Shown here one piece after another: positions 1-57,401 of a stretch of DNA of 57,401 nucleotides. This stretch comes from Gracilibacillus sp. YIM 98692 (lineage in GTDB: Bacteria; Bacillota; Bacilli; Bacillales; Amphibacillaceae): assembly GCF_010993965.1 (NCBI RefSeq), contig NZ_WIXM01000025.1:1-57401 (forward strand), written 5' to 3'. Made by a program: the position numbers and the translations under genes. The notes below the pieces were generated by a model. It was not told the DNA's origin. It made no database searches and worked only from the letters and a program-made list of their open reading frames with translations. The first letter of the stretch is position 1. The number at the start of each line of letters is the position of its first letter.

Positions 1-27
1 GAATACTAATCGATCGAGGACTTAACT
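1..27 (+). rRNA. 23S rRNA, 3' end only
   Basis: The first bases match the conserved 3' terminus of Bacillus 23S rRNA (TACTAATCGATCGAGGACTT). Only the last two dozen bases are inside the window. It is followed by a short spacer and the 5S gene, as in a standard rrn operon. The exact 3' base is uncertain by a few positions. Confidence 0.9.
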
Positions 28-173
28 ATACTGATGAACGCTTTAAACCGTTTGGTTTTGATGTCTATTTTTCTTATCTAGTTTTTAGGGTATATCCTTT
101 TTAAAACGAAAAGGATGATTGACTAAGATCGTCACATCGATGTGACAACGTCGATCGACCTGCATTCAGCAGG

Positions 174-289
174 CCTGGTAACGATAGCGGAGAGGTCACA
201 CCTGTTTCCATGCCGAACACAGCAGTTAAGCTCTCCAGCGCCCATGGTAGTTGGGGCTTTGCCCCCGCAAGAGTAGGACGTTGCCAGGC
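174..289 (+). rRNA. 5S rRNA
   Basis: This 116-nt segment has the signature of Firmicute 5S rRNA: GATAGCGGAGAGGTCACACC near the 5' end, CCGAACACAGCAGTTAAG in the middle and GAGTAGGACG near the 3' end. The two termini (CCTGGTAAC and GTTGCCAGG) pair to form helix I. It ends the rRNA operon, and no tRNA genes follow. Confidence 0.97.
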
Positions 290-300
290 AATACAAAGTA

Positions 301-347
301 AAGCTGACTCAAATGATCGCAATTAGCGAATTTGAGTCAGCTTTTTT
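301..347 (+). terminator. rRNA operon terminator
   Basis: A 14-bp stem (AAGCTGACTCAAAT with ATTTGAGTCAGCTT) followed by a run of T lies 12 nt after 5S, as expected for an intrinsic terminator of an rrn operon. Confidence 0.92.
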
Positions 348-361
348 ATTGGCTCTATTAT

Positions 362-1125
362 ATATGTTGGGGTATGGAAAAATTAAGCATAAGAAAACAC
401 GCAAGCTCCTATATCATTTACACTTGAATTGACTAGAAACAAATCAAAGGGATAGGAGTTGCGTGTACATGCAGTTTAACATGAATTTACCTGGATTAGA
501 AAGTGTTATCGTTACGACAGATGGAGGAGCTAGAGGGGAATTTTTACTTACATGTAGAGTTACCTATTATAAAGCACCGATGTCCTGTTGTGGGGAGAGG
601 ACAAGCCGAATTCATGACTATAGAATACAAAAGGTACAGCACTTAAAGGTATTTAAACGAACATCATATTTGTTTTATCGAAAGCGTAAGTATGTTTGTT
701 CATGTGGGAAGCGATTTGCTGAAAACAACCAAGTAGTAGATCGGTATCAAAGACATTCAAAGGAATGGAATCAAGCCCTTGGCCTTTGTGTTATTAAGGG
801 GAAAAACTTCAAAGATACTGCTAGTCAGTTTAGAACGTCTCAAACGACAGCTATACGCAGATTTAATCAGATATCAGCTGTTAGTTTAGAAGAAGTGGAC
901 ACATTACCGCCAGTAAATGCCAAGCGGAAGTTTTAAATAGCCTTGCCCTTGGATATAACAATGGGGTTGTAGAGGGATTAAATAACCAAACAAAGGATAT
1001 GAAACGTAATGTATTTGCTTTAAACGATATGATCGAGTAAGGTTACGTGTATTACTGTAATACTAATTTAAGGATGATCTCAAGCAGGTTAAGGGATAGG
1101 AGCAAATACTCCTACCCCAACATTT
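362..1125 (+). mobile_element. ISL3-family insertion sequence, internally deleted
   Basis: Inverted ends are visible: ATGTTGGGGTA at 364-374 and its complement TACCCCAACAT at 1113-1123. They enclose a transposase remnant. The interval is about 760 bp, roughly half a full ISL3 element, because most of the catalytic region has been lost. It sits directly downstream of the rRNA operon terminator. The element can no longer move by itself. Confidence 0.75.
463..1040 (+). pseudogene. ISL3-family transposase remnant
   Basis: The first 150 or so residues keep the N-terminal zinc-finger part of ISL3 transposases (cysteine pairs in APMSCCGERTSR and KYVCSCGKRF) and the following helix-turn-helix. The frame then stops at 936. 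After a shift, residues ALGYNNGVVEGLNNQTKDMK and the stop at 1038-1040 match the conserved C-terminal NG-x-EG-x-N block of the family. The DDE catalytic core between them is deleted, so no active enzyme is possible. The coding start is preceded by GATAGGAG, and ATG 463 or 469 would both fit. Confidence 0.8.
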
Positions 1126-1260
1126 GACGTAGAACTGGAATTCAAGAAAAATCCGAGATCGCTATAAATAAATGTAAAATAACGACGTAATCCAAGCCAG
1201 GTTGCATTGCAATCTGACGAAATGATTGCTAAAACATTATTCTTATTATAAAATGCTACC

Positions 1261-2529
1261 TTACCTGCTCATACTTTCCCAAGCAGCATGCATTCCAGCT
1301 ACTCTACCAGTTACCATAGCTGCTGTTATATTGTAGCCGCCTGTATATCCATGAATATCTAAAATCTCACCACTGAAGTATAAACCGTTCATAAACTTGG
1401 ACTGCATGGTGCTTGGAATCACTTCTTTTATAGAAATTCCCCCACCAGTAACAAAAGCCTTTTTTATAGGTAAACTGTCATGTACTTTAAATCGGAAATC
1501 TTTTATGTAGTTCGTTATAGATTCTAACTTTTCCCGGGAAATATTTGCACTATTCATTTGTGCATATATTTTATTTTGTTCAAGAATAAAGTCTAAATAT
1601 CTTTCAGGAATGAACCCTTTTAGTACATTTTTAATACTTTTCTTAGGGTTTTCATTAACTAATGATAATATTTGATTGTAAAGATTGTTGTAATTCGTCA
1701 AAGGTAGAGCGTCAATTCCAACTTCTACTTCAATATTACCTTTCATCAGTAGTTTCACAATATATTGTGAACATCTTAATACGGCTGGTCCTGAAATGCC
1801 AAAATGGGTAAAAAGCATATCCATTTGATGTGTGATCTTCTTTTTTCCTTTTTCATCATAAACCGATAAAGCAATATCTCGTAACGCAAGGCCTTGAAGG
1901 GATTTCTGTTGGATAAACGTCTCTTCTGATACAATTGGAACTTCTGTTGGATAAATAGGTGTGATAGTATGGCCTGCTTTTTTTGCCCATGGATATCCGT
2001 CTCCTGTAGATCCAGTATGTGGCACGGCTTTTCCACCAACTGCAATGACAACTGTTTTCGTCTTTATTTTGTCACCATTCTCAAGAATAACAGTATGCTC
2101 GCTTTCTCCGTAGTCCATTGCTTTTACCGTCGTGTCTGTTTTGACTGTGACTTTCCATTTATCTAACTCATTTAACAAGGTTTTGACAACGTCTTGTGCA
2201 TTATTACTTTTAGGAAACATTCGTCCATGGTCTTCTTCCTTAAGGGCAACTCCAAGTTCTTCGAAATAATCGATAATATCGTAATTGTTAAATGTAGAAA
2301 AAGCACTATATAAAAAACGGCCATTCCCAGGTATGTGTTTAATTACTTCATCTTCTGGTAATCGGTTGGTTACATTACATCTTCCACCACCAGAAATTGC
2401 TAATTTTTTACCTAATTTATTACCTTTATCAATAAGTAATGTATCAACACCTTGTTCAGCTGCAGCGATAGCGGCCATTAAGCCTGAAGGTCCACCACCT
2501 ATTACGGTTACTTGATATGACATGTTCAT
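1261..2529 (-). CDS. NAD(P)/FAD-dependent oxidoreductase, HI0933/YtfP family
   Basis: A 422-residue flavoprotein with a dinucleotide-binding motif at the N terminus (IGGGPSG, residues 10-16), followed by the [13 protein letters not shown] segment typical of the HI0933-like family and a C-terminal FAD contact ([19 protein letters not shown]). B. subtilis YtfP is the likely counterpart and lies in the same neighbourhood. The substrate of this family in Bacilli is not established. A ribosome site AAGGAAGG precedes the paired starts ATG-AAC-ATG; either is possible. It is transcribed away from ytgP. Confidence 0.88.
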
Positions 2530-2718
2530 TCGTCCTTCCTTCAGTTACGATAACAAATTTCTTCTGCAAATAAGCATATAGGAAATAAAGAGAGTAGTAA
2601 ATAGTAAAGGATTATGCTCTCACATTATTTGATTAGTATTGACAACTTTTCATAACAATAAAAAAATAGTTATGTTAAAATAGATACGATATTTTAATCA
2701 AGAATCTAGGGTGAAAAT

Positions 2719-4338
2719 ATGTCGAATTTATTACGCGGTACGATGCTTTTAACTGGGGCAAGTTTTTTATCAAAGTTTTTAGGGATGGTATATGTTATTC
2801 CTTTTACAAACATAGTGGAAGAAGAAGGTATGACATTATATAGCTATGCATACACCCCTTACAGCATCATTTTGAGTATTTCAACAGTTGGCGTTCCGTT
2901 AGCTGTTTCAAAATTTGTTTCCAAATATAATGCTCTAGACGATTATCATACAAGTATGAGAATGTTTAAATGGGGACTTTCGCTCATGGCGATTACAGGT
3001 TTTTTAGCATTTCTTGTCTTATTTTTCGGGGCTGAAACGATTGCTCGTTTTACCATTGATCCTAGAACAGAAGATATTACGATTGATGATGTAAAACATG
3101 TTATACAAATGGTCAGTGTTGCTTTAATCATTATTCCAGCTATGTCGATTGTTAGAGGCTTTTTTCAAGGACATCAGTCCATGGGACCTACCGCCGTGTC
3201 GCAAGTAGTGGAACAAATTGTGCGCATCTTATTTTTATTAATTTCCGTATTTATTATTATGGTATTATTAAATGGAGATGTGACGGTAGCTATTGGATAT
3301 GCCACTTTTGCCGCTTTTATTGGTGGTTTAGCTTCCTTTACAGTATTATACTGGTATTGGCAAAAACGTAAGGCTTATATAAAAGATAATGTTATCAAAC
3401 AAAAGAAAAAGTCTAATATACCTAAGGTTCACTTGTTTCAAGAGTTGTTTCGATATGCTGGCCCCTTCGTTTTAGTAGGTATTGCAACACCACTATATCA
3501 ACTTGTAGATCAATTTACTTTCAGTCGAGCGATGGCAGAAATTGGACAAGAGGATATCTCAAGCATCGCTTATTCCAGCTTTAACTTGCAAGGTCATAAA
3601 TTAGTGATTATTCCTGTTACAATTGCCACAGGGCTTTCTTTAGCGCTATTGCCAGAAATTACGAAAGCATTTAATTTAAATCAAATGACCCGAGTGAAAA
3701 ATCAGATTAATCAAGCTTTACAAATTATTATGTTTTTCGTTTTACCGTCTGTTTTTGGGTTGATGATTTTATCAGATGAAATATATGGATCGTTATTTGG
3801 TTATCGTACCATTGAAATATCTGGTCCTCTTTTTGCATGGTACACACCAGTTGCATTATGTTTTGCTTTTTTTACCGTCACTAGTTCCATCTTGCAGGGA
3901 ATTGAACAACAACGCTTTACAGTTATCAGCCTTACTGTTGGATTATTGATCAAGATATTATGTAATGCGTTGATGATACAAATGATTGGAGGAGCAAAAG
4001 GGGCAATCTTGACGACCATTGTTGCTTCAGGTGCAGCAGTTTTCTTAAACTTATGGCAAATTAAAAAAACGATTGGCTTTCCATACAGAAAGTTTATGAA
4101 ATTAACAGCCTTGATGGGGATTTTTACTGCAATCATGTCGATCATCTTGTTGCTTTTAAAATGGCTATTAGGGATTATCTTGAATTTCGATGACAACCGT
4201 TTGATCGCATTCATTGTGGTGATGATTACGGTTACTATTGGAGGAATAATTTATCTTTACTTAAGCTATGTCTCTACTTTGTTAGAAAGAGTCATAGGCA
4301 AAAAAATACGACCGTTAGATAAGTTATTCGGACGTTAA
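2719..4338 (+). CDS. ytgP: Lipid II flippase-type MOP exporter (YtgP/MurJ family)
   Basis: A 539-residue polytopic membrane protein of the polysaccharide transporter branch of the MOP superfamily, with about 14 hydrophobic segments. The N-terminal sequence with GASFLSKFLGMVYVIPF is typical of YtgP. In B. subtilis this protein acts as a MurJ-type flippase moving the peptidoglycan precursor lipid II across the membrane, redundantly with Amj. Length equals the family norm. It is followed after 21 bp by the pseudouridine synthase gene, which probably shares its transcript, as in B. subtilis. Confidence 0.93.
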   Translation: MSNLLRGTMLLTGASFLSKFLGMVYVIPFTNIVEEEGMTLYSYAYTPYSIILSISTVGVPLAVSKFVSKYNALDDYHTSMRMFKWGLSLMAITGFLAFLVLFFGAETIARFTIDPRTEDITIDDVKHVIQMVSVALIIIPAMSIVRGFFQGHQSMGPTAVSQVVEQIVRILFLLISVFIIMVLLNGDVTVAIGYATFAAFIGGLASFTVLYWYWQKRKAYIKDNVIKQKKKSNIPKVHLFQELFRYAGPFVLVGIATPLYQLVDQFTFSRAMAEIGQEDISSIAYSSFNLQGHKLVIIPVTIATGLSLALLPEITKAFNLNQMTRVKNQINQALQIIMFFVLPSVFGLMILSDEIYGSLFGYRTIEISGPLFAWYTPVALCFAFFTVTSSILQGIEQQRFTVISLTVGLLIKILCNALMIQMIGGAKGAILTTIVASGAAVFLNLWQIKKTIGFPYRKFMKLTALMGIFTAIMSIILLLLKWLLGIILNFDDNRLIAFIVVMITVTIGGIIYLYLSYVSTLLERVIGKKIRPLDKLFGR

Positions 4339-4359
4339 GTCAAGGATAGGAGGATATAA

Positions 4360-5076
4360 ATGCGGTTAGATAAGCTGCTTGCTAATATGGGAGTTGGCAG
4401 TAGAAAAGATGTGAAGAATTTAATCAAGAAAAAGAAAATACAAGTAAATGGTTCTATTGCGAAAAAACCGAATCAAATGATTGATCCTGAACAGGATGAA
4501 GTTATTTGTAATGGAGAGCAAATCCGTTATCAGAAATACATCTATTTAATGTTGCATAAACCAAAAGGTTATATTTCTGCGACACATGATGACTCTCAAC
4601 AGACTGTTCTTGACCTTATAGATCCATCGGACAAAGTATTGGAACCATTCCCAGTGGGACGTCTTGATAAAGATACGGAAGGTCTTTTGCTGCTAACAAA
4701 TAACGGACAGTTAGCCCATCAATTGCTTTCTCCTAAAAAACATGTAGAAAAAGCTTATATAGCACATGTTGATCATTCTGTTTCTTCAAAAGATATAGAA
4801 CTATTTGAAATAGGTATAGACATTGGAGAAAAGGAAATAACGCGGCCGGCGAAATTAGAAATATTAGACGAAACAGAAGCTAATAAGGTGAAAGTAACTA
4901 TTTCAGAAGGGAAATTTCATCAAATCAAACGAATGTTTCATGCATTGAATAATGAAGTTACTTATTTAAAACGCATTTCGATGGGGAGTTTGAGTCTTGA
5001 TAAATCAATTCAGCTAGGAGATTATCGTCATTTAACCGAAGATGAAATAGAAAAGCTAAAGAAAGATGGTACATAA
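4360..5076 (+). CDS. RsuA-family 16S rRNA pseudouridine synthase
   Basis: A 238-residue protein with an S4 RNA-binding domain at residues 1-50 (MRLDKLLANMGVGSRKDV) and an RsuA/RluB/E/F catalytic domain with the motif GRLDKDTEGLLLLTNNG; Asp103 is the expected catalytic residue. It should isomerise a uridine in small-subunit rRNA, as RsuA does at U516 in Escherichia coli. The start follows GGATAGGAGG. The gene lies 21 bp after ytgP and is probably co-transcribed. Confidence 0.92.
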   Translation: MRLDKLLANMGVGSRKDVKNLIKKKKIQVNGSIAKKPNQMIDPEQDEVICNGEQIRYQKYIYLMLHKPKGYISATHDDSQQTVLDLIDPSDKVLEPFPVGRLDKDTEGLLLLTNNGQLAHQLLSPKKHVEKAYIAHVDHSVSSKDIELFEIGIDIGEKEITRPAKLEILDETEANKVKVTISEGKFHQIKRMFHALNNEVTYLKRISMGSLSLDKSIQLGDYRHLTEDEIEKLKKDGT

Positions 5077-5110
5077 AAATGCCAGTATTAAAAAATACTG
5101 GCTATATAAA
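5075..5110 (-). terminator. Terminator downstream of ytzE
   Basis: GCCAGTATT at 5081-5089 pairs with AATACTGGC at 5094-5102. The T-run needed for termination (ATTTTTA) is on the minus strand, so it mainly serves ytzE and overlaps the end of the convergent pseudouridine synthase gene. Confidence 0.7.
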
Positions 5111-5139
5111 TACATATTATTTTTCATCTTTTCGTTATT

Positions 5140-5358
5140 CTAAGAAATTTTTACCTTTTTATTTGTGATTTTCCAACGTCCCCGATTAGGGCTATTGACA
5201 AGCCCATTATATGCTAGCAAGTGTAAATCTCGTTGTACTGTACGGTCAGTGATTCCAAACTCTTCAGCTATTTCACCCGTTGAAACTGGCCCATTTTCCC
5301 TGATAAACAAATAGACAGCTTTTACACGAGTGAGCATGCGGGTGGTTGATTGGCTCAA
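5140..5358 (-). CDS. ytzE: DeoR-type small HTH regulator (YtzE-like)
   Basis: A 72-residue protein consisting almost entirely of a DeoR-type winged helix-turn-helix (STGEIAEEFGITDRTVQRDL, about residues 26-45). It has no sugar-phosphate sensing domain, which fits YtzE of B. subtilis, whose gene has the same position and orientation. Its targets are unknown. It may bind DNA as a dimer and work without a ligand. Confidence 0.87.
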   Translation of the reverse strand: MSQSTTRMLTRVKAVYLFIRENGPVSTGEIAEEFGITDRTVQRDLHLLAYNGLVNSPNRGRWKITNKKVKIS

Positions 5359-5497
5359 AAAATCACTCCTTAAAAGTTATCGGTAAACAGTAAGAGTATA
5401 TTCATGTTGTTGTTTCCATTTTACACTTTTCAAAAAAAATTATCTAGTTTCACAAATAAATTTACTGAAAATTTTAAAAAAAGGAGGTTTGATAATT

Positions 5498-6514
5498 GTG
5501 CATGTACTAAAAGCAATTATGAAAAAAATGATTAAAATCTCTAATTATATATTATTTACTACTAGTTTATTGTTGGTGCTTGTATCCTCCATTCTTATAG
5601 TATTATTAGAAAGGGAATCTTTCCCTACTTTTTTTGATGGTTTGTGGTGGGTTATGACAACAGTCACAACAGTCGGGTATGGCGATTATTATCCAGTTTC
5701 ATTTGGAGGTAGATTGCTAGCTTTATTTTTGTACATATTTGGCATAGGTCTGATAGGTGTAGCGATTGGAAAAATTATTGACGGTTTAGCTATTTATCGT
5801 AAAAAAAGAGAAGAAGGTGATATTGTGTATAAAGATAAAGGGCATTATGTGATTGTTGGCTGGTCTCAAAAAGCAAAATTTGCAATAAAAGAAATGTTAG
5901 ATACGAATAAAGATATTGATATTATTATTATTGATGATAAAGAAAAAGCTCCTTTATTAGACCATAATATTTATTATATAAAAGGGAATGCTTCGGAAAA
6001 GGAGACATTACTCAAGGCAAATATAAAAGATGCAAAATCTGTATTAGTTTTTTCAGATGATAATATTAACGATGGTCAATTAGCGGATGGAAAAACATTG
6101 TTAATTGCCTCTACAATCGAATCACTGGCACCGGATGTGCATACCATTGTGGAAGTAATGGAAGAAGATCACCTGAAAAATTTTGAATATATTAATATCG
6201 ATGAATTTATCATTTCTCATGAGACGATCTCTTCATTATTTGTGCGTTCTGCTTTTCGAAATGGCGTTTCTAATATATTCGGTCAATTATTAAGACGAAG
6301 TCAAGGTGATGACTTATATTATGTTCCTTTAAAAGAAGCTTGGAAAACATATCGAGATGCCTTTAATGATCTTCTTCAACAAGGAGCTACATTAGTTGCT
6401 GATCGAGATAAATTAAACATTAATCGAATGTTGGACGAATCATTATCAACCGATAGCGAATTATATGTAATATGTGATAAGGACACTTACAAACAAATTT
6501 TAGAAAGAAAGTGA
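5498..6514 (+). CDS. Two-TM potassium channel with RCK domain (YugO-like)
   Basis: About 338 residues: a first transmembrane helix, a pore loop with the potassium selectivity signature TVTTVGYGDYYP, a second helix (LFLYIFGIGLIGVAIG), then a cytoplasmic RCK/TrkA-N domain from about residue 115 (HYVIVGWSQKAKFAIKEML). This is the architecture of YugO, the B. subtilis channel used in biofilm electrical signalling, though the gene position differs. A strong AAGGAGG at 5481-5487 leaves only one base before the TTG at 5489, so GTG 5498, ten bases downstream, is the better start. Confidence 0.88.
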   Translation: MHVLKAIMKKMIKISNYILFTTSLLLVLVSSILIVLLERESFPTFFDGLWWVMTTVTTVGYGDYYPVSFGGRLLALFLYIFGIGLIGVAIGKIIDGLAIYRKKREEGDIVYKDKGHYVIVGWSQKAKFAIKEMLDTNKDIDIIIIDDKEKAPLLDHNIYYIKGNASEKETLLKANIKDAKSVLVFSDDNINDGQLADGKTLLIASTIESLAPDVHTIVEVMEEDHLKNFEYINIDEFIISHETISSLFVRSAFRNGVSNIFGQLLRRSQGDDLYYVPLKEAWKTYRDAFNDLLQQGATLVADRDKLNINRMLDESLSTDSELYVICDKDTYKQILERK

Positions 6515-6519
6515 TAAGG

Positions 6520-7071
6520 ATGCAAAATAAGCATTATTTCATCGCAGTAAAGCTGGATGAGCAATGTAAAAATTGGCTTATGGACATACAGAGTTATTTT
6601 AAGACATTGAATCTACCTTTTAAATCATGGGTTCACCGTGATGACTTTCATATTACTTTACAATTTTTAGGTGCACTTGAACAAGAAAAACTTCTATCTC
6701 TATCAGACGAGCTTGAGAAAATCAATAAGATACCAAAATTCGATTTAGAAATAGGTAATGTAGGGACTTTTGGAAAAAGTATTCAACCTAGAGTGCTTTG
6801 GGTGGATGTTGTAAAAAATAATGATTTAAACCATTTACACCAAAAAATCAAAGAAATATTAATCCAAATGACTCTACGAGTAGAAAAAAGACCGTATCGC
6901 CCCCATATCACGTTAGCAAAAAAATGGAGAGGGGAAGAGACGATTCATTTGAGCAAATCACATACAACCACAGAAATGAAAAAATTTCAAGTAGATCAAA
7001 TAGCTTTGTATGAGATCTATCCAAACGAAGAAGTAAAATATAAACCGATAAAAGTGATTTCATTAAAGTGA
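6520..7071 (+). CDS. thpR: RNA 2',3'-cyclic phosphodiesterase (ThpR/YtlP)
   Basis: About 183 residues with the two HxTx motifs that define the 2H phosphoesterase superfamily: HITL at residues 44-47 and HITL near residue 128. The family opens 2',3'-cyclic phosphates on RNA; the cellular substrate in Bacilli is unclear. B. subtilis ytlP has the same place next to ytlQ. ATG 6520 gives MQNKHYFIAV, which matches the family start better than the in-frame GTG 6511. The gene begins within a few bases of the channel gene's stop and is probably translationally coupled to it. Confidence 0.9.
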   Translation: MQNKHYFIAVKLDEQCKNWLMDIQSYFKTLNLPFKSWVHRDDFHITLQFLGALEQEKLLSLSDELEKINKIPKFDLEIGNVGTFGKSIQPRVLWVDVVKNNDLNHLHQKIKEILIQMTLRVEKRPYRPHITLAKKWRGEETIHLSKSHTTTEMKKFQVDQIALYEIYPNEEVKYKPIKVISLK

Positions 7072-7079
7072 GGGTGTTT

Positions 7080-7976
7080 ATGGCACAGCTAATTAAACTT
7101 GACAATTATATATCCAGATATGAACAGGATTTATACCATTATCCTAGTCAGTTTTCCAGGTTAAAAAAACAAAACTGGCAAAATCTAAAAAAAAAATGGG
7201 AGTCTAATGATTTCACAAACACTAATTCGACAATGGAATCAGACGAGTATGTTAGCAAATGGCACTGGAAAAACTTCTTTTTTAAAAAAGAGCAAGAGGA
7301 AATGGGAAATGATGAACAGGTACTGCCTAATTCCGAAGCACACCTTAAACAATTTTATTTGGATATGTTATTTCCTTTTCAATTAAAGTGGGCTTCTACT
7401 ACGTTAAAACGTAAGTCTTTTTTAGATAGAAAGTATTCGGATGATTTCCGGTTAAGATATCTACTACAGCGAATTCCAGATAATCATTTAGTGATGTATC
7501 TGCCTGTTTTTCAATTAAAGCATCAGCCAATGGATGGAGAAATTATGTTGATAAGTCCAGTTGGGGTAGAAATTATTACTTTTTTAGAGAGGTTTGACAA
7601 TCAAACATTTATTGCTGGGGATGATAGGGGATGGTTTGTGGAGGAAAACAACATTCGAACTAAGATATTAAGTCCGCTTATTTCTTTAAAAAGAACGGAA
7701 AAAGTAGTGCGTAGCATTTTCAAAAAAGCAGGTTTGGAATTTCCTATTCAAAAAATTGTCTTATCTCGGTCTAACCATATTGATTTTCAACAGGAGGCTT
7801 ATCAAACACGTTATGTGGGAGTAGAAGAGCATCTTACTTGGTTGAAAGAAAAGCAAAATTTATTATCTCCAATAAAACGCAGACAATTGCAGGCAGCAAA
7901 CCATTTGCTTTCTTATTGTGAGACTGTATCTGTACAAAGGTCAGAATGGGATGAAGAATCACAACCTTTTGTGTAA
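7080..7976 (+). CDS. ytlQ: YtlQ-like protein, possibly NERD-related
   Basis: About 298 residues, soluble and rich in charged residues, beginning MAQLIKLDNYISRYEQDLYHY. It is recognised by position (directly after thpR and before ytmP) and by its N terminus as the counterpart of B. subtilis YtlQ. The middle segment GEIMLISPVGVEIITFLE resembles the start of nuclease-related (NERD) domains, but I see no clear catalytic motif. ATG 7080 with GAGGGTG upstream is preferred over GTG 7068. Function unknown. Confidence 0.75.
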   Translation: MAQLIKLDNYISRYEQDLYHYPSQFSRLKKQNWQNLKKKWESNDFTNTNSTMESDEYVSKWHWKNFFFKKEQEEMGNDEQVLPNSEAHLKQFYLDMLFPFQLKWASTTLKRKSFLDRKYSDDFRLRYLLQRIPDNHLVMYLPVFQLKHQPMDGEIMLISPVGVEIITFLERFDNQTFIAGDDRGWFVEENNIRTKILSPLISLKRTEKVVRSIFKKAGLEFPIQKIVLSRSNHIDFQQEAYQTRYVGVEEHLTWLKEKQNLLSPIKRRQLQAANHLLSYCETVSVQRSEWDEESQPFV

Positions 7977-7978
7977 AT

Positions 7979-8006
7979 TTGACAAAATTCCTGATAAAAT
8001 TATAGA
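7979..8006 (+). promoter_or_regulatory. Candidate sigma-A promoter for ytmP
   Basis: TTGACA at 7979-7984 and TATAGA at 8001-8006 are separated by 16 bases. The site is about 110 bases ahead of the ytmP start and just after the ytlQ stop. Confidence 0.55.
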
Positions 8007-8117
8007 AAAATACAATTTATACTTGAAATCGAACCTACTTTTACGTTAATCTATTATTACTATTCCCATTTTTAGAAATAGTTCATAGATTATTAAGAGG
8101 AATTGAGGGTGACAGCT

Positions 8118-8921
8118 TTGGAACACATATTAGGAGAAGATTGGACAGTAGTATCTGCTGGCGGTTCAACTGGTACGGCATATTACGCGAAATCTAATCA
8201 AAAAAGACTATTCTTAAAACGTAATTCATCGCCATTCTTAGCAGTGCTTTCAGCTCAAGGTATTGTACCAAAGCTTGTATGGACCAAACGGTTAGAAAAT
8301 GGTGATGTTGTAACAGCGCAACAATGGTTAGATGGTAAAGCATTGAATCTAGAGGAAATGCAACATCCTAAAGTTGCTAGACTTTTAAGTAAGATTCATC
8401 ATTCCTCTGAACTGTTAGATATGTTATTACGAATTGAAAAAACAACTCTTACAGCTGATCACCATTTATTCAAAGTAAAACAAAAAGTGCAAATGAATTC
8501 ATTTGCAGCTTGTTCTTTAGTCATTCACAAAGCGGTTAAATACTTAGAAAGCCGTTTACCATATATGAATATCGATCATCCCGTTGTCTGCCACTGTGAT
8601 TTGAATCACCATAACTGGATGCTTTCCCAAAGTGGTGAATTATACTTAATTGATTGGGATAATGCACGTGTCGGCGATCCAGCTATGGACATAGGTCGTA
8701 TTTTACAATCTTATATACCGAAAGAAGATTGGAATCAATGGTTATCTAATTACGGGATAGAAAACAGCGAAGAGCTAATGCAGCGAATGCATTGGTATTT
8801 AATGATTGATGAAATCTCTGGTTATATTTGGTGTGTGAATAATTATAAAAATAAAGAAGCCAACCAACATTTAAATGAATTAATTAAGCTTCTTGAACAA
8901 ATTAATAATTGGAATCTTTAA
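8118..8921 (+). CDS. ytmP: Aminoglycoside-phosphotransferase-fold kinase (YtmP)
   Basis: About 267 residues of the APH/choline-kinase-like fold. The catalytic loop CHCDLNHHNWML and the metal-binding segment LYLIDWDNARVGDPAMDIG are both intact, so it is likely an active small-molecule kinase. The substrate is not known. B. subtilis ytmP occupies the same place before trmB. TTG 8118 (giving MEHILGEDW) has GAGGGTG about eight bases upstream and matches the family N terminus; TTG 8103 and GTG 8109 are alternatives. The 3' end overlaps the convergent ytzH-like gene by 20 bases. Confidence 0.88.
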   Translation: MEHILGEDWTVVSAGGSTGTAYYAKSNQKRLFLKRNSSPFLAVLSAQGIVPKLVWTKRLENGDVVTAQQWLDGKALNLEEMQHPKVARLLSKIHHSSELLDMLLRIEKTTLTADHHLFKVKQKVQMNSFAACSLVIHKAVKYLESRLPYMNIDHPVVCHCDLNHHNWMLSQSGELYLIDWDNARVGDPAMDIGRILQSYIPKEDWNQWLSNYGIENSEELMQRMHWYLMIDEISGYIWCVNNYKNKEANQHLNELIKLLEQINNWNL

Positions 8922-9186
8922 TTGCTTGTAACCAGTTTTCAATATCATGCTGATGGTATTCAATATGTTGATTAAGATTGGCAGATGATTCCCCGACTGT
9001 ACTATATTGATAAATAAAATCCAGATGTTCAAACAATTTAGATTGTTGAATATTTGGATTTTCTTGAATGGATTTAATTAATCTAGATATTTGTTGACAT
9101 TCAGATGTACTTCCACAACACTCTTCAGCTTGCAGACTAAGTAAGTCATGCAATAGATCAAGTTGATTATTCATATTTAAAGACAT
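8902..9186 (-). CDS. ytzH: YtzH-like protein
   Basis: A 94-residue, mostly helical small protein with a Cys-Cys pair (EECCGSTSECQQI). It is placed and oriented as B. subtilis ytzH, between ytmP and trmB on the opposite strand. No enzymatic motif is visible and the function is unknown. The start is preceded by AAGGTGGGAT on the minus strand. Confidence 0.82.
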   Translation of the reverse strand: MSLNMNNQLDLLHDLLSLQAEECCGSTSECQQISRLIKSIQENPNIQQSKLFEHLDFIYQYSTVGESSANLNQHIEYHQHDIENWLQAIKDSNY

Positions 9187-9300
9187 TGATCAATCCCACC
9201 TTTTAAATTTATGTTGTACGAATTTGTTTAGAATATGCAATAAAAGAAATAATAAAATTTAGAAGTATCCAGTATTGGATTTAAGAAGGAGTTATGGTTT

Positions 9301-9945
9301 ATGAGAGCGAGATATAAGCCTTGGGCTGATAATTATTTGAGAGAAAATCATGATATTATGGAATTACATCCATATTCACATAAAGGCAGATGGAATAACG
9401 TATTTAGTGCACCCGCTTCTCCATTGCATTTAGAGATTGGAACAGGGAAAGGACAATTTATCGCTGGAATGGCAAAGCAGTTTCCTAACATAAACTTTGT
9501 TGGCATGGAAGTAGTAAAAAGTATTATTGTGTCTGCAGTGGATAAAGTAAGTCAAGAAAGTATATCGAACGTAAGGTTAATCAATGAAAATGCTCATGAT
9601 CTTTTAGAGATCTTTGCAGAAAATGAAGTGGACACGATTTATTTAAATTTCTCAGACCCATGGCCAAAAAATAGACATGAGAAAAGAAGGTTAACTTACT
9701 ATACATTTTTAGAGAAATATAAACATATATTAAAACCTAATGGCCAAATCATTCTAAAAACAGATAATCAACAGCTGTTTGAATACTCTCTCGTTAGTTT
9801 TTCCCAGTATGGCTGTGTAATGGATGAGGTTTCCGTCGATTTACATAAAAAAGAGGATCCAGAAAATATAATGACAGAATACGAAGAAAAATTTTCTGCT
9901 AAAGGACAACCGATATATCGTTGTAAAGTACGGTTTTTAATGTAA
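9301..9945 (+). CDS. trmB: tRNA (guanine-N7)-methyltransferase
   Basis: A 214-residue class I SAM methyltransferase with the SAM-binding motif LEIGTGKGQFI (about residues 41-51) and the TrmB signature SDPWPKNRHEKRRLT. It makes m7G46 in tRNA. AAGGAG precedes the ATG. The stop codon coincides with the outer end of a 120-bp palindromic repeat (9945-10068). Confidence 0.95.
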   Translation: MRARYKPWADNYLRENHDIMELHPYSHKGRWNNVFSAPASPLHLEIGTGKGQFIAGMAKQFPNINFVGMEVVKSIIVSAVDKVSQESISNVRLINENAHDLLEIFAENEVDTIYLNFSDPWPKNRHEKRRLTYYTFLEKYKHILKPNGQIILKTDNQQLFEYSLVSFSQYGCVMDEVSVDLHKKEDPENIMTEYEEKFSAKGQPIYRCKVRFLM

Positions 9946-10068
9946 AGAAAACTCGTCGATTAACTAGCCTTTAGCGAAGTTAGAGACGTAGTTGCCCTTA
10001 TCTATCATCCTTATCGTGGTATCTACGTCGATTTTTATTTCATCTGTAACACGATATAAATCTGTTAT
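9945..10068 (-). repeat. Short palindromic repeat family A, copy 1
   Basis: Read on the minus strand, this begins TTTATATCGTGTTACAGATG, continues with a GATAGATAAGG block and an ACTACGTCTCTAACTTCGC block, and ends AGTTTTCTTTAC. The same sequence recurs at 15105-15234 and 37964-38083. The end abuts the trmB stop codon. It has no coding capacity and is MITE-like. Confidence 0.8.
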
Positions 10069-10072
10069 GGTA

Positions 10073-10106
10073 AAAAAAGCTGCCAGTTACTTGGCAGCTT
10101 TTCTTA
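10073..10106. terminator. Bidirectional terminator
   Basis: AAAGCTGCCAGT pairs with ACTTGGCAGCTTT, with A-runs before and T-runs after. It overlaps the last codons of ytzB and can serve both trmB and ytzB. Confidence 0.75.
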
Positions 10107-10437
10107 TTTCTTCATTACTTATTTGGGTTATTTCAATTATAGTTCCTGTTTTAGCATCTGCCCAAAACTCCACAGGTATGTAAGAATCATTTACATGTTT
10201 GGTGATGCCGCCATGGTATACTTCATAAGCTAACCCTTGTTTCTCCAGCGTTTGTGATTTCATATAAATCCATGAGCCACTCACCTTATATTTCGTTGAG
10301 AATTGCGATTTAACTAATTTTAAAACATTTTCTGGCTTCATCATTTGTCCATCATCTACTTGTTTTCTTATTAGAAATCCTAAGCTGAACCCTAATATGA
10401 CTGGCAATAGCCATTTCATTTGTTTCACATTTATCAC
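10087..10437 (-). CDS. ytzB: PepSY-domain protein (YtzB-like)
   Basis: A 116-residue protein with one N-terminal hydrophobic segment (WLLPVILGFSLGFLI) that should anchor it outside the membrane, followed by a PepSY-type domain ending in EFWADAKTGTIIEIT. The family is thought to bind or inhibit extracytoplasmic peptidases, but no target is known here. Position matches B. subtilis ytzB next to ytoP. It is divergently transcribed from the M42 peptidase. Confidence 0.82.
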   Translation of the reverse strand: MINVKQMKWLLPVILGFSLGFLIRKQVDDGQMMKPENVLKLVKSQFSTKYKVSGSWIYMKSQTLEKQGLAYEVYHGGITKHVNDSYIPVEFWADAKTGTIIEITQISNEEIRKAAK

Positions 10438-10578
10438 CCTTCATTAGGTTTTTCCAAAATGTTATTTCTTTATGCTACAAATACTACTATAAAGAAAAGT
10501 TCTTACCAAAAGCAAGTAGTTAACGATAAACGGTAAAAATGGTATAGTAAGGATAATAAAAGAAAGGGTGGCGGTTAA

Positions 10579-11646
10579 ATGAAACAAGAAACGTTAGAAC
10601 TTTTTAGAGAACTAACAGAACTACCAGGAGCACCTGCAAATGAGCATAAAGTGAGAAATTTTATGCGTCATCATTTAAACAAGTATGCAGATGATGTTAT
10701 GCAGGATCGTCTTGGTGGCATATTCGGTGTCAAACATGGAACAGGTCCAAAAGTATTAGTCGCAGGTCATATGGATGAGGTTGCTTTTATGGTTAAGCAA
10801 ATCACCGATAATGGAATGATTCGATTTCAGCCCCTAGGTGGTTGGTGGTCTCAAGTTTTATTATCACAAAGAGTAGAAATACATACAGCAACCAAGACCG
10901 TTATTGGAGTGGTTGGGTCTATCCCGCCACATAATTTAACAACTGCTGAAAGGTCTAAACCGATGGCGCAAAAAAATATGCTTATCGATGTCGGGGCTGA
11001 CGATAAAAAAGATGCTGAAGCAATGGGAATCAAGCCAGGACAATCCATTTTACCTGTTTCACCGTTTACACCAATGGCTAACGAGAAAAAGATTTTAGCT
11101 AAAGCATGGGATAATCGGTATGGCTGTGGTTTAGCAATTGAATTACTAAAAGAATTACAAGGAGAAACAGTACCTAATCAACTGTATGCTGGAGCAACGG
11201 TTCAAGAAGAAGTAGGATTGCGCGGGGCAAAGGTTGCAGCAAATATGATTCAACCAGATATCTTTTATGCGTTAGATGCCTCTCCAGCTAATGATATGTC
11301 AGGAGATGATCAGGAATTTGGTCAACTTGGTAAAGGAGCGCTTCTGCGTATATTCGACCGTTCCATGGTCACTCATCGAGGAATTAGAGATTTTGTGTTA
11401 GATATAGCAGAAACGAATCAAATTCCTTACCAATATTTTGTTTCTCAAGGTGGAACAGACGCTGGGAATGTACATTTATCCAATCAAGGTGTACCTTCAG
11501 CTGTGATTGGCATCTGCTCACGATATATTCACACACACGCATCGATTATTCATGTCGATGATTACGAGGCTGCTAAAGAATGGTTAGTGAAGTTAGTGAA
11601 AGCGACAGATCAAAATACTCTTGAACAAATTCGACAAAATCAATAA
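10579..11646 (+). CDS. ytoP: M42-family glutamyl aminopeptidase (YtoP)
   Basis: A 355-residue metallopeptidase of the M42 family. Metal ligands lie in the motifs [21 protein letters not shown] and QEEVGLRGA, with further ones in YALDASPA and near the C-terminal THAS. It probably removes acidic N-terminal residues from peptides in the cytoplasm, as M42 enzymes form large tetrahedral complexes. AAAGGGTGG precedes the ATG. The next gene starts 15 bases after its stop. Confidence 0.93.
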
Positions 11647-11660
11647 AAAGGATCAAATAA

Positions 11661-12164
11661 ATGGATATTGTAGTAGGTTCCCATAATAAGGCAAAAGTCA
11701 ACGCTGTTCGTAAAGCTTACCCCCATCAACATATTTTAAGTGCAGAAGTCGATTCCTTGGTGAGCGATCAGCCCCGTTCTGATACAGAAACAAAGCAAGG
11801 AGCCCTCAATCGGGCAGTGGCTTGTAGAGAGTTAAAACATGATAGTATTGGAGTAGGGCTAGAGGGTGGTGTAACTGAAATCGATGGTACACTGTATTTA
11901 TGCAGTTGGGGTGCTATGATTACCCAAAGCCGTCATCAATATATAGCAAGTGGATCCAGGATTCCTTTGCCAAAAGAGGTGTCGCATCGCATCTTACTCG
12001 GAGAAGAATTAGGACCAGTTATGGTTGAGTATACGAATGATCATTCCATACGTCATAATCAAGGTGCAATAGGAGTTTTTACTAATGGTGTTATTTCTAG
12101 AGAAGAGATGTTTACACATGTGATGTATATCTTAAAAGGCCAAGCTATGAGAAATGAATCATAA
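11661..12164 (+). CDS. Non-canonical NTP phosphatase, DUF84 (YjjX-like)
   Basis: A 167-residue protein of the DUF84/YjjX family, which hydrolyses inosine and xanthosine triphosphates. The N terminus IVVGSHNKAKVNAVRKA is diagnostic, and SDTETKQGALNRA and GVGLEGGV are the other family motifs. It should clean the nucleotide pool. The ribosome site is weak (AAAAGGATC), and the short gap after ytoP suggests one transcript. Confidence 0.87.
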   Translation: MDIVVGSHNKAKVNAVRKAYPHQHILSAEVDSLVSDQPRSDTETKQGALNRAVACRELKHDSIGVGLEGGVTEIDGTLYLCSWGAMITQSRHQYIASGSRIPLPKEVSHRILLGEELGPVMVEYTNDHSIRHNQGAIGVFTNGVISREEMFTHVMYILKGQAMRNES

Positions 12165-12261
12165 AATGTAGAAATTTGTAGATTTATCTCTTGTCAAATT
12201 CTGAAAAAATAGTATGATAGGATATGAGGAATTGAAGGGTTTAAAAAACAGGAGGAAGATT

Positions 12262-12780
12262 ATGAAAATAGATAGAATCGGTATCGTTGTCATCTCCCTT
12301 CTACTCATTTTTATCATATGGGTTAGTGCTTGGAGTATGCAACCTACAGAGGAAGTTTTACGAGAATCAGTTCAGATAGCAGAACAAGAATTTAATCAAG
12401 AGTCCAAAGTGACAAATACGAATTTAGAACATTTTAATATATATTTGCCCGAAGAGTTTACTGTTGCAGAGCAATCAGTAAGCAATGTTCTATTAGAGAA
12501 GGATAATCAAACATTTATTTTGTTTTATAATACGTTAGAAGATTCTACTAGCCGACTTAATTATGAAGCTGCAGTGAGCATGGATAATCATTTGGCATTA
12601 GAATCATTTGAAGATGAGGATAGGTTTGGCTATATAAATATCTCCAATAATCAAGAGGACGAGATACAATTACAAGTTGGAATTGGCGGTGTAAAAATCA
12701 CCACTTTTACAGATTGGTCTGATATGAAACATGATGTATCAGATATGATGAAAATAGCCAATTCCTTAGCTTATGAATAA
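12262..12780 (+). CDS. Membrane-anchored protein of unknown function
   Basis: About 172 residues: a short basic start, one transmembrane helix (GIVVISLLLIFIIWVSAW), then an extracytoplasmic domain of about 145 residues without recognised motifs. A strong AGGAGGA lies just upstream of ATG 12262, so the in-frame upstream extension to 12214 is not used. It is followed after 27 bases by the thioredoxin-like gene. Function unknown. Confidence 0.75.
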   Translation: MKIDRIGIVVISLLLIFIIWVSAWSMQPTEEVLRESVQIAEQEFNQESKVTNTNLEHFNIYLPEEFTVAEQSVSNVLLEKDNQTFILFYNTLEDSTSRLNYEAAVSMDNHLALESFEDEDRFGYINISNNQEDEIQLQVGIGGVKITTFTDWSDMKHDVSDMMKIANSLAYE

Positions 12781-12807
12781 TGCAGATGAAGTATGGAGGA
12801 AGAAAGA

Positions 12808-13125
12808 ATGGAACAATTACAATCGCAGCAACAATTTCAAGAGTGGATCCAGAAGGAAAAAGTCGTATTTTTGTTTTCAGCTGATTGGTGCCCTGATTGT
12901 CGTGTCATAGAACCAATAATACCAGAATTAGAAGAAAAATATTCGAACTATCACTTTGTATACGTGGATAGAGATTCATTTATTGAGATATGTCAAGAAA
13001 ATGACGTGTTTGGTATTCCAAGCTTTTTAGCCTTTGATCAAGGTAAAGAAGTAGACCGATTCGTTAGTAAAGACCGTAAAACAAAAGAAGAAATCGAAAA
13101 CTTTTTATCAGGACTATTTCAATAA
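12808..13125 (+). CDS. ytpP: Thioredoxin-like protein YtpP
   Basis: A 105-residue thioredoxin-fold protein with the active site ADWCPDC (cysteines 28 and 31) and the cis-proline segment FGIPSFLAF. The proline-aspartate between the cysteines is typical of YtpP rather than of thioredoxin A. In Bacilli this gene precedes ytpQ. ATG 12808 with GGAGGA ten bases upstream is preferred over ATG 12793. A terminator follows. Confidence 0.9.
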   Translation: MEQLQSQQQFQEWIQKEKVVFLFSADWCPDCRVIEPIIPELEEKYSNYHFVYVDRDSFIEICQENDVFGIPSFLAFDQGKEVDRFVSKDRKTKEEIENFLSGLFQ

Positions 13126-13142
13126 ACAGAAATAGATAGTGA

Positions 13143-13176
13143 AAAAGACTTATCAAGTAAGATAAGTCTTTTTGTT
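13143..13176 (+). terminator. Terminator after ytpP
   Basis: AAAAGACTTATC at 13143-13154 pairs exactly with GATAAGTCTTTT at 13161-13172, with further T bases following. It ends the ytoP-ytpP transcript. Confidence 0.88.
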
Positions 13177-13225
13177 ATGGTAGTAGTAACTCTAATTATT
13201 TTTTTGATGTTAAACAGCTGAGGAA

Positions 13226-13285
13226 TGTTACGAGACTCCTGTGGGAAAAAGAGTTTCTTTCCACAGCGTCAGGTTAAGCTATTTT
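13226..13285. repeat. Partial copy of a Bacillaceae intergenic palindromic repeat
   Basis: The segment GAGACTCCTGTGGGAAA and the complementary TTTCCACAG (13239-13248 with 13258-13266) look like a shortened copy of the larger element at 28138-28262, which has GACTCCTGCGGGAAAAG on the other strand. The rest of the 367-base gap between ytpP and ytpQ holds only AT-rich sequence and the ytpQ promoter region. Confidence 0.55.
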
Positions 13286-13492
13286 TTAATGGAGACTAAA
13301 GTAGAGATAAATGAAACGAGAATTTATTATATTCTTAATAAAGATAGAGTAGAAACATAATCTCAATGAACTAGATGATAATTAGTCAATATTTCTTATT
13401 TTATTAAGCAGTAGTATTAATATTTTAAAACAAAAGAAAACATGGTATAATGAAAGATGGTTGTTTTCTTCCTAAAAGGAGATTGATATATA

Positions 13493-14296
13493 ATGAAAAT
13501 GACATCAATTAAAATGAAAAGAAAATTAGATGAATTGTTTAAACATGATGAATGGCGAGTTTCGTTCAATCGAGATAAAGATTTATACCGAGTGGAATGG
13601 AAGGATACCCATCAAGGTGTGTCCATAAATATACCAAATGTTATTTCCAAGTATGAGGAACGAGGGGAAAAAGCACTAGAAGAGCTTCAATATCACGTTA
13701 GTGAATCCTTAAAAATGATGCGTGAAGATCATCAACTGGAAGGAAAAGAAAAATATATCTATCCAGTGATTAGGTCCACTTCATTCCCGAAAAAAACAAA
13801 AGCAGATATTCCGTTAGTCTATTCCGAGCATACAGCAGAAACAAATATTTATTATGCATTAGATTTAGGCACAACTTATCAGCTTATTGACGAAAATATG
13901 CTGAAGGATCAAGGATGGACAAAAGACAGGTTAAAAGAGATTTCCATGTTTAACATTCGCTCATTATCACCTGATTATAAGAAAGATACCGTAGCAGATA
14001 ATGATTTTTATTTTGTTGCTACTCAGGATGGGTATGATGCCAGTCGAATTTTAAATGAATCTTTTCTAGAAGAAATGAAAGCAAATGCGATAGGAGAGCT
14101 TGTTGTTGCTGTTCCTCACCAAGACGTACTAATACTAGCTGATGTAAAGAACGAAGCAGGTTATGATATTATCGCACAAATGACCATGAAATTTTTCGCA
14201 GAAGGCAGAGTGCCGGTTACATCGTTACCTTTTATATATGAAGATAAACATTTAGAGCCAGTATTCATCTTAGCAAAAAACAAACCAAAGAACTAG
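13493..14296 (+). CDS. ytpQ: DUF1444 protein YtpQ
   Basis: A 267-residue soluble protein of the DUF1444 family, identified by length, by the segment NEWWR-like N-terminal region (FKHDEWRVSFNRDKDLYRVEW) and by its place between ytpP and ytpR. The biochemical role is unknown. AAAAGGAGA lies upstream of ATG 13493; a second ATG two codons later is possible. It starts a transcript that includes ytpR. Confidence 0.88.
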   Translation: MKMTSIKMKRKLDELFKHDEWRVSFNRDKDLYRVEWKDTHQGVSINIPNVISKYEERGEKALEELQYHVSESLKMMREDHQLEGKEKYIYPVIRSTSFPKKTKADIPLVYSEHTAETNIYYALDLGTTYQLIDENMLKDQGWTKDRLKEISMFNIRSLSPDYKKDTVADNDFYFVATQDGYDASRILNESFLEEMKANAIGELVVAVPHQDVLILADVKNEAGYDIIAQMTMKFFAEGRVPVTSLPFIYEDKHLEPVFILAKNKPKN

Positions 14297-14320
14297 AGTG
14301 GGAAGGGAAGATATGAACGC

Positions 14321-14926
14321 ATGTACGTGTATTATAACGAAATTGGGTTAGGAGATGTCCTTTTATTCCCAGTTAAAAATAGCGAACAGAATAGAGTGAC
14401 TTTTCAAACATTTGGAGATGTTGTGAAAATCACGGATCAAAATACTGACGAATTACTAGGATATAATGTATTTCAAGCATCGAAGTATTTTAAGCAATTA
14501 GGCCAAGGCAAGACTAAACTCACAGCAAATTTACTTGACCGTTTAAAACAAATCTTCGATGAAAATGATTTAAATGATAGCTTGGAATTTGATTTAACAC
14601 CTAAATTTGTTGTAGGTCACGTAACTGAATTACAACAGCATGAAAATGCAGACAAATTAAAGGTGTGTCAAGTTGAAGTTGGAACGGAAAAGCTGCAAAT
14701 AGTATGTGGTGCGCCGAATGTTGCGGAAGGACAAAAAGTAGTGGTTGCAAAAGTTGGTGCTATTATGCCAAGTGGAATGGAGATAAAGCCAACACAGCTT
14801 CGAGGCGTAGATTCATTTGGAATGATCTGTTCTCAAAAAGAATTAGGTCTCCCGAATGCACCAAAAGAAAAAGGAATATATGTCTTGGATGCTCAGGAAA
14901 AAGTAGGAGAAGTTTTTAAGTTTTAA
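14321..14926 (+). CDS. ytpR: YtpR, tRNA-binding-domain protein
   Basis: A 201-residue protein whose C-terminal half is an EMAP/CsaA-type tRNA-binding OB domain ([19 protein letters not shown], then [17 protein letters not shown] and [18 protein letters not shown]), as in the N-terminal region of phenylalanyl-tRNA synthetase beta. The N-terminal 95 residues are particular to YtpR. It probably binds tRNA or another structured RNA; the precise task is unknown. It lies 24 bases after ytpQ and ends at a terminator. Confidence 0.9.
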
Positions 14927-14957
14927 GCCTTTGTCAATAGACAAGGGTTTTTTTAAC
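14927..14957 (+). terminator. Terminator after ytpR
   Basis: CCTTTGTC and GACAAGGG form an 8-bp stem around AATA and are followed by seven T bases. Confidence 0.88.
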
Positions 14958-14965
14958 CATATCAG

Positions 14966-15102
14966 AACTTATCACGGTGAACAATCGTCCGTAAGCCCCC
15001 ACTACAAGACTTACAAGAATAAAGAAGTGTAAGAGGAGGGTAACGGACGCTAGCACGCTAATAAGTTTCGCTAACCATTAGTGGGAGATGAAGGAAATCT
15101 CT
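14966..15102 (+). repeat. Structured repeat 'TCGTCCGTAAG', copy 1
   Basis: This begins TATCACGGTGAACAATCGTC and contains GTAACGGACGCTAGCAC and a hairpin around AAGTTTCGCTAACCATTAG, ending in GGGAGATGAAGG. A second copy lies at 17460-17612. The two halves with TCCGT and ACGGA can pair. It could be a relic of an IS200/IS605-type end or guide-RNA region; that is a guess from remembered similarity. Confidence 0.7.
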
Positions 15103-15104
15103 CT

Positions 15105-15234
15105 CTTTATATCGTATTACAGCTGAAGTGAATTCGACATAGATACCACGATGAGGAAGATAGATAAGGGAAACTAGGCTTCCGCACTGCGCCATAAGGC
15201 TTGGGTAAGCCCAAGTTTTCTTTACACAATGCAG
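15105..15234 (+). repeat. Short palindromic repeat family A, copy 2
   Basis: Starts TTTATATCGTATTACAGCTG, contains ACATAGATACCACGATGAGG and GATAGATAAGG, and ends in a hairpin GGCTTGGGTAAGCCCAAG followed by TTTTCTTTAC. It is homologous to 9945-10068 (inverted) and 37964-38083. It lies directly behind the TCGTCCGTAAG repeat and fills the rest of the gap before sftA. Confidence 0.78.
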
Positions 15235-15294
15235 ATTAACAAAGTTTTTTAGCTTTACATTAAGTCATACTACTGAGATGGGAGTGAGAAATGA

Positions 15295-17400
15295 ATGTGG
15301 AAAAATATTAAGGATAAATGGAATGCCTTATTTGAAGAAGACAATGGGAAAGAGCAAGCTGAAGAAAAGGTGAAAGAAGAAAAGCTTTCCGATACATCTA
15401 TACATAAAACAGTAGAGACAAAAATGTCTTATCGATATCCAAAAAATAAACCAATGAATCTTCAAACCGAACCAAAGCGTACGACTCGTCCTAGACATTC
15501 ATCTGCTAGACAAGTTAACGTTGCAGATCATGCTTCAGAACAAAGGAAGCATTTTGATTCTGAAACGGCGGGAAGAGGTTTTGAAGTAAGTCATGTACCA
15601 TCCCCTATCCATGGATTTCGCAAGCCAACTATTGCTACTACTCAATGGAACGATAAACCCAATAAACAAAAAACAAAAAATTCTGACATGGGTCATACAA
15701 AAAGAGAAGAAACTTTACCAAAAGTAATGAAAAAGAAAGAAGAAAAAGAAGAAGTTAAGCATAGACAAGCAGAACATAAACCTTCGCTATCTATGAAAGA
15801 AGATCAGCAAAACGTAAGTCAGCACTCTCATCAATCAACCGATACACAAAAAGAAAAACAGGCACCTAATCAACAAAAAAGCCGGTCATCTAGTAAACCA
15901 TTTAATGTCATCATGACACCCAGAGACAAAAAGAGAAATATGGAAAAATATAGTCACATGGAAAAAAAGCCGATGCAACATCGTATAAAAAGGGAAGTGC
16001 CGATTCAATTATTAGATGATGACGTTAAACAAGAAAAGCAAAACATCGAATGGATGGAGCAGCAGAAAGAATTATTGCAAGTGACATTAAATTACTTCCA
16101 TATTAAAGCGACAGTTGTGGATGCAACACAAGGCCCTTCTGTAACCCGTTTTGAAGTCCAACCAGAGCCTGGTGTTAAAGTTAGTAAAATCAAAAATTTA
16201 AGTGATGATATTAAGCTGAACTTAAAGGCAAGAGATATTCGCATGGAAGCACCCATACCAGGAAAGAACACGATTGGAATAGAAGTGCCTAATCTCGTAT
16301 CAGAACCTGTTGTATTACAAAATATGCTAATTGGCGATCATTTCAAACAACAAGCATCACCATTAACGGTTGCTTTAGGGTCTGATATCGAAGGAAATGC
16401 TATTGTAACAGATCTGAAAAAAATGCCACATGGTTTAATTGCGGGGGCAACTGGTTCAGGAAAAAGTGTATGCATCAATACAATATTAATAAGTTTACTT
16501 TATAAAGCTTCCCATGAAGAAGTTAAATTTTTATTAATTGATCCCAAAATGGTGGAATTAACCCCATATAATCAAATACCTCATTTGGTATCCCCTGTTA
16601 TTACGGATGTTAAAGCAGCGACATCTGCTTTAAAGTGGGCCGTATCTGAAATGGAAGATCGTTATGAAAAATTTGTAGAAGCTGGTGCACGGGATATTGA
16701 ACGGTATAATCAGAAGATGGAAAGACAAGGTGACAATGAATCTAAATTACCATATATGGTTATCGTGATAGATGAATTAGCAGATCTTATGATGACATCT
16801 CCACAAGATGTCGAGGATGCCATATGCAGAATTGCACAAAAAGCAAGAGCATGTGGTATTCATCTTATTATTGCAACACAAAGGCCTTCTGTAGACGTTA
16901 TTACCGGGCTTATTAAAGCGAACATACCAACTAGAATTGCCTTTAGTGTATCGTCTCAAGTGGATTCTCGCACAATCTTAGATACCAATGGAGCAGAGAA
17001 ACTATTAGGAAAAGGGGATATGCTGTTTATTGAGAATGGGTCTGCAGACTCAAAGCGTATTCAAGGGGCTTTTGTATCAGATGATGAAATAGAGCGGGTC
17101 ACTTCATTCGTTAAAAAAATAGCCCCACCTAATTATTTATTTGAACAAGAGCATCTAATTCAACAGGTAGAATCAGATTTGGCAACGGACGATCTTTATA
17201 ATGAAGCAGTGGCATTCGTTATGGAACATAATGGAGCGAGTGCTTCTCTGTTACAACGTCGCTTTAAAATTGGATATAATCGAGCGGCACGCTTGATTGA
17301 TACAATGGAACAGCATGGGATTATTTCAGGCCAAAATGGAAGTAAACAACGAGAAGTATTACTTTCAAGCAGTGAATTAGAAAACTATTTGCAAGGATAG
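15295..17400 (+). CDS. sftA: DNA translocase SftA (YtpS)
   Basis: A 701-residue FtsK/SpoIIIE-family motor. Residues 1-240 are charged, low complexity and lack transmembrane helices, which distinguishes soluble SftA from SpoIIIE. The ATPase has Walker A GATGSGKS at about residues 384-391, Walker B MVIVIDELADLMM near 488, and the C-terminal winged-helix gamma domain (GASASLLQRRFKIGYNRAARLID) that reads polar DNA motifs. It clears DNA from the division septum before closure. ATG 15295 has GGGAGTGAG upstream. Confidence 0.95.
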   Translation: MWKNIKDKWNALFEEDNGKEQAEEKVKEEKLSDTSIHKTVETKMSYRYPKNKPMNLQTEPKRTTRPRHSSARQVNVADHASEQRKHFDSETAGRGFEVSHVPSPIHGFRKPTIATTQWNDKPNKQKTKNSDMGHTKREETLPKVMKKKEEKEEVKHRQAEHKPSLSMKEDQQNVSQHSHQSTDTQKEKQAPNQQKSRSSSKPFNVIMTPRDKKRNMEKYSHMEKKPMQHRIKREVPIQLLDDDVKQEKQNIEWMEQQKELLQVTLNYFHIKATVVDATQGPSVTRFEVQPEPGVKVSKIKNLSDDIKLNLKARDIRMEAPIPGKNTIGIEVPNLVSEPVVLQNMLIGDHFKQQASPLTVALGSDIEGNAIVTDLKKMPHGLIAGATGSGKSVCINTILISLLYKASHEEVKFLLIDPKMVELTPYNQIPHLVSPVITDVKAATSALKWAVSEMEDRYEKFVEAGARDIERYNQKMERQGDNESKLPYMVIVIDELADLMMTSPQDVEDAICRIAQKARACGIHLIIATQRPSVDVITGLIKANIPTRIAFSVSSQVDSRTILDTNGAEKLLGKGDMLFIENGSADSKRIQGAFVSDDEIERVTSFVKKIAPPNYLFEQEHLIQQVESDLATDDLYNEAVAFVMEHNGASASLLQRRFKIGYNRAARLIDTMEQHGIISGQNGSKQREVLLSSSELENYLQG

Positions 17401-17459
17401 AGCTCTATATCAAAATAACTTGTCGAATATATAGAATTGCTTTATGATAGACAAAGGTA

Positions 17460-17612
17460 ATTTATCACGGTTAACAATCGTCCGTAAGCATCTCACTTCC
17501 AGACTTAGAATAATGAAAGAAGGATAAGTGGAGGATAACGGACGCTAGCACCCTGATAAGTTTCGCTAACCATCAGTAGGGGATGAAATCCTCTACTGAC
17601 GGAAGTCTCACT
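17460..17612 (+). repeat. Structured repeat 'TCGTCCGTAAG', copy 2
   Basis: Shares with copy 1 the blocks TATCACGGT, AACAATCGTCCGTAAGC, ATAACGGACGCTAGCAC, TAAGTTTCGCTAACCAT and GGGGATGAA, with the intervening stem sequences changed but still complementary (for instance the CAGTAGGGGAT and ATCCTCTACTG arms). Compensatory change in the arms suggests conserved RNA or DNA structure. It ends 35 bases before the next start codon. Confidence 0.7.
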
Positions 17613-17647
17613 TTATCTCAAACATTGAAAGACTGAGGAGAAAGCTG

Positions 17648-18775
17648 ATGAAAGAAATAACAAAAAAATTAAACGGTGAAATAGATCGTTTAACAAATAA
17701 AACATTTAAGTTTGATAAAAGAATTGGGGAAGGCTGGTTCTCAGGCGTTTACTTTTTAAAAACAAAGAAAATTGCAGAAGAAAAGTTACCGAATAATGAG
17801 ATAACCATGCAATTTTTCCAAAAATCTTACGCAGTACTATGTGGTACAGATGAAGTTATTGCACTAGTACATACATTTGCAGATGATCCAGAATCATTAG
17901 AGATTTATGCATTAAAAGATGGGGACAAAATTAGTCCAAATGAAACGGTTTTAACTATAACGGGACCTTATCAATCTTTTGGGTACCTAGAAGGTATTAT
18001 TGATGGGATTTTATCTAGAAGAACATCCGTAGCTACTAATGTATATAATGTGGTAAAAGCAGCGCGCATTTCCGGTAAACAAAAACCCATTATATTTATG
18101 GGAGATCGGGATGATCATTATACCCAACAAGCAGGAGATGGGTATGCTGCATTTATTGGAGGCTCAACAGCACAGGCGACCCATGCAATGAATGAATGGT
18201 GGGGAAAACAAGGTATGGGGACTATGCCACATGCCATGGTACAAATGTTTGAAGGTGATATTGTAGCGGCAGCGAAAGCTTATCATGAAACCTATCCAGA
18301 CGACGACCTCACCTTATTAGTTGATTATAATAATGATGTTATCCAAGATTCATTAAAGGTAGCAAGAGAGTTTGGGTATACTTTAAAAGGAGTTCGTTTG
18401 GATACATCTAAAAATATGGTGGATGAATTTTTTTTGCGTGAGCCTGAAATTATGGGAGATTTCGATCCTCGAGGTGTTAATCCTACTCTCATTTTTGCAC
18501 TGCGAGAAGCATTAGACAGAGAGGGATTTGAGCATGTTCAAATAATTGCTAGTGGTGGCTTCGATGAAGACAAAATAAAAGCATTCGAACAAGAGAATTT
18601 TCCTGTTGATATGTATGGTGTGGGCAGGAATTTATTAGATAATAAAATAGGTTTCACTGGAGATAACGTTCTGCTTAATGGCAAGCATGAGGCAAAAAAA
18701 GGAAGAAAGTATCAACCGAATCCTCGCTTGAAAAAGGTTCATTACCATCTAAATATGGAAATGGCAAAATCATAA
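17648..18775 (+). CDS. Nicotinate phosphoribosyltransferase-family protein
   Basis: A 375-residue protein of the type II phosphoribosyltransferase fold. Family features include SRRTSVATNVYNVVKAA, GDRDDHYTQQAGDGYAAFIGG, the TLLVDYNNDV strand and IIASGGFDEDKI. It should join nicotinate or a related base to PRPP in NAD salvage, though it is shorter than the 480-residue PncB of B. subtilis, so specificity is uncertain. GAGGAG precedes ATG 17648. Its placement between sftA and murC is not that of B. subtilis. Confidence 0.82.
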   Translation: MKEITKKLNGEIDRLTNKTFKFDKRIGEGWFSGVYFLKTKKIAEEKLPNNEITMQFFQKSYAVLCGTDEVIALVHTFADDPESLEIYALKDGDKISPNETVLTITGPYQSFGYLEGIIDGILSRRTSVATNVYNVVKAARISGKQKPIIFMGDRDDHYTQQAGDGYAAFIGGSTAQATHAMNEWWGKQGMGTMPHAMVQMFEGDIVAAAKAYHETYPDDDLTLLVDYNNDVIQDSLKVAREFGYTLKGVRLDTSKNMVDEFFLREPEIMGDFDPRGVNPTLIFALREALDREGFEHVQIIASGGFDEDKIKAFEQENFPVDMYGVGRNLLDNKIGFTGDNVLLNGKHEAKKGRKYQPNPRLKKVHYHLNMEMAKS

Positions 18776-18881
18776 GGCTTGGTTGAGAAACGAAGCAACA
18801 AATATGCTTAAAAAAGAAGAACTATCTGGGAAATTCGTAGCGATAGTTCACACTGATCAATGATTTTGGAGGTTCATGTTT

Positions 18882-20180
18882 ATGACAACTTACCATTTTA
18901 TCGGTATTAAAGGGACGGGGATGAGTGCATTAGCTCAGATTTTACATGACTCAGGAATGAAGGTACAAGGTTCTGATATAGAAAAGAGAATTTTTACACA
19001 AAAGTCATTAGAAGATAGAAATATACCCTTATACTCTTTTTCAAAAGAAAATATTGAAGAGGGGCAAGTAATTATTGCAGGTAACGCATTTCAAGATGAT
19101 CATGAAGAAATCAAAGAGGCGCAAAAACAAGGACTCCCCTTTTATCGATATCATCAATTTTTAGGTGAATGGATTAATAAATTTACTAGTATTGCAGTGA
19201 CAGGTGCGCATGGAAAAACCTCTACAACAGGTTTATTAGCACATGTTCTTGATAAAGCATTTCCAATCTCTTATTTAATTGGAGATGGTACAGGAAAAGG
19301 AACAGAGGAAAGTCAATATTTTGTTTTTGAAGCATGTGAATATAGAAGACATTTTTTAGCTTATCATCCAGATTATGCCATTATGACAAATATTGATTTT
19401 GATCATCCGGATTATTTTAAGGATATTGAGGATGTATTTGCCTCATTTCAAGAAATGGCAGAAAATGTTAGGAAAGGGATCATAGCATGTGGTGACGATG
19501 AGTATTTGCAATCTATACAAGCCAAAGTTCCAGTACTTTACTATGGTTTTAATGAAACAAATGATTTTCAAGCTAAAAATATTCAAACAGATGCTGAAAA
19601 AACAACTTTTGATGTCTTTGTTCGTAATAATTATTATGACACTTTTCACATTAACACATTCGGAGAACACAATATTCTAAATGCATTGGCAGTGATTGCT
19701 ATTTGTCATTACGAAGAAGTAAAAACATCTGATATTAAAGAAATTGTATCTTTTCAAGGTGTAAAGAGGAGATTTTCAGAAAAAAATTATCAAGATCAAG
19801 TGTTAATTGATGATTATGCTCATCATCCAAAGGAAGTAGAAGCAACTATAAATGCTGCAAGACAAAAATATCCTAATAAAGAAATAGTAGCTATATTTCA
19901 ACCGCATACCTATACAAGAACCATGACCTTTTTAGAGGAGTTTAGTGAATCTTTATCGAATGCAGACAATGTATATTTATGTGACATATTTGGATCTGCT
20001 AGAGAAGGAGAAGGAGAGCTTACTATTCATGATTTAAGGAAAATTGTACCGGATAGTCAATTGCTCGAGCTTGATAATGTCCACTTATTGACCCGACACA
20101 AAGATAGTGTGCTTGTTTTTATGGGAGCAGGGGATATCCAGAAGTATCAAGAAGCATATGAAAAAACTTGCTTAAGCTAA
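18882..20180 (+). CDS. murC: UDP-N-acetylmuramate-L-alanine ligase MurC
   Basis: About 432 residues of the Mur ligase family: N-terminal UDP-binding [10 protein letters not shown], the ATP-binding P-loop [12 protein letters not shown] at about residue 106, and C-terminal domain motifs ([23 protein letters not shown]). It adds L-alanine to UDP-MurNAc in the cytoplasm. GGAGG at 18868-18872 places the start at ATG 18882, giving [11 protein letters not shown], rather than ATG 18876. Gene order sftA-murC-ytxG matches B. subtilis apart from the inserted phosphoribosyltransferase. Confidence 0.95.
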
Positions 20181-20218
20181 GCAGGAAATTAGAAAATTTT
20201 AGAGAATATAGTATGTAT

Positions 20219-20258
20219 CAAAGAAAGAAGGACATGTAAATTCCTTCTTTCTTTCTAT
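20219..20258 (+). terminator. Terminator after murC
   Basis: AAAGAAAGAAGGA and TTCCTTCTTTCTTT form a long stem around CATGTAAA. The 3' arm itself is rich in T. Confidence 0.8.
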
Positions 20259-20363
20259 AAGAATGAGATTTTTCGATCATTTTTGTTTAGAATATGTTTT
20301 ATCGGGTAAAACATATTTAGGAGACATGATACATAGATGGCATACATATAAGGAGTGAATGCA

Positions 20364-20771
20364 ATGGAGATTTTAGGTTATCTTGCAGCAATAATAGCCG
20401 CGGTAGCTTTTGCTGTGTTAGTGGTATACCTAGTTAAAGTATTAAAAGAAACTAGGCGTACCATGTCACATGTAGCCGATACATTAGAAGGTCTGGAGAA
20501 ACAAATGGAAGGAATAACGGTAGAGACAACAGCTTTGCTAAATAAAACGAACAAGCTTGCTGAAGATATTAATGATAAATCAACAAGACTTAACACATTG
20601 GTGGATGGTGTGAAGGATATTGGAGATAGCGTAAAAAATTTCACACAGTCCATACGTACTGTTTCTGAATCTGTTTCCACTGTTGCTGAGGAGAATAAAG
20701 AAACAACAGCACAAGCGGTTAAATGGAGCACTGTTTTTATGGAACTATTTAATAGAAATAAGAATAAATAA
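20364..20771 (+). CDS. ytxG: YtxG, DUF948 membrane protein
   Basis: A 135-residue protein with one N-terminal transmembrane helix (LAAIIAAVAFAVLVVYLV) followed by a long coiled coil in heptads of hydrophobic residues, as in DUF948 proteins. B. subtilis ytxG belongs to the sigma-B-controlled ytxGHJ stress operon. ATG 20364 lies six bases after AGGAGTGA; the in-frame GTG 20355 overlaps the ribosome site and is not used. Confidence 0.9.
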   Translation: MEILGYLAAIIAAVAFAVLVVYLVKVLKETRRTMSHVADTLEGLEKQMEGITVETTALLNKTNKLAEDINDKSTRLNTLVDGVKDIGDSVKNFTQSIRTVSESVSTVAEENKETTAQAVKWSTVFMELFNRNKNK

Positions 20772-20794
20772 TTTTTGAAATGGAGGAATGATCG

Positions 20795-21223
20795 ATGAGT
20801 AATCAACAGGAAGAAAATCAAAATATTAATAGTAAGGACTTTTTAATTGGATCATTAATTGGTGGTATTGTTGGAGGTTCATTAGCATTGATTTTTGCAC
20901 CAAAGTCTGGAAAAGAGTTAAGAGGAGATATTAATCAAGGTGCTCACTATGTGAGAGATCGCGCTAACGACTGGAAAGATATTGCCTATGAAAAAGGCAA
21001 TGAATGGAGAGATTATGCAAAAGAGCAGTCTGGTCAAATTGGCCAAACTGTTTCAGAGAAGTCACAAGATTTAACTAGTAAATTAAGAGAAACCAAAGAA
21101 ACTATTCAAGAAAAAATAAATAAAACAGAAGATCCAGAAAAAGCTGCAGAAGAAGTAGCACAAGCAATCGATGAAGCTGCTCGTGCGGTAGATCAAGACG
21201 AAGATAATGTAACAAATGTATAA
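20795..21223 (+). CDS. ytxH: YtxH-family general stress protein
   Basis: A 142-residue protein with a glycine-rich hydrophobic segment near the N terminus (DFLIGSLIGGIVGGSLALIFAPKSGKELR) that defines the YtxH domain, followed by an amphipathic, strongly charged helical tail. It is probably membrane-attached. It sits 23 bases after ytxG with a good GGAGG and belongs to the same operon. Confidence 0.92.
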   Translation: MSNQQEENQNINSKDFLIGSLIGGIVGGSLALIFAPKSGKELRGDINQGAHYVRDRANDWKDIAYEKGNEWRDYAKEQSGQIGQTVSEKSQDLTSKLRETKETIQEKINKTEDPEKAAEEVAQAIDEAARAVDQDEDNVTNV

Positions 21224-21227
21224 TAAG

Positions 21228-21266
21228 AAAGAGGGGCTGTTCTATATTTTAGAACAGTCCGTTTTA
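21228..21266 (+). terminator. Hairpin between ytxH and ytxJ
   Basis: GGGCTGTTCTA and TAGAACAGTCC form an 11-bp stem around TATTT. The T-run after it is short (GTTTTAC), so partial read-through into ytxJ is likely. Confidence 0.55.
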
Positions 21267-21291
21267 CATTAACAAGGGAGGTTTTTTAAGG

Positions 21292-21612
21292 GTGGAAATT
21301 AAAACAATCAAGGATATTAAAGAATTTAAAGAATTAGAATATACACATGACTCACTTGTCGTTTTCAAACACAGCTTAACATGTCCCATTAGTGCAGCTG
21401 CAAATACTGAATTTGAAAACTTTAGTAAAAAGGTAGATTTACCATTATTCCGGTTATATGTGCAAGAAGCGAGAGATTTATCATCATATCTTGAAGAAAA
21501 ATATAACGTGAGACATGAATCACCACAGGCACTAAAAATTGAAGAGGGAGCCGTTGTGTGGCATGCTTCTCATGGAGCAATCACAGAAGATAGCTTAAAC
21601 GAAAATGTTTAA
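21292..21612 (+). CDS. ytxJ: YtxJ, bacillithiol-system thioredoxin-like protein
   Basis: A 106-residue thioredoxin-fold protein with a single redox cysteine in the motif SLTCPIS (Cys31), the signature of the YtxJ family that has been linked to bacillithiol-dependent protein de-thiolation. The start is GTG at 21292, ten bases after AAGGGAGG. It ends the ytxGHJ operon and is convergent with the FtsA-like gene. Confidence 0.9.
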   Translation: MEIKTIKDIKEFKELEYTHDSLVVFKHSLTCPISAAANTEFENFSKKVDLPLFRLYVQEARDLSSYLEEKYNVRHESPQALKIEEGAVVWHASHGAITEDSLNENV

Positions 21613-21625
21613 GGATTTCTTTGAT

Positions 21626-21661
21626 GGAGTATAGCCACGGAGAAACATTCTCCGTGGTTAT
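21626..21661. terminator. Bidirectional terminator
   Basis: ATAGCCACGGAGAA and TTCTCCGTGGTTAT form a near-perfect stem around ACA between the convergent ytxJ and FtsA-like genes. T-runs are weak on either side. Confidence 0.65.
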
Positions 21662-21694
21662 AGGATTTCCTATCAACGCGTCATCATTTGAAAG

Positions 21695-23842
21695 CTAGTG
21701 TTTCTCAGCGATGGATTCGAATGTTATTTCTATCGAATCATTAGGAAAAAGCTGATCAAAAAAGGTAACATCTTCTCCATTTCTAGTCATTTCTACTCTT
21801 CCTTTTACATTTTGAAGGTCTAGTGATATAAAACGGAATATGTCTTGAAAAATAAATGGGGATTCCTTTTCTTTTACTATTTGTAAGGAGTCTTGATGAT
21901 AAATAGGATCATCTAATGATAATTTTTTACCATTTCTAAATACTGTTAAAATCGGCTTTGATAAAGTGAGCGGTTTTTGATTATAAGTAATATTTATTTT
22001 TATTTCATAATCTCTTTGTTCCATTTTTAATAGATCAAGAACTGTTGGTTGAAACCCGGATTCAATAGTTAGCTGATCACTGTTATTTAATATAGTGTGA
22101 TCATTTATTATGTTTCCATTTCTCTTTAATGTTTGTGACCATTCTTGATAAGTAATGAGCTTGTCATTGGCATAAATGGAAAATGGCTGGTTCATATCTG
22201 TATTTACGTTGATAAAATCAAGAAAATCTCTCACATATATGTTTTTATTAAATGTAACATGATCCCCATCTTTTAGTAAATAGGCAGTAGGAACTTCATG
22301 GTTATTCACTTGAACAGTCGGATGCATAGCATATGTTGTATCATTTAATGAAATAGTTATCGGCGTTGTTTCACCAATGAATTCCTCAATAGTGTACTGA
22401 GGAGATTCGCCATCCTTCCCTTTTGTAACGTTTATCATATCCCCGTCCTTTACAACGGAATCAATGGTTACTGGCTCATCATTTAACGTAATATTAGGAG
22501 CTGTACCAAAACTACCTGGCAGTGTTACCTGCTGTCCATTAAAATGAATCATATAGGCCATTCCGGGACGTCCATAAAGCTTTTGAACTTCAATTCCTGC
22601 TGCTAATAAACTATCTCCCACTGTAAGTTGTTTCATTTCAAATAAACGTAATACACGACCGTTCACGATCACACTGAGATAGTGAACTGGATTTTGCTTG
22701 GCTGCAATGGCAATCCCGATTGGTGTGATGTATTCCGGTCCAATTGGCAATCCCTCTTGCTTTATAAGACCTTGAATGGCATCGACGCCACGAATAGCTA
22801 CTCGATTAAAAGGTAAATGGAGTTTAAGTGCTAATCGTTTCGTTAATTCTGGTGTTTGACTGCCGCCACCGACAAGCATCACTGCTTTAGGAGCCAATCC
22901 GTTTAGCTCTATAATTTCCTCTGCAATCGCAGTTGCTAATTCATCAATGGTTGGCTTTATCTGACATACTAATTCGTCGTAAGGAACTTCCTGCTCAAAA
23001 CCTAAAATGTCAGTGACAGTCGCTTTGTAATTGGTTGTGATCTCTTTTTTTAATTCTTCAGCTTGATTAAAATCTAGTAAATAATGATCACTAATGGCTT
23101 CCGTTATTTCATCTCCAGCTTTTGGAACCATTCCATATGCCGTAATGGTCCCTTCTGAAGTTAAGGCAATATCACTGGTGCCTGCTCCAATATCTACTAA
23201 AGCAACATTTAATCGTCTCATAGAGGCTGGAATAAGTATATGAATAGCGGCAATAGGTTCCAAAGTTAAAGCTTCTAGTTGTAAACCTGATCGTTTTAAA
23301 GCAGAAAGTAAAGATTCTACTACCACTTTTGGCAAGAATGTGGCAATGATTTCAACGCTAGCTTTATCTCCTTGTTGATCAATAAGTGATCCAATTTCCT
23401 CTTGATCTAACTGATAATGAAGAACAGAATACCCTACACAATAGTAATCAGTGCTATTTTCTTCAGAATCATCAGATGCTAAGTCAAATTGAGCTTTTTG
23501 TACAGCTTCTAGTTCCAAAAATCGAATATCTTCTTCATCCATTAAAGGTTGTTTCGTTATGTTTTTCGTGGCCTCTACTCTTTTTGTTTTTAGAGCACGT
23601 CCCGCTGCAGCGACGCATACTTTATGAAGTTCTATTTGGTGTTTTTCTTCTAAAAGCTTTTTCACTTGTTGAATGACACGAGAGACAGAAACTATATCAT
23701 GAATTTGTCCATCAAGCATTGATCGTTCTTCGTGTTCCACTGTATAATGATCAAGTAATTTGTATTCATCACCATCTTTTTTCATCAATAAACCAACAAC
23801 AGATCGAGTTCCAATATCTAGTGCAAATAAAAAATCTGACAT
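21695..23842 (-). CDS. FtsA-like actin-fold protein with long C-terminal extension
   Basis: About 715 residues. Residues 1-390 have the actin/FtsA fold: phosphate-binding FALDIGTRSVVGLL, the SHS2-type insert, a second phosphate loop VALVDIGAGTSDIAL and adenosine-site VMLVGGGSQTPELTK. The remaining 320 residues are beta-rich repeats of ubiquitin/SLBB-like appearance (for example VTIDSVVKDGDMINVTKG), far beyond normal FtsA. Such proteins are usually annotated as FtsA- or PilM-like; the true ftsA is normally beside ftsZ. A role in envelope or septum assembly is inference. AAGGA supports the start at 23842. Confidence 0.8.
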   Translation of the reverse strand: MSDFLFALDIGTRSVVGLLMKKDGDEYKLLDHYTVEHEERSMLDGQIHDIVSVSRVIQQVKKLLEEKHQIELHKVCVAAAGRALKTKRVEATKNITKQPLMDEEDIRFLELEAVQKAQFDLASDDSEENSTDYYCVGYSVLHYQLDQEEIGSLIDQQGDKASVEIIATFLPKVVVESLLSALKRSGLQLEALTLEPIAAIHILIPASMRRLNVALVDIGAGTSDIALTSEGTITAYGMVPKAGDEITEAISDHYLLDFNQAEELKKEITTNYKATVTDILGFEQEVPYDELVCQIKPTIDELATAIAEEIIELNGLAPKAVMLVGGGSQTPELTKRLALKLHLPFNRVAIRGVDAIQGLIKQEGLPIGPEYITPIGIAIAAKQNPVHYLSVIVNGRVLRLFEMKQLTVGDSLLAAGIEVQKLYGRPGMAYMIHFNGQQVTLPGSFGTAPNITLNDEPVTIDSVVKDGDMINVTKGKDGESPQYTIEEFIGETTPITISLNDTTYAMHPTVQVNNHEVPTAYLLKDGDHVTFNKNIYVRDFLDFINVNTDMNQPFSIYANDKLITYQEWSQTLKRNGNIINDHTILNNSDQLTIESGFQPTVLDLLKMEQRDYEIKINITYNQKPLTLSKPILTVFRNGKKLSLDDPIYHQDSLQIVKEKESPFIFQDIFRFISLDLQNVKGRVEMTRNGEDVTFFDQLFPNDSIEITFESIAEKH

Positions 23843-23901
23843 ATTGTGATTCCTTTCTACCATAAATTAAAAAATATTCTGTAAAATATTAATGCTAACT
23901 G

Positions 23902-23930
23902 GTGACAAGTCGAAAAATTTTAGCTATAAT
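23902..23930 (+). promoter_or_regulatory. Candidate sigma-A promoter for aroA
   Basis: GTGACA at 23902-23907 and a perfect TATAAT at 23925-23930 are separated by 17 bases, about 70 bases ahead of the aroA start. Confidence 0.65.
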
Positions 23931-24002
23931 TATCTCTAATTATGTATATAGAAATTATAACATTCTTTATGCAATTTAAAATAGGAACAGGGGGATTTTA
24001 CA

Positions 24003-25067
24003 ATGAGTAATGAACAATTGGATCAACTTCGAGAAAAGCTTGACCAAGTCAATTTAGAAATTCTTGAATTAATTAATAAACGTGCGGAATTAGTTAAAGA
24101 AACTGGTCAAGTAAAAGAAAAGCAAGGTGCTAACAGAAGCTATGACCCAGTTCGCGAACGCGATATGTTAAACTTAATCACAAAGAACAACAATGGTCCA
24201 TTTGAAAATTCTACTATTGTTCATTTGTTCAAAGAAATTTTTAAAGCAGGTTTAGAGTTGCAAGAAGATGATCATAGTAAAGCATTACTCGTATCGCGTA
24301 AGAAAAAACCAGATAATACTGTGATTGATATAAACGGAGATAAATTTGGAGATGGTGAACAACACTTTATTTTTGGTCCATGTGCGGTAGAAAGTTATGA
24401 CCAAGTAGCAGAAGTAGCAAGTGCTATTAAGGATCAAGGTCTGAAACTTATCCGCGGAGGTGCGTTTAAACCAAGAACCTCTCCATACGATTTCCAAGGA
24501 TTAGGATTTGAAGGTTTAGAAATCTTAAAGAAAGTCTCAGAAGAGTATGGACTTGCCGTTGTTAGTGAAATTGTAAATCCTGCACATATTGAAGAAGCAG
24601 TAGATTACATTGATGTGATTCAGATTGGTGCACGAAATATGCAAAACTTTGAATTGCTAAAAGCGGCAGGTGAGACAAATAAACCAGTATTGTTAAAACG
24701 AGGAATGTCTGCGACTATTTCTGACTTTATTAATGCAGCTGAGTACATTAATTCTAAAGGGAATGGCGACATTATTTTATGTGAACGTGGTATCAGAACA
24801 TACGAAAAAGCAACGAGAAACACACTAGATATCACAGCAGTACCAATTTTAAAACAAGAAACTCACTTACCAGTTATGGTGGATGTGACACATTCAACAG
24901 GTAGAAGAGACTTACTCTTACCAGCAGCAAAAGCTGCATTGGCGATTGGAGCAGATGGTGTTATGGCTGAAGTACACCCTGACCCGGCTGTTGCCTTATC
25001 TGATTCAGCACAACAAATGGATATTCCTACTTTCCAAAACTTTATGAACGAATTATCGAAAAAATAA
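24003..25067 (+). CDS. aroA: Chorismate mutase / DAHP synthase AroA
   Basis: A 354-residue bifunctional enzyme. Residues 1-85 are an AroQ-type chorismate mutase ([20 protein letters not shown]). Residues 100-354 are a type I-beta DAHP synthase ([50 protein letters not shown]). It condenses phosphoenolpyruvate and erythrose 4-phosphate at the start of aromatic synthesis; the mutase domain provides feedback by chorismate and prephenate. Called AroA in B. subtilis and AroG elsewhere. GGGGG precedes the ATG. Confidence 0.95.
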
Positions 25068-25070
25068 CTC

Positions 25071-25110
25071 AAAAAAGCCTTGCATATGCATATGCAAGGC
25101 TTTTTTTTTA
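25071..25110 (+). terminator. Terminator after aroA
   Basis: AAAAAAGCCTTGCATATG pairs with CATATGCAAGGCTTTTTT, ending in a long T-run. Confidence 0.93.
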
Positions 25111-25312
25111 TGTTAAAATGAAAACTCTATCGAAAAATGAAAATAAAATGAAAATAATATGTAAAATTTGTCTAATTTTTTGTTATACTATAAGTAAGAT
25201 ACATATCCCATATCAAGAAATGGGCAAAATAATGGAAAGATTGCAGAATTTGTCGTTGTAAAGAATGAAATCTGAAATAAAGCGTTTTTATGCATAATGG
25301 AGGTAGTTAAAA

Positions 25313-26308
25313 ATGAATGTGACAATTTATGATGTAGCAAGAGAAGCAAATGTCTCGATGGCTACTGTATCAAGAGTTGTGAATGGAAATCCGAATGTAA
25401 AACCAACCACAAGAAAAAAAGTTTTAAACACGATTGAGCAGTTGGGATATCGACCTAACGCGGTTGCCCGAGGTTTAGCTAGTAAGAAAACGACGACAGT
25501 TGGGGTTATTATTCCTGATATATCTAGCATCTTCTTCTCAGAGCTAGCGAGAGGGATTGATGATATTGCTACTATGTATAATTACAATATCATCTTAAGT
25601 AACTCTGATCAGAATAAGGAAAAAGAACTTCGCCTTATTAACACCATGTTTGAAAAACAAGTGGACGGATTAGTTTATATGGGAGCTACCATTACAGAGG
25701 ATCATGTGGATCAATTAAAAACATCACCAGTTCCTGTAGCTCTAGCGGCAACAGTTGATGGCTCCCAAACCATTCCATCTGTGAATATTAATTACGAAGA
25801 GGCCGCTTATGAAGCAACTTCTATTTTAATACAAAATGGTACTGAGCATCCAATTTTTGTAACAAGTGAAGAAGATTCAGATGTAAATGAACGAAAATTC
25901 GCTGGATATACACGTGCTATTAAAGAAAAAAATGATGAAGTTAATCAAGAGTATGTTATTCAAACAGATTCTTCATATGAAGCTGGAATTGAGGCAGCAA
26001 ATCAAATCATAGAGAAAAAAGACTATCCAAAAGCTATATTTGTAGCGACAGATGAAATGGCGCTAGGTATTATACATGGTTTCCAGGATAAAGGTCTTCG
26101 TGTACCTGAAGATGTAGAAGTCTTTGGTTTTGACAATACAAGACTTGCTACGATGGTACGCCCAACATTAACAACTGTTGTACAGCCAATGTATGATATC
26201 GGAGCGGTTGCGATGCGTCTTTTAACAAAGTATATGAACAAAGAAACCGTAGAAGATCAAAATGTTGTTTTACCGCATCAAATTGTACAAAGAAACTCAA
26301 CAAAATAA
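25313..26308 (+). CDS. ccpA: Catabolite control protein A
   Basis: A 331-residue LacI-family regulator with the N-terminal [23 protein letters not shown], hinge helix [12 protein letters not shown] and a periplasmic-binding-like core. The sequence from [10 protein letters not shown] to [10 protein letters not shown] is that of CcpA. Together with HPr phosphorylated at Ser46 it binds cre sites to repress or activate carbon genes. It follows aroA as in B. subtilis, with its own leader. GGAGG lies eight bases ahead of the ATG. Confidence 0.96.
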
Positions 26309-26322
26309 AAGGATTGTCCGAT

Positions 26323-26357
26323 ATTAAAACTAGGGTGTCTAAGCGCCCTAGTTTTCT
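26323..26357 (+). terminator. Terminator after ccpA
   Basis: AAAACTAGGG and CCCTAGTTTT form a ten-base stem around TGTCTAAGCG, followed by CTT. Confidence 0.85.
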
Positions 26358-26455
26358 TATACTATCAGAAAGTACAAAGTATTATGGTTGATAGTATAAG
26401 TAAAACTAAGGCTTTCGCCATTAAGACTTAGCGATAAGCCAAGTTTTTCTTTATT
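26357..26455 (+). repeat. Short palindromic repeat family B, copy 1
   Basis: Begins TATACTATCAGAAAGTA, with an inverted arm TTGATAGTATAAG, then AAAACTAAGGCTTTCGCC, a hairpin (GGCTT...AAGCC) and the end AAGTTTTTCTTTA. A second copy is at 33906-33996. The right half resembles the right half of family A. It is non-coding and MITE-like. Confidence 0.82.
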
Positions 26456-26487
26456 GCACGATAGATACGATTAGGGAGAGAGATTAG

Positions 26488-27303
26488 ATGAAAAGAAGAG
26501 ATTTTTTAACTCCTATAGGCATTACCGTAGGATTTTTAATGATTATGTTTGGAATTGTTAGCAGTGGAGGAATGGGTGGATTTGTCGGTTTTCTCCAAGG
26601 ATCCTCTGTACTAATCGTGATTGGCGGTTTGCTCGCAGCGTTACTTGTTAACTTTAATGTTAAACATATAAAAACGACCAAACACGTCATTCAAGAAACT
26701 TTTAGACATGAGGATCATGATTTAGCTGAGTTAATTGATCTATTTGAGCATTTATCGGAGCGAGCAAGGCGAGAAGGATTACTGACATTAGAGAATGAAT
26801 TAGAGGAAGTAGATGATCCTTTCATTAGAAAAGGAGTTTTACTTGCGATTGATGGTATTGAACCGGAAGTCATACATGATATTCTAAACGCGGAAATTGA
26901 TGCAATGGAAGATCGACATTACCGCGGAAGGTTAATTATAGAAAAAGCAGGGGAATATGCTCCATCTTGGGGAATGATTGGTACATTAATTGGTTTAATA
27001 TTAATGTTGCAAAATCTAGAGGACCCTACCACACTTGGACCAAGTATGGCCATTGCTTTGCTTACTACTTTCTATGGGTCTGTGTTAGCTAATCTAGTAT
27101 TTATTCCAATGGCGGGCAAATTAGAAACAAAAACGAATGAAGAAATTTTTATGAAACAAGTAATCATTGAGGGCGTCATAGGTGTTCAATCAGGGCAAAA
27201 TCCGAGGATATTAAAGGAAAAATTAAGTGCCTTTTTATCCAATAAGGTAAAGGACAAGAAAGAAGAGGAGAAAGGATCGGAGGATTCCGTATATGAGGCT
27301 TAG
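26488..27303 (+). CDS. motP: Flagellar stator subunit MotP
   Basis: A 271-residue MotA/TolQ/ExbB-family membrane protein with four hydrophobic segments (first near residues 8-27; third and fourth PSWGMIGTLIGLILML and LGPSMAIALLTTFYGSVLANLVF). MotP pairs with MotS as a sodium-driven stator in Bacilli, and ccpA-motP-motS is the B. subtilis order (ytxD-ytxE). It overlaps motS by 11 bases, implying translational coupling. Confidence 0.93.
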   Translation: MKRRDFLTPIGITVGFLMIMFGIVSSGGMGGFVGFLQGSSVLIVIGGLLAALLVNFNVKHIKTTKHVIQETFRHEDHDLAELIDLFEHLSERARREGLLTLENELEEVDDPFIRKGVLLAIDGIEPEVIHDILNAEIDAMEDRHYRGRLIIEKAGEYAPSWGMIGTLIGLILMLQNLEDPTTLGPSMAIALLTTFYGSVLANLVFIPMAGKLETKTNEEIFMKQVIIEGVIGVQSGQNPRILKEKLSAFLSNKVKDKKEEEKGSEDSVYEA

Positions 27304-28021
27304 ACGGAAAAAACGCCCTATTAAAAAAGGTGCTCCCAAATGGATGGCAACCTATTCAGATATGGTTACATTGGTCCTTGTTTTCTTTGTTTTATTATTT
27401 TCTATGTCCCAAATTGATGCACAAAAATTTAGAGCTATATCGGAAGCCTTCCGAAATGACAGTATATTTGAAGGGATGCCTTCTGTTATGTCTTCCGACA
27501 AATTAGAACAAGTAGATAAGAGTCGTGAACATAAAGATATAGAATCGGAACAAGATACTTTAGATGATTTATATGAAGAAGTGATCTCCTTTTTAAACCG
27601 AAATGAATTAAATGAGCATATTTCAGCAACAAGGACTAGTGAAGGGGTAGAATTAGTGTTGCAGGAAAATATTCTATTTAATACAGGAGAAGCAGAGATA
27701 TTAGATTCTGCGAAGCCTTTTTTAGATAGAGTAGGAACACTACTTACCACTCTGTCAAATAAGGTAAGAGTAGAAGGTCATACAGATAATCGTCCGATCT
27801 CCAGTTACCGCTATCCATCAAATTGGGAATTATCAGGTGCACGTGCAAGCAGTGTCATTCGGTACATAATGTCTGCAGAATCACTTGACTCCTCTAGATT
27901 TATGGCAGCTGGCTATAGTGATACACAACCACTAGTTCCTAATAACTCTCGTGAAAATTGGAGCAAAAATAGAAGAGTCGAAATTATTATTTTAGAAAAA
28001 GGAAAACAAGAAGCAACATAA
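27293..28021 (+). CDS. motS: Flagellar stator subunit MotS
   Basis: A 242-residue MotB-family protein. Its single transmembrane helix carries the ion-binding aspartate in WMATYSDMVTLVLVFF, and an OmpA-like peptidoglycan-binding domain occupies the C-terminal part (VEGHTDNRPI, NWELSGARASSVIRYI, NRRVEIIIL). It anchors the stator to the cell wall. The overlap with motP and the ccpA context identify it as MotS rather than MotB. Confidence 0.93.
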   Translation: MRLRRKKRPIKKGAPKWMATYSDMVTLVLVFFVLLFSMSQIDAQKFRAISEAFRNDSIFEGMPSVMSSDKLEQVDKSREHKDIESEQDTLDDLYEEVISFLNRNELNEHISATRTSEGVELVLQENILFNTGEAEILDSAKPFLDRVGTLLTTLSNKVRVEGHTDNRPISSYRYPSNWELSGARASSVIRYIMSAESLDSSRFMAAGYSDTQPLVPNNSRENWSKNRRVEIIILEKGKQEAT

Positions 28022-28137
28022 TGGCAAATTAATTTCAAAAGTAACTTTCTTATAGAATCTTTTCATATGGTTTGTTGTTCTATGTCGCAGTTGAACCAAA
28101 CTGCGCAATAGTGTGGGGCGAGAGTTTAAATGACGCT

Positions 28138-28262
28138 TCGGAAATATACTTCGCTTTCCGCGGGCAACGCTTCAGCTTCCTCGGAAGCAAAATACACTTC
28201 CTGCGGGATCTTCAGCCGTTGCTTTTCCCGCAGGAGTCTACGTATATTCCCTACGCTGTTAG
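28138..28262. repeat. Bacillaceae intergenic palindromic repeat, long copy
   Basis: Outer arms AATATACTTCGCTTTCCGCG and its counterpart CGCAGGAGTCTACGTATATT can pair, with an inner stem around TTCCTCGGAAGC. The sequence of paired CTTTCCGCGGG and CCCGCAGGAGTC blocks is a recurring intergenic element in this family, recognised from memory. The 525-base gap between motS and acuC holds this and AT-rich sequence but no credible gene. Confidence 0.7.
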
Positions 28263-28546
28263 GATGGTGAATTTTTTGTGCAAACGCATTATATATAAAA
28301 GCTACTAGAATTTTTTCTTACTAAATACGAAAACTCACACAAGCGAGCGTTTTTCCAAAGCGCCGGACTAGCACTCATCTAAGAAAGAATGTTAGAAAGT
28401 CATGATAGGATTACGTCGTAGTTTATGGATATTGTGAAAGAGGTTATTTTAAAAAGAACAGGCTTTTTATAAGATCATTACCTAGAATATAGGGACTTTT
28501 ATAGGAAAAGCGGTATATTCTTGTAACGTATATGGTTAACATGTGT

Positions 28547-29689
28547 TTATAGCAGGTTATATAAAAACGATAAGGATTGTTGTGTCATAGATCGATTATT
28601 TGTTCTTATTTCTTCTCTGCGTGGAATAGAAGGGAAATTTTCTTCTTTATCATCCCATCTCTTGGGTAAAGCATCGTTTGTTTGCTTTTCCCATTTTTTT
28701 AACCACGTTTCAGGTAAAGGACCCTGAAAAGGTTGCCCATCTTTCATCACTTTCCATAATTGTGACCATGCTCTAGGTACTACTTTCCATATATTATATC
28801 CCCCACCGCCCGTAGCTACCCATTTTCCATCACAATAGTGATCTGCTAATTTTTTTATCAATACAGGTATTTGTTCATAAATTTTCATTGTACTATGTAA
28901 ATGTGTAAGAGGATCCAAGATATGAGCATCAACACCATGCTGGCTAATGATGATATCCGGTTCAAAGTACTCCGCTATTAATGTTAACGATTCTGTGAAT
29001 ACTTCTAAAAAAGACTCATCTTCTGTATAGGCATCCAATGGGAAATTAAAGCTGTATCCATATCCAGCTTTTTTTCCTCTCTCATCGACTTTTCCTGTAC
29101 CTGGGTATAAATATCTCCCTGTCTCATGAAAAGATACGGTACACACATTGGGATCATCGTAAAAGCAATGTTGGACGCCATCTCCATGATGCGCATCTGT
29201 ATCAATGTACAAAATTTTATAAGGGTAATTTTTTCTGATTTGTTTAATAGCAACAGCTAAATCATTAAATATACAAAATCCAGCTGCATATCCAGGAAAA
29301 CTATGGTGCAGTCCTCCTCCAAGGTTGATAGCTCGTTTTTTCTTTCCAGAGGCAACTAAGTCACAAGCATGAATGGTCCCCGCTGAAATGGCTTTGGAAG
29401 CATGATACATGTTAGAAAAGACAGGTGTATCGATACTTCCTATCCCGAAATTTTTTATATCAGGTATAGCTTTTTTGACTGCAGTTAAATATTCTTTTGT
29501 ATGAATAGATGCTAATATGTCATCTGTTATAGGTTTAGGAGCAATTATTTCACCTTTACCTAGAGATTGCATCAATTCTAACAAATCTTTAGTAAGTACT
29601 AACCTTTTTTGATTAAATGGGTGTTGTGGGTGAAAAGCATAATCTAGAAAATCATCTGAATATATGAAAGCATTTACATTGTTTGGCAT
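28547..29689 (-). CDS. acuC: Acetoin utilization protein AcuC, histone-deacetylase family
   Basis: About 380 residues of the zinc-dependent deacetylase family. Active-site motifs include NLGGGLHHSFPGYAAGFC, the zinc-binding YIDTDAHHGDGVQ and SQHGVDAH, and ATGGGGYN. In B. subtilis AcuC removes the acetyl group that AcuA places on acetyl-CoA synthetase, reactivating it. AGGAGG is best spaced for the second of two adjacent ATG codons (29689). It follows acuA by 20 bases on the same transcript. Confidence 0.94.
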   Translation of the reverse strand: MPNNVNAFIYSDDFLDYAFHPQHPFNQKRLVLTKDLLELMQSLGKGEIIAPKPITDDILASIHTKEYLTAVKKAIPDIKNFGIGSIDTPVFSNMYHASKAISAGTIHACDLVASGKKKRAINLGGGLHHSFPGYAAGFCIFNDLAVAIKQIRKNYPYKILYIDTDAHHGDGVQHCFYDDPNVCTVSFHETGRYLYPGTGKVDERGKKAGYGYSFNFPLDAYTEDESFLEVFTESLTLIAEYFEPDIIISQHGVDAHILDPLTHLHSTMKIYEQIPVLIKKLADHYCDGKWVATGGGGYNIWKVVPRAWSQLWKVMKDGQPFQGPLPETWLKKWEKQTNDALPKRWDDKEENFPSIPRREEIRTNNRSMTQQSLSFLYNLL

Positions 29690-29710
29690 CATGATCCTCC
29701 TAAAACTTCT

Positions 29711-30328
29711 TTATAAAAATCGAATTTGATCAAACAAAGAAATATCTTCCTTGCTGACATATTTCCCTATTCGCATCATTAAGCAATTGGCAGGATGAGC
29801 CATGATTTCTGGATCGTTAGTTGGTGCTGGCTTTAGTCCTCCTGCATTCATCATTCTTTCCATTAGTTTGCGATAATCCCAGATACTTAGTTTGGAATGA
29901 TGTATGTCCCAATGCCAATAATATTCCGTAGAGATGACGATATAGTGTTCCACGTTTGGGTCAGACATCGCTAATTGAATTAAACGACTGCCGATACCAG
30001 CTCCACGATAATCAGGTGCTATTTCTATCGCACCTAATTCTAAAAGGTTATCTTTCCTATATGTTGACCAGCGTTCAATTGGATCTGGGAATAGAAAAAT
30101 AACATACCCTATGATTGTGTCCTCATCTAATGCTATGATGATTCTGGATTCAGCGTCTGTTGCAATATCTATTAGTGCTTCTAATTGTTTTAACGGTGGG
30201 CGAAATGCATCTAAATCATGATGTATTTTGTATTCATGAAGTTCTTTGGCGTGGACAGGTCCCTGGATGAGAAGCTTTTTGTTTTGAAATAGATGCTGTT
30301 TCTCTAAATAGGTTTTATGATGTATCAA
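29711..30328 (-). CDS. acuA: Acetyltransferase AcuA
   Basis: About 205 residues of the GNAT fold with the acetyl-CoA-binding segment PDYRGAGIGSRLI and the conserved AcuA block TEYYWHWDIHHSKLSIWDYRKLME. It acetylates and inactivates acetyl-CoA synthetase. Aligning the N terminus IHHKTYLEKQ with B. subtilis AcuA, and the position of GAAAGGTGG, favours a TTG start at 30328; GTG 30340 is the longest option. acuB, which lies between acuA and acuC in B. subtilis, is missing here, and no acsA follows. Confidence 0.9.
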   Translation of the reverse strand: MIHHKTYLEKQHLFQNKKLLIQGPVHAKELHEYKIHHDLDAFRPPLKQLEALIDIATDAESRIIIALDEDTIIGYVIFLFPDPIERWSTYRKDNLLELGAIEIAPDYRGAGIGSRLIQLAMSDPNVEHYIVISTEYYWHWDIHHSKLSIWDYRKLMERMMNAGGLKPAPTNDPEIMAHPANCLMMRIGKYVSKEDISLFDQIRFL

Positions 30329-30415
30329 AAACAAGGCCACCTTTCACGAAAGATGTTACTTCCAAGTATATCGAAGAATGCTGATTTTGAAAATCTATAG
30401 CATGGTAAAAAAGAT

Positions 30416-30522
30416 GGAGCTGTCCCAAAAGTAAGTTTACTGTACACACAATTATAATAACTTCCTTTTCCTTGGTGTATGTTAGCAAACTAAACTTATG
30501 AGATAGCTCCTACTTTTTTTAC
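30416..30522 (-). terminator. Imperfect palindrome downstream of the PBP gene
   Basis: GAGCTGTCCCAAAAGTAAGTTTACTG and the opposed CTAAACTTATGAGATAGCTCC form long, interrupted arms around an AT-rich centre, with T-runs at both outer ends. It probably terminates the PBP and acuA-side transcripts. The length suggests an old mobile palindrome rather than a plain terminator. Confidence 0.5.
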
Positions 30523-30528
30523 TCTTAA

Positions 30529-33500
30529 CTATTCATTTTCTGTATTCTCTTCATCGTTTGATTGTGTCTCGGTATTATCGTCATTAGAGTTACTATTTTG
30601 ATCTTGGTCACTATTTGTGTTTTCTTCCGAATTATCTTCTGATGATGAATCTTCGGAGTTATTACTATTGTTATTTTCATTTTCATCTGCCTGTTCTTCT
30701 TGTTGGTCATCCTCCTGATTTTCTTGTTCCTTCTCAGGTTCTTCAGGTTCAGAGAAATCTCCCATAATTACTTCTGTGGAAGCTTTGGATTCTTGCCCAA
30801 AATAATCTACAGCGCGGACATGATAAACAGCTTCTCTGCTTGGTAACGTGTAGCTTAAATCAGTGGTGCTTCCGATACGTTGAAAATTATCATCGTCTGG
30901 ATGACTAGAACGATATATTCGATATCCAACTACGTCTTGACTAGAAGAAGCATCCCAAGATAAATTTTGTTCGTTTAACGATACCGAAGTAGGCATAAGT
31001 GGATCTTCACCATCATTATTGATTTCATCTGTTTCAGGGAATTGGATATCACCCCATACTCCCGAATCAGATGGAATGAGTTGTTCAATATCAGAGAGTT
31101 TGTCATATCCCATATCTTCTAACCAGTCTGGGTTAAAGGCGACTCCATCTCCTTCAGTAAATTCCTTTGGTGTATCAGTACCAGCAATCACTGCTTTGTC
31201 ACCAACCATCACGTACGTTTCTTCTACTAAACTGTCATCACGTTTAGTTGGTACGTAATTCGCATTGTAAATATCAGTTTGAACTAATCCTAACTCACTG
31301 CATAAGTCTGATGGTAACATACCAGATGTGGTACAATACGTTCTAGACACTATTCCACCAGGACGTTCAAATGATTGAGATGGAGCCATTAATTCTGGTC
31401 TAATTTCTGTAGCGGCATTGACTAGCTGAGCCCAAAATACATTGTTTCTGGCACTATAACCGCTATCTAATTGTTGATTGTAGTCATAACCCATCCAGCT
31501 TCCTAAAGTAACATTAGGGTTAGTCGCAACAAACCAAGTATCACGAAAGTCGTTAGATGTTCCAGTTTTACCAGCCCAGTCTACGCTTTTATTATTCAAA
31601 TTAGCTCTTGCGGCTGTCCCAGTACCTCTAGTTAATACATCTCTCATCATATCGATCATGAGATAGTTAGTTTGTGGACTGAAAACATCCTCTGTTGTTT
31701 CACTTTGATGTTCGTAAATCACTTCTCCATCATTTGTTTCAATTTTCTCAATCATATACCCATTAACAAAGTCACCGCCGTTGCCAAAAGTCGCATAAGC
31801 ATTTGTATTTTCCTCAACGGTTACTCCTCTATAAGAGCTTCCTAATGCTAAGGATAAGTTGGCATAGTCATTGTGTGCTGGGTCATCAGATAAATGATCA
31901 AATCCCATTTTATCTAGAAATTGTTGTGCCGGGTTTTGACCGAGTATATCCTTATATACTTGCAACGCTGATACGTTGTGTGATTTATATAAAGCCTCTC
32001 GAGCCGATACTAGTCCATAATATCTCCCTGTATAATTAGTTGGCGGTCGATTATATCCATAGGAAGAAAAATCTTCCTCTACGTCAGCAATCACAGATCC
32101 AGGTTGCACTTGCCCGAGTTCCATTGCAGGTGCATATACGGCTAATGGTTTCATTGTACTACCATTATGTCTCGGAACAGATGTAGCGTGATTTTGTTGC
32201 GAGGTATTATAATCTCTTCCCGCGACAAAACTAATAATCTTCCCCGTAGAATTTTCTAGTAAAACACTTCCCGCTTGGACGGGTACTACCAATGGTTCTA
32301 ACTCACCGGTTTCTGGGTTTTCTACTCGAATGACTTCTCCCGTTCTTTCATTTCTTGCTACTTTGTCTCTTCCGTAGTTGCTATATTCTTTAGCAATCTT
32401 TTGGAAAGCATCGTAGACTTCCTTATCAATGGTAGAATGAATTCTATATCCATTACTTTCTAAAGCGCGATTAGCAAGAATGTGATATTCTTCTTCTAGA
32501 ATATCACTATTGTTTAAATCTTCTTCTGTATATCCATCTTGCTCAGCTAATACATTGACTAAGATATCCGTCGCACGGTCTTTCAATTCATTCATAAGAA
32601 ACGGGTATTCCTCTAAAACAGATGGTTCTCTAGGCTTAAAGTCTGATACAATGTCATAGTCAAGGGCTTCTTGATATTCATTGTCGGTAATATAACTTTC
32701 CTCATGCATTCTTGCTAAGACGGATTTCATTCGGTTTAATCCAGGTTGTAAGCCTTCTTCGCTCTTTAGCCCCCCTCCATTATTGAATGGGGTATAGTAT
32801 GAAGGGCTTTGAGGTAAACCAGCAATAAAGGCAGCTTGAGCTATGTTTAATTCATTTGCTTTTAAACCAAAAATACCTTCTGCTGCTGTTTGGATACCAG
32901 CGATATTCTGACCAGATGAGTTTCGGCCAAATGGGACGATATTTAAATACGCCTCTAAAATTTCATCTTTATCAAAGTACCTCTCTAATCGTAAGGCTAG
33001 GAGCATTTCTTTTGCTTTACGCTCAAAAGATACTTCATTCGTTAAAATTTGATTTTTTATTAATTGCTGTGTTAATGTACTACCACCAGTTTTGTTGGCA
33101 GCGTTGGTGACCTCTTGAAATACTGCCCGAAAAATGGCTTTTGGTACAATACCATTATGTGTTTCAAAATATTCGTCTTCTGTCGCAATCACGGCATTTC
33201 TTACATTTTCTCCGACTTGGGTTAATCCAATTTCATCTCTTAGCAGGTCTGTACTAATTTCGGCAAGAAATTGATCGTTCGCAAAATACATTTCTGATGT
33301 TTCTTCATAGCTGTAAATAGCACTAGCCATTTCTTCTTCTGATTGAACACTTTCATCGTCGACTAGTGATGCAAAATAACCGGCACCAAGTCCTCCTAAG
33401 AAAAAAGCACCAACGATGGCTATCGTTATAAAAAATAATACGATATTCCAAATAATGTGATAACCAATTCTAGTAGATGTTTGAATCGTTTGCTTCTGCC

Positions 33501-33552
33501 AAATATTTTTTATGTTATTCCACGATTTTAGTAAAAAGTCCTTTATCTCCAT
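30529..33552 (-). CDS. Class A penicillin-binding protein (PBP1A family)
   Basis: About 1007 residues: a cytoplasmic start and one membrane helix (IVLFFITIAIVGAFFLGGLG), a GT51 glycosyltransferase domain (VIATEDEYFETHNGIV, GGSTLTQQLIKN), a transpeptidase domain with GSTMKPLAVY, YKSHNVSAL and AGKTGTSND, a fibronectin III domain (LSWDASSSQDVVGYRIYR) and a roughly 80-residue tail of Glu, Asp, Asn, Gln and Ser. It polymerises and cross-links peptidoglycan. The acidic tail may be an adaptation to salt. AGGAGG selects the start at 33552 (MEIKDFLL). Confidence 0.93.
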   Translation of the reverse strand: MEIKDFLLKSWNNIKNIWQKQTIQTSTRIGYHIIWNIVLFFITIAIVGAFFLGGLGAGYFASLVDDESVQSEEEMASAIYSYEETSEMYFANDQFLAEISTDLLRDEIGLTQVGENVRNAVIATEDEYFETHNGIVPKAIFRAVFQEVTNAANKTGGSTLTQQLIKNQILTNEVSFERKAKEMLLALRLERYFDKDEILEAYLNIVPFGRNSSGQNIAGIQTAAEGIFGLKANELNIAQAAFIAGLPQSPSYYTPFNNGGGLKSEEGLQPGLNRMKSVLARMHEESYITDNEYQEALDYDIVSDFKPREPSVLEEYPFLMNELKDRATDILVNVLAEQDGYTEEDLNNSDILEEEYHILANRALESNGYRIHSTIDKEVYDAFQKIAKEYSNYGRDKVARNERTGEVIRVENPETGELEPLVVPVQAGSVLLENSTGKIISFVAGRDYNTSQQNHATSVPRHNGSTMKPLAVYAPAMELGQVQPGSVIADVEEDFSSYGYNRPPTNYTGRYYGLVSAREALYKSHNVSALQVYKDILGQNPAQQFLDKMGFDHLSDDPAHNDYANLSLALGSSYRGVTVEENTNAYATFGNGGDFVNGYMIEKIETNDGEVIYEHQSETTEDVFSPQTNYLMIDMMRDVLTRGTGTAARANLNNKSVDWAGKTGTSNDFRDTWFVATNPNVTLGSWMGYDYNQQLDSGYSARNNVFWAQLVNAATEIRPELMAPSQSFERPGGIVSRTYCTTSGMLPSDLCSELGLVQTDIYNANYVPTKRDDSLVEETYVMVGDKAVIAGTDTPKEFTEGDGVAFNPDWLEDMGYDKLSDIEQLIPSDSGVWGDIQFPETDEINNDGEDPLMPTSVSLNEQNLSWDASSSQDVVGYRIYRSSHPDDDNFQRIGSTTDLSYTLPSREAVYHVRAVDYFGQESKASTEVIMGDFSEPEEPEKEQENQEDDQQEEQADENENNNSNNSEDSSSEDNSEENTNSDQDQNSNSNDDNTETQSNDEENTENE

Positions 33553-33689
33553 TGTTAAAACCTCCTGTTTCTCCAATCCATATTATAGCATAATCGTCAA
33601 CTTAAATTGATATTATTGAATGAAATTTACATTGCATTTTATATTAATTTATGCTAAAACTAAAATAACAATAAAAGATACAAGAGCGT

Positions 33690-33906
33690 TGAAAGATTGC
33701 AGTAATTTCTTGATTCCCTATTTTTAGAGAGCTGGCGGTTGGTGAGAGCTAGTATATAATCAAGAGATGAATTACGATCAGGAGCTTCTTCATGAAAATG
33801 AAGACGGTGTGGTCTACATCGTTATTTCCTTAAGTGGCAATGATGAATTGCAACAAGGGTGGTACCACGAGCAACTCGTCCCTTTTCTAGGGAGGAGTTT
33901 TTTTTA
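33690..33906 (+). promoter_or_regulatory. T-box riboswitch (tyrosine) of tyrS
   Basis: The leader contains the stem I block AGAGAGCTGGCGGTTGGTGAGA, a specifier TAC (tyrosine) at 33773-33775 in the context GATGAATTACGATC, the T-box sequence AAGGGTGGTACCACG at 33855-33869, and a terminator ACTCGTCCC/GGGAGGAGT with eight T bases (33874-33906). Uncharged tRNA-Tyr should favour the antiterminator and allow tyrS expression. Confidence 0.93.
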
Positions 33907-33996
33907 TACTATCAGAAAGTATAAAAATTTATTGTTGATAGTATAAGAAAACTAAGGCTTTCGCCAGTAATTGGCGATAAGCCAAGTTTTTCTTTA
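33906..33996 (+). repeat. Short palindromic repeat family B, copy 2, inside the tyrS leader
   Basis: Homologous to 26357-26455: TATACTATCAGAAAGTATAA, arm TTGATAGTATAAG, AAAACTAAGGCTTTCGCC, a hairpin around GGCGATAAGCC, and the end AAGTTTTTCTTTA. It directly follows the T-box terminator and lies 40 bases ahead of the tyrS start, so it must be part of the tyrS mRNA leader. Confidence 0.82.
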
Positions 33997-34036
33997 TGTT
34001 TCTATTAACTAAAACAAAAGAGGAGTGTGAATATAA

Positions 34037-35311
34037 ATGCACATTTTAGATGAGTTACAAAAACGTGATCTGATTCAACAAACCACTGATGATGAAGGGT
34101 TAAGAAAGCATTTGGAGGAAAATGTTGTTACTCTATATTGTGGATTTGATCCAACAGCGGACAGCTTACATATCGGTCATTTATTGCCGATTCTTATGTT
34201 AAAGAGATTTCAAAAAGCAGGCCACCGTCCAATTGCTTTAATTGGCGGCGGGACAGGTATGATTGGTGACCCAAGTGGAAGATCAACCGAAAGATCTTTA
34301 AATAGTGCAGAGGTTGTAAAAGGGTATAGTGATAGTATTGCCCAACAACTAGCGAAAATTATCGAGTTTGATAAAGGAGAAAACAGTGCTGTAGCAAGGA
34401 ATAACCATGAATGGTTATCTTCTATCACTTTAATTGAGTTTTTAAGAGATATTGGAAAACATTTCAGCGTGAATTACATGCTTGCAAAAGATTCCGTAGA
34501 GTCAAGGTTAGAAAATGGGATTTCATTTACGGAATTTAGTTATATGATTATGCAGTCGATTGACTTTGAAAAGCTTTATAAAGAGGAAAACTGTACGTTA
34601 CAAATTGGTGGAAGTGATCAATGGGGAAATATAACGGCTGGTAAGGAATATATTCGCAGAAGGAATTCTCAAGAAAATGGGGAAGAAGCAGAGGTATTCG
34701 GCTTAACGGTACCACTGATCACTAAAAGTGATGGTACGAAATTTGGAAAAACTGCAGGTGGTGCAGTATGGCTTGACCCTGAAAAAACAACTCCTTATGA
34801 ATTTTATCAGTTCTGGATTAATACAGATGACCGTGATGTCATTCGATTTATGAAGTATTTCACTTTCTTGGATTTAGGAGAAATTGAAGAATTAGAAAAA
34901 GAATTAGAAACTGCTCCAGAAAAACGTATCCCTCATAAACGGTTAGCGGAAGAGATGACGAAATTGATTCATGGAGAAGAAGCTTTACAGCAAGCTCAAA
35001 AAATAACAGAAGCTTTATTTAGTGGAGAATTAAACAGTTTAAATGCAGATGAAATTGAGCAAGGTTTTAAAGATGTACCGTCTGTCACCATTGAAGATAA
35101 AGAATTAAGTTTAGTCGACTTGTTGGTAAATGCTAAGATATCTTCTTCGAAACGACAAGCTCGAGAGGATATTAAGAACGGTGCGATTTATATTAATGGT
35201 GAACGAAATCAAGAATTGACTTACCAAATGTCTGAAGCAGATCGTATCGAAGATCGCTTTACTATCATTAGAAGAGGAAAGAAAAAATATTTCCTTATTC
35301 GCTATCAGTAA
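34037..35311 (+). CDS. tyrS: Tyrosyl-tRNA synthetase
   Basis: A 424-residue class I synthetase: HIGH at residues 45-48, the tyrosine-binding block YMIMQSIDFEKLY and QIGGSDQWGNITAG, the KMSKS counterpart TKFGKTAGGAVWL, and a C-terminal S4 RNA-binding domain. It charges tRNA-Tyr. AGAGGAGTG precedes the ATG. Expression is controlled by the T-box upstream; no separate terminator is obvious downstream except the palindrome at 35357-35405. Confidence 0.96.
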   Translation: MHILDELQKRDLIQQTTDDEGLRKHLEENVVTLYCGFDPTADSLHIGHLLPILMLKRFQKAGHRPIALIGGGTGMIGDPSGRSTERSLNSAEVVKGYSDSIAQQLAKIIEFDKGENSAVARNNHEWLSSITLIEFLRDIGKHFSVNYMLAKDSVESRLENGISFTEFSYMIMQSIDFEKLYKEENCTLQIGGSDQWGNITAGKEYIRRRNSQENGEEAEVFGLTVPLITKSDGTKFGKTAGGAVWLDPEKTTPYEFYQFWINTDDRDVIRFMKYFTFLDLGEIEELEKELETAPEKRIPHKRLAEEMTKLIHGEEALQQAQKITEALFSGELNSLNADEIEQGFKDVPSVTIEDKELSLVDLLVNAKISSSKRQAREDIKNGAIYINGERNQELTYQMSEADRIEDRFTIIRRGKKKYFLIRYQ

Positions 35312-35356
35312 TTTGGTTAGAAGTATCTGTCCCTAAAAATCAGCTCACTGTACACG

Positions 35357-35405
35357 CAACTGGAATATACTCGCTTTCCCGCACGAGTCTCGTATATTCC
35401 AGTTG
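35357..35405. repeat. Palindrome between tyrS and cydS
   Basis: CAACTGGAATATAC at 35357-35370 is perfectly complementary to GTATATTCCAGTTG at 35392-35405. The loop TCGCTTTCCCGCACGAGTCT is a reduced version of the CTTTCCGCGGG...GAGTC core seen at 28138-28262. It may end both convergent transcripts. Confidence 0.65.
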
Positions 35406-35464
35406 CTGACACTGAGTACATTTGTAAACTTACCAAATAAAACACTCCTTTTGCTTTGTATTCC

Positions 35465-35563
35465 TTATCGAAACAAGTCATCTTTCCAAACGAGCCAAAA
35501 AGTAAATATAATGGATAATACAAGGGTAATAACAGGTGCATAAAAGTAAATAAAGGCATCCAT
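35465..35563 (-). CDS. cydS: CydS, small subunit of bd-type oxidase
   Basis: A 32-residue protein, MDAFIYFYAPVITLVLSI followed by IFTFWLVWKDDLFR: one transmembrane helix with a short basic/acidic end. The size, sequence type and position directly after the CydB-like gene match CydS, the single-helix subunit found in the Geobacillus bd oxidase. A strong AAGGAGG precedes the ATG, nine bases away. Confidence 0.85.
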   Translation of the reverse strand: MDAFIYFYAPVITLVLSIIFTFWLVWKDDLFR

Positions 35564-35576
35564 CTTGCTTTCCTCC

Positions 35577-36593
35577 TTATTTTAATTTTCCCTGTACATA
35601 GTCTTTATTAAATAAGAACAAACGAAGTAACAGGTATAATGATGGGAGTAATAAACAAATCCCTGCTGTAAATGCTACAATAAGTGCTACAGCCATTCCT
35701 TGACTTGTTAAACTTTCTGTTATCGTTAAATAAGGGTATAACAAATAAGGATAATGGGAAAAGCCATATGCAAAAAAAGCAATGAAAAACTGCATAACTA
35801 AAGCAAGAAAGGCAAACCCATAATTTTTCCTGCTCCATAGTAAGTATACAGTACAGATGAAAAATAGAGCTGATAATCCGAACATCCACCATAGATTTAA
35901 TATATTTTGAAAATGTAATGGATTATGAGTACGGAGTTCAACGATAATACCTGTGGCAGTCACAATGGCAGGTACAGACCAAATTAAAGCATAACGTCGC
36001 ATTAACTCCGTTGCTCTTGAATCATTTGCTTTATGCGCATACCATGTCAGGAAGACAGCTGATATATATAGGACAGATGTTAAACTTAGAATAACAATGC
36101 TCCATGTCAGAGGAGAGGTAAATAAAGCCCAATAATCTAATGATAAGCTATTACCCTGTTCATAGATAAAACCACCTTCCGAGATAGTTAAAACAGTAGA
36201 TAAGGAAGCAGGTATTAGCAAACCAGAAATTCCATATAAATAAGTCCACATATTTTTATCTAATTTCCCATATGTCGTAAAGGCATAGTATGATCCCCGA
36301 ATCGCAAGTAAAACAATCGAAATGTGAATAGGTACAAGTAGTACCGTTCCATAATAATAAGCGGTCTTAGGAAAGAAGCCAACCATTCCAACAAAGAAGA
36401 AAACGAGAAAGACATTCGTTACCTCCCAAACAGGCGACAAATACCTTTTAATAATTCTGCTTATAATATGATTTTTTCTTACAAAAACACTGTATGCATT
36501 GAAAAATCCTGCTCCAAAATCAATCGAAGCAATGATCACATAACCAAAAAGAAAGAACCAGAGAACAGATATTCCAATGAGTTCATAGGGCAT
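35577..36593 (-). CDS. bd-type quinol oxidase subunit II (CydB/YthB-like)
   Basis: A 338-residue membrane protein with about eight or nine helices, of the CydB family (N-terminal WFFLFGYVIIASIDFGAGFF, corresponding to the EGFDFG region of classical CydB). Its length and divergence match YthB/CbdB of the cyanide-tolerant Bacillus-type oxidases. It supports the folded core and binds no haem itself. Its ATG overlaps the stop of the CydA-like gene by one base, so the two are translationally coupled. Confidence 0.9.
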   Translation of the reverse strand: MPYELIGISVLWFFLFGYVIIASIDFGAGFFNAYSVFVRKNHIISRIIKRYLSPVWEVTNVFLVFFFVGMVGFFPKTAYYYGTVLLVPIHISIVLLAIRGSYYAFTTYGKLDKNMWTYLYGISGLLIPASLSTVLTISEGGFIYEQGNSLSLDYWALFTSPLTWSIVILSLTSVLYISAVFLTWYAHKANDSRATELMRRYALIWSVPAIVTATGIIVELRTHNPLHFQNILNLWWMFGLSALFFICTVYLLWSRKNYGFAFLALVMQFFIAFFAYGFSHYPYLLYPYLTITESLTSQGMAVALIVAFTAGICLLLPSLYLLLRLFLFNKDYVQGKLK

Positions 36594-37936
36594 TAGTAGA
36601 TACTCCCTTCTGTTTGACGTTCTTTTAATTCCCGTTCAATAGGATTATTTTTAAACATTCTTGTGAGTACAATAATGCTGGCAACTCCTAGGATGATATA
36701 TAACCCTACGAATAAATAAAGCATCAAGTCTACTTGATTACTGGTAGTAGCAGCATCTTCTGTTCTTAGAATCCCACGTAGAACCCACGGTTGTCTCCCG
36801 ACCTCTGCTAACCACCAACCGGCTTCAATCGCAATCATCGACAGAGGGCCTGTAGCCGCGATAAGCCATAAAAACTTACGGTTGAACACAAATTTTCTCC
36901 TTAACCAAGCACCTATGAGGAAAATAAGCCCGATGAGAGTGACGCCCATTCCGATCATCACCATGATATTAAACATATAATGAATATAAAGAGGGGGTGT
37001 TTCATCATCTGGAATTTGATCTAAACCTATAACTTCCGCATTGGGATAGCCATGTGCGAGAATACTTAGTGCGTATGGAAGTTCTAGAGAGTATTTAATT
37101 TCCTCTTCATCCGTAAGTATTCCAAATAAAGTTAAAGGGGCATTTTCTTCTGTTTCAAAATGCCATTCCATTGCTGCTAATTTTTCAGGTTGGTATTCGG
37201 CTAGAAATTTGCCTGAAAAATCTCCGATAATGGCAGCGGCAATAGAAAAAATCAGTCCAACTTTTATGGTTAAATACAATGCTTTTTTGTGATAAACATG
37301 ATTAGAACCTTGTAATATTCGGAATGCACCAATGGAGGCCAACACAAATGCCGATGTCATATAAGCTGTAACGACAACATGGGTTACTTTTGTTGGCATA
37401 GATGGATTAAACATTGCTTTTAATGGTTCTACATTCATCAATTGTCCATTAATCAGGTCAAAACCTTGAGGTGTATTCATGAAAGAGTTCATCATTGTAA
37501 TAAAGACAGCCGAAAAAGATGCTCCAATCGCTACAGGTACTAGTAATAACATGTGCTTTCTTTGGTCTTCAAAACGGTCCCAAGTATATAAATAAATCCC
37601 TAAAAATATTGCTTCAAAGAAAAAGGCGAAAGTTTCCATAAACATTGGCAAGGCAATAGAGTTACCAGCAAGCTCCATGAATGTAGGCCAAAGCAAATTT
37701 AATTGTAAACCGATCGCAGTTCCCGTTACAACCCCTACAGCTACGGTAATCACATATCCTCTTGTCCATCGTCTTGCCAGTAAAATATAGTGCTCGTCTT
37801 GTTTTTTTATTCCCATCCATTGAGCAAGCAAAATGAGTAAAGGTATACCAACTCCAATAGTTGCGTATATAATGTGAAAGGATAACGTCAATTCTGTTAA
37901 TAACCGGCTATAAAACACAGACTGCTCTGTATCCAT
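36593..37936 (-). CDS. bd-type quinol oxidase subunit I (CydA/YthA-like)
   Basis: A 447-residue haem-binding subunit. The N terminus SRLLTELTLSFHIIYATIGVG carries a likely haem histidine, the GRQPWVLRGILRTEDA motif near the C terminus is diagnostic for CydA, and the Q loop between helices 5 and 6 is short, as in Bacillus YthA-type enzymes. It oxidises quinol and reduces oxygen to water in the membrane. AAGGAGACAT precedes the ATG. With CydB and CydS it forms one operon. Confidence 0.93.
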   Translation of the reverse strand: MDTEQSVFYSRLLTELTLSFHIIYATIGVGIPLLILLAQWMGIKKQDEHYILLARRWTRGYVITVAVGVVTGTAIGLQLNLLWPTFMELAGNSIALPMFMETFAFFFEAIFLGIYLYTWDRFEDQRKHMLLLVPVAIGASFSAVFITMMNSFMNTPQGFDLINGQLMNVEPLKAMFNPSMPTKVTHVVVTAYMTSAFVLASIGAFRILQGSNHVYHKKALYLTIKVGLIFSIAAAIIGDFSGKFLAEYQPEKLAAMEWHFETEENAPLTLFGILTDEEEIKYSLELPYALSILAHGYPNAEVIGLDQIPDDETPPLYIHYMFNIMVMIGMGVTLIGLIFLIGAWLRRKFVFNRKFLWLIAATGPLSMIAIEAGWWLAEVGRQPWVLRGILRTEDAATTSNQVDLMLYLFVGLYIILGVASIIVLTRMFKNNPIERELKERQTEGSIY

Positions 37937-37963
37937 ATGTATGTCTCCTTTTTTTCTGTATCA

Positions 37964-38083
37964 GAATTTATATCGTGTTACAAATGAAGAGAATCCGACG
38001 TAGATTCCACGAATAGGAAGATAGATAAGGTCAACTACGTCTCTAACTTCGCCAAAGACTCGTTGGTCGACAAGTTTTCTTTA
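37964..38083 (+). repeat. Short palindromic repeat family A, copy 3
   Basis: Starts TTTATATCGTGTTACAAATG, contains GACGTAGATTCCACGA and GATAGATAAGG, then ACTACGTCTCTAACTTCGCC and the end AGTTTTCTTTAC. It is homologous to 9945-10068 (inverted) and 15105-15234. It separates the cydA-like gene from the small upstream reading frame and contains that frame's stop codon. Confidence 0.82.
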
Positions 38084-38173
38084 CGATAAAATTCGCCCCA
38101 GAAGAGCAACACCTAATACAATGACTATGATTGCCATTAAAATAATTAACCAACGTTCTTGTTTTCGGTACAT
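38081..38173 (-). CDS. Small single-helix membrane protein
   Basis: A 30-residue reading frame, MYRKQERWLIILMAIIVIV followed by LGVALLGRILS, with a basic start and one hydrophobic helix, preceded by GGAGGTTTGTTC. It is 145 bases upstream of the cydA-like gene on the same strand. It could be a small accessory protein of the oxidase or unrelated. Its stop codon falls within the end of repeat family A, so the original C terminus may have been altered by the insertion. Confidence 0.55.
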   Translation of the reverse strand: MYRKQERWLIILMAIIVIVLGVALLGRILS

Positions 38174-38297
38174 GAACAAACCTCCACAACTTATTCACCA
38201 TAACGATAGTGGGCAAAAGGGCACAGGTACCTACACTATTTTATTCGCATCGGTGAGATTTATACGAGAGTATCCTATTGTATATATTGACAAATAA

Positions 38298-38349
38298 AAA
38301 AAGCCTTAAACACCATTGTAAATAAAAATAGTGTTTAAGGCTTTTTGTT
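38298..38349 (-). terminator. Terminator, probably of rpsD
   Basis: AAAAAGCCTTAAACAC and GTGTTTAAGGCTTTTT form a 16-bp stem; read on the minus strand it ends in a T-run. It lies 13 bases beyond the duplicated rpsD 3' end, as a native rpsD terminator would. Confidence 0.85.
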
Positions 38350-38361
38350 TGGTTAAAACGA

Positions 38362-38395
38362 TTAACGAGAGTAGTACTCAATTACTTCAGAACCC
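38362..38395 (-). pseudogene. rpsD: Duplicated 3' end of rpsD: probable island attachment site
   Basis: On the minus strand the sequence reads in frame SEVIEYYSR-stop; EYYSR-stop is the C terminus of ribosomal protein S4 in this family (EFYSR in B. subtilis). The S4 gene is the expected neighbour of tyrS, convergent to it. Only the last codons are present, immediately followed by a matching terminator on one side and an integrase on the other. The complete rpsD should lie at the other end of the island, outside the window. Confidence 0.7.
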
Positions 38396-38424
38396 TTGAT
38401 AAATAAAGGACTAGAACACTTTTT

Positions 38425-39615
38425 CTAAAAAGGTGCCCCATTTTTTGCCCCAGCTGATTTCATTTTATCAGTAAAAGTAGAAACTGTCTTTTCTTCGTTC
38501 TCCTTAATGGTGTGTCCATAGATATCCATAATCATTGCTGGGGTGTTACCCAGCCGTTCGGCAATATATTTAATACCCACATTCTCATTTAATAATATTG
38601 TGGCATGCGTATGTCTTAAACCATGGGGAGTTATTCTTTTAATTCCACTTTTCTTTAGCACTCTTCTTAAACAATAAAGGATAACAGAATCAGTAATAGG
38701 TTTCCCAGTTTGATAAGACAGGAACATAAAATTATCTTGTTTCAGATGCTTACCAAAGCACAATAATGTTTCCTTACACCATTTTTGGTAATTTGCTAAT
38801 TGATTAAGAAGTATATCGTCGATAAGTATCGTTCTATAACTATTTTTGGTTTTTGGTGGTCTTGCTCCTTTATTATCTCTTGTTAATTCAATAGTCAGAC
38901 TTTTATTTTCAAAATCAATGTTCTTCCATTTAAGTCCACAAGCTTCACCACGCCTTACCCCTGTATAAGCAAGAAGTAATACTAATGTATAGTTCGTAAT
39001 ATTTTCATATTTTTTAGTTGTTTCAAGGAGTATGTTAAGTTCCTCTGCTGTTAAGAAATTTCCATCTATTTTATCAACTGTTTCTTCGATATCCTGTATA
39101 GTAATTTTATTGAACCGATTTCTATTTAATATCTCATTGTCAACGGCAGAGTTTATAGCAACCTTGAAGATTCGATGGAAAAGCTTTACAGTGCTTGGTT
39201 TATACTTCTTTAAAAGAGTATTGATAAAAACTCTTTTATATGTTGTTTTATCTAACTCTTGTAGCTTATATTTTCCCAAAAGTGGATTAAACACATTTCT
39301 AATTGCCATTTCACGTTGCCTTAGGGTTGTTACTTTCCAGTCGCTTTTATGTGTTTCGTACCAAATGTCCAACCATTCACTGATAGTTAATTTAGATTTT
39401 TCAACTTTCTTAATATCACCATTAGCAATTGAAGTTTTAATTTCAAGTAATGCACGATAAGCTTCATTTTCAGTTCTAAATCCTTGCCTTCTGACTTCTT
39501 TTCGATTATCAAGAGAGTCATAATATTTGTAGCGAAAATTCCACAGCTCTTTTCCTTTACCATTTAAGTACGATTTTATTAATGGATCTTTTTTAGATAC
39601 TTTATTTTTATACAT
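38425..39615 (-). CDS. int: Tyrosine recombinase (integrase) of the island
   Basis: A 396-residue phage-type integrase: N-terminal arm-binding domain (LWNFRYKYYDSLDNRKEVRRQGF), SAM-like core-binding domain (SEWLDIWYETHKSDWK), and a catalytic domain with YTGVRRGEACGLKW, ITPHGLRHTHATILL and the nucleophile tyrosine in DIYGHTIKE, about residue 366. It should insert and excise the element at the rpsD 3' end. The C-terminal stop overlaps a short palindrome (38417-38435) near the attachment site. It is transcribed toward the border. Confidence 0.94.
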   Translation of the reverse strand: MYKNKVSKKDPLIKSYLNGKGKELWNFRYKYYDSLDNRKEVRRQGFRTENEAYRALLEIKTSIANGDIKKVEKSKLTISEWLDIWYETHKSDWKVTTLRQREMAIRNVFNPLLGKYKLQELDKTTYKRVFINTLLKKYKPSTVKLFHRIFKVAINSAVDNEILNRNRFNKITIQDIEETVDKIDGNFLTAEELNILLETTKKYENITNYTLVLLLAYTGVRRGEACGLKWKNIDFENKSLTIELTRDNKGARPPKTKNSYRTILIDDILLNQLANYQKWCKETLLCFGKHLKQDNFMFLSYQTGKPITDSVILYCLRRVLKKSGIKRITPHGLRHTHATILLNENVGIKYIAERLGNTPAMIMDIYGHTIKENEEKTVSTFTDKMKSAGAKNGAPF

Positions 39616-39639
39616 TATACCAACACCCTTTCAGCTAAT

Positions 39640-39656
39640 TGCGGACAGATGCTGAA
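39640..39656 (+). repeat. 17-base repeat, copy 1
   Basis: TGCGGACAGATGCTGAA, located between the integrase start and the repressor 3' end. The same 17 bases occur at 40641-40657. Here the flank TTCAGC makes a small inverted repeat with GCTGAA. It might be an arm-type integrase site or an operator. Confidence 0.75.
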
Positions 39657-39667
39657 GGGTTATCTTG

Positions 39668-40198
39668 TTATTCAGTTGAGTTTATATATATTTCAATCCA
39701 TTCCCTAACAAAATCCTTAAGCTCTTTATGAATATAGTCTTCTATATAAGAAGGAAAATTAGTGTTCTTTAAGAAATGTTTAAACTTTATTGATGGTATA
39801 AGATCAATTATTTTATAACTACTTATTTCAAATTCGTGGAAAAACGTACACTCAATTTTAAAATGAAAATTATGATTTTTCCCATCAATCATAAGTAAAC
39901 AATTTAACGTCAAATCTAATAAGTCTTCAATTGTTTTTTCTTCATTTGATAATTCCATTATAGAAGAGTCTATCTCCTCAAACTTTAATTCAATATCATG
40001 CATAACTAAAAGATCGCCAGGTTTACAATTTAGCAACTTACAAAGAATTACTAGTGTGTCAAATTGTATTCCGTTACTGTAATGGTTGATTAAATTACTG
40101 ATAGTAGTTCGAGAAAGAGAGGTACTTTCTTGGATTTTTTTTATGTTTAAATTTTTTTCAACCATTTTATCGTTGAGGGTGCAAAATATCTTTTCCAA
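39668..40198 (-). CDS. CI/Stl-like repressor with Cro/C1-type HTH
   Basis: A 176-residue protein with an N-terminal XRE-type HTH (IQESTSLSRTTISNLINHYSNG, about residues 21-42) followed by CKLLNCKPGDLL, typical of small Bacillus/phage repressors. Residues 70-176 form an unrecognised helical domain, possibly for oligomerisation or inducer binding. It is divergent from the DUF771-like gene across a region with inverted operator-like repeats, so it is the likely master repressor of the island. Confidence 0.83.
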   Translation of the reverse strand: MEKIFCTLNDKMVEKNLNIKKIQESTSLSRTTISNLINHYSNGIQFDTLVILCKLLNCKPGDLLVMHDIELKFEEIDSSIMELSNEEKTIEDLLDLTLNCLLMIDGKNHNFHFKIECTFFHEFEISSYKIIDLIPSIKFKHFLKNTNFPSYIEDYIHKELKDFVREWIEIYINSTE

Positions 40199-40228
40199 AT
40201 GGTCACCTCCTTAAAACTGTTTATTTAC

Positions 40229-40340
40229 AACCATTATATTGGTTATTTTGAAAAAGTTCAATATATTTATTGACATATACAAGACTATGGATTATATTTA
40301 CTTCATAACCAATAAGGTGGTTATAAATTAAATAACCAAT
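40229..40340. promoter_or_regulatory. Divergent control region with operator repeats
   Basis: A consensus promoter facing right has TTGACA at 40270-40275 and TATATT at 40293-40298 with a 17-base spacer. ATAACCAATA-type boxes occur at 40238-40247 (inverted), 40305-40314, 40318-40324 (inverted) and 40331-40340. The pairs make inverted repeats (AACCA...TGGTT and ATAACC...GGTTAT) suited to a dimeric repressor. The downstream boxes would block the rightward promoter. Confidence 0.72.
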
Positions 40341-40364
40341 AAAAAGAGAGGTGAGGTGATATTT

Positions 40365-40637
40365 ATGGCTATTACAAATGTAAAGTTAGACGTTGATACT
40401 AAAGAAGTAAAAGATTACATCGTGAGAAAATTAGAAAAAAATTTTGATGAATTGTTATTTACTTGGGATTTGGATGAAATGGTAAAAAGAACATGTATGA
40501 GTAAGTCCTTTCTAGAAAAAGAATTTTTGCAAGATCCTAGAATGAAGTTAATTGAAAGAAGAAAAGAAAAAGGTAAACGTTTCTGGTTTTTCAGTGAAAG
40601 TATTGAAGTTATGAAAGAAATTATGAATGAGTGGTAA
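40365..40637 (+). CDS. DUF771-like small DNA-binding protein
   Basis: A 90-residue protein resembling phage DUF771 proteins ([27 protein letters not shown]), which have an excisionase-like winged helix. As the first gene of the rightward operon it may act as excisionase or as an early regulator, the place held by str/xis in staphylococcal islands. ATG 40365 is favoured over GTG 40356 because of the GAGGTGAGGTG ribosome site. Confidence 0.7.
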
Positions 40638-40640
40638 AAA

Positions 40641-40657
40641 TGCGGACAGATGCTGAA
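40641..40657 (+). repeat. 17-base repeat, copy 2
   Basis: TGCGGACAGATGCTGAA, identical to 39640-39656. It lies four bases after the DUF771-like stop codon and 50 bases ahead of the primase gene. Confidence 0.75.
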
Positions 40658-40690
40658 CTGAAATAAATTATAAAGTGTAGAGATCTGATT

Positions 40691-42910
40691 ATGATCGGAG
40701 GTGAAAATATAGAACTTACTATGAAGCAAGAAAAAAAATTGACTTATGACCGTTATATTCATATTACTGAATATAAATCCATTTTCAACACAACTTCTTT
40801 TACTAAAGAGGTGACATATGGACAATTTATAAACAAGTTCATTAAACCAAAGATCACTAATACAAAAGGTGGAGCTGGTTGCTTTATAGGTGGAAAGGTG
40901 ATTGGAAGTCGTACTAATAAAAATGTAATTTCAAGAAGTTTGGTAACACTAGACATTGATAATCAAGTTACTGCAGATGGAGAGTTAGTTACTGAATGGA
41001 TAAAGAAAAATTTAAAACGCTGTTTCAAAAACAGTTATGTTATTTATTCAACTCATAATAGTACAGTAGAAAATCCAAGATATAGATTAATAATTCCCTT
41101 AGCAAAAGACGTAGATTCCATTACCTTTCAGCTAATAAGTAAATTTGTTGTGGAAGAAATATTAAGGATTGATGTTGATGTATCAAGCTTCAAACCCAGT
41201 CAAGCAATGTATTATCCTACTTGTGTTGATGGTGAAAATTATGAATTCTATTGTCAAGATACAGGTATGGTTAATCCTGAAGATTTAATGGAGGAAATAA
41301 CCAGTTCTAGGAAAAGGTATTTTAAAAAAGGAGATCCTCGAAAAAAGAAAAATTGGATAGGTGCTTGGTGTAACGTTTATAGTGTAATAGATGTTTTAAA
41401 AAAATTTTTATCAGATACTTACAAGCCAGTTAGTCAAAATCGATACACTTATACTAAAGGAAGTTCTGAAGGGGGGCTAGTTGTTTATGATAATCAAACC
41501 TTCATTTACAGCTTTCATGCATCTGATCCTATTTCTGGTAAGTGTTTAAATGCATTTGATTTATTAAGATTAACTCGGTTCGGAGATTTAGATAAAGGTT
41601 ATAGTAAACAGACTCCAATACATGAGCGACCATCTTATTTGAAAATGATTGAACTTTGCAAGACTGATAGTAGAGTTTTAGATTTTTATAGCAAACTTAA
41701 AAATAAGAAAAGTAAAGTTTCTTGGGAAAAGACATTGGAGCTTGACCAGCGGGGGAACTATAAAAACTCAAGGTTAAATATGTTAAGAATATTAAAAAAG
41801 GACAAAAATTTAAAAGATATTGGTAGACTAAATGAATTTTCGGGTGAAAACGAGATTTATAAAAAGCCACCATGGAGAAAAAACAGTGATCATAATTTTC
41901 AATGGGCTGAAACTGATGAAGCTCAGCTAAGAAACTATTTTGCTTTAAATTATGGAATTGAACATAAAAATAGATTGAATGACTGCCTAACACAGGTATT
42001 TTATGAAAATTCTTATCACCCAATTAAGGAATATTTAAGCAGATTAAAGTGGGATGGAAAACCAAGATTGGATACAGTTTTTATTGATTATTTAGGTGCT
42101 AAAGATAATCTGTATTCAAGAACAGTTACTAAAAAAATGTTAGTAGCAGCAGTCGCTAGAATATTTAAACCAGGTATTAAATTTGATTATGCATTGGTAT
42201 TGATTGGTGCTCAAGGTATTAATAAAAGTCTAATATTAAAAAAATTAGGACGAAATTGGTTTAATGAAAGTTTAAGCTCTTTTAAAGGGGATGACGCTTT
42301 TATCAAAATAAGAGCTAGCTGGATAGTTGAATTAGCTGAACTATCAGCCTTGAAAAATTCGGAACTTGAAGAAGCTAAATCATTTATTAGTGCACAAGAA
42401 GATATTTATAGGCCAAAATATCAAAAAAATGTACAAAGGTTTCCTCGCCAATGTGTTTTCTTTGGGACTACTAACAATGTTGAATTTTTAAATGATATAA
42501 CTGGCGGAAGAAGGTTTTGGCCTTTAACTGTAAAAATCCATGCTAGAAAATTCGATCCGCATTCTGATCTAACAGATGAAATAATCGATCAAATATGGGC
42601 TGAAGCTTATTTCTATTATAAAAAAGGTGAGAAATTATATTTAGATAATGAAGAAGTTGTAAAAGAAGCTTTAGATTTGCAAGAAGAACATACCACAGAG
42701 AATGGGATGATGGGCATAGTTGAGGAGTATATTTCAAATAAAAATTTTATTTGTGCTAGAGAGATTTGGAATGAATGCTTAAATTATTCAAAAGAACCAA
42801 CTAAAAAAGATATTAGAGAGATAAATGATATGTTAAGAAAATTTGGTTGGACTGAATATAGAGGTTCCTTTAAAAATTATGGACTACAAAGAGGTTTTAA
42901 AAGAAACTAA
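40691..42910 (+). CDS. VapE-type primase-helicase (Pri-Rep) of the island
   Basis: A 739-residue replication protein. The N-terminal part has a primase-polymerase-like acidic motif (SRSLVTLDIDNQ) and RYRLIIPL. The C-terminal part is a virulence-associated E superfamily-3 helicase: Walker A IGAQGINKSLILKKLG at about residue 504, then WIVELAELSAL, FFGTTNNVEFL and TGGRRFWPL. It should initiate replication at the iterons downstream. Start is uncertain: ATG 40691 lacks a ribosome site, while GGAGGTGA at 40697-40704 suits a non-ATG codon (ATA 40709) better than ATG 40721. Confidence 0.88.
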   Translation: MIGGENIELTMKQEKKLTYDRYIHITEYKSIFNTTSFTKEVTYGQFINKFIKPKITNTKGGAGCFIGGKVIGSRTNKNVISRSLVTLDIDNQVTADGELVTEWIKKNLKRCFKNSYVIYSTHNSTVENPRYRLIIPLAKDVDSITFQLISKFVVEEILRIDVDVSSFKPSQAMYYPTCVDGENYEFYCQDTGMVNPEDLMEEITSSRKRYFKKGDPRKKKNWIGAWCNVYSVIDVLKKFLSDTYKPVSQNRYTYTKGSSEGGLVVYDNQTFIYSFHASDPISGKCLNAFDLLRLTRFGDLDKGYSKQTPIHERPSYLKMIELCKTDSRVLDFYSKLKNKKSKVSWEKTLELDQRGNYKNSRLNMLRILKKDKNLKDIGRLNEFSGENEIYKKPPWRKNSDHNFQWAETDEAQLRNYFALNYGIEHKNRLNDCLTQVFYENSYHPIKEYLSRLKWDGKPRLDTVFIDYLGAKDNLYSRTVTKKMLVAAVARIFKPGIKFDYALVLIGAQGINKSLILKKLGRNWFNESLSSFKGDDAFIKIRASWIVELAELSALKNSELEEAKSFISAQEDIYRPKYQKNVQRFPRQCVFFGTTNNVEFLNDITGGRRFWPLTVKIHARKFDPHSDLTDEIIDQIWAEAYFYYKKGEKLYLDNEEVVKEALDLQEEHTTENGMMGIVEEYISNKNFICAREIWNECLNYSKEPTKKDIREINDMLRKFGWTEYRGSFKNYGLQRGFKRN

Positions 42911-42913
42911 AAA

Positions 42914-43160
42914 TGTCAAATTGTCAAGAGAATGTCATGAAAATGTCAACCTTTAAAAGCCTTACCACTACGGGATTTGTGAAGGATTTTTGACATTATG
43001 ACATAATAAAATAAAAAAAGTTTTTCAAAAGTATTGGATTGATTGGAGAAAAAACTGAAAAAATTTAATAGGGAATAATGTCAATTTGTCAATAAATGAG
43101 CTGGAAACGTTGATAAATCAAGCTTTTACACCTTGACATTCCTTGCTTTGAAAATGTCAA
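42914..43160 (+). repeat. Iteron set 1 (ATGTCAA), probable replication origin
   Basis: The heptamer ATGTCAA or a one-base variant occurs about ten times in 247 bases: direct at 42914, 42921, 42933, 42944, 43078, 43086 and 43154, inverted at 42991, 42999 and 43133. An AT-only stretch (ATAATAAAATAAAAAAAG) lies between. Direct and inverted clusters flanking an AT-rich block behind a VapE-type helicase gene match the origin of phage-inducible islands. Confidence 0.7.
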
Positions 43161-43167
43161 AAAAAAA

Positions 43168-43195
43168 GATCTTACGAATTTTTTCGCAAGATCAG
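43168..43195 (+). terminator. Hairpin after iteron set 1
   Basis: GATCTTACGAA pairs with TTCGCAAGATC around TTTT, with one mismatch. It has no T-run, so it may be structural rather than a terminator. Confidence 0.5.
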
Positions 43196-43480
43196 TACGC
43201 TCACAAAAATTTTAACATAGTTTGTTTAAATTGAAAACTATTAAAGAAGCAGTATAAATTATAGAGAATCGTCTTATAAATTGGATAGGTGAATCCATCT
43301 TTACGTGAAAATAATTTTCAATGTATGGGCTGAAGTATAAAGGGTTTAGGATTACTAACTCTTTTCAGCCCTTGTAATGAACCTCTTATAACGAAAAAAT
43401 TCTGTTTTACTTATAATGTGATTAGGAGAACTTAAAAATGAGGGGGAATTAAAACCTTACTGTAAGGAATAGGGTATAAA

Positions 43481-43839
43481 ATGTAAACAAGGATAAATCT
43501 ATGTATATCAAAGGATATTGAATGATGGAAACCAAAATGTTTACAAAATTCAAATAAAATGTAAACACTACTTTTTCCATTGACTAGTGTGATTCAAGTT
43601 GCTTTTTCTCACTAAAATGTTTACAAAAATATAATTTTTAATAAAAACTAAGTAAAAATTGTTTACAAAAATAATTATAATTCCATAGATAGTCCATGTA
43701 CATAGCGACTAAGCATGTTTACAAAATGAAAAAAGGATACTTATAACTGTCTATATGCAATACCTCTTTCGTATGATACCCCATAGCCCTAAAAAAAAAT
43801 AAATTCTACAATAATATAAGTGCTTAAAAAATGTAAACA
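43481..43839 (+). repeat. Iteron set 2 (TGTTTACA)
   Basis: TGTTTACA or its complement TGTAAACA occurs seven times in 360 AT-rich bases: 43482, 43538, 43560, 43618, 43660, 43716 and 43832, usually as AATGTTTACAAAA. The 1.24-kb gap has no credible gene. The rest holds a hairpin near 43327-43372 (GGGCTGAAG with CTTTTCAGCCC) and, at 44072-44119, arms TATAGAGT and ACTCTATA ahead of the next gene. These repeats may bind a second replication or control protein. Confidence 0.7.
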
Positions 43840-44153
43840 AATTCAAGACAAGACGAATTGGAACTAGATTAAAGTTTATAGAACGTTAGAGAAAACTAAT
43901 AATAGATATAATAAACAACATCACAATATGTGTAACAAATATAAAGTTTTGAATAGTTGCTCGTTATACCCATTGTTATATAAATAATTATGAATTTATA
44001 ACAATTACCCTTGAGAAAAGGGGAAAATTGTTTAAACGGTTTTAAATTATGAAAGTTCAAAAAAAACAAGTATAGAGTGAGTAGGCAGAATCGTGGATCT
44101 GAATACGTAACTCTATACAGGCAACAAACTCGAGCTGGAGGGAGTTTTCAGAT

Positions 44154-45230
44154 ATGGATGAATTTTTTATTTATGAGAAGTATTTAACAGATAAACAAAT
44201 TGCTATATTAAAAGATTTACTAGAATATCGAGTAATGACTACTAACATGTTAAGGGAAAGATTTTTCAATGGGAAAGGGAGATATGTAGAACAAGTATTA
44301 ATGGGATTGAGAAAGGATGGCTTCATAAAAACAGATACACTTAGACGAAGCAGGAAGGGAATAAAAGGATATCCTGTACATCAGATAACAGAAAAAGGGA
44401 GAGACGCTATCCAACGATATATACCTAGAGATGATGAATTGCAGCACATAGGGTTGCAAAAAGTAAAAGAACACCAGATGCCACAAATACTGTTAGCAAA
44501 CGAAGTGTTTTTTGAGTATAAGAGAGTAGGATGGGTAATATGGGATTCAAGAATCGTGAAAAAGAAATATAAATTAGATTATCGGTATCATATACAAGGA
44601 ATGGTCATATCAAAAGAAGGAAAACGTTATGCTATCTACGCCTTTGATCGGGGACTAAATGAAAATGTAGTTGGTAAGGTACAAAAAGAAGTGATCCAAC
44701 AAGATAAAGCAAACGGAATTCACAACAATATATTTTTGTTCAAAGGGATAGAAAGTTATGGAAAATTTATTGACTATGGATTACGAAAAGTTGAAACTAG
44801 AAATAGTGAAGGATATGAGCTTAGACCTCCACTACAGACCGTTGGAGAGATCATAATTGAACCATATACACTACACATGCAAAAGTTGACAAAAGGGATA
44901 AGTAAACAAGACTGGTTTCAAAGGTTATGTGATTTTTTTGATATTAAGATAACTCAAAACAAACTTCATAAGAAACGTCAAGCTTTTGAAACGATAGGGG
45001 AATATCAGGGTCAAGAATTTTTTGTTGTGGATCTAACAGATGGAGATATAAACAAATACCATTCGATAAAAGCATACTCTCAATCAGAGCAATCATGGAA
45101 TAATAATCGAATGATAATGGTATTTATGTTACCTATGGAAACCGATATGTATATATCGTTAGATGAATTACCTTATGTAAAGATCATGGATATTACTGGC
45201 GATCAATTTCCAACAATTATTGACATGTGA
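44154..45230 (+). CDS. Replication-relaxation-like protein
   Basis: A 358-residue protein with an N-terminal winged helix-turn-helix (LTDKQIAILKDLLEYRVMTTNMLRERFF, then GLRKDGFIK and GYPVHQITEKGRDAI), followed by a mixed alpha/beta domain. This layout resembles the replication-relaxation family found on plasmids and integrative elements of Firmicutes. No nuclease or relaxase active site is evident. Its place behind the iteron region suggests it acts at the origin or in copy control. TGGAGGGA precedes the ATG by about 11 bases. Confidence 0.6.
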   Translation: MDEFFIYEKYLTDKQIAILKDLLEYRVMTTNMLRERFFNGKGRYVEQVLMGLRKDGFIKTDTLRRSRKGIKGYPVHQITEKGRDAIQRYIPRDDELQHIGLQKVKEHQMPQILLANEVFFEYKRVGWVIWDSRIVKKKYKLDYRYHIQGMVISKEGKRYAIYAFDRGLNENVVGKVQKEVIQQDKANGIHNNIFLFKGIESYGKFIDYGLRKVETRNSEGYELRPPLQTVGEIIIEPYTLHMQKLTKGISKQDWFQRLCDFFDIKITQNKLHKKRQAFETIGEYQGQEFFVVDLTDGDINKYHSIKAYSQSEQSWNNNRMIMVFMLPMETDMYISLDELPYVKIMDITGDQFPTIIDM

Positions 45231-45390
45231 ATTTTTGAGCAATGTTATCTGTTAAACATAGTCCTTTAATATGAAACAGTAATGTGTTAGAAAAATTCAC
45301 AAGTGTAAAGCAAAACCATATTGAGAAAATGTATTGATTCAAAAATAGTACTAATAATTAGAATGAAGAAACATCGAACGATAGAACCTT

Positions 45391-45655
45391 ACGTGTGAGT
45401 CCTTTGTGCGGATGGCAAAAAATCAGCCTTTTGGGCTCCATCCGCACAGACAGCGTACCATGACCGATCACTTCTAAGCTTCAGTGGTCGGGACCCTGCA
45501 CCCAGCTACCGAAAGCTATGAAGTGGCACGTCAGTCAAGGGCAAGCAGCTATGCTATGGCTTTATTAAGCAATAACTAACAAGTGAATCTAGATCCCACC
45601 ACTCTTACCACGACCGCAAACAAAGTCAAGGGTGGCGAGGTTTTCACCTTATATT
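45391..45655 (+). ncRNA. Structured RNA resembling HEARO / IscB omega RNA, without IscB
   Basis: GC-rich, non-coding segment in AT-rich surroundings. Visible pairing: a perfect 10-bp stem GTGCGGATGG/CCATCCGCAC (45406-45415 with 45438-45447) with inner hairpin AGCC-TTTT-GGCT; CCGATCACT/AGTGGTCGG (45464-45472 with 45483-45491); and CACTTCTAAGCTT/AAGCTATGAAGTG (45469-45481 with 45512-45524), which competes or forms a pseudoknot. After the first stem comes CACAGACAG and later GGGACCCTGCACCCAG, like HEARO RNAs; it starts just after GTGA, the reported HEARO target. No iscB follows. Identification from memory. Confidence 0.55.
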
Positions 45656-45832
45656 TTAGGTGGTTATTTCATTGCTCAAGTAGATCAAAAAGATGACAAT
45701 CGTGTTATTATTCGTTGTCATTAAGCTTATCTATAACAACATGTACACAAAGATAAACGGTGCTTCATTTCAATGTTTTATTGCTGATACTGTAGATAAA
45801 GGCAGTTTACTTGAATAAGCTTATGATCAAAA

Positions 45833-45890
45833 GACTACCTTCAATATACAACAATTATACATTTGCTGTATATTGAAGGTCTTTTTATAT
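45833..45890 (+). terminator. Terminator-like hairpin
   Basis: ACCTTCAATATACA and TGTATATTGAAGGT pair perfectly over 14 bases around ACAATTATACATTTGC, followed by CTTTTTATA. It can end transcription coming from the structured RNA. No gene is visible between 45660 and 46116. Confidence 0.8.
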
Positions 45891-45982
45891 TCAAAAAATA
45901 TACTGCCATTTTATACATGAATTAAATGCCAAATACAGTCCAAGAAGTGATAAAGTAGAACATTTAAATGTTATTAACTAAA

Positions 45983-46062
45983 AATCCTAATATTATGAGC
46001 TGCCCCCCAAAAGTTAGACCTAAAATCTAACTTTTGGGGTCACCATATTACCCGTTAGGATT
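45983..46062. repeat. Nested inverted repeat, MITE- or IS3-end-like
   Basis: CCCCAAAAGTTAGA at 46005-46018 pairs with TCTAACTTTTGGGG at 46026-46039, and outer arms AATCCTAA and TTAGGATT flank it. The GCTGCCCCCCAAAAGTTAGAC sequence resembles the ends of IS3-family elements, so it may be two fused IS ends or a small MITE. It could also work as a terminator before the sigma-factor gene. Confidence 0.6.
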
Positions 46063-46137
46063 ATTTTTTTGATTGGGTGTCATATATGATAACTTTTTAC
46101 GTCTATTAACTGAAATATGAAACCGGAGGAAACTTTA

Positions 46138-46662
46138 ATGTCAAAAAAAATTACTATTTCCAAATGGTTTAGTCAATATGGTAATGATGTATATCGCTTC
46201 TTAGTTTACTATACTGGAAATTCAGATGTAGAAGATTTAGTACAAGATGTTTTTATAAAAGCTTTAAAAAATTTACATACCTATAAACATGATTCAAGTC
46301 CTAAAACTTGGCTGTTCGTTATTGCAAGAAATTTGGCGATTGATGAGTTAAGAAGCAAAAAAAAGAATATATGGAAAAAGTATGTTGCAATAGATGATGT
46401 TGATAAGATATTATCATCTAACGAACAAAATCCTGAAGAGGTATTTCTAAATAATCAGAACGAAAAAGAACTATATGATGTTATCCAGTTATTAAATAAA
46501 AATTACAGGGCTGTAATCATATTGAGAGGGGTTAATCAGTTATCCGTTGAAGAAACAGCTTCTGTTTTAGATTGGACAAAGGACAAAGTTAGAACCACTT
46601 ATTACAGGGCGTTAAAATCACTACGAAAACAATGGAGGGATAACCATGGAGGAAAAGGATGA
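46138..46662 (+). CDS. ECF-type RNA polymerase sigma factor
   Basis: A 174-residue sigma factor of the extracytoplasmic-function group: region 2 (VYRFLVYYTGNSDVEDLVQDVF, then TWLFVIARNLAIDELRSKK) and region 4 (LSVEETASVLDWTKDKVRTTYYRALKSL). ATG 46138 has CGGAGGAAA in front; the upstream in-frame ATG 46117 lacks a ribosome site. The gene overlaps its probable anti-sigma partner by 17 bases. It probably controls envelope stress genes; its regulon is unknown. Confidence 0.92.
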   Translation: MSKKITISKWFSQYGNDVYRFLVYYTGNSDVEDLVQDVFIKALKNLHTYKHDSSPKTWLFVIARNLAIDELRSKKKNIWKKYVAIDDVDKILSSNEQNPEEVFLNNQNEKELYDVIQLLNKNYRAVIILRGVNQLSVEETASVLDWTKDKVRTTYYRALKSLRKQWRDNHGGKG

Positions 46663-47290
46663 CTTAAAGCATATAGAGCAAAAAATAGAAAGATATTCAA
46701 AAATAAGTATGAGTGATAAGGACTTTAAGAACATACATCAAAAACTAATGAATGCTGCTAATCGTTATGATGAAAAAGAAAGAAAAGGTATATTTATGAA
46801 AAAAATAGGTATCGGTTTTAGTAGTGTTATAGCATTTCTATTAATATTAATTTTGGTACTTTCAATAAATGATTTTACAAGTACAGACGAATATATAAGT
46901 CAAGGTAGCAAAGGAAGTGATTCTGGAGAATTATCGGAAAAATCGGGTGTAGAAGGTAATAAAAGTAAGGACACGGGTGAAATGAGTATTGAAGAAATTA
47001 AAGAAAGAGCTATAACGGAAGTTTTAGAAAAATACTCTAATAAATCTAGAAAAGATGTAAAAGCAAGAATTGGCAACATAATAGAGATAGATGATAAAAA
47101 GGATATCGTCCTATTTGAAGGAGAAATATCTAAAGATGAAGATGGGATAATTTCTTTTACACCAATGGAAGAGCAATTGGTAGATAGAACTCTTGTAGGA
47201 AAAAAGGTATTAACTATTGGTAATAATTCATTATTTTACTCTGACCCTTTAAAAGGTGGTCTTTATAAGGTTATAGTGTTAGACAATTGA
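46646..47290 (+). CDS. Probable membrane anti-sigma factor
   Basis: A 214-residue protein: a cytoplasmic N-terminal part of about 50 residues, one transmembrane helix (IGIGFSSVIAFLLILILVLSI, about residues 52-72) and a charged extracytoplasmic domain. Overlap with the sigma gene and this topology are typical of ECF anti-sigma factors, although no zinc-binding HxxxCxxC motif is present. GGAGGGATAACC precedes the ATG. It probably holds the sigma factor inactive at the membrane. Confidence 0.75.
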   Translation: MEEKDDLKHIEQKIERYSKISMSDKDFKNIHQKLMNAANRYDEKERKGIFMKKIGIGFSSVIAFLLILILVLSINDFTSTDEYISQGSKGSDSGELSEKSGVEGNKSKDTGEMSIEEIKERAITEVLEKYSNKSRKDVKARIGNIIEIDDKKDIVLFEGEISKDEDGIISFTPMEEQLVDRTLVGKKVLTIGNNSLFYSDPLKGGLYKVIVLDN

Positions 47291-47489
47291 AAATAAATTT
47301 TTGCATTGAGCTTAATTTTAAGAAGGTGGGCTTACAGCCTTGAAAGTACGGAATGTGCTAAGTTGAAATAAGTAGTTGAATTTTTTTATAGTATTGGTAT
47401 AAATGATGTTAGATAAATAATACAAATTTATTTTGAATAGTAATTGCGAAGATGTTTTTTAAATTCTTAGGAAGGAGCAATAGACCTAA

Positions 47490-47705
47490 ATGAAAAAAAT
47501 CAAGGTTGTTAGTGTTGGAGATGGGCTTGGTATTCAACTTCCACAGGAGATAATTGAAAAATTAAGTGTCAAAGCGGGATCTTACCTCTATTTGAATGAA
47601 ACACATAACGAAATAAATATTTCTATGAAAAAAAAGCCAACATTAGAAGAGCTTTTAGAAAGAGTAACGGAAGAAAATCAACATGATCCAGTCGATTGGG
47701 ATTGA
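47490..47705 (+). CDS. MazE/AbrB-type antitoxin, apparently orphan
   Basis: A 71-residue protein with the swapped-hairpin AbrB/MazE fold (MKKIKVVSVGDGLGIQLPQEI, then LSVKAGSYLYLNE) and an acidic tail ending ENQHDPVDWD, the toxin-binding part of MazE proteins. A PemK/MazF toxin gene would normally start within a few bases, but none follows in any frame. It may be a relic of a toxin-antitoxin pair or an anti-addiction gene. AAGGAGC lies 12 bases ahead. Confidence 0.8.
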   Translation: MKKIKVVSVGDGLGIQLPQEIIEKLSVKAGSYLYLNETHNEINISMKKKPTLEELLERVTEENQHDPVDWD

Positions 47706-47766
47706 TAAATAAGTTAAGGGAGATCCTGACAGGACTCAAAAAACATCATCCGAGAATAAGTAATTA

Positions 47767-47802
47767 TTAAAGAATAAGGGATCATCTTTTGATGGTCTTT
47801 TT
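47767..47802 (+). terminator. Terminator after the antitoxin gene
   Basis: GATCATC and GATGGTC pair around TTTT, followed by seven T bases. Confidence 0.85.
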
Positions 47803-47886
47803 TTACCCCTTCGAATGAGACATAAATATATTTAGGCTCATTCATTTTTTATTTGTTAAACTATATATGTGAAGAAATGAACTTAA

Positions 47887-47921
47887 ACTAACGTGGCAGG
47901 TTACTTGAAGAAGGGTAGGTG
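47887..47921 (+). repeat. Cassette-type repeat R1 (degenerate)
   Basis: ACTAACGTGGC core followed by AGGTTACTTGAAGAAGGGT. The core differs from TAACGGGTGGC by a deletion and the arms pair poorly. It lies 57 bases before the next start codon. An even weaker trace is at 47713-47738. Confidence 0.5.
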
Positions 47922-47977
47922 AAAAATAGAACTATCATAAAAGCAATAAACGATTTAAAAATTAGAGGGATGATTAT

Positions 47978-48655
47978 ATGGAGTCTAAAAAAATTTTACA
48001 AATGTTAGACAATTATGCGTCAGAGTTTGAGTTTCCTGTATTAGATAATTATAACTTCGATTTGGCACAATGCAGACTTACTGTATTCAAGAAACAAGAA
48101 GAATGGTTAATTATCATAGAAATGGTAGGGGCTAGAAATGATGCCATAGAAAATGTCATTTATGCCTATGGTAACTGTATAAAACAAAACGGCATTATTA
48201 TCAGTGTAGATAATTTGGTTTCTTTAGATAATGATGAGTGGTGGTACGATGATGATGGAAAATTGGTGTTAAATCCATTGCATTTAAAGTTAAATATTCA
48301 ACAAGAACAAATGAAGATTTCTCCCACAAAAGAGGATTATAAAAAATATGGTATAGAAATGGAGCCTTTCAGCTTAACAAAACTAATTCGCTTCCTAAGT
48401 GCACAATACAGTGAAAAATTATGGCTGTCCACTCAGGAACTGTTAATGGAAGTAGGCATGCAAAACAAAATGCCAATGTTTTTTGAAATAAATGAGTGGG
48501 AACATCCAGACATTAGCCAAAGTCAGATGCCAAGTGATTCCCCTTTTTTTCAACAATTATCCAATGCTATTGAAAATAATGATACCTCTTACATAAAGCT
48601 GAATAAGCCTAATACTCATTGGCCTAATTGGACTTGGTGTGATTTAGATACGTAG
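47978..48655 (+). CDS. Hypothetical protein (cassette gene)
   Basis: A 225-residue soluble acidic protein with no signal peptide or transmembrane segment. Features include WWYDDDGKLVLNPLHLKL and a C-terminal tryptophan cluster (THWPNWTWCDLDT). I do not recognise a family; proteins like this are often found near immunity genes. TTAGAGGGATG gives a ribosome site for ATG 47978. It lies between repeats R1 and R2 and is likely a complete single-gene unit. Confidence 0.7.
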   Translation: MESKKILQMLDNYASEFEFPVLDNYNFDLAQCRLTVFKKQEEWLIIIEMVGARNDAIENVIYAYGNCIKQNGIIISVDNLVSLDNDEWWYDDDGKLVLNPLHLKLNIQQEQMKISPTKEDYKKYGIEMEPFSLTKLIRFLSAQYSEKLWLSTQELLMEVGMQNKMPMFFEINEWEHPDISQSQMPSDSPFFQQLSNAIENNDTSYIKLNKPNTHWPNWTWCDLDT

Positions 48656-48728
48656 GAAGAAATAACCGAGAGATAAATTGGTGCCCTTTGTTCAACAAAA
48701 CCAGCTAATAGAAGCGTTTCTTATTGCA

Positions 48729-48765
48729 TTAACGGGTAGCAAGAGTTGAATATGCAAATATGAAT
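48729..48765 (+). repeat. Cassette-type repeat R2
   Basis: ATTAACGGGTAGC core followed by AAGAGTTGAATATGC; the hairpin is degraded. It lies 74 bases after the preceding stop codon and 74 before the next start. Confidence 0.65.
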
Positions 48766-48838
48766 TGTTAAGGCTGAACTTTCTAAATTAGAGTTATGTT
48801 GCAGAAGTAAAATCAAAGTATTTTAGGATGGGTGATTG

Positions 48839-49417
48839 ATGAAAAAGTTAATAAGTTTTTCCCTAATTACTGTCATATCAGTAGCACTGATTTATTGGCT
48901 TGGTTTTTCAGATTTTGAACTTGGAAAATACGATAATTTTCAAGAAGCTATTGAAAAAGGTATTCCTTATAGAGTAAATGATATAATCCACACTGAACAA
49001 TATGATAATGTAACCATTGTAATGTACACAACAGAACCTAACAAAGAAGATTTCCCCTTTGCAGATTGGGAAGCTCTTGCAGTAGCTTTCTTCATAGGTA
49101 GTGACGAAAAAGGATGGAAAAATATTGGTCATCATGGATGGGACCACTACGAGAATGACAACATGACAATTTACAGTGAGTCTCTTCGTGAACATGACAA
49201 TGACGGCAATAAGCTTCACGAATTTTATGTGGTGTTCGGTGAAGTAAATAATGGCGAAATCATAAAAGTGGAAACTAAAGCTAAAGAAGAAGAAAAATTT
49301 GAAGAAGCTAAAATTATCACGGCAAAAGGAAAACGTTATTATTTTAAAATTGGTAGAGAAATGATTGTTAGAGGATTATCTAAAAGTGGTGAAGTTATTG
49401 ACAGACAAGGTGGATAA
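48839..49417 (+). CDS. Hypothetical membrane-anchored protein (cassette gene)
   Basis: About 192 residues: an N-terminal hydrophobic helix (LISFSLITVISVALIYWLGF) that is a signal anchor, then an extracytoplasmic domain without known motifs. The visible repeats of charged and aromatic residues (HHGWDHYENDNMTIY) give no family. GGATGGGTGA precedes ATG 48839. It stands alone between repeats R2 and R3. Confidence 0.7.
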   Translation: MKKLISFSLITVISVALIYWLGFSDFELGKYDNFQEAIEKGIPYRVNDIIHTEQYDNVTIVMYTTEPNKEDFPFADWEALAVAFFIGSDEKGWKNIGHHGWDHYENDNMTIYSESLREHDNDGNKLHEFYVVFGEVNNGEIIKVETKAKEEEKFEEAKIITAKGKRYYFKIGREMIVRGLSKSGEVIDRQGG

Positions 49418-49444
49418 TAAAATAATTGTGAAAAATTGTACTTA

Positions 49445-49482
49445 AAGTAAAGGGTAGCATTTCTACAATAAGATAGATACGC
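49445..49482 (+). repeat. Cassette-type repeat R3
   Basis: AGTAAAGGGTAGC core, then a hairpin GCATTTCTA/TAGATACGC with loop CAATAAGA (two mismatches). A second perfect hairpin AGATACGC/GCGTATCT follows at once. It begins 28 bases after the stop of the preceding gene. Confidence 0.75.
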
Positions 49483-49578
49483 ATCAGCGTATCTAAACAA
49501 GTAAAATAAAGTATTAAAAGCCTGGATACTCCAAGCTCTTAATACGGATAAAAGTCCTCGGTCTTTTTTGACATCCTA

Positions 49579-50582
49579 TTATTTAAGATCCTTTACGTTA
49601 GTTTTCCTTGCAAATTCCATTTTTATAGTGAGGTCATCGAGATAATCGATAGCGCGAAGCTTTTCGGTTCCAACATATATATTTTCTATCTCTTCTACTT
49701 TAGAAAAAGTCAATTGATACGTATGCTTTCTATCTTCCAATCGTTTCGGAGGGGTATCGTTTTTATATCTTTTTCCGGTTTCGTTTTCTACCATACCGAA
49801 TTAGCTTGAAAATAATTTAAATCACCTTGAATTTTATAGGTAACGTTACTTTATCTCTTTTCTTTTTTACGTCATGTACTAAAATTGTTCCACTTTCGCC
49901 CTGGGACAGTGTAAAACTCTTTCCTTCCCACTTTTTTTTCATTATCTTTGGTGTATGTTGATCAAACGGGCGTAAATAAGGCTGTACTGTTAGTGATTCT
50001 GGTACGGAGTCTAATGGCTCAAAATAATAGTTATCGATCATAAGGATTTTGTCGTTTTCTATCGTTTTTCCATGACCATCTCCTCCTAATGGTTGAAGAA
50101 TGCGCCCTTCCTGATCGTTGACATGTAATCCTATATCAATCGGATTTTTGTGTTGTTTGATCTCTTCTTCGTTAACCGTGTATTGAATCGTTACCATTGT
50201 AGTGGTGGGATAAAACGTCACATTTTTATACTCAATTGAAAGGATGTCGGTTTTTTTGGTTTTATTTATAGCAAAAAGCTTACTTTCTCGAGATTACTCA
50301 AATAATTACTCGGTAAGCGAGACTTGGTTTTAGGAGATTGGATTAGATAAGCAAGATGTATATTTGAGCCATCATAAAGCTTTCGGTAATAAGGATGGTA
50401 TGATCTTTTATTGTTAACTTTTTATTTACGGGAATGGTAAGCCCTTGTTTACTAGCTTTTACTTGACCAATATTCCCTGCCTTTTCGAAAATAGATTCCT
50501 TTGCCAGTACCTGAAGCGGAAACAAGAGAGAAAGCCAAAAAGCTATGATGCCGGTGATTATAATATATTTTCTTAAAAGCAT
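49579..50582 (-). pseudogene. Broken DUF4179/DUF5643-type anti-sigma-like protein
   Basis: Three minus-strand fragments form one decayed gene. 50582-50343 gives a signal anchor (YIIITGIIAFWLSLLFPLQVLA) and GLTIPVNKKLTIKDHTILITESF. A shift leads to YDGSNIHLAYLIQSP; another shift gives the DUF5643-like domain at 50280-49817 (NVTFYPTTTMVTIQYTVNEEE); and a further shift gives the C-terminal part at 49794-49579 (HTYQLTFSKVEEIENIYVG). At least three frameshifts are needed. Such domains are the outer part of sigma-regulating proteins. It is the only opposite-strand gene of the array region. Confidence 0.72.
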
Positions 50583-51022
50583 GGGTGCCTCCTTTGAATG
50601 AATACTTTTTAAATAGCTTGCTCAGAAAAAGTGGCAAACATGTACTTATATTGCAAGTTAAAAACATCATCTGTCTTCGCAGCGATGTATACAACATATT
50701 GCGTCCTCTTAATTTGAAGATAATTACTCTATTCGTAATGTTCTCCATCTTATAATAAAAATTCTTAAAAAAGAAATAACAGACATGGTAACTTGTGCAA
50801 ATAAAGGAGGCAACGGTTAGAGATCGAATTTTGATAAGCCCATTGAAAGGAGTATCACTTTAGTAAATGTTCTTAAGTGAGTGTCTTTATATGACATCTA
50901 CAGAGATATTACTAGTGGATAAATATGTTACAATTTTCCATATGATATGTTAATATGAGCGTGCTGTATGGCAATGGCAGAAATGTCTATTAGGAAATAT
51001 ATATTATTGGAGGAATAAATAA

Positions 51023-51580
51023 ATGGCATTAAAGAAAAGGGGTATATTTTCTATTGTTATATTATTTATATTGATATTCATGTCAATTACCATTATAAAA
51101 CAACATAATAAATTAAATGAATTAGAAAATATTCACTCCCAATCTGAAGCAAGATTAATTAGTCACTTTAATGCTCAGCATATTAGTTATTTGTTTGGTG
51201 AAGTATTGGAGGAGCCAAGTAAACAAAATATAGAAACTCTTTATAATTCATTAAGTAATACAGAGTCTATAATTCGGGCTCTTATCGAGTTAAATAAGGA
51301 AGATATCACGATCTCTTTTGAAGGAGGTGGCTTCATGCGGTGAGAAGATGGATGGGTTAGACATGAAGCTACACCAGTTTATTTATATAATTTAATACCT
51401 GATGATGAGCAACCTGTAAACCTAAAAGATAAAGACAAAGAAAGAATTTTAGAAACGAAGGAAGCTTGGGATAAACTTATAAATAATAATCAAATAAACT
51501 TCAACATGAATCGTCGAATTAAAGATGCTAATCTATTGACAGAAACTTACCTCAGGTTGGTTAAAAGAATACATGAGTGA
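51023..51580 (+). pseudogene. Membrane protein gene interrupted by an in-frame TGA
   Basis: Codons 1-106 encode a single-helix protein (GIFSIVILFILIFMSITII) ending GGGFMR, then TGA at 51341-51343. The same frame continues open for 78 codons (EDGWVRHEATPVYLYNLIPD to LRLVKRIHE) to a second TGA at 51578-51580. The whole reads as one 185-codon gene with a nonsense codon, perhaps TGG to TGA. AGGAGG precedes the ATG. The preceding 440 bases contain no gene. Confidence 0.75.
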
Positions 51581-51732
51581 ACAATTGAGGAAATCAGTTC
51601 TTTATTATTGAAGTAAGGTGCAGGATAACTCTGTAATCTATGTTTAACGTTTTTAGGAAAGAATAGGAATAATTATTTACTTAGGACGAATAATAAGATT
51701 AAGAATATACGTCTTGGTGGAGGGTTTTATTT

Positions 51733-52206
51733 ATGGCGATTGCAGTGTTTTTCTTCGCTTCTTGGCTAGTTTGTGTGGCTTTTGCAGTTATGCAAAAAAA
51801 ACTTTCGCTTGTAGAAAACACATTTGTTTACTTAATCATATTAATCGTAAGTATTAATTTTTTATGGATAATTATCGAAGAATTTAAATTAATAACGCTT
51901 ACGAAAAATGGTGTTGATTATACTGCGTATATTCTCAACCGCAGTGTAATAATTCCCATGTTAATAATAATGCAGTTGAATCTAATTCAAAAAAGTAATA
52001 GTGTTGCTAAGTCGGCTGTAATCGTCATTGCTACTGTGGCAATAATGCTGGGGTTAAGTGTTCTCTCTACACAATTCAATATAACAACAAATATAAAATG
52101 GAACTTTGGGTACGATGTTATATACTTTTTAACGCTTCACCTCATTGGATATTATGTTTTCAAAACGTTTAGGAAAATAGCCTATCGTGAGGTGAAGAAC
52201 ACATGA
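51733..52206 (+). CDS. Polytopic membrane protein, CBO0543-like (first of pair)
   Basis: A 157-residue protein of four or five hydrophobic helices (VFFFASWLVCVAFAV, FVYLIILIVSINFLWIII, AVIVIATVAIMLGLSVL, VIYFLTLHLIGYYVF). It resembles the small CBO0543-type integral membrane proteins of Bacilli and Clostridia, whose function is unknown. GGTGGAGGG lies ahead of the ATG. It overlaps the next gene by four bases (ATGA), so they are coupled. Confidence 0.7.
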   Translation: MAIAVFFFASWLVCVAFAVMQKKLSLVENTFVYLIILIVSINFLWIIIEEFKLITLTKNGVDYTAYILNRSVIIPMLIIMQLNLIQKSNSVAKSAVIVIATVAIMLGLSVLSTQFNITTNIKWNFGYDVIYFLTLHLIGYYVFKTFRKIAYREVKNT

Positions 52207-52691
52207 TGTTATATGAGAATTTCGATAAAAATGAGATATATATCTTATCAATGTTAATTATTGCATACGGAGCCTTTTTTCTTTTTCCTAAAAAACTACC
52301 TCGTGATGTTACATCAATGTTTTTGGTGTGGGGATTTGCCTATTCAACTTTTTTTGACTTCACGATTGGTGGAGGTTTACTTGATTTCTATAAAGTAAAT
52401 GACTCAAATAAGTACGAGTTATTTGACCTTTTAACTTATTTTCCATTTGCTACGTTCAGTTATTTTTTTATTTATTTTTATGAAAGACTTAAAATTGATA
52501 AAAAGAAATTTTTATTTTATGTAATTGGATGGACTATAATTGGACTGGTCATGGAGAGGATATCAATATGGATGGAAGTAATCCATTATCAAAATGGTTA
52601 TAAACAGTATTACTCCTTGATTGTTTTCCTGGTGGTTCAAACGGTTACAGGTCTTTATTATGAATTAATAAAGAGACAACATAAGTATTGA
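52203..52691 (+). CDS. Polytopic membrane protein, CBO0543-like (second of pair)
   Basis: A 162-residue protein of about five helices with conserved-looking acidic and aromatic residues in the membrane (WGFAYSTFFDFTIGGGLLDFY, then VMERISIWMEVIHYQNGY). The end YSLIVFLVVQTVTGLYYELI is typical of the CBO0543-like proteins. Its start overlaps the stop of the preceding similar-sized membrane gene, suggesting a two-component membrane complex. It is followed after 24 bases by repeat R4. Confidence 0.72.
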   Translation: MMLYENFDKNEIYILSMLIIAYGAFFLFPKKLPRDVTSMFLVWGFAYSTFFDFTIGGGLLDFYKVNDSNKYELFDLLTYFPFATFSYFFIYFYERLKIDKKKFLFYVIGWTIIGLVMERISIWMEVIHYQNGYKQYYSLIVFLVVQTVTGLYYELIKRQHKY

Positions 52692-52715
52692 CCTTTTTAT
52701 CTTGATTGTTATTGC

Positions 52716-52752
52716 ACTAAAGGGGGCGATTATTCAATAAGAATAGTCGCCT
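52716..52752 (+). repeat. Cassette-type repeat R4
   Basis: ACTAAAGGGGGC core with a strong hairpin GGCGATTATT/AATAGTCGCC (one G-T pair) and loop CAATAAG, then CTTTAC. It begins 24 bases after the preceding stop. A weak trace of another copy (ATTAATGGGTG) is at 52827. Confidence 0.85.
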
Positions 52753-52908
52753 TTACTTTACTGTTCAATTAAGCAGTAAGATCAACACATCCGAGATAGA
52801 TTAACGCCAATAAACTTACTTTTCATTAATGGGTGATTTTGTATTTAATGTATGAAAATGATACGAAATTTTTCTATTTATGAATAAGAAGGATAGGGGG
52901 TTAATTAT

Positions 52909-53109
52909 GGACATATTGATGTTTGTAATAGTAACTATTACTCTAATCATCATAGCTATAATTACTTCTAATCACTATCTAAAAAAGGGATATAAGAAGA
53001 GAGCCCAATTGTATCCAGCGGATCTGGATTAGGTACTCTAGTTGGAGTGTTAGTTAAGGGGTCATTCCTTGAAACTTTAGTTGTTATTTTGTTTTTGATC
53101 ATATTGTAA
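52909..53109 (+). pseudogene. Small two-helix membrane protein with a frameshift
   Basis: From ATG 52909 the frame gives MDILMFVIVTITLIIIAI, a membrane helix, then YKKRAQLYPADLD-stop at 53031. One base over, the open frame continues PIVSSGSGLGTLVGVLVKG and SFLETLVVILFLIIL to the stop at 53107-53109. The joined product would be a roughly 66-residue protein with a second helix. GATAGGGGG precedes the ATG. A shift in the run around 53005-53012 is the likely cause. It lies between repeats R4 and R5. Confidence 0.6.
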
Positions 53110-53218
53110 TATTCTCAATTCATGATGATTACTCGGTCCTCAAAGTCATTCCAATCTATTAGAAGCAAGCTTAAAAAGTAATAAAGATTTTGTGTAAAAA
53201 TCTCAAATTCGAGACTTC

Positions 53219-53254
53219 AACTAACGGGTGGCTTATTTGGAACAAGGTAAGGTG
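53219..53254 (+). repeat. Cassette-type repeat R5
   Basis: ACTAACGGGTGGC core, arms CTTATT and AAGGTAAG, loop TGGAAC. The right arm AAGGTAAGGTGA also provides the ribosome-binding site of the next gene, starting at 53263. Confidence 0.85.
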
Positions 53255-53262
53255 ATATGTTT

Positions 53263-53514
53263 ATGAATGAACCTAATATGAAAGAAGTCATTGAGATGTT
53301 GGAAAAGGTGCTTTCTGGTGATTTAAAGAGAGAAGAAATATCAGAATGGGCTGAATCATATGTTATGGCTGACGAACCAAAGGTTGATGACAAAAATGTT
53401 TGGGAAATGTTACAGATAATTAGTGGAATTGATATTTTAGATTCACCCAAAACCTATCTACATAACGAAGAAGACATAAAGGAATGGATTGAAAAAGCAA
53501 AAGATTTGTTGTGA
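53263..53514 (+). CDS. Hypothetical acidic protein (cassette gene)
   Basis: An 83-residue, wholly helical acidic protein (MKEVIEMLEKVLSGDLKREE, then WEMLQIISGIDILDSPKTYL). It resembles small immunity-type or regulatory proteins, but I cannot name the family. ATG 53263 is eight bases after AAGGTGA, which belongs to repeat R5; ATG 53257 is too close. The stop codon directly touches repeat R6. Confidence 0.68.
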   Translation: MNEPNMKEVIEMLEKVLSGDLKREEISEWAESYVMADEPKVDDKNVWEMLQIISGIDILDSPKTYLHNEEDIKEWIEKAKDLL

Positions 53515-53546
53515 AGCTAACGGGTGGCTCATGTTTAACAAGGTCA
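53515..53546 (+). repeat. Cassette-type repeat R6
   Basis: GCTAACGGGTGGC core begins one base after the TGA of the preceding gene, followed by TCATGTTTAACAAGGTC. The loop TAACAAG is kept but the arms pair poorly. Confidence 0.8.
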
Positions 53547-53565
53547 AAAGAAATTGGAGGATAAC

Positions 53566-53859
53566 ATGGTAATACCAAATGATTTGGACGGTGCGAGAGT
53601 AATCCAATACACTCGAAATATAAAAAATAATAAATTTGGAACAGTAGGGATTATAAACGATAAAAATGAAACAATAGGTGAATTGCCAATTACAGCTATG
53701 GCTATTTGCCAGTATGAAGGAAGTAAAGTGTATTACCTATTCTCTTGTGATTTGAATTGGGATGTTATTGGTGATTTTGATTGCTATTCTATAAAAGAAG
53801 CTATGGAGATAGCTAAGGATAGTTATAACGTGATACTTGAGGATTGGATAACTAAATAG
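53566..53859 (+). CDS. Hypothetical soluble protein (cassette gene)
   Basis: A 97-residue alpha/beta protein (VIPNDLDGARVIQYTRNI, then YYLFSCDLNWDVIGDFDCYS, and a final helix IKEAMEIAKDSYNVILEDW). No membrane segment and no recognised family. GGAGG six bases before ATG 53566 sets the start. It sits alone between R6 and R7, about 20 bases from R6 and 8 from R7. Confidence 0.7.
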   Translation: MVIPNDLDGARVIQYTRNIKNNKFGTVGIINDKNETIGELPITAMAICQYEGSKVYYLFSCDLNWDVIGDFDCYSIKEAMEIAKDSYNVILEDWITK

Positions 53860-53867
53860 CCTTATTG

Positions 53868-53909
53868 CATTAACGGGTGGCGTATCTGGAATAAGCAGAT
53901 ACGCTCTTT
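53868..53909 (+). repeat. Cassette-type repeat R7 (best-preserved copy)
   Basis: ATTAACGGGTGGC core and a perfect nine-base stem GCGTATCTG/CAGATACGC with loop GAATAAG, followed by TCTTTG. It begins nine bases after the TAG of the preceding gene. Confidence 0.9.
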
Positions 53910-53977
53910 GCAGAAAGTTTGAAAAAGTTGAACTATATTATTGAGAATAACGTCTAATTTTATGGAGGTGTATGTAT

Positions 53978-54388
53978 ATGAAAAAAATAATGAGCATTAT
54001 TTTACTTTTTGCAATCATATTATTAGCTGCTTGTTCTGGACAAGAAAAAGGGGAATTAACAAGAGTAGATGTTCAAAAGGTTGATAAAGAAGGAAATTAC
54101 GAAGAAGTTGTAATGATAACAGATAATGAATCTATTGAGTTGTTAAAGAAAACATTCGAAGATATTAAATGGGATGATAAAGTGGTTAACATGGCTAGAA
54201 AAGCAGATGTAAAAGCGACATTGTTTTATGAGTATGATAAAAACATGCCTGAAAGATTGGTTGAATATGAAATTTGGTTTAATGAAAATACAGGTACAGC
54301 AGAAATTGTCAGTAATAATGAAAAAGAAGGCTATGGAGAATTAGACAAAGAAAATACAAATATTCTTAGAAAAAATTTACTAAAGTAA
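53978..54388 (+). CDS. Hypothetical lipoprotein (cassette gene)
   Basis: A 136-residue protein with a lipoprotein signal: basic start MKKI, hydrophobic stretch IILLFAIILLA and lipobox LAAC (Cys19 or so), so it should be lipid-anchored outside the membrane. The mature part is charged with no known domain. GGAGGTG lies seven bases before ATG 53978. The TAA stop codon is part of repeat R8 (GTAACGGGG). Confidence 0.78.
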   Translation: MKKIMSIILLFAIILLAACSGQEKGELTRVDVQKVDKEGNYEEVVMITDNESIELLKKTFEDIKWDDKVVNMARKADVKATLFYEYDKNMPERLVEYEIWFNENTGTAEIVSNNEKEGYGELDKENTNILRKNLLK

Positions 54389-54420
54389 CGGGGGGCGATT
54401 GTCCAATAAAGGCAATCGCT
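54385..54420 (+). repeat. Cassette-type repeat R8, containing a stop codon
   Basis: GTAACGGGGGGC core with stem GCGATTG/CAATCGC (extended by TCC/AGG with a mismatch) and loop AATAA. The TAA inside the core at 54386-54388 is the stop codon of the upstream lipoprotein gene. Confidence 0.88.
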
Positions 54421-54479
54421 CTTGTGCTAAAAACGTAGTTGAAGAGAGAATATCAAATAACAAAAACCTGGGGGAATTC

Positions 54480-54992
54480 ATTATCAAGATTAGGACTATA
54501 TGTACAATTGTGGTTATTGTCTTATCAATTGGTTTAGTTGGTTGTGTAAATAAGGATATGGATGTTACATCTCCTCTAGTATTCTACGGAGAGAGTGATA
54601 CTTGGACTGGAACATTATATGTAGAACAATCCCAAAATGATGGAGAGAATACATTTCAGGTGAACCAACTATCAAATCTGACTTATAAAGGTGATTTTGA
54701 AAAAATCAGTAAGAGACAAATAGATGAGGACAGTATTCCAGTTCACTCTTCTTTTGAAGGTGTTATGAGAAGTGGAGGTAATAGCAGTCAAATACAAGAA
54801 ACCACTGGAAGGAATAAGTCTTCTAGTCATTCAGATGAATATGCAACAAAAGATGATGAGTTCAAAGTGGTTGTAGAATGGGACAACAAAAAAGAAACTT
54901 TTATAATGACCTTCAATGAGGAAAAGACTTCGAAGGCACAAAGACTTGATAAAGAGGAAGCTCTTAGATATTTTTATGAGCCGCAAAAGTGA
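54480..54992 (+). CDS. Hypothetical lipoprotein without a canonical start (cassette gene)
   Basis: About 170 residues with a clear lipoprotein signal (IIKIRTICTIVVIVLSIGLVGC). The ribosome site GGGGGAA at 54470-54476 is followed by ATT 54480, ATC 54483 and ATT 54489 instead of ATG. The only conventional upstream start is TTG 54399, inside repeat R8 without a ribosome site. It may use a rare start codon or be disabled. The mature part (FQVNQLSNLTYKGDFEKIS, serine-rich middle) has no recognised domain. Confidence 0.65.
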   Translation: MIKIRTICTIVVIVLSIGLVGCVNKDMDVTSPLVFYGESDTWTGTLYVEQSQNDGENTFQVNQLSNLTYKGDFEKISKRQIDEDSIPVHSSFEGVMRSGGNSSQIQETTGRNKSSSHSDEYATKDDEFKVVVEWDNKKETFIMTFNEEKTSKAQRLDKEEALRYFYEPQK

Positions 54993-55014
54993 CCTAGTAT
55001 GATTTCATTGTTTC

Positions 55015-55043
55015 ACTAAAGGGTTCTTTCCTGAAATAAGGAG
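55015..55043 (+). repeat. Cassette-type repeat R9 (weak hairpin)
   Basis: ACTAAAGGGTTC core followed by TTTCCTGAAATAAGGAG: short stem TCCT/AGGA with loop GAAATA. It begins 23 bases after the preceding stop. Confidence 0.65.
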
Positions 55044-55166
55044 TTGTCGATCTATTTGGTAGCTCCTATTTAGATTGAATAGGCAGTTTATCCAAATTGA
55101 TTAACTGAATTTTCTTACATGTTTTTCAATGAATAGATAACTAAAATTTAAAGAGGAGGGAATAGA

Positions 55167-55679
55167 ATGATGATGAAAATATACATTGCTTTGTTATTTT
55201 TGTTCGTTTTAATTTTAACAGCTTGTAGTTCAGAGAAGACTTTAAAAGATTGGGAAATAGAAATACAAGATAGACCAATAAATATAGCTTATGTAGGTGT
55301 AAAACCAAATCTCAACGAAGATGGAGTTACTTTTATTTCTTACTCAGATGGTGGAGACTATGAAGCTCTATGGATTGATGGTTCAGAATTCGAAAATTTC
55401 ACTTCTAAGGAAGCAATAGCTGATATCAAAGAAATACTTAATGAAGGTAAGGTTGTAGTATTTTTAACCAAAGAAAATGCGTTTGATACAATTGCTCCAG
55501 AACTAGGTATAAATGGTTATGAAGAATCTGATGGAGGAAGTGCTGTTCAGCATGGTTTTTATCTATGGGATGAAAATGGAGAAGTTCGTATCGGATTTGT
55601 GTTAGGAGATAAAGGTGAAAAATCGTGGACAATTTTTTTAGAAAATACTATACAGAAGAGTCGAAATATACATAAATAA
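55167..55679 (+). CDS. Hypothetical lipoprotein (cassette gene)
   Basis: A 170-residue protein with a lipoprotein signal (IYIALLFLFVLILTACSS; lipobox LTAC). The mature domain of about 150 residues includes VVFLTKENAFDTIAPEL and GEVRIGFVLGDKGEKSW; no family recognised. GAGGAGGGA lies six bases before the first of three consecutive ATG codons. It occupies one repeat-to-repeat unit (R9 to R10). Confidence 0.78.
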   Translation: MMMKIYIALLFLFVLILTACSSEKTLKDWEIEIQDRPINIAYVGVKPNLNEDGVTFISYSDGGDYEALWIDGSEFENFTSKEAIADIKEILNEGKVVVFLTKENAFDTIAPELGINGYEESDGGSAVQHGFYLWDENGEVRIGFVLGDKGEKSWTIFLENTIQKSRNIHK

Positions 55680-55697
55680 ACTACAATTTCTTATTAC

Positions 55698-55733
55698 ACT
55701 AACGGGAGCTTATCTTGAACTAGGATACAGCTC
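55698..55733 (+). repeat. Cassette-type repeat R10
   Basis: ACTAACGGGAGC core, arms GAGCTTATC and GATACAGCTC (one bulge), loop TTGAACTAG. It begins 19 bases after the preceding stop. Confidence 0.8.
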
Positions 55734-55845
55734 ATATTGTGAGGGCAGGATAGTTCAAAAAGAGAGTGCATCTTGATGACTAAAAGGATTAGATTTACAA
55801 TTTGTAAGGTAGGTAAATTATCCGTATAAAAGTAGGTAGGTTAAT

Positions 55846-56679
55846 ATGAAAAAGTTACATAATAGGCGTTTAATAAGAAAAAATGTTTTAAGTAATCGTA
55901 GAAAAAACAGAAGAGAAAATATTATCGCTAATGAAGCTACACAAAAAAAAGAGTTAGTATGGAGAAAAATGGAGATAAGATTTTCTTTGTTTGCATTAAT
56001 TATTTCACTGCTAACGTTTTCTTGGACTTTATACCAAGATTATAAAAATAATCAAGAGGAAATAGTTATTAACTCATTTACCCCTACATTGGATACTAAC
56101 GTGTCTTTTAATAAAATTGAACTTCCAAAAAGTCCATATATAGTAACAATGAGAATTGGTATCTTACTAACTAATACTAATGAAAAAACAGTAACATTAA
56201 CTAACTATAGATTGGAGCAAATTGGGAAAACAGATCTCGATATAAATTTTGAATACCCAACTTTTTATTCCGGAATGGATCAAGGATTTAGTGATGAAAA
56301 TGGTACTAGTCAAGACCTACCCTTTATTCTTAAAAAGGGAGAGAGCAAACTTGTATATATTAATACAGGAATATTAATCAATAATAATGTATTTGAAAAG
56401 ATCAATGAGGTTTATAAGATAGAAAATGAGAAAGATATTCCAGAAAATATAGAATTAACCTATAGAGAATTATCATATTACTTAGTAAAAGCCCAAACTG
56501 ATTTATATGGCAATAAAATAGAGGGTGATGCTTATAAAAGTGATGAGGGGGAAAAATCTTTTCATCATGTAATAGACATAGATAAAAGTGATTTTCCTAT
56601 TTTTTCTATTACTTTTAAGTCTGTGAACGGTACATATTTCGAACATATTTTCTATGAATACAAACATGAGAATTTTTAA
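55846..56679 (+). CDS. Hypothetical membrane-anchored protein (cassette gene)
   Basis: A 277-residue protein: a strongly basic cytoplasmic N terminus of about 45 residues (KKLHNRRLIRKNVLSNRRKN), one transmembrane helix (FSLFALIISLLTFSWTLY, about residues 46-63) and a beta-rich domain of about 210 residues (VTMRIGILLTNTNEKTVTLT). I do not recognise the family. TAGGTAGGTT precedes the ATG. It is followed by two repeats in a row. Confidence 0.72.
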   Translation: MKKLHNRRLIRKNVLSNRRKNRRENIIANEATQKKELVWRKMEIRFSLFALIISLLTFSWTLYQDYKNNQEEIVINSFTPTLDTNVSFNKIELPKSPYIVTMRIGILLTNTNEKTVTLTNYRLEQIGKTDLDINFEYPTFYSGMDQGFSDENGTSQDLPFILKKGESKLVYINTGILINNNVFEKINEVYKIENEKDIPENIELTYRELSYYLVKAQTDLYGNKIEGDAYKSDEGEKSFHHVIDIDKSDFPIFSITFKSVNGTYFEHIFYEYKHENF

Positions 56680-56699
56680 ACTGTTTTTTCACCCTCTTT

Positions 56700-56733
56700 T
56701 CTAACAGGGGTCTTAATCCAAGGAAGATTGACA
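56700..56733 (+). repeat. Cassette-type repeat R11 (degenerate)
   Basis: CTAACAGGGGTC core with poor arms (GTCTTAATCC, GGAAGATTGAC). It lies 22 bases ahead of R12 with no gene between them. Confidence 0.5.
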
Positions 56734-56754
56734 ATTTTTGGTTGTACTTATAGA

Positions 56755-56792
56755 ACTAAAGGGTGGCATTACCGCAACAATGGCAATGCTTT
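56755..56792 (+). repeat. Cassette-type repeat R12
   Basis: ACTAAAGGGTGGC core, stem GCATTACC/GGCAATGC (one mismatch), loop GCAACAAT, then TTTTTC. A good copy. Confidence 0.85.
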
Positions 56793-56849
56793 TTCTTTAC
56801 GTAAAGGGCAGAATACTTTAATAAAAGGATTAAGAAAGAAGGGAGTAAT

Positions 56850-57266
56850 TTGAAAAATTTAAAAGTCTGTTTAGATGATTTATGGGCAAATGTAATAGAG
56901 GAAATGAATATTGATGTTTTTAATCATAGTATTTCATTTACTACAAAGGCAATTGATAATGGAACGATTACAAATAACCAATTAACATTTGAAGAGGTAT
57001 CATCATTTTACTTCGTCGAAGGCACTGGTGATGAAAGATTTAACTTATTAGAGCCAGAAGAGGATAGTTATTTAGAATTAACCTCAATTGACTACCATCC
57101 AAAAGGAGTGGGGTTAATTTCAGTTAAGTCAGAGACTGAAGAATGGGTAAAACAGTATATTTCTAATTCAAACTTTTCAATAGAAATTTGGAGTTCAATG
57201 TTATTTGTTGAAGCGAACCGAATAGTTATAAACGGGAAAACCTTTGATGTTGGACAACCACATTAG
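56850..57266 (+). CDS. Hypothetical soluble protein (cassette gene)
   Basis: A 138-residue protein without signal or membrane segment, alternating strands (SFTTKAIDNGTITNNQLTFE, YLELTSIDYHPKGVGLISVK, FSIEIWSSMLFVEANRIVI). The overall pattern recalls small immunity-type proteins such as the YxiG group, but this is not certain. The start is TTG 56850 behind AAGGGAG. The gene occupies the unit between R12 and R13. Confidence 0.68.
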   Translation: MKNLKVCLDDLWANVIEEMNIDVFNHSISFTTKAIDNGTITNNQLTFEEVSSFYFVEGTGDERFNLLEPEEDSYLELTSIDYHPKGVGLISVKSETEEWVKQYISNSNFSIEIWSSMLFVEANRIVINGKTFDVGQPH

Positions 57267-57282
57267 ACTAAAACCTTATTAA

Positions 57283-57319
57283 ATTAACGGGTGCGTATTT
57301 CCAATAAGCAGATACACTT
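57283..57319 (+). repeat. Cassette-type repeat R13
   Basis: ATTAACGGGTGCG core, arms CGTATTT and CAGATACAC, loop CCAATAAG, then TTTTTT. It begins 17 bases after the preceding stop and only four bases before R14. Confidence 0.82.
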
Positions 57320-57323
57320 TTTT

Positions 57324-57355
57324 ACTAACGAGTGGCGTTAGTTTAACAAGCCGAT
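57324..57355 (+). repeat. Cassette-type repeat R14
   Basis: ACTAACGAGTGGC core followed by GTTAGTTTAACAAGCCG; the loop TAACAAG is kept and the arms are degraded. It is back to back with R13, with no gene between. Confidence 0.7.
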
Positions 57356-57356
57356 A

Positions 57357-57401
57357 TTATAAAAATGGAACTTCCATAAACTAGGAAGTTCCATTTTTAT
57401 A
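57357..57401. terminator. Perfect bidirectional terminator at the window end
   Basis: TATAAAAATGGAACTTCC pairs over 18 bases with GGAAGTTCCATTTTTATA around ATAAACTA. A- and T-runs on both sides allow termination in both directions. It may close the cassette array or separate it from a convergent gene outside the window. Confidence 0.88.

Follow-up and report, generated by a model that had tools for sequence, protein, structure and literature searches.

The right end of a 57,401-nucleotide stretch of Gracilibacillus sp. YIM 98692 (contig NZ_WIXM01000025.1, positions 1 to 57,401; hereafter, the window) carries a series of genes, mostly one to a unit, divided by a short repeat. The question is whether this repeat is a recombination site or an RNA element behind accessory genes. 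The initial annotation read the units as an integron-like array with a hairpin repeat as non-attC recombination site. The array, the junctions in the repeat core and a linked recombinase bear this out, but the hairpin was not a shared recombination feature. The window very probably holds the left end of a cassette array that is recombined by a dedicated Xer-type recombinase at two-armed sites. The best reading of the comparisons is an integron-like cassette system of Bacillaceae and relatives, outside the integron family.

Repeat copies were searched with a weight matrix of 122 copies from other genomes, i.e., 150 rows from which 28 own-genome rows were taken out; the 122 copies had originally been retrieved by a model trained on window copies. 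Fourteen sites of score at least 15 were found from 47889 to 57326. All of them are on the + strand, and the 47.8 kb scanned to the left of 47800 contained none; both points agree with the initial annotation. Dinucleotide shuffles of the window (n = 100) gave a mean of 0.19 sites and a maximum of 2. An earlier matrix including own copies showed a single marginal match far left, at 5980 (12.8; cut-off 12). Thirteen of the 14 positions first listed were recovered, whereas the copy at 56700 was unsupported by the matrix; a weaker copy absent from that list was found at 56802 (score 15.7). The pattern TAAMGGGNGGC with at most one mismatch matched 12 times against 2.5 expected, eight times in the array and four to its left. 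The covariance model (R1) of 12 window copies, hairpin included, gave 11 strong matches, all within the array because it was trained on those copies, and the next match had E = 0.03. It loses weaker sites (11 strong matches against 14 sites) and served as search tool only. The Rfam matches of the window at gathering score were limited to T-box, 5S rRNA and Bacillaceae-1, and none lay inside the array.

The array features are listed below. Site scores are from the matrix built without copies of this genome, and absence of a Pfam family refers to E <= 0.01.

47878..47913, + strand, cassette site 1, left edge of the array; TAA at 47889; score 24.4; contig C14 begins with a 94% copy of the surrounding 47847-48684
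47978..48655, + strand, cassette gene (ORF), DUF7003; PF22535, 185.7 bits
48719..48754, + strand, cassette site 2; TAA at 48730; score 26.2
48842..49417, + strand, cassette gene (ORF); no Pfam family
49437..49472, + strand, cassette site 3; TAA at 49448; score 27.2; longer left arm of TTGTGAAnnATTGTACTTAAA type (by eye)
49579..51343, unstranded, section of the long unit 49448-52718; short ORFs, apparently decayed, several on the - strand
51733..52691, + strand, two overlapping ORFs (51733-52206 and 52203-52691); membrane-protein-like by eye; no Pfam family
52707..52742, + strand, cassette site 4; TAA at 52718; score 34.2; terminator-like stem GGCGATTATTC/GAATAGTCGCC
53211..53246, + strand, cassette site 5; TAA at 53222; score 28.9
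53257..53514, + strand, cassette gene (ORF), 85 aa; no Pfam family
53507..53542, + strand, cassette site 6; TAA at 53518; score 30.0
53554..53859, + strand, cassette gene (ORF), at most 101 aa; no Pfam family
53860..53895, + strand, cassette site 7; TAA at 53871; score 29.7; 9-bp stem; top covariance-model match, 56 bits
53972..54388, + strand, cassette gene, lipoprotein-like (lipobox by eye); 78% copy on a Metabacillus plasmid; its own stop codon is the TAA of site 8
54375..54410, + strand, cassette site 8; TAA at 54386; score 22.7; DNA similarity to the Metabacillus plasmid stops at 54392, within the core
54483..54992, + strand, cassette gene, lipoprotein-like by eye; 82% relative in genome G036 (L085:2637-3238), similarity spanning 54442-55042 and ending inside site 9
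55006..55041, + strand, cassette site 9; TAA at 55017; score 26.1
55167..55679, + strand, cassette gene (ORF), lipoprotein-like by eye
55689..55724, + strand, cassette site 10; TAA at 55700; score 33.8
55737..55762, degenerate second site TTGTGAGGGCAGGATAGTTCAAAAAG after site 10, seen by eye and not scored as a site
55846..56679, + strand, cassette gene (ORF), 277 aa; Pfam matches below cut-off only
56746..56781, + strand, cassette site 11, first of a tandem; TAA at 56757; score 21.0; a 45-bp terminator-like mini-cassette separates it from site 12
56791..56826, + strand, cassette site 12, GCAG type, weaker; TAA at 56802; score 15.7
56850..57266, + strand, cassette gene (ORF), 138 aa
57274..57309, + strand, cassette site 13, first of a tandem with site 14; TAA at 57285; score 31.7; 41-bp terminator-like mini-cassette in the tandem
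57315..57350, + strand, cassette site 14; TAA at 57326; score 19.4; exactly the last 67 nt of the contig, starting at 57335 in the right half of this site, are identical to the end of contig C26

Most window sites lay close behind a stop codon, as had been described. The genes, annotated as nearly all co-directional, were mostly so in the window and in relatives, where the longest ORF was co-oriented with the site in 636 of 745 ORF-bearing units (51 further units had no ORF). An exception was the 3.3-kb unit 49448-52718, which has short minus-strand ORFs and no internal site of score at least 9.5.

Site anatomy was apparent from alignment. The constant part consists of two inverted arms and a core, CTTnTTnAAC-TAAnGGGTGC-n(4-6)-TTnAAnAAG, and not of the hairpin that had been taken as the conserved feature of the repeat. 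Across 1160 sites, Watson-Crick pairing of the stem S:S' was 33.5%, barely above the 29.2% of a permuted control. A good stem, with at least 9 of 10 pairs when G-T was counted and the best of three registers taken, was found in 142 of these sites, and the best-conserved positions fell outside the stem. Twelve of the copies of the initial annotation showed a modest excess, i.e., 59.3% pairing against 51.1% after shuffling, with 6 of 500 shuffles as high. The comparison of the 1160 sites ruled out the hairpin as a defining or shared recombination feature. Stems of at least 8 pairs were found in 38.6% of 352 sites standing first in a tandem and in 10.3% of 1534 others. The hairpin looks like terminator-like content of a minority of sites, often in a 45-bp gene-less mini-cassette.

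The refuting conditions named in the initial annotation turned out mostly to its advantage. The sites were rare between ordinary genes, which was one of these points. In 123 array or recombinase loci (2.13 Mb), 1890 sites of score at least 12 were found, and 1030 of at least 20; array loci had been picked for many sites, recombinase loci for the recombinase, and L135 was excluded as a copy of G029:C2. The control, 20 regions totalling 400 kb that were taken from these genomes at arbitrary positions remote from arrays, contained 9, 2 and 0 sites at scores of at least 12, 16 and 20, respectively. Among 119 genomes drawn across the phylum, the model matched two (E <= 0.001), one being the window's own. 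The window array was also nearly unique in its genus, i.e., two of 17 genomes matched, again including its own. Such a gene store was found under about 30 genus names, nearly all Firmicutes.

Unit borders were located by comparing related units. Thirty-six segments of at least 96% identity gave 61 usable ends, some from a shared locus and hence non-independent. At a site cut-off of 10, 57% of the ends fell in a site of one copy or both, and 39% in a site of both; for random positions the figure was 5.7%. The other 43% of the ends lay away from any detected site. Homologous pairs whose neighbours are unrelated (n = 41, recombinase units excluded) shared the right half of the upstream site (identity 0.669, random 0.575) and, downstream, the left half of the site there (0.724, random 0.551), but not the outer halves (0.555 against 0.565 and 0.587 against 0.568). 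Among left-shared junctions, 32 of 42 were identical to position -1, none of these 32 first differing at T0-A2 (42% in unrelated sites), and the other 10 first differed at -3 to -1. Among right-shared junctions, 12 of 22 last differed at +5 or beyond. The switch point of homologous units, in other genera and at other array positions, lies in the core and is best placed at TAAn|GGG. Because similarity switches there, a unit begins with the right half of its upstream site and ends with the left half of its downstream site, and the expectation of precise borders in the repeat core held for shared units.

Sharing between genera was evident in the alignments. Paucisalibacillus and Gracilibacillus share 6250 bp at 99.7%, and Mesobacillus and Rossellomorea share 2986 bp at 98.8%. 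One 223-bp cassette was present at two places within one array, and three contig pairs of this genome fork at sites. The 1019 units formed 915 families, 59 with at least two members. It is reasonable to consider the units as interchangeable cassettes bounded by the site. Precise gain or loss of a single unit between close strains, another proposed check, did not emerge; no close strains that differ cleanly by one cassette were found, and in the nearest case (L167/L191) a mini-cassette differs along with the cassette.

The initial annotation saw no integron integrase. A dedicated recombinase is absent from the window but was found in other arrays of this genome and in relatives. It belongs to an Xer-type tyrosine recombinase family, neither IntI nor XerC/D, located among the sites, which answers the earlier question of a co-occurring enzyme. 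In the best 80 loci of at least 396 relatives found, a site of score at least 12 was present in all (about 0.45 such hits per 20 kb in the control) and one of at least 16 in 77. By strand relative to the recombinase gene, sites were distributed 724:16 in the 64 loci of an opposed clade and 84:13 in the 16 loci of a parallel clade. At the level of these loci, the orientation of the gene was fixed by clade. Sites within 200 bp on both flanks were found in 30 of 57 testable opposed loci and in only 1 of 12 parallel ones. The recombinase gene itself can have cassette borders, as it shares them in L067/L071 and, together with a neighbouring unit, in L152/L179. Some recombinase genes and some cassettes were on plasmids.

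In a tree omitting four of the 80 loci with more than two stops, the family formed a clade separate from XerC/XerD-like proteins of the same order (support 100/100). Two members scored 98.3 and 94.7 bits with the integron integrase model TIGR02249 (cut-off 265), each in two split stretches, and fell below the XerA, XerC and XerD cut-offs. R138, K162, H228, R231, H254 and Y263 (R-K-H-R-H-Y), which we take to be catalytic from alignment to XerD, were invariant in seven of seven intact copies; in 29 aligned members the first three were invariant and the last three at least 90% conserved.

Association between genomes was partial. Eight genomes with a close recombinase had a median of 32 sites against 4 in 53 others (p = 2e-4), G016 and G049 (37% and 35% identity) being classed here as without one and included in the wider tally of 10 of 61. 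A close recombinase was absent from 45 of the 53 genomes in which a site was found at E <= 0.1. Among recombinase genes from whole-genome searches, 5 of 11 had no site of score at least 12 in their 2.5-3.8-kb loci (L120, L126 = L285, L132, L275 and L283; the scan excluded L119, L121-L125, L127-L131, L133, L134, L274, L278-L282 and L286). The in-array recombinase copy of this genome, on contig C69, is broken by an internal stop codon, and an intact relative (65% identical) lies on contig C34 with no site within 1.5 kb. Because the in-array copy is broken but an intact relative exists elsewhere, the window array may either still be mobilised in trans or represent a remnant.

A terminator or other RNA element behind accessory genes, with no part in recombination, would account for the position of most window sites behind stop codons. 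It would also fit the strong stems: 8 or more of 10 pairs form in 234 of 1160 sites, and TTT comes next in 73% of these, compared with 25% of the 410 sites with at most 5 pairs. As an account of the whole repeat, a Rho-independent terminator was rejected, stem plus T run being true of a subset only. A good stem is absent from most sites and the strongest conservation lies outside it. Similarity switches at the core, so that any hairpin, as part of the right half, goes along with the following gene and not with the preceding one, and the sites are tied to a recombinase of clade-fixed orientation. The junctions, as read from sequence, largely contradict this explanation, and it is very improbable.

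Host XerC/XerD, like those acting on Acinetobacter dif modules, or several integrases could act on the sites, with the linked recombinase as a passenger cassette. The many site-bearing genomes without a linked recombinase, the recombinase genes without a close site and the Xer superfamily membership of the enzyme agree with this. It is nevertheless unlikely, because the linked recombinase stands apart from XerC/XerD-like proteins, and keeps its catalytic residues in aligned intact copies, because site orientation follows its clade, and because the sites are direct, not alternating. Natural transformation or plasmids could also spread the units, with exchange by homologous recombination between short repeats. 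Sharing between genera and the plasmid-borne genes are in line with such a route. However, the sites share about 50 loosely conserved bases (random-pair halves about 55-58% identical), which falls short of what homologous recombination requires, and the switch does not extend beyond a short core; this explanation is extremely doubtful.

With recombination by the dedicated enzyme as the preferred reading, the following mechanism is proposed. A cassette would start at the right half-site, i.e., GGGTGC or GGGCAG and the arm TTnAAnAAG, would contain one gene, a coupled pair or no gene, and would end with the left half of the next site, i.e., the arm CTTnTTnAAC and TAAn. The linked recombinase would recognise the pair of inverted arms, with strand exchange inside the core, most likely at TAAn|GGG. 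Two sites in direct orientation would thereby yield a circular cassette with one complete site, which could enter the array at another site when the reaction runs backwards. The gene for the recombinase could also travel as a cassette, its facing fixed by clade.

The proposed system resembles integrons in its long arrays of mostly single-gene, co-oriented and nearly all different units with a site between them. Other likenesses are the crossover inside the site, which leaves each unit with portions of two sites, the opposite facing of a tyrosine recombinase (here in one clade), and many arrays without recombinase. In contrast to IntI, the recombinase here is Xer-like, far below the IntI cut-off in the members scored, and lies within the array, sometimes with cassette borders. 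The attC box pair is lacking, as first described: RYYYAAC was in register in 3 of 1160 sites, GTTRRRY occurred within +3..+63 in 192 (89 expected by shuffling), and both occurred together in none. Unlike in folded attC, left and right arms showed no covariation beyond baseline in these 1160 sites. Acinetobacter plasmid dif (pdif) modules are likewise genes bounded by Xer-family sites and shuffled as modules. They use host XerC/XerD and 28-bp sites in alternating orientation, whereas the sites here are direct (724:16 and 84:13) with a dedicated recombinase linked. From XerA, XerC, XerD and XerH the recombinase differs by the cut-offs and the separate clade described above. The bcr repeats of the Bacillus cereus group are also short repeats in Bacillus genomes; these, IS200/IS605 and REP elements were weighed by general description. 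The host range, mainly Bacillaceae and relatives, also differs from that of integrons, which one paper gives as extremely rare in Firmicutes, with one complete integron, in Limnochorda (PMC9024848).

The arrays would be a functionally integron-like gene store in a group with so few reported integrons (PMC9024848). It is probable that Bacillaceae and relatives have their own system separate from integrons, with an Xer-type recombinase encoded on a cassette of its own, crossover at TAAn|GGG in two-armed sites, arrays up to about 55 kb and gene-less mini-cassettes as movable terminators and promoters, which has so far gone unnoticed because searches targeted IntI and attC. Among the open-licence PMC papers listed, judged by titles and abstract openings, none described such a system; a description elsewhere, preprints included, is possible. 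Nearly every unit is different, some near-identical units occur in more than one genus, and the arrays hold a large pool of uncharacterised genes. The enzyme, site and crossover position are concrete enough for testing, and the sites would allow annotators to mark cassette borders across Bacillaceae. The system would also be a second case for the origin of cassette arrays and the expression of their genes.

Concerning expression, a promoter in every cassette was not indicated, as -35/-10 consensus at +25 to +110 was not enriched against antisense and was slightly below shuffles. Gene-less mini-cassettes would bear a terminator, or a terminator and a promoter-like motif, and may accordingly isolate or drive their neighbours. 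A loose promoter pattern was present in 34 of 54 short units, a count without control. The motif GGAAnnTTATGnTA, spotted by eye at contig starts, shared the strand of the site in all 31 cases where one lay within 1.5 kb, and three further cases had no site in that range. Its role, like those of the mini-cassettes, is a guess; its density was 15.9 per Mb against 5.0 in the control, the latter corresponding to two hits.

In the window, 14 sites reached a weight-matrix score of at least 15; every one is on the + strand, and they span 47889 to 57326. The matrix was built without any copy of the window genome, and it gave a mean of 0.19 sites in the shuffled window. Thirteen of the 14 repeat positions listed in the initial annotation were confirmed, the copy at 56700 was not borne out as a site by the site matrix, and a weaker, additional site was detected at 56802. 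The repeat had also been described as missing to the left of the array, and the first 47.8 kb indeed held zero sites of score at least 15. In 150 aligned copies, conservation began at -11 and ended at about +38, with a TAA that hardly varied (its T counted as 0), in the order CTTnTTnAAC, TAA, [CA]GGGTGC, a variable stretch, and TTnAAnAAG. The two arms form an inverted repeat. By eye, a second left-arm type, TTGTGAAnnAnTGTACTTAAAC, longer than CTTATTGAAC, was common, e.g., at 49424-49448 in the window and at position 9516 of the fetched locus L149. The right halves of sites showed two types, i.e., GGGTGC and GGGCAG.

The covariance model detected 64 places in the window genome at E <= 1. Of 61 genomes, i.e., the window's own and 60 relatives, 53 had at least one match at E <= 0.1. 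Large clusters included 65 sites in G029 (Oceanobacillus chungangensis, judged from its matched contig) and 58 in G054, and the widest spread was up to about 55 kb on one contig (G054:C28). Phylum-wide, 2 of 119 genomes matched at E <= 0.001: apart from the window genome, there was one genome, which had two weak hits. The repeat was rare between ordinary genes, as expected of a recombination site: 400 kb of arbitrary regions from the same genomes held 0 sites of score at least 20 and 9 of at least 12, against 1030 and 1890 in the array and recombinase loci, which total 2.13 Mb. The 1019 units, each running from the right half of one site to the left half of the next, fell into 915 families, only 59 of them with two or more members, so the cassette content is almost all different. 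The largest family (36 units) contains the recombinase units.

In an all-against-all comparison, the similarity of homologous units at different places ended at sites. Excluding recombinase units, 24.6% of the 984 similarity ends were near a site, compared with 4.0% at shifted positions. The proposal that units are bordered precisely by the repeat was favoured by segments of at least 96% identity, where 57% of 61 ends lay in a site in at least one copy, versus 5.7% for random positions. In junction views, identity switched within or beside the core, e.g., around shared stretches of 2986 bp (Mesobacillus and Rossellomorea) and 6250 bp (Paucisalibacillus and Gracilibacillus). Neobacillus novalis and N. 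soli shared 1841 bp at 99.1%, comprising the recombinase unit and its neighbour. Forty-one homologous pairs were flanked by unrelated units; their members had the inner halves of both bordering sites in common (right half upstream, left half downstream), but not the outer halves. In L167 (Ectobacillus), one unit directly follows the recombinase unit; in Neobacillus pocheonensis (L191), the corresponding unit is separated from it by a 1.44-kb cassette and a 50-bp mini-cassette that L167 lacks, all bounded by sites. Identity between the two loci is 72% for the recombinase units and 90% for the other unit, so these are not close strains.

In every one of the 32 left-shared junctions reaching it, TAA belonged to the left piece, although 42% of unrelated sites would differ by then. 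Position +3 differed in 6 of these 32, compared with about half expected, and thus goes mostly with the left piece; it differed in 4 of the 10 right-shared junctions identical from +4 on, near the chance value of 49.5%. This position-by-position behaviour puts the predicted crossover at TAAn|GGG. Against a sharp point, 10 of 42 left-shared junctions already differed at -3 to -1, and 12 of 22 right-shared junctions differed at +5 or beyond, counts in which several junctions share a locus.

A PF00589 search identified tyrosine recombinases of about 280 aa inside arrays, facing against the sites. The two members shown scored under the XerA, XerC, and XerD cut-offs and far under that of the integron integrase, and the Xer and integron integrase models kept the same E-value order in all 29 aligned members. 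The family is Xer-like. The first structural match of the recombinase model (pLDDT 80, pTM 0.54, weak at the C-terminus) was XerA. Ten of 61 genomes had relatives at E <= 1e-40, and in two of these the identity was only 35-37%; the eight genomes with the closer recombinase had a median of 32 sites, compared with 4 in the others. In the phylum survey, 9 of 398 genomes matched at E <= 1e-70, with the best scores only in the window genome's order.

A recombinase co-occurring with the repeat, which the initial annotation had proposed to look for, was found. A scan of named genomes gave at least 396 relatives, of which the best 80 loci, under 30 genus names, were kept; all 80 had at least one site of score at least 12, and 77 had one of at least 16. 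In the tree, the mainly opposed loci (63, of which 59 rows were used) formed one clade (99/96), 13 loci with mainly parallel sites fell outside it, and XerC/XerD-like proteins of the same order stood apart (100/100). Four loci had no majority orientation. Sites lay within 200 bp on both sides of the recombinase gene in 30 of 57 opposed loci (random, 13.8% per side) and in only 1 of 12 parallel loci. Both gene borders at sites were common to L067 and L071, and one to L198 and L199. A strict link is weakened, since 5 of 11 recombinase genes from whole-genome searches had no site of score at least 12 within about 1.5 kb. The recombinase of Oceanobacillus chungangensis (L135) is intact. An intact recombinase of 37% identity lies within another array, parallel to the sites (G016:C8:70449-71261); it may belong to another lineage that acts on the same sites. 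Some loci carried names far from Bacillaceae, i.e., L156 (Chryseobacterium sp. ISL-80), L145 and L185 (Paenibacillus), and L289 (Arthrobacter citreus NEB 577 plasmid). The recombinases of L156, L145, and L185 were placed inside Bacillaceae clades; loci under distant names may stem from mislabelled or contaminated records, or from transfers.

From the enzyme class and the site anatomy, we infer a working model. The recombinase would bind the inverted arms, the asymmetric core would set the direction, and exchange between direct sites would release or insert a unit. Integrons have a separate platform, whereas none was noticed here in the comparison of sites, units, and recombinases. The direct orientation of the sites and the linked enzyme set the system apart from dif modules. 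No description of such arrays in Bacillaceae was found in the literature searched, which was limited in coverage. Cassette arrays as such are already known; the enzyme, the site, and the layout here are unlike those of the families tested.

The hairpin ascribed to the repeat was only partly upheld. Several window copies do have the stem; in the full set of 1160 sites (123 loci), however, it was barely above the permuted control, and no covariation between left and right arms exceeded the baseline. Good stems were followed by T. Tandem sites were frequent, with 220 same-strand spacings of 40-59 bp, and two pairs lie in the window:

56757/56802, + strand, tandem site pair
57285/57326, + strand, tandem site pair

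With tandems defined by a spacing of 34-75 bp, a good stem was found in 38.6% of 352 first tandem sites versus 10.3% of 1534 others (odds ratio 5.5, p = 2e-33). First sites comprised 159 GGGTGC, 6 GCAG, and 170 other types, and second sites 170 GCAG, 76 GGGTGC, and 106 others. The tandem is read as a putative mini-cassette that holds only a terminator, with a gene cassette behind it. Another class of short units peaked at 100-120 bp, with 54 units of 80-160 bp. As read partly by eye, these often showed a stem resembling a terminator together with a promoter-like motif, and no gene; they may have terminator/promoter roles. All 31 occurrences of the promoter-like motif GGAAnnTTATGnTA near sites were on the site strand. 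In several genera, units of about 100-125 bp recurred that lack a gene and carry a terminator-like stem and then GGAAnnTTATGnTA or a similar motif, for example:

L078:3059-3164, recurrent gene-less unit
L081:2582-2707, recurrent gene-less unit
L143:14096-14215, recurrent gene-less unit
L102:9054-9170, recurrent gene-less unit

Of cassette proteins, 1 of 10 scanned in the window hit a Pfam family at the cut-off (DUF7003), and three were lipoprotein-like at the N-terminus. The window cassette at 53949-54392 has a 78% copy on a Metabacillus plasmid, near a 50%-identical recombinase relative. On three plasmids, NUDIX, GNAT, and other small enzymes were encoded in the neighbourhood. Coupled DprA-like and phosphoribosyltransferase-like genes, named by eye, lie within an array of the window genome (L005, G000:C69, 1476-3549); this pair could have a defence or DNA-uptake function.

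Contigs of the window genome forked at sites. The pairs C34/C56 and C14/C69 had their first 67 nt in common and then split inside a site, and the window contig (C18) and C26 shared their last 67 nt, beginning just right of GGGT. Because all three overlaps equal 67 nt, they suggest the assembler's word size. The forks would reflect either one cassette in two arrays or an array order varying in the population.

To the left of the array, at 38425-42910, the window encodes an integrase of phage type (396 aa, - strand), together with a 739-aa primase/VirE-like ORF and a small HTH-like protein, both named by eye. These genes may be the remains of a prophage or satellite element and appear to have no relation to the cassette sites. 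In genome G031, contigs C2 and C27-C31 carried eight tyrosine recombinase copies of 325 aa with identical scores, probably an unrelated mobile element of high copy number.
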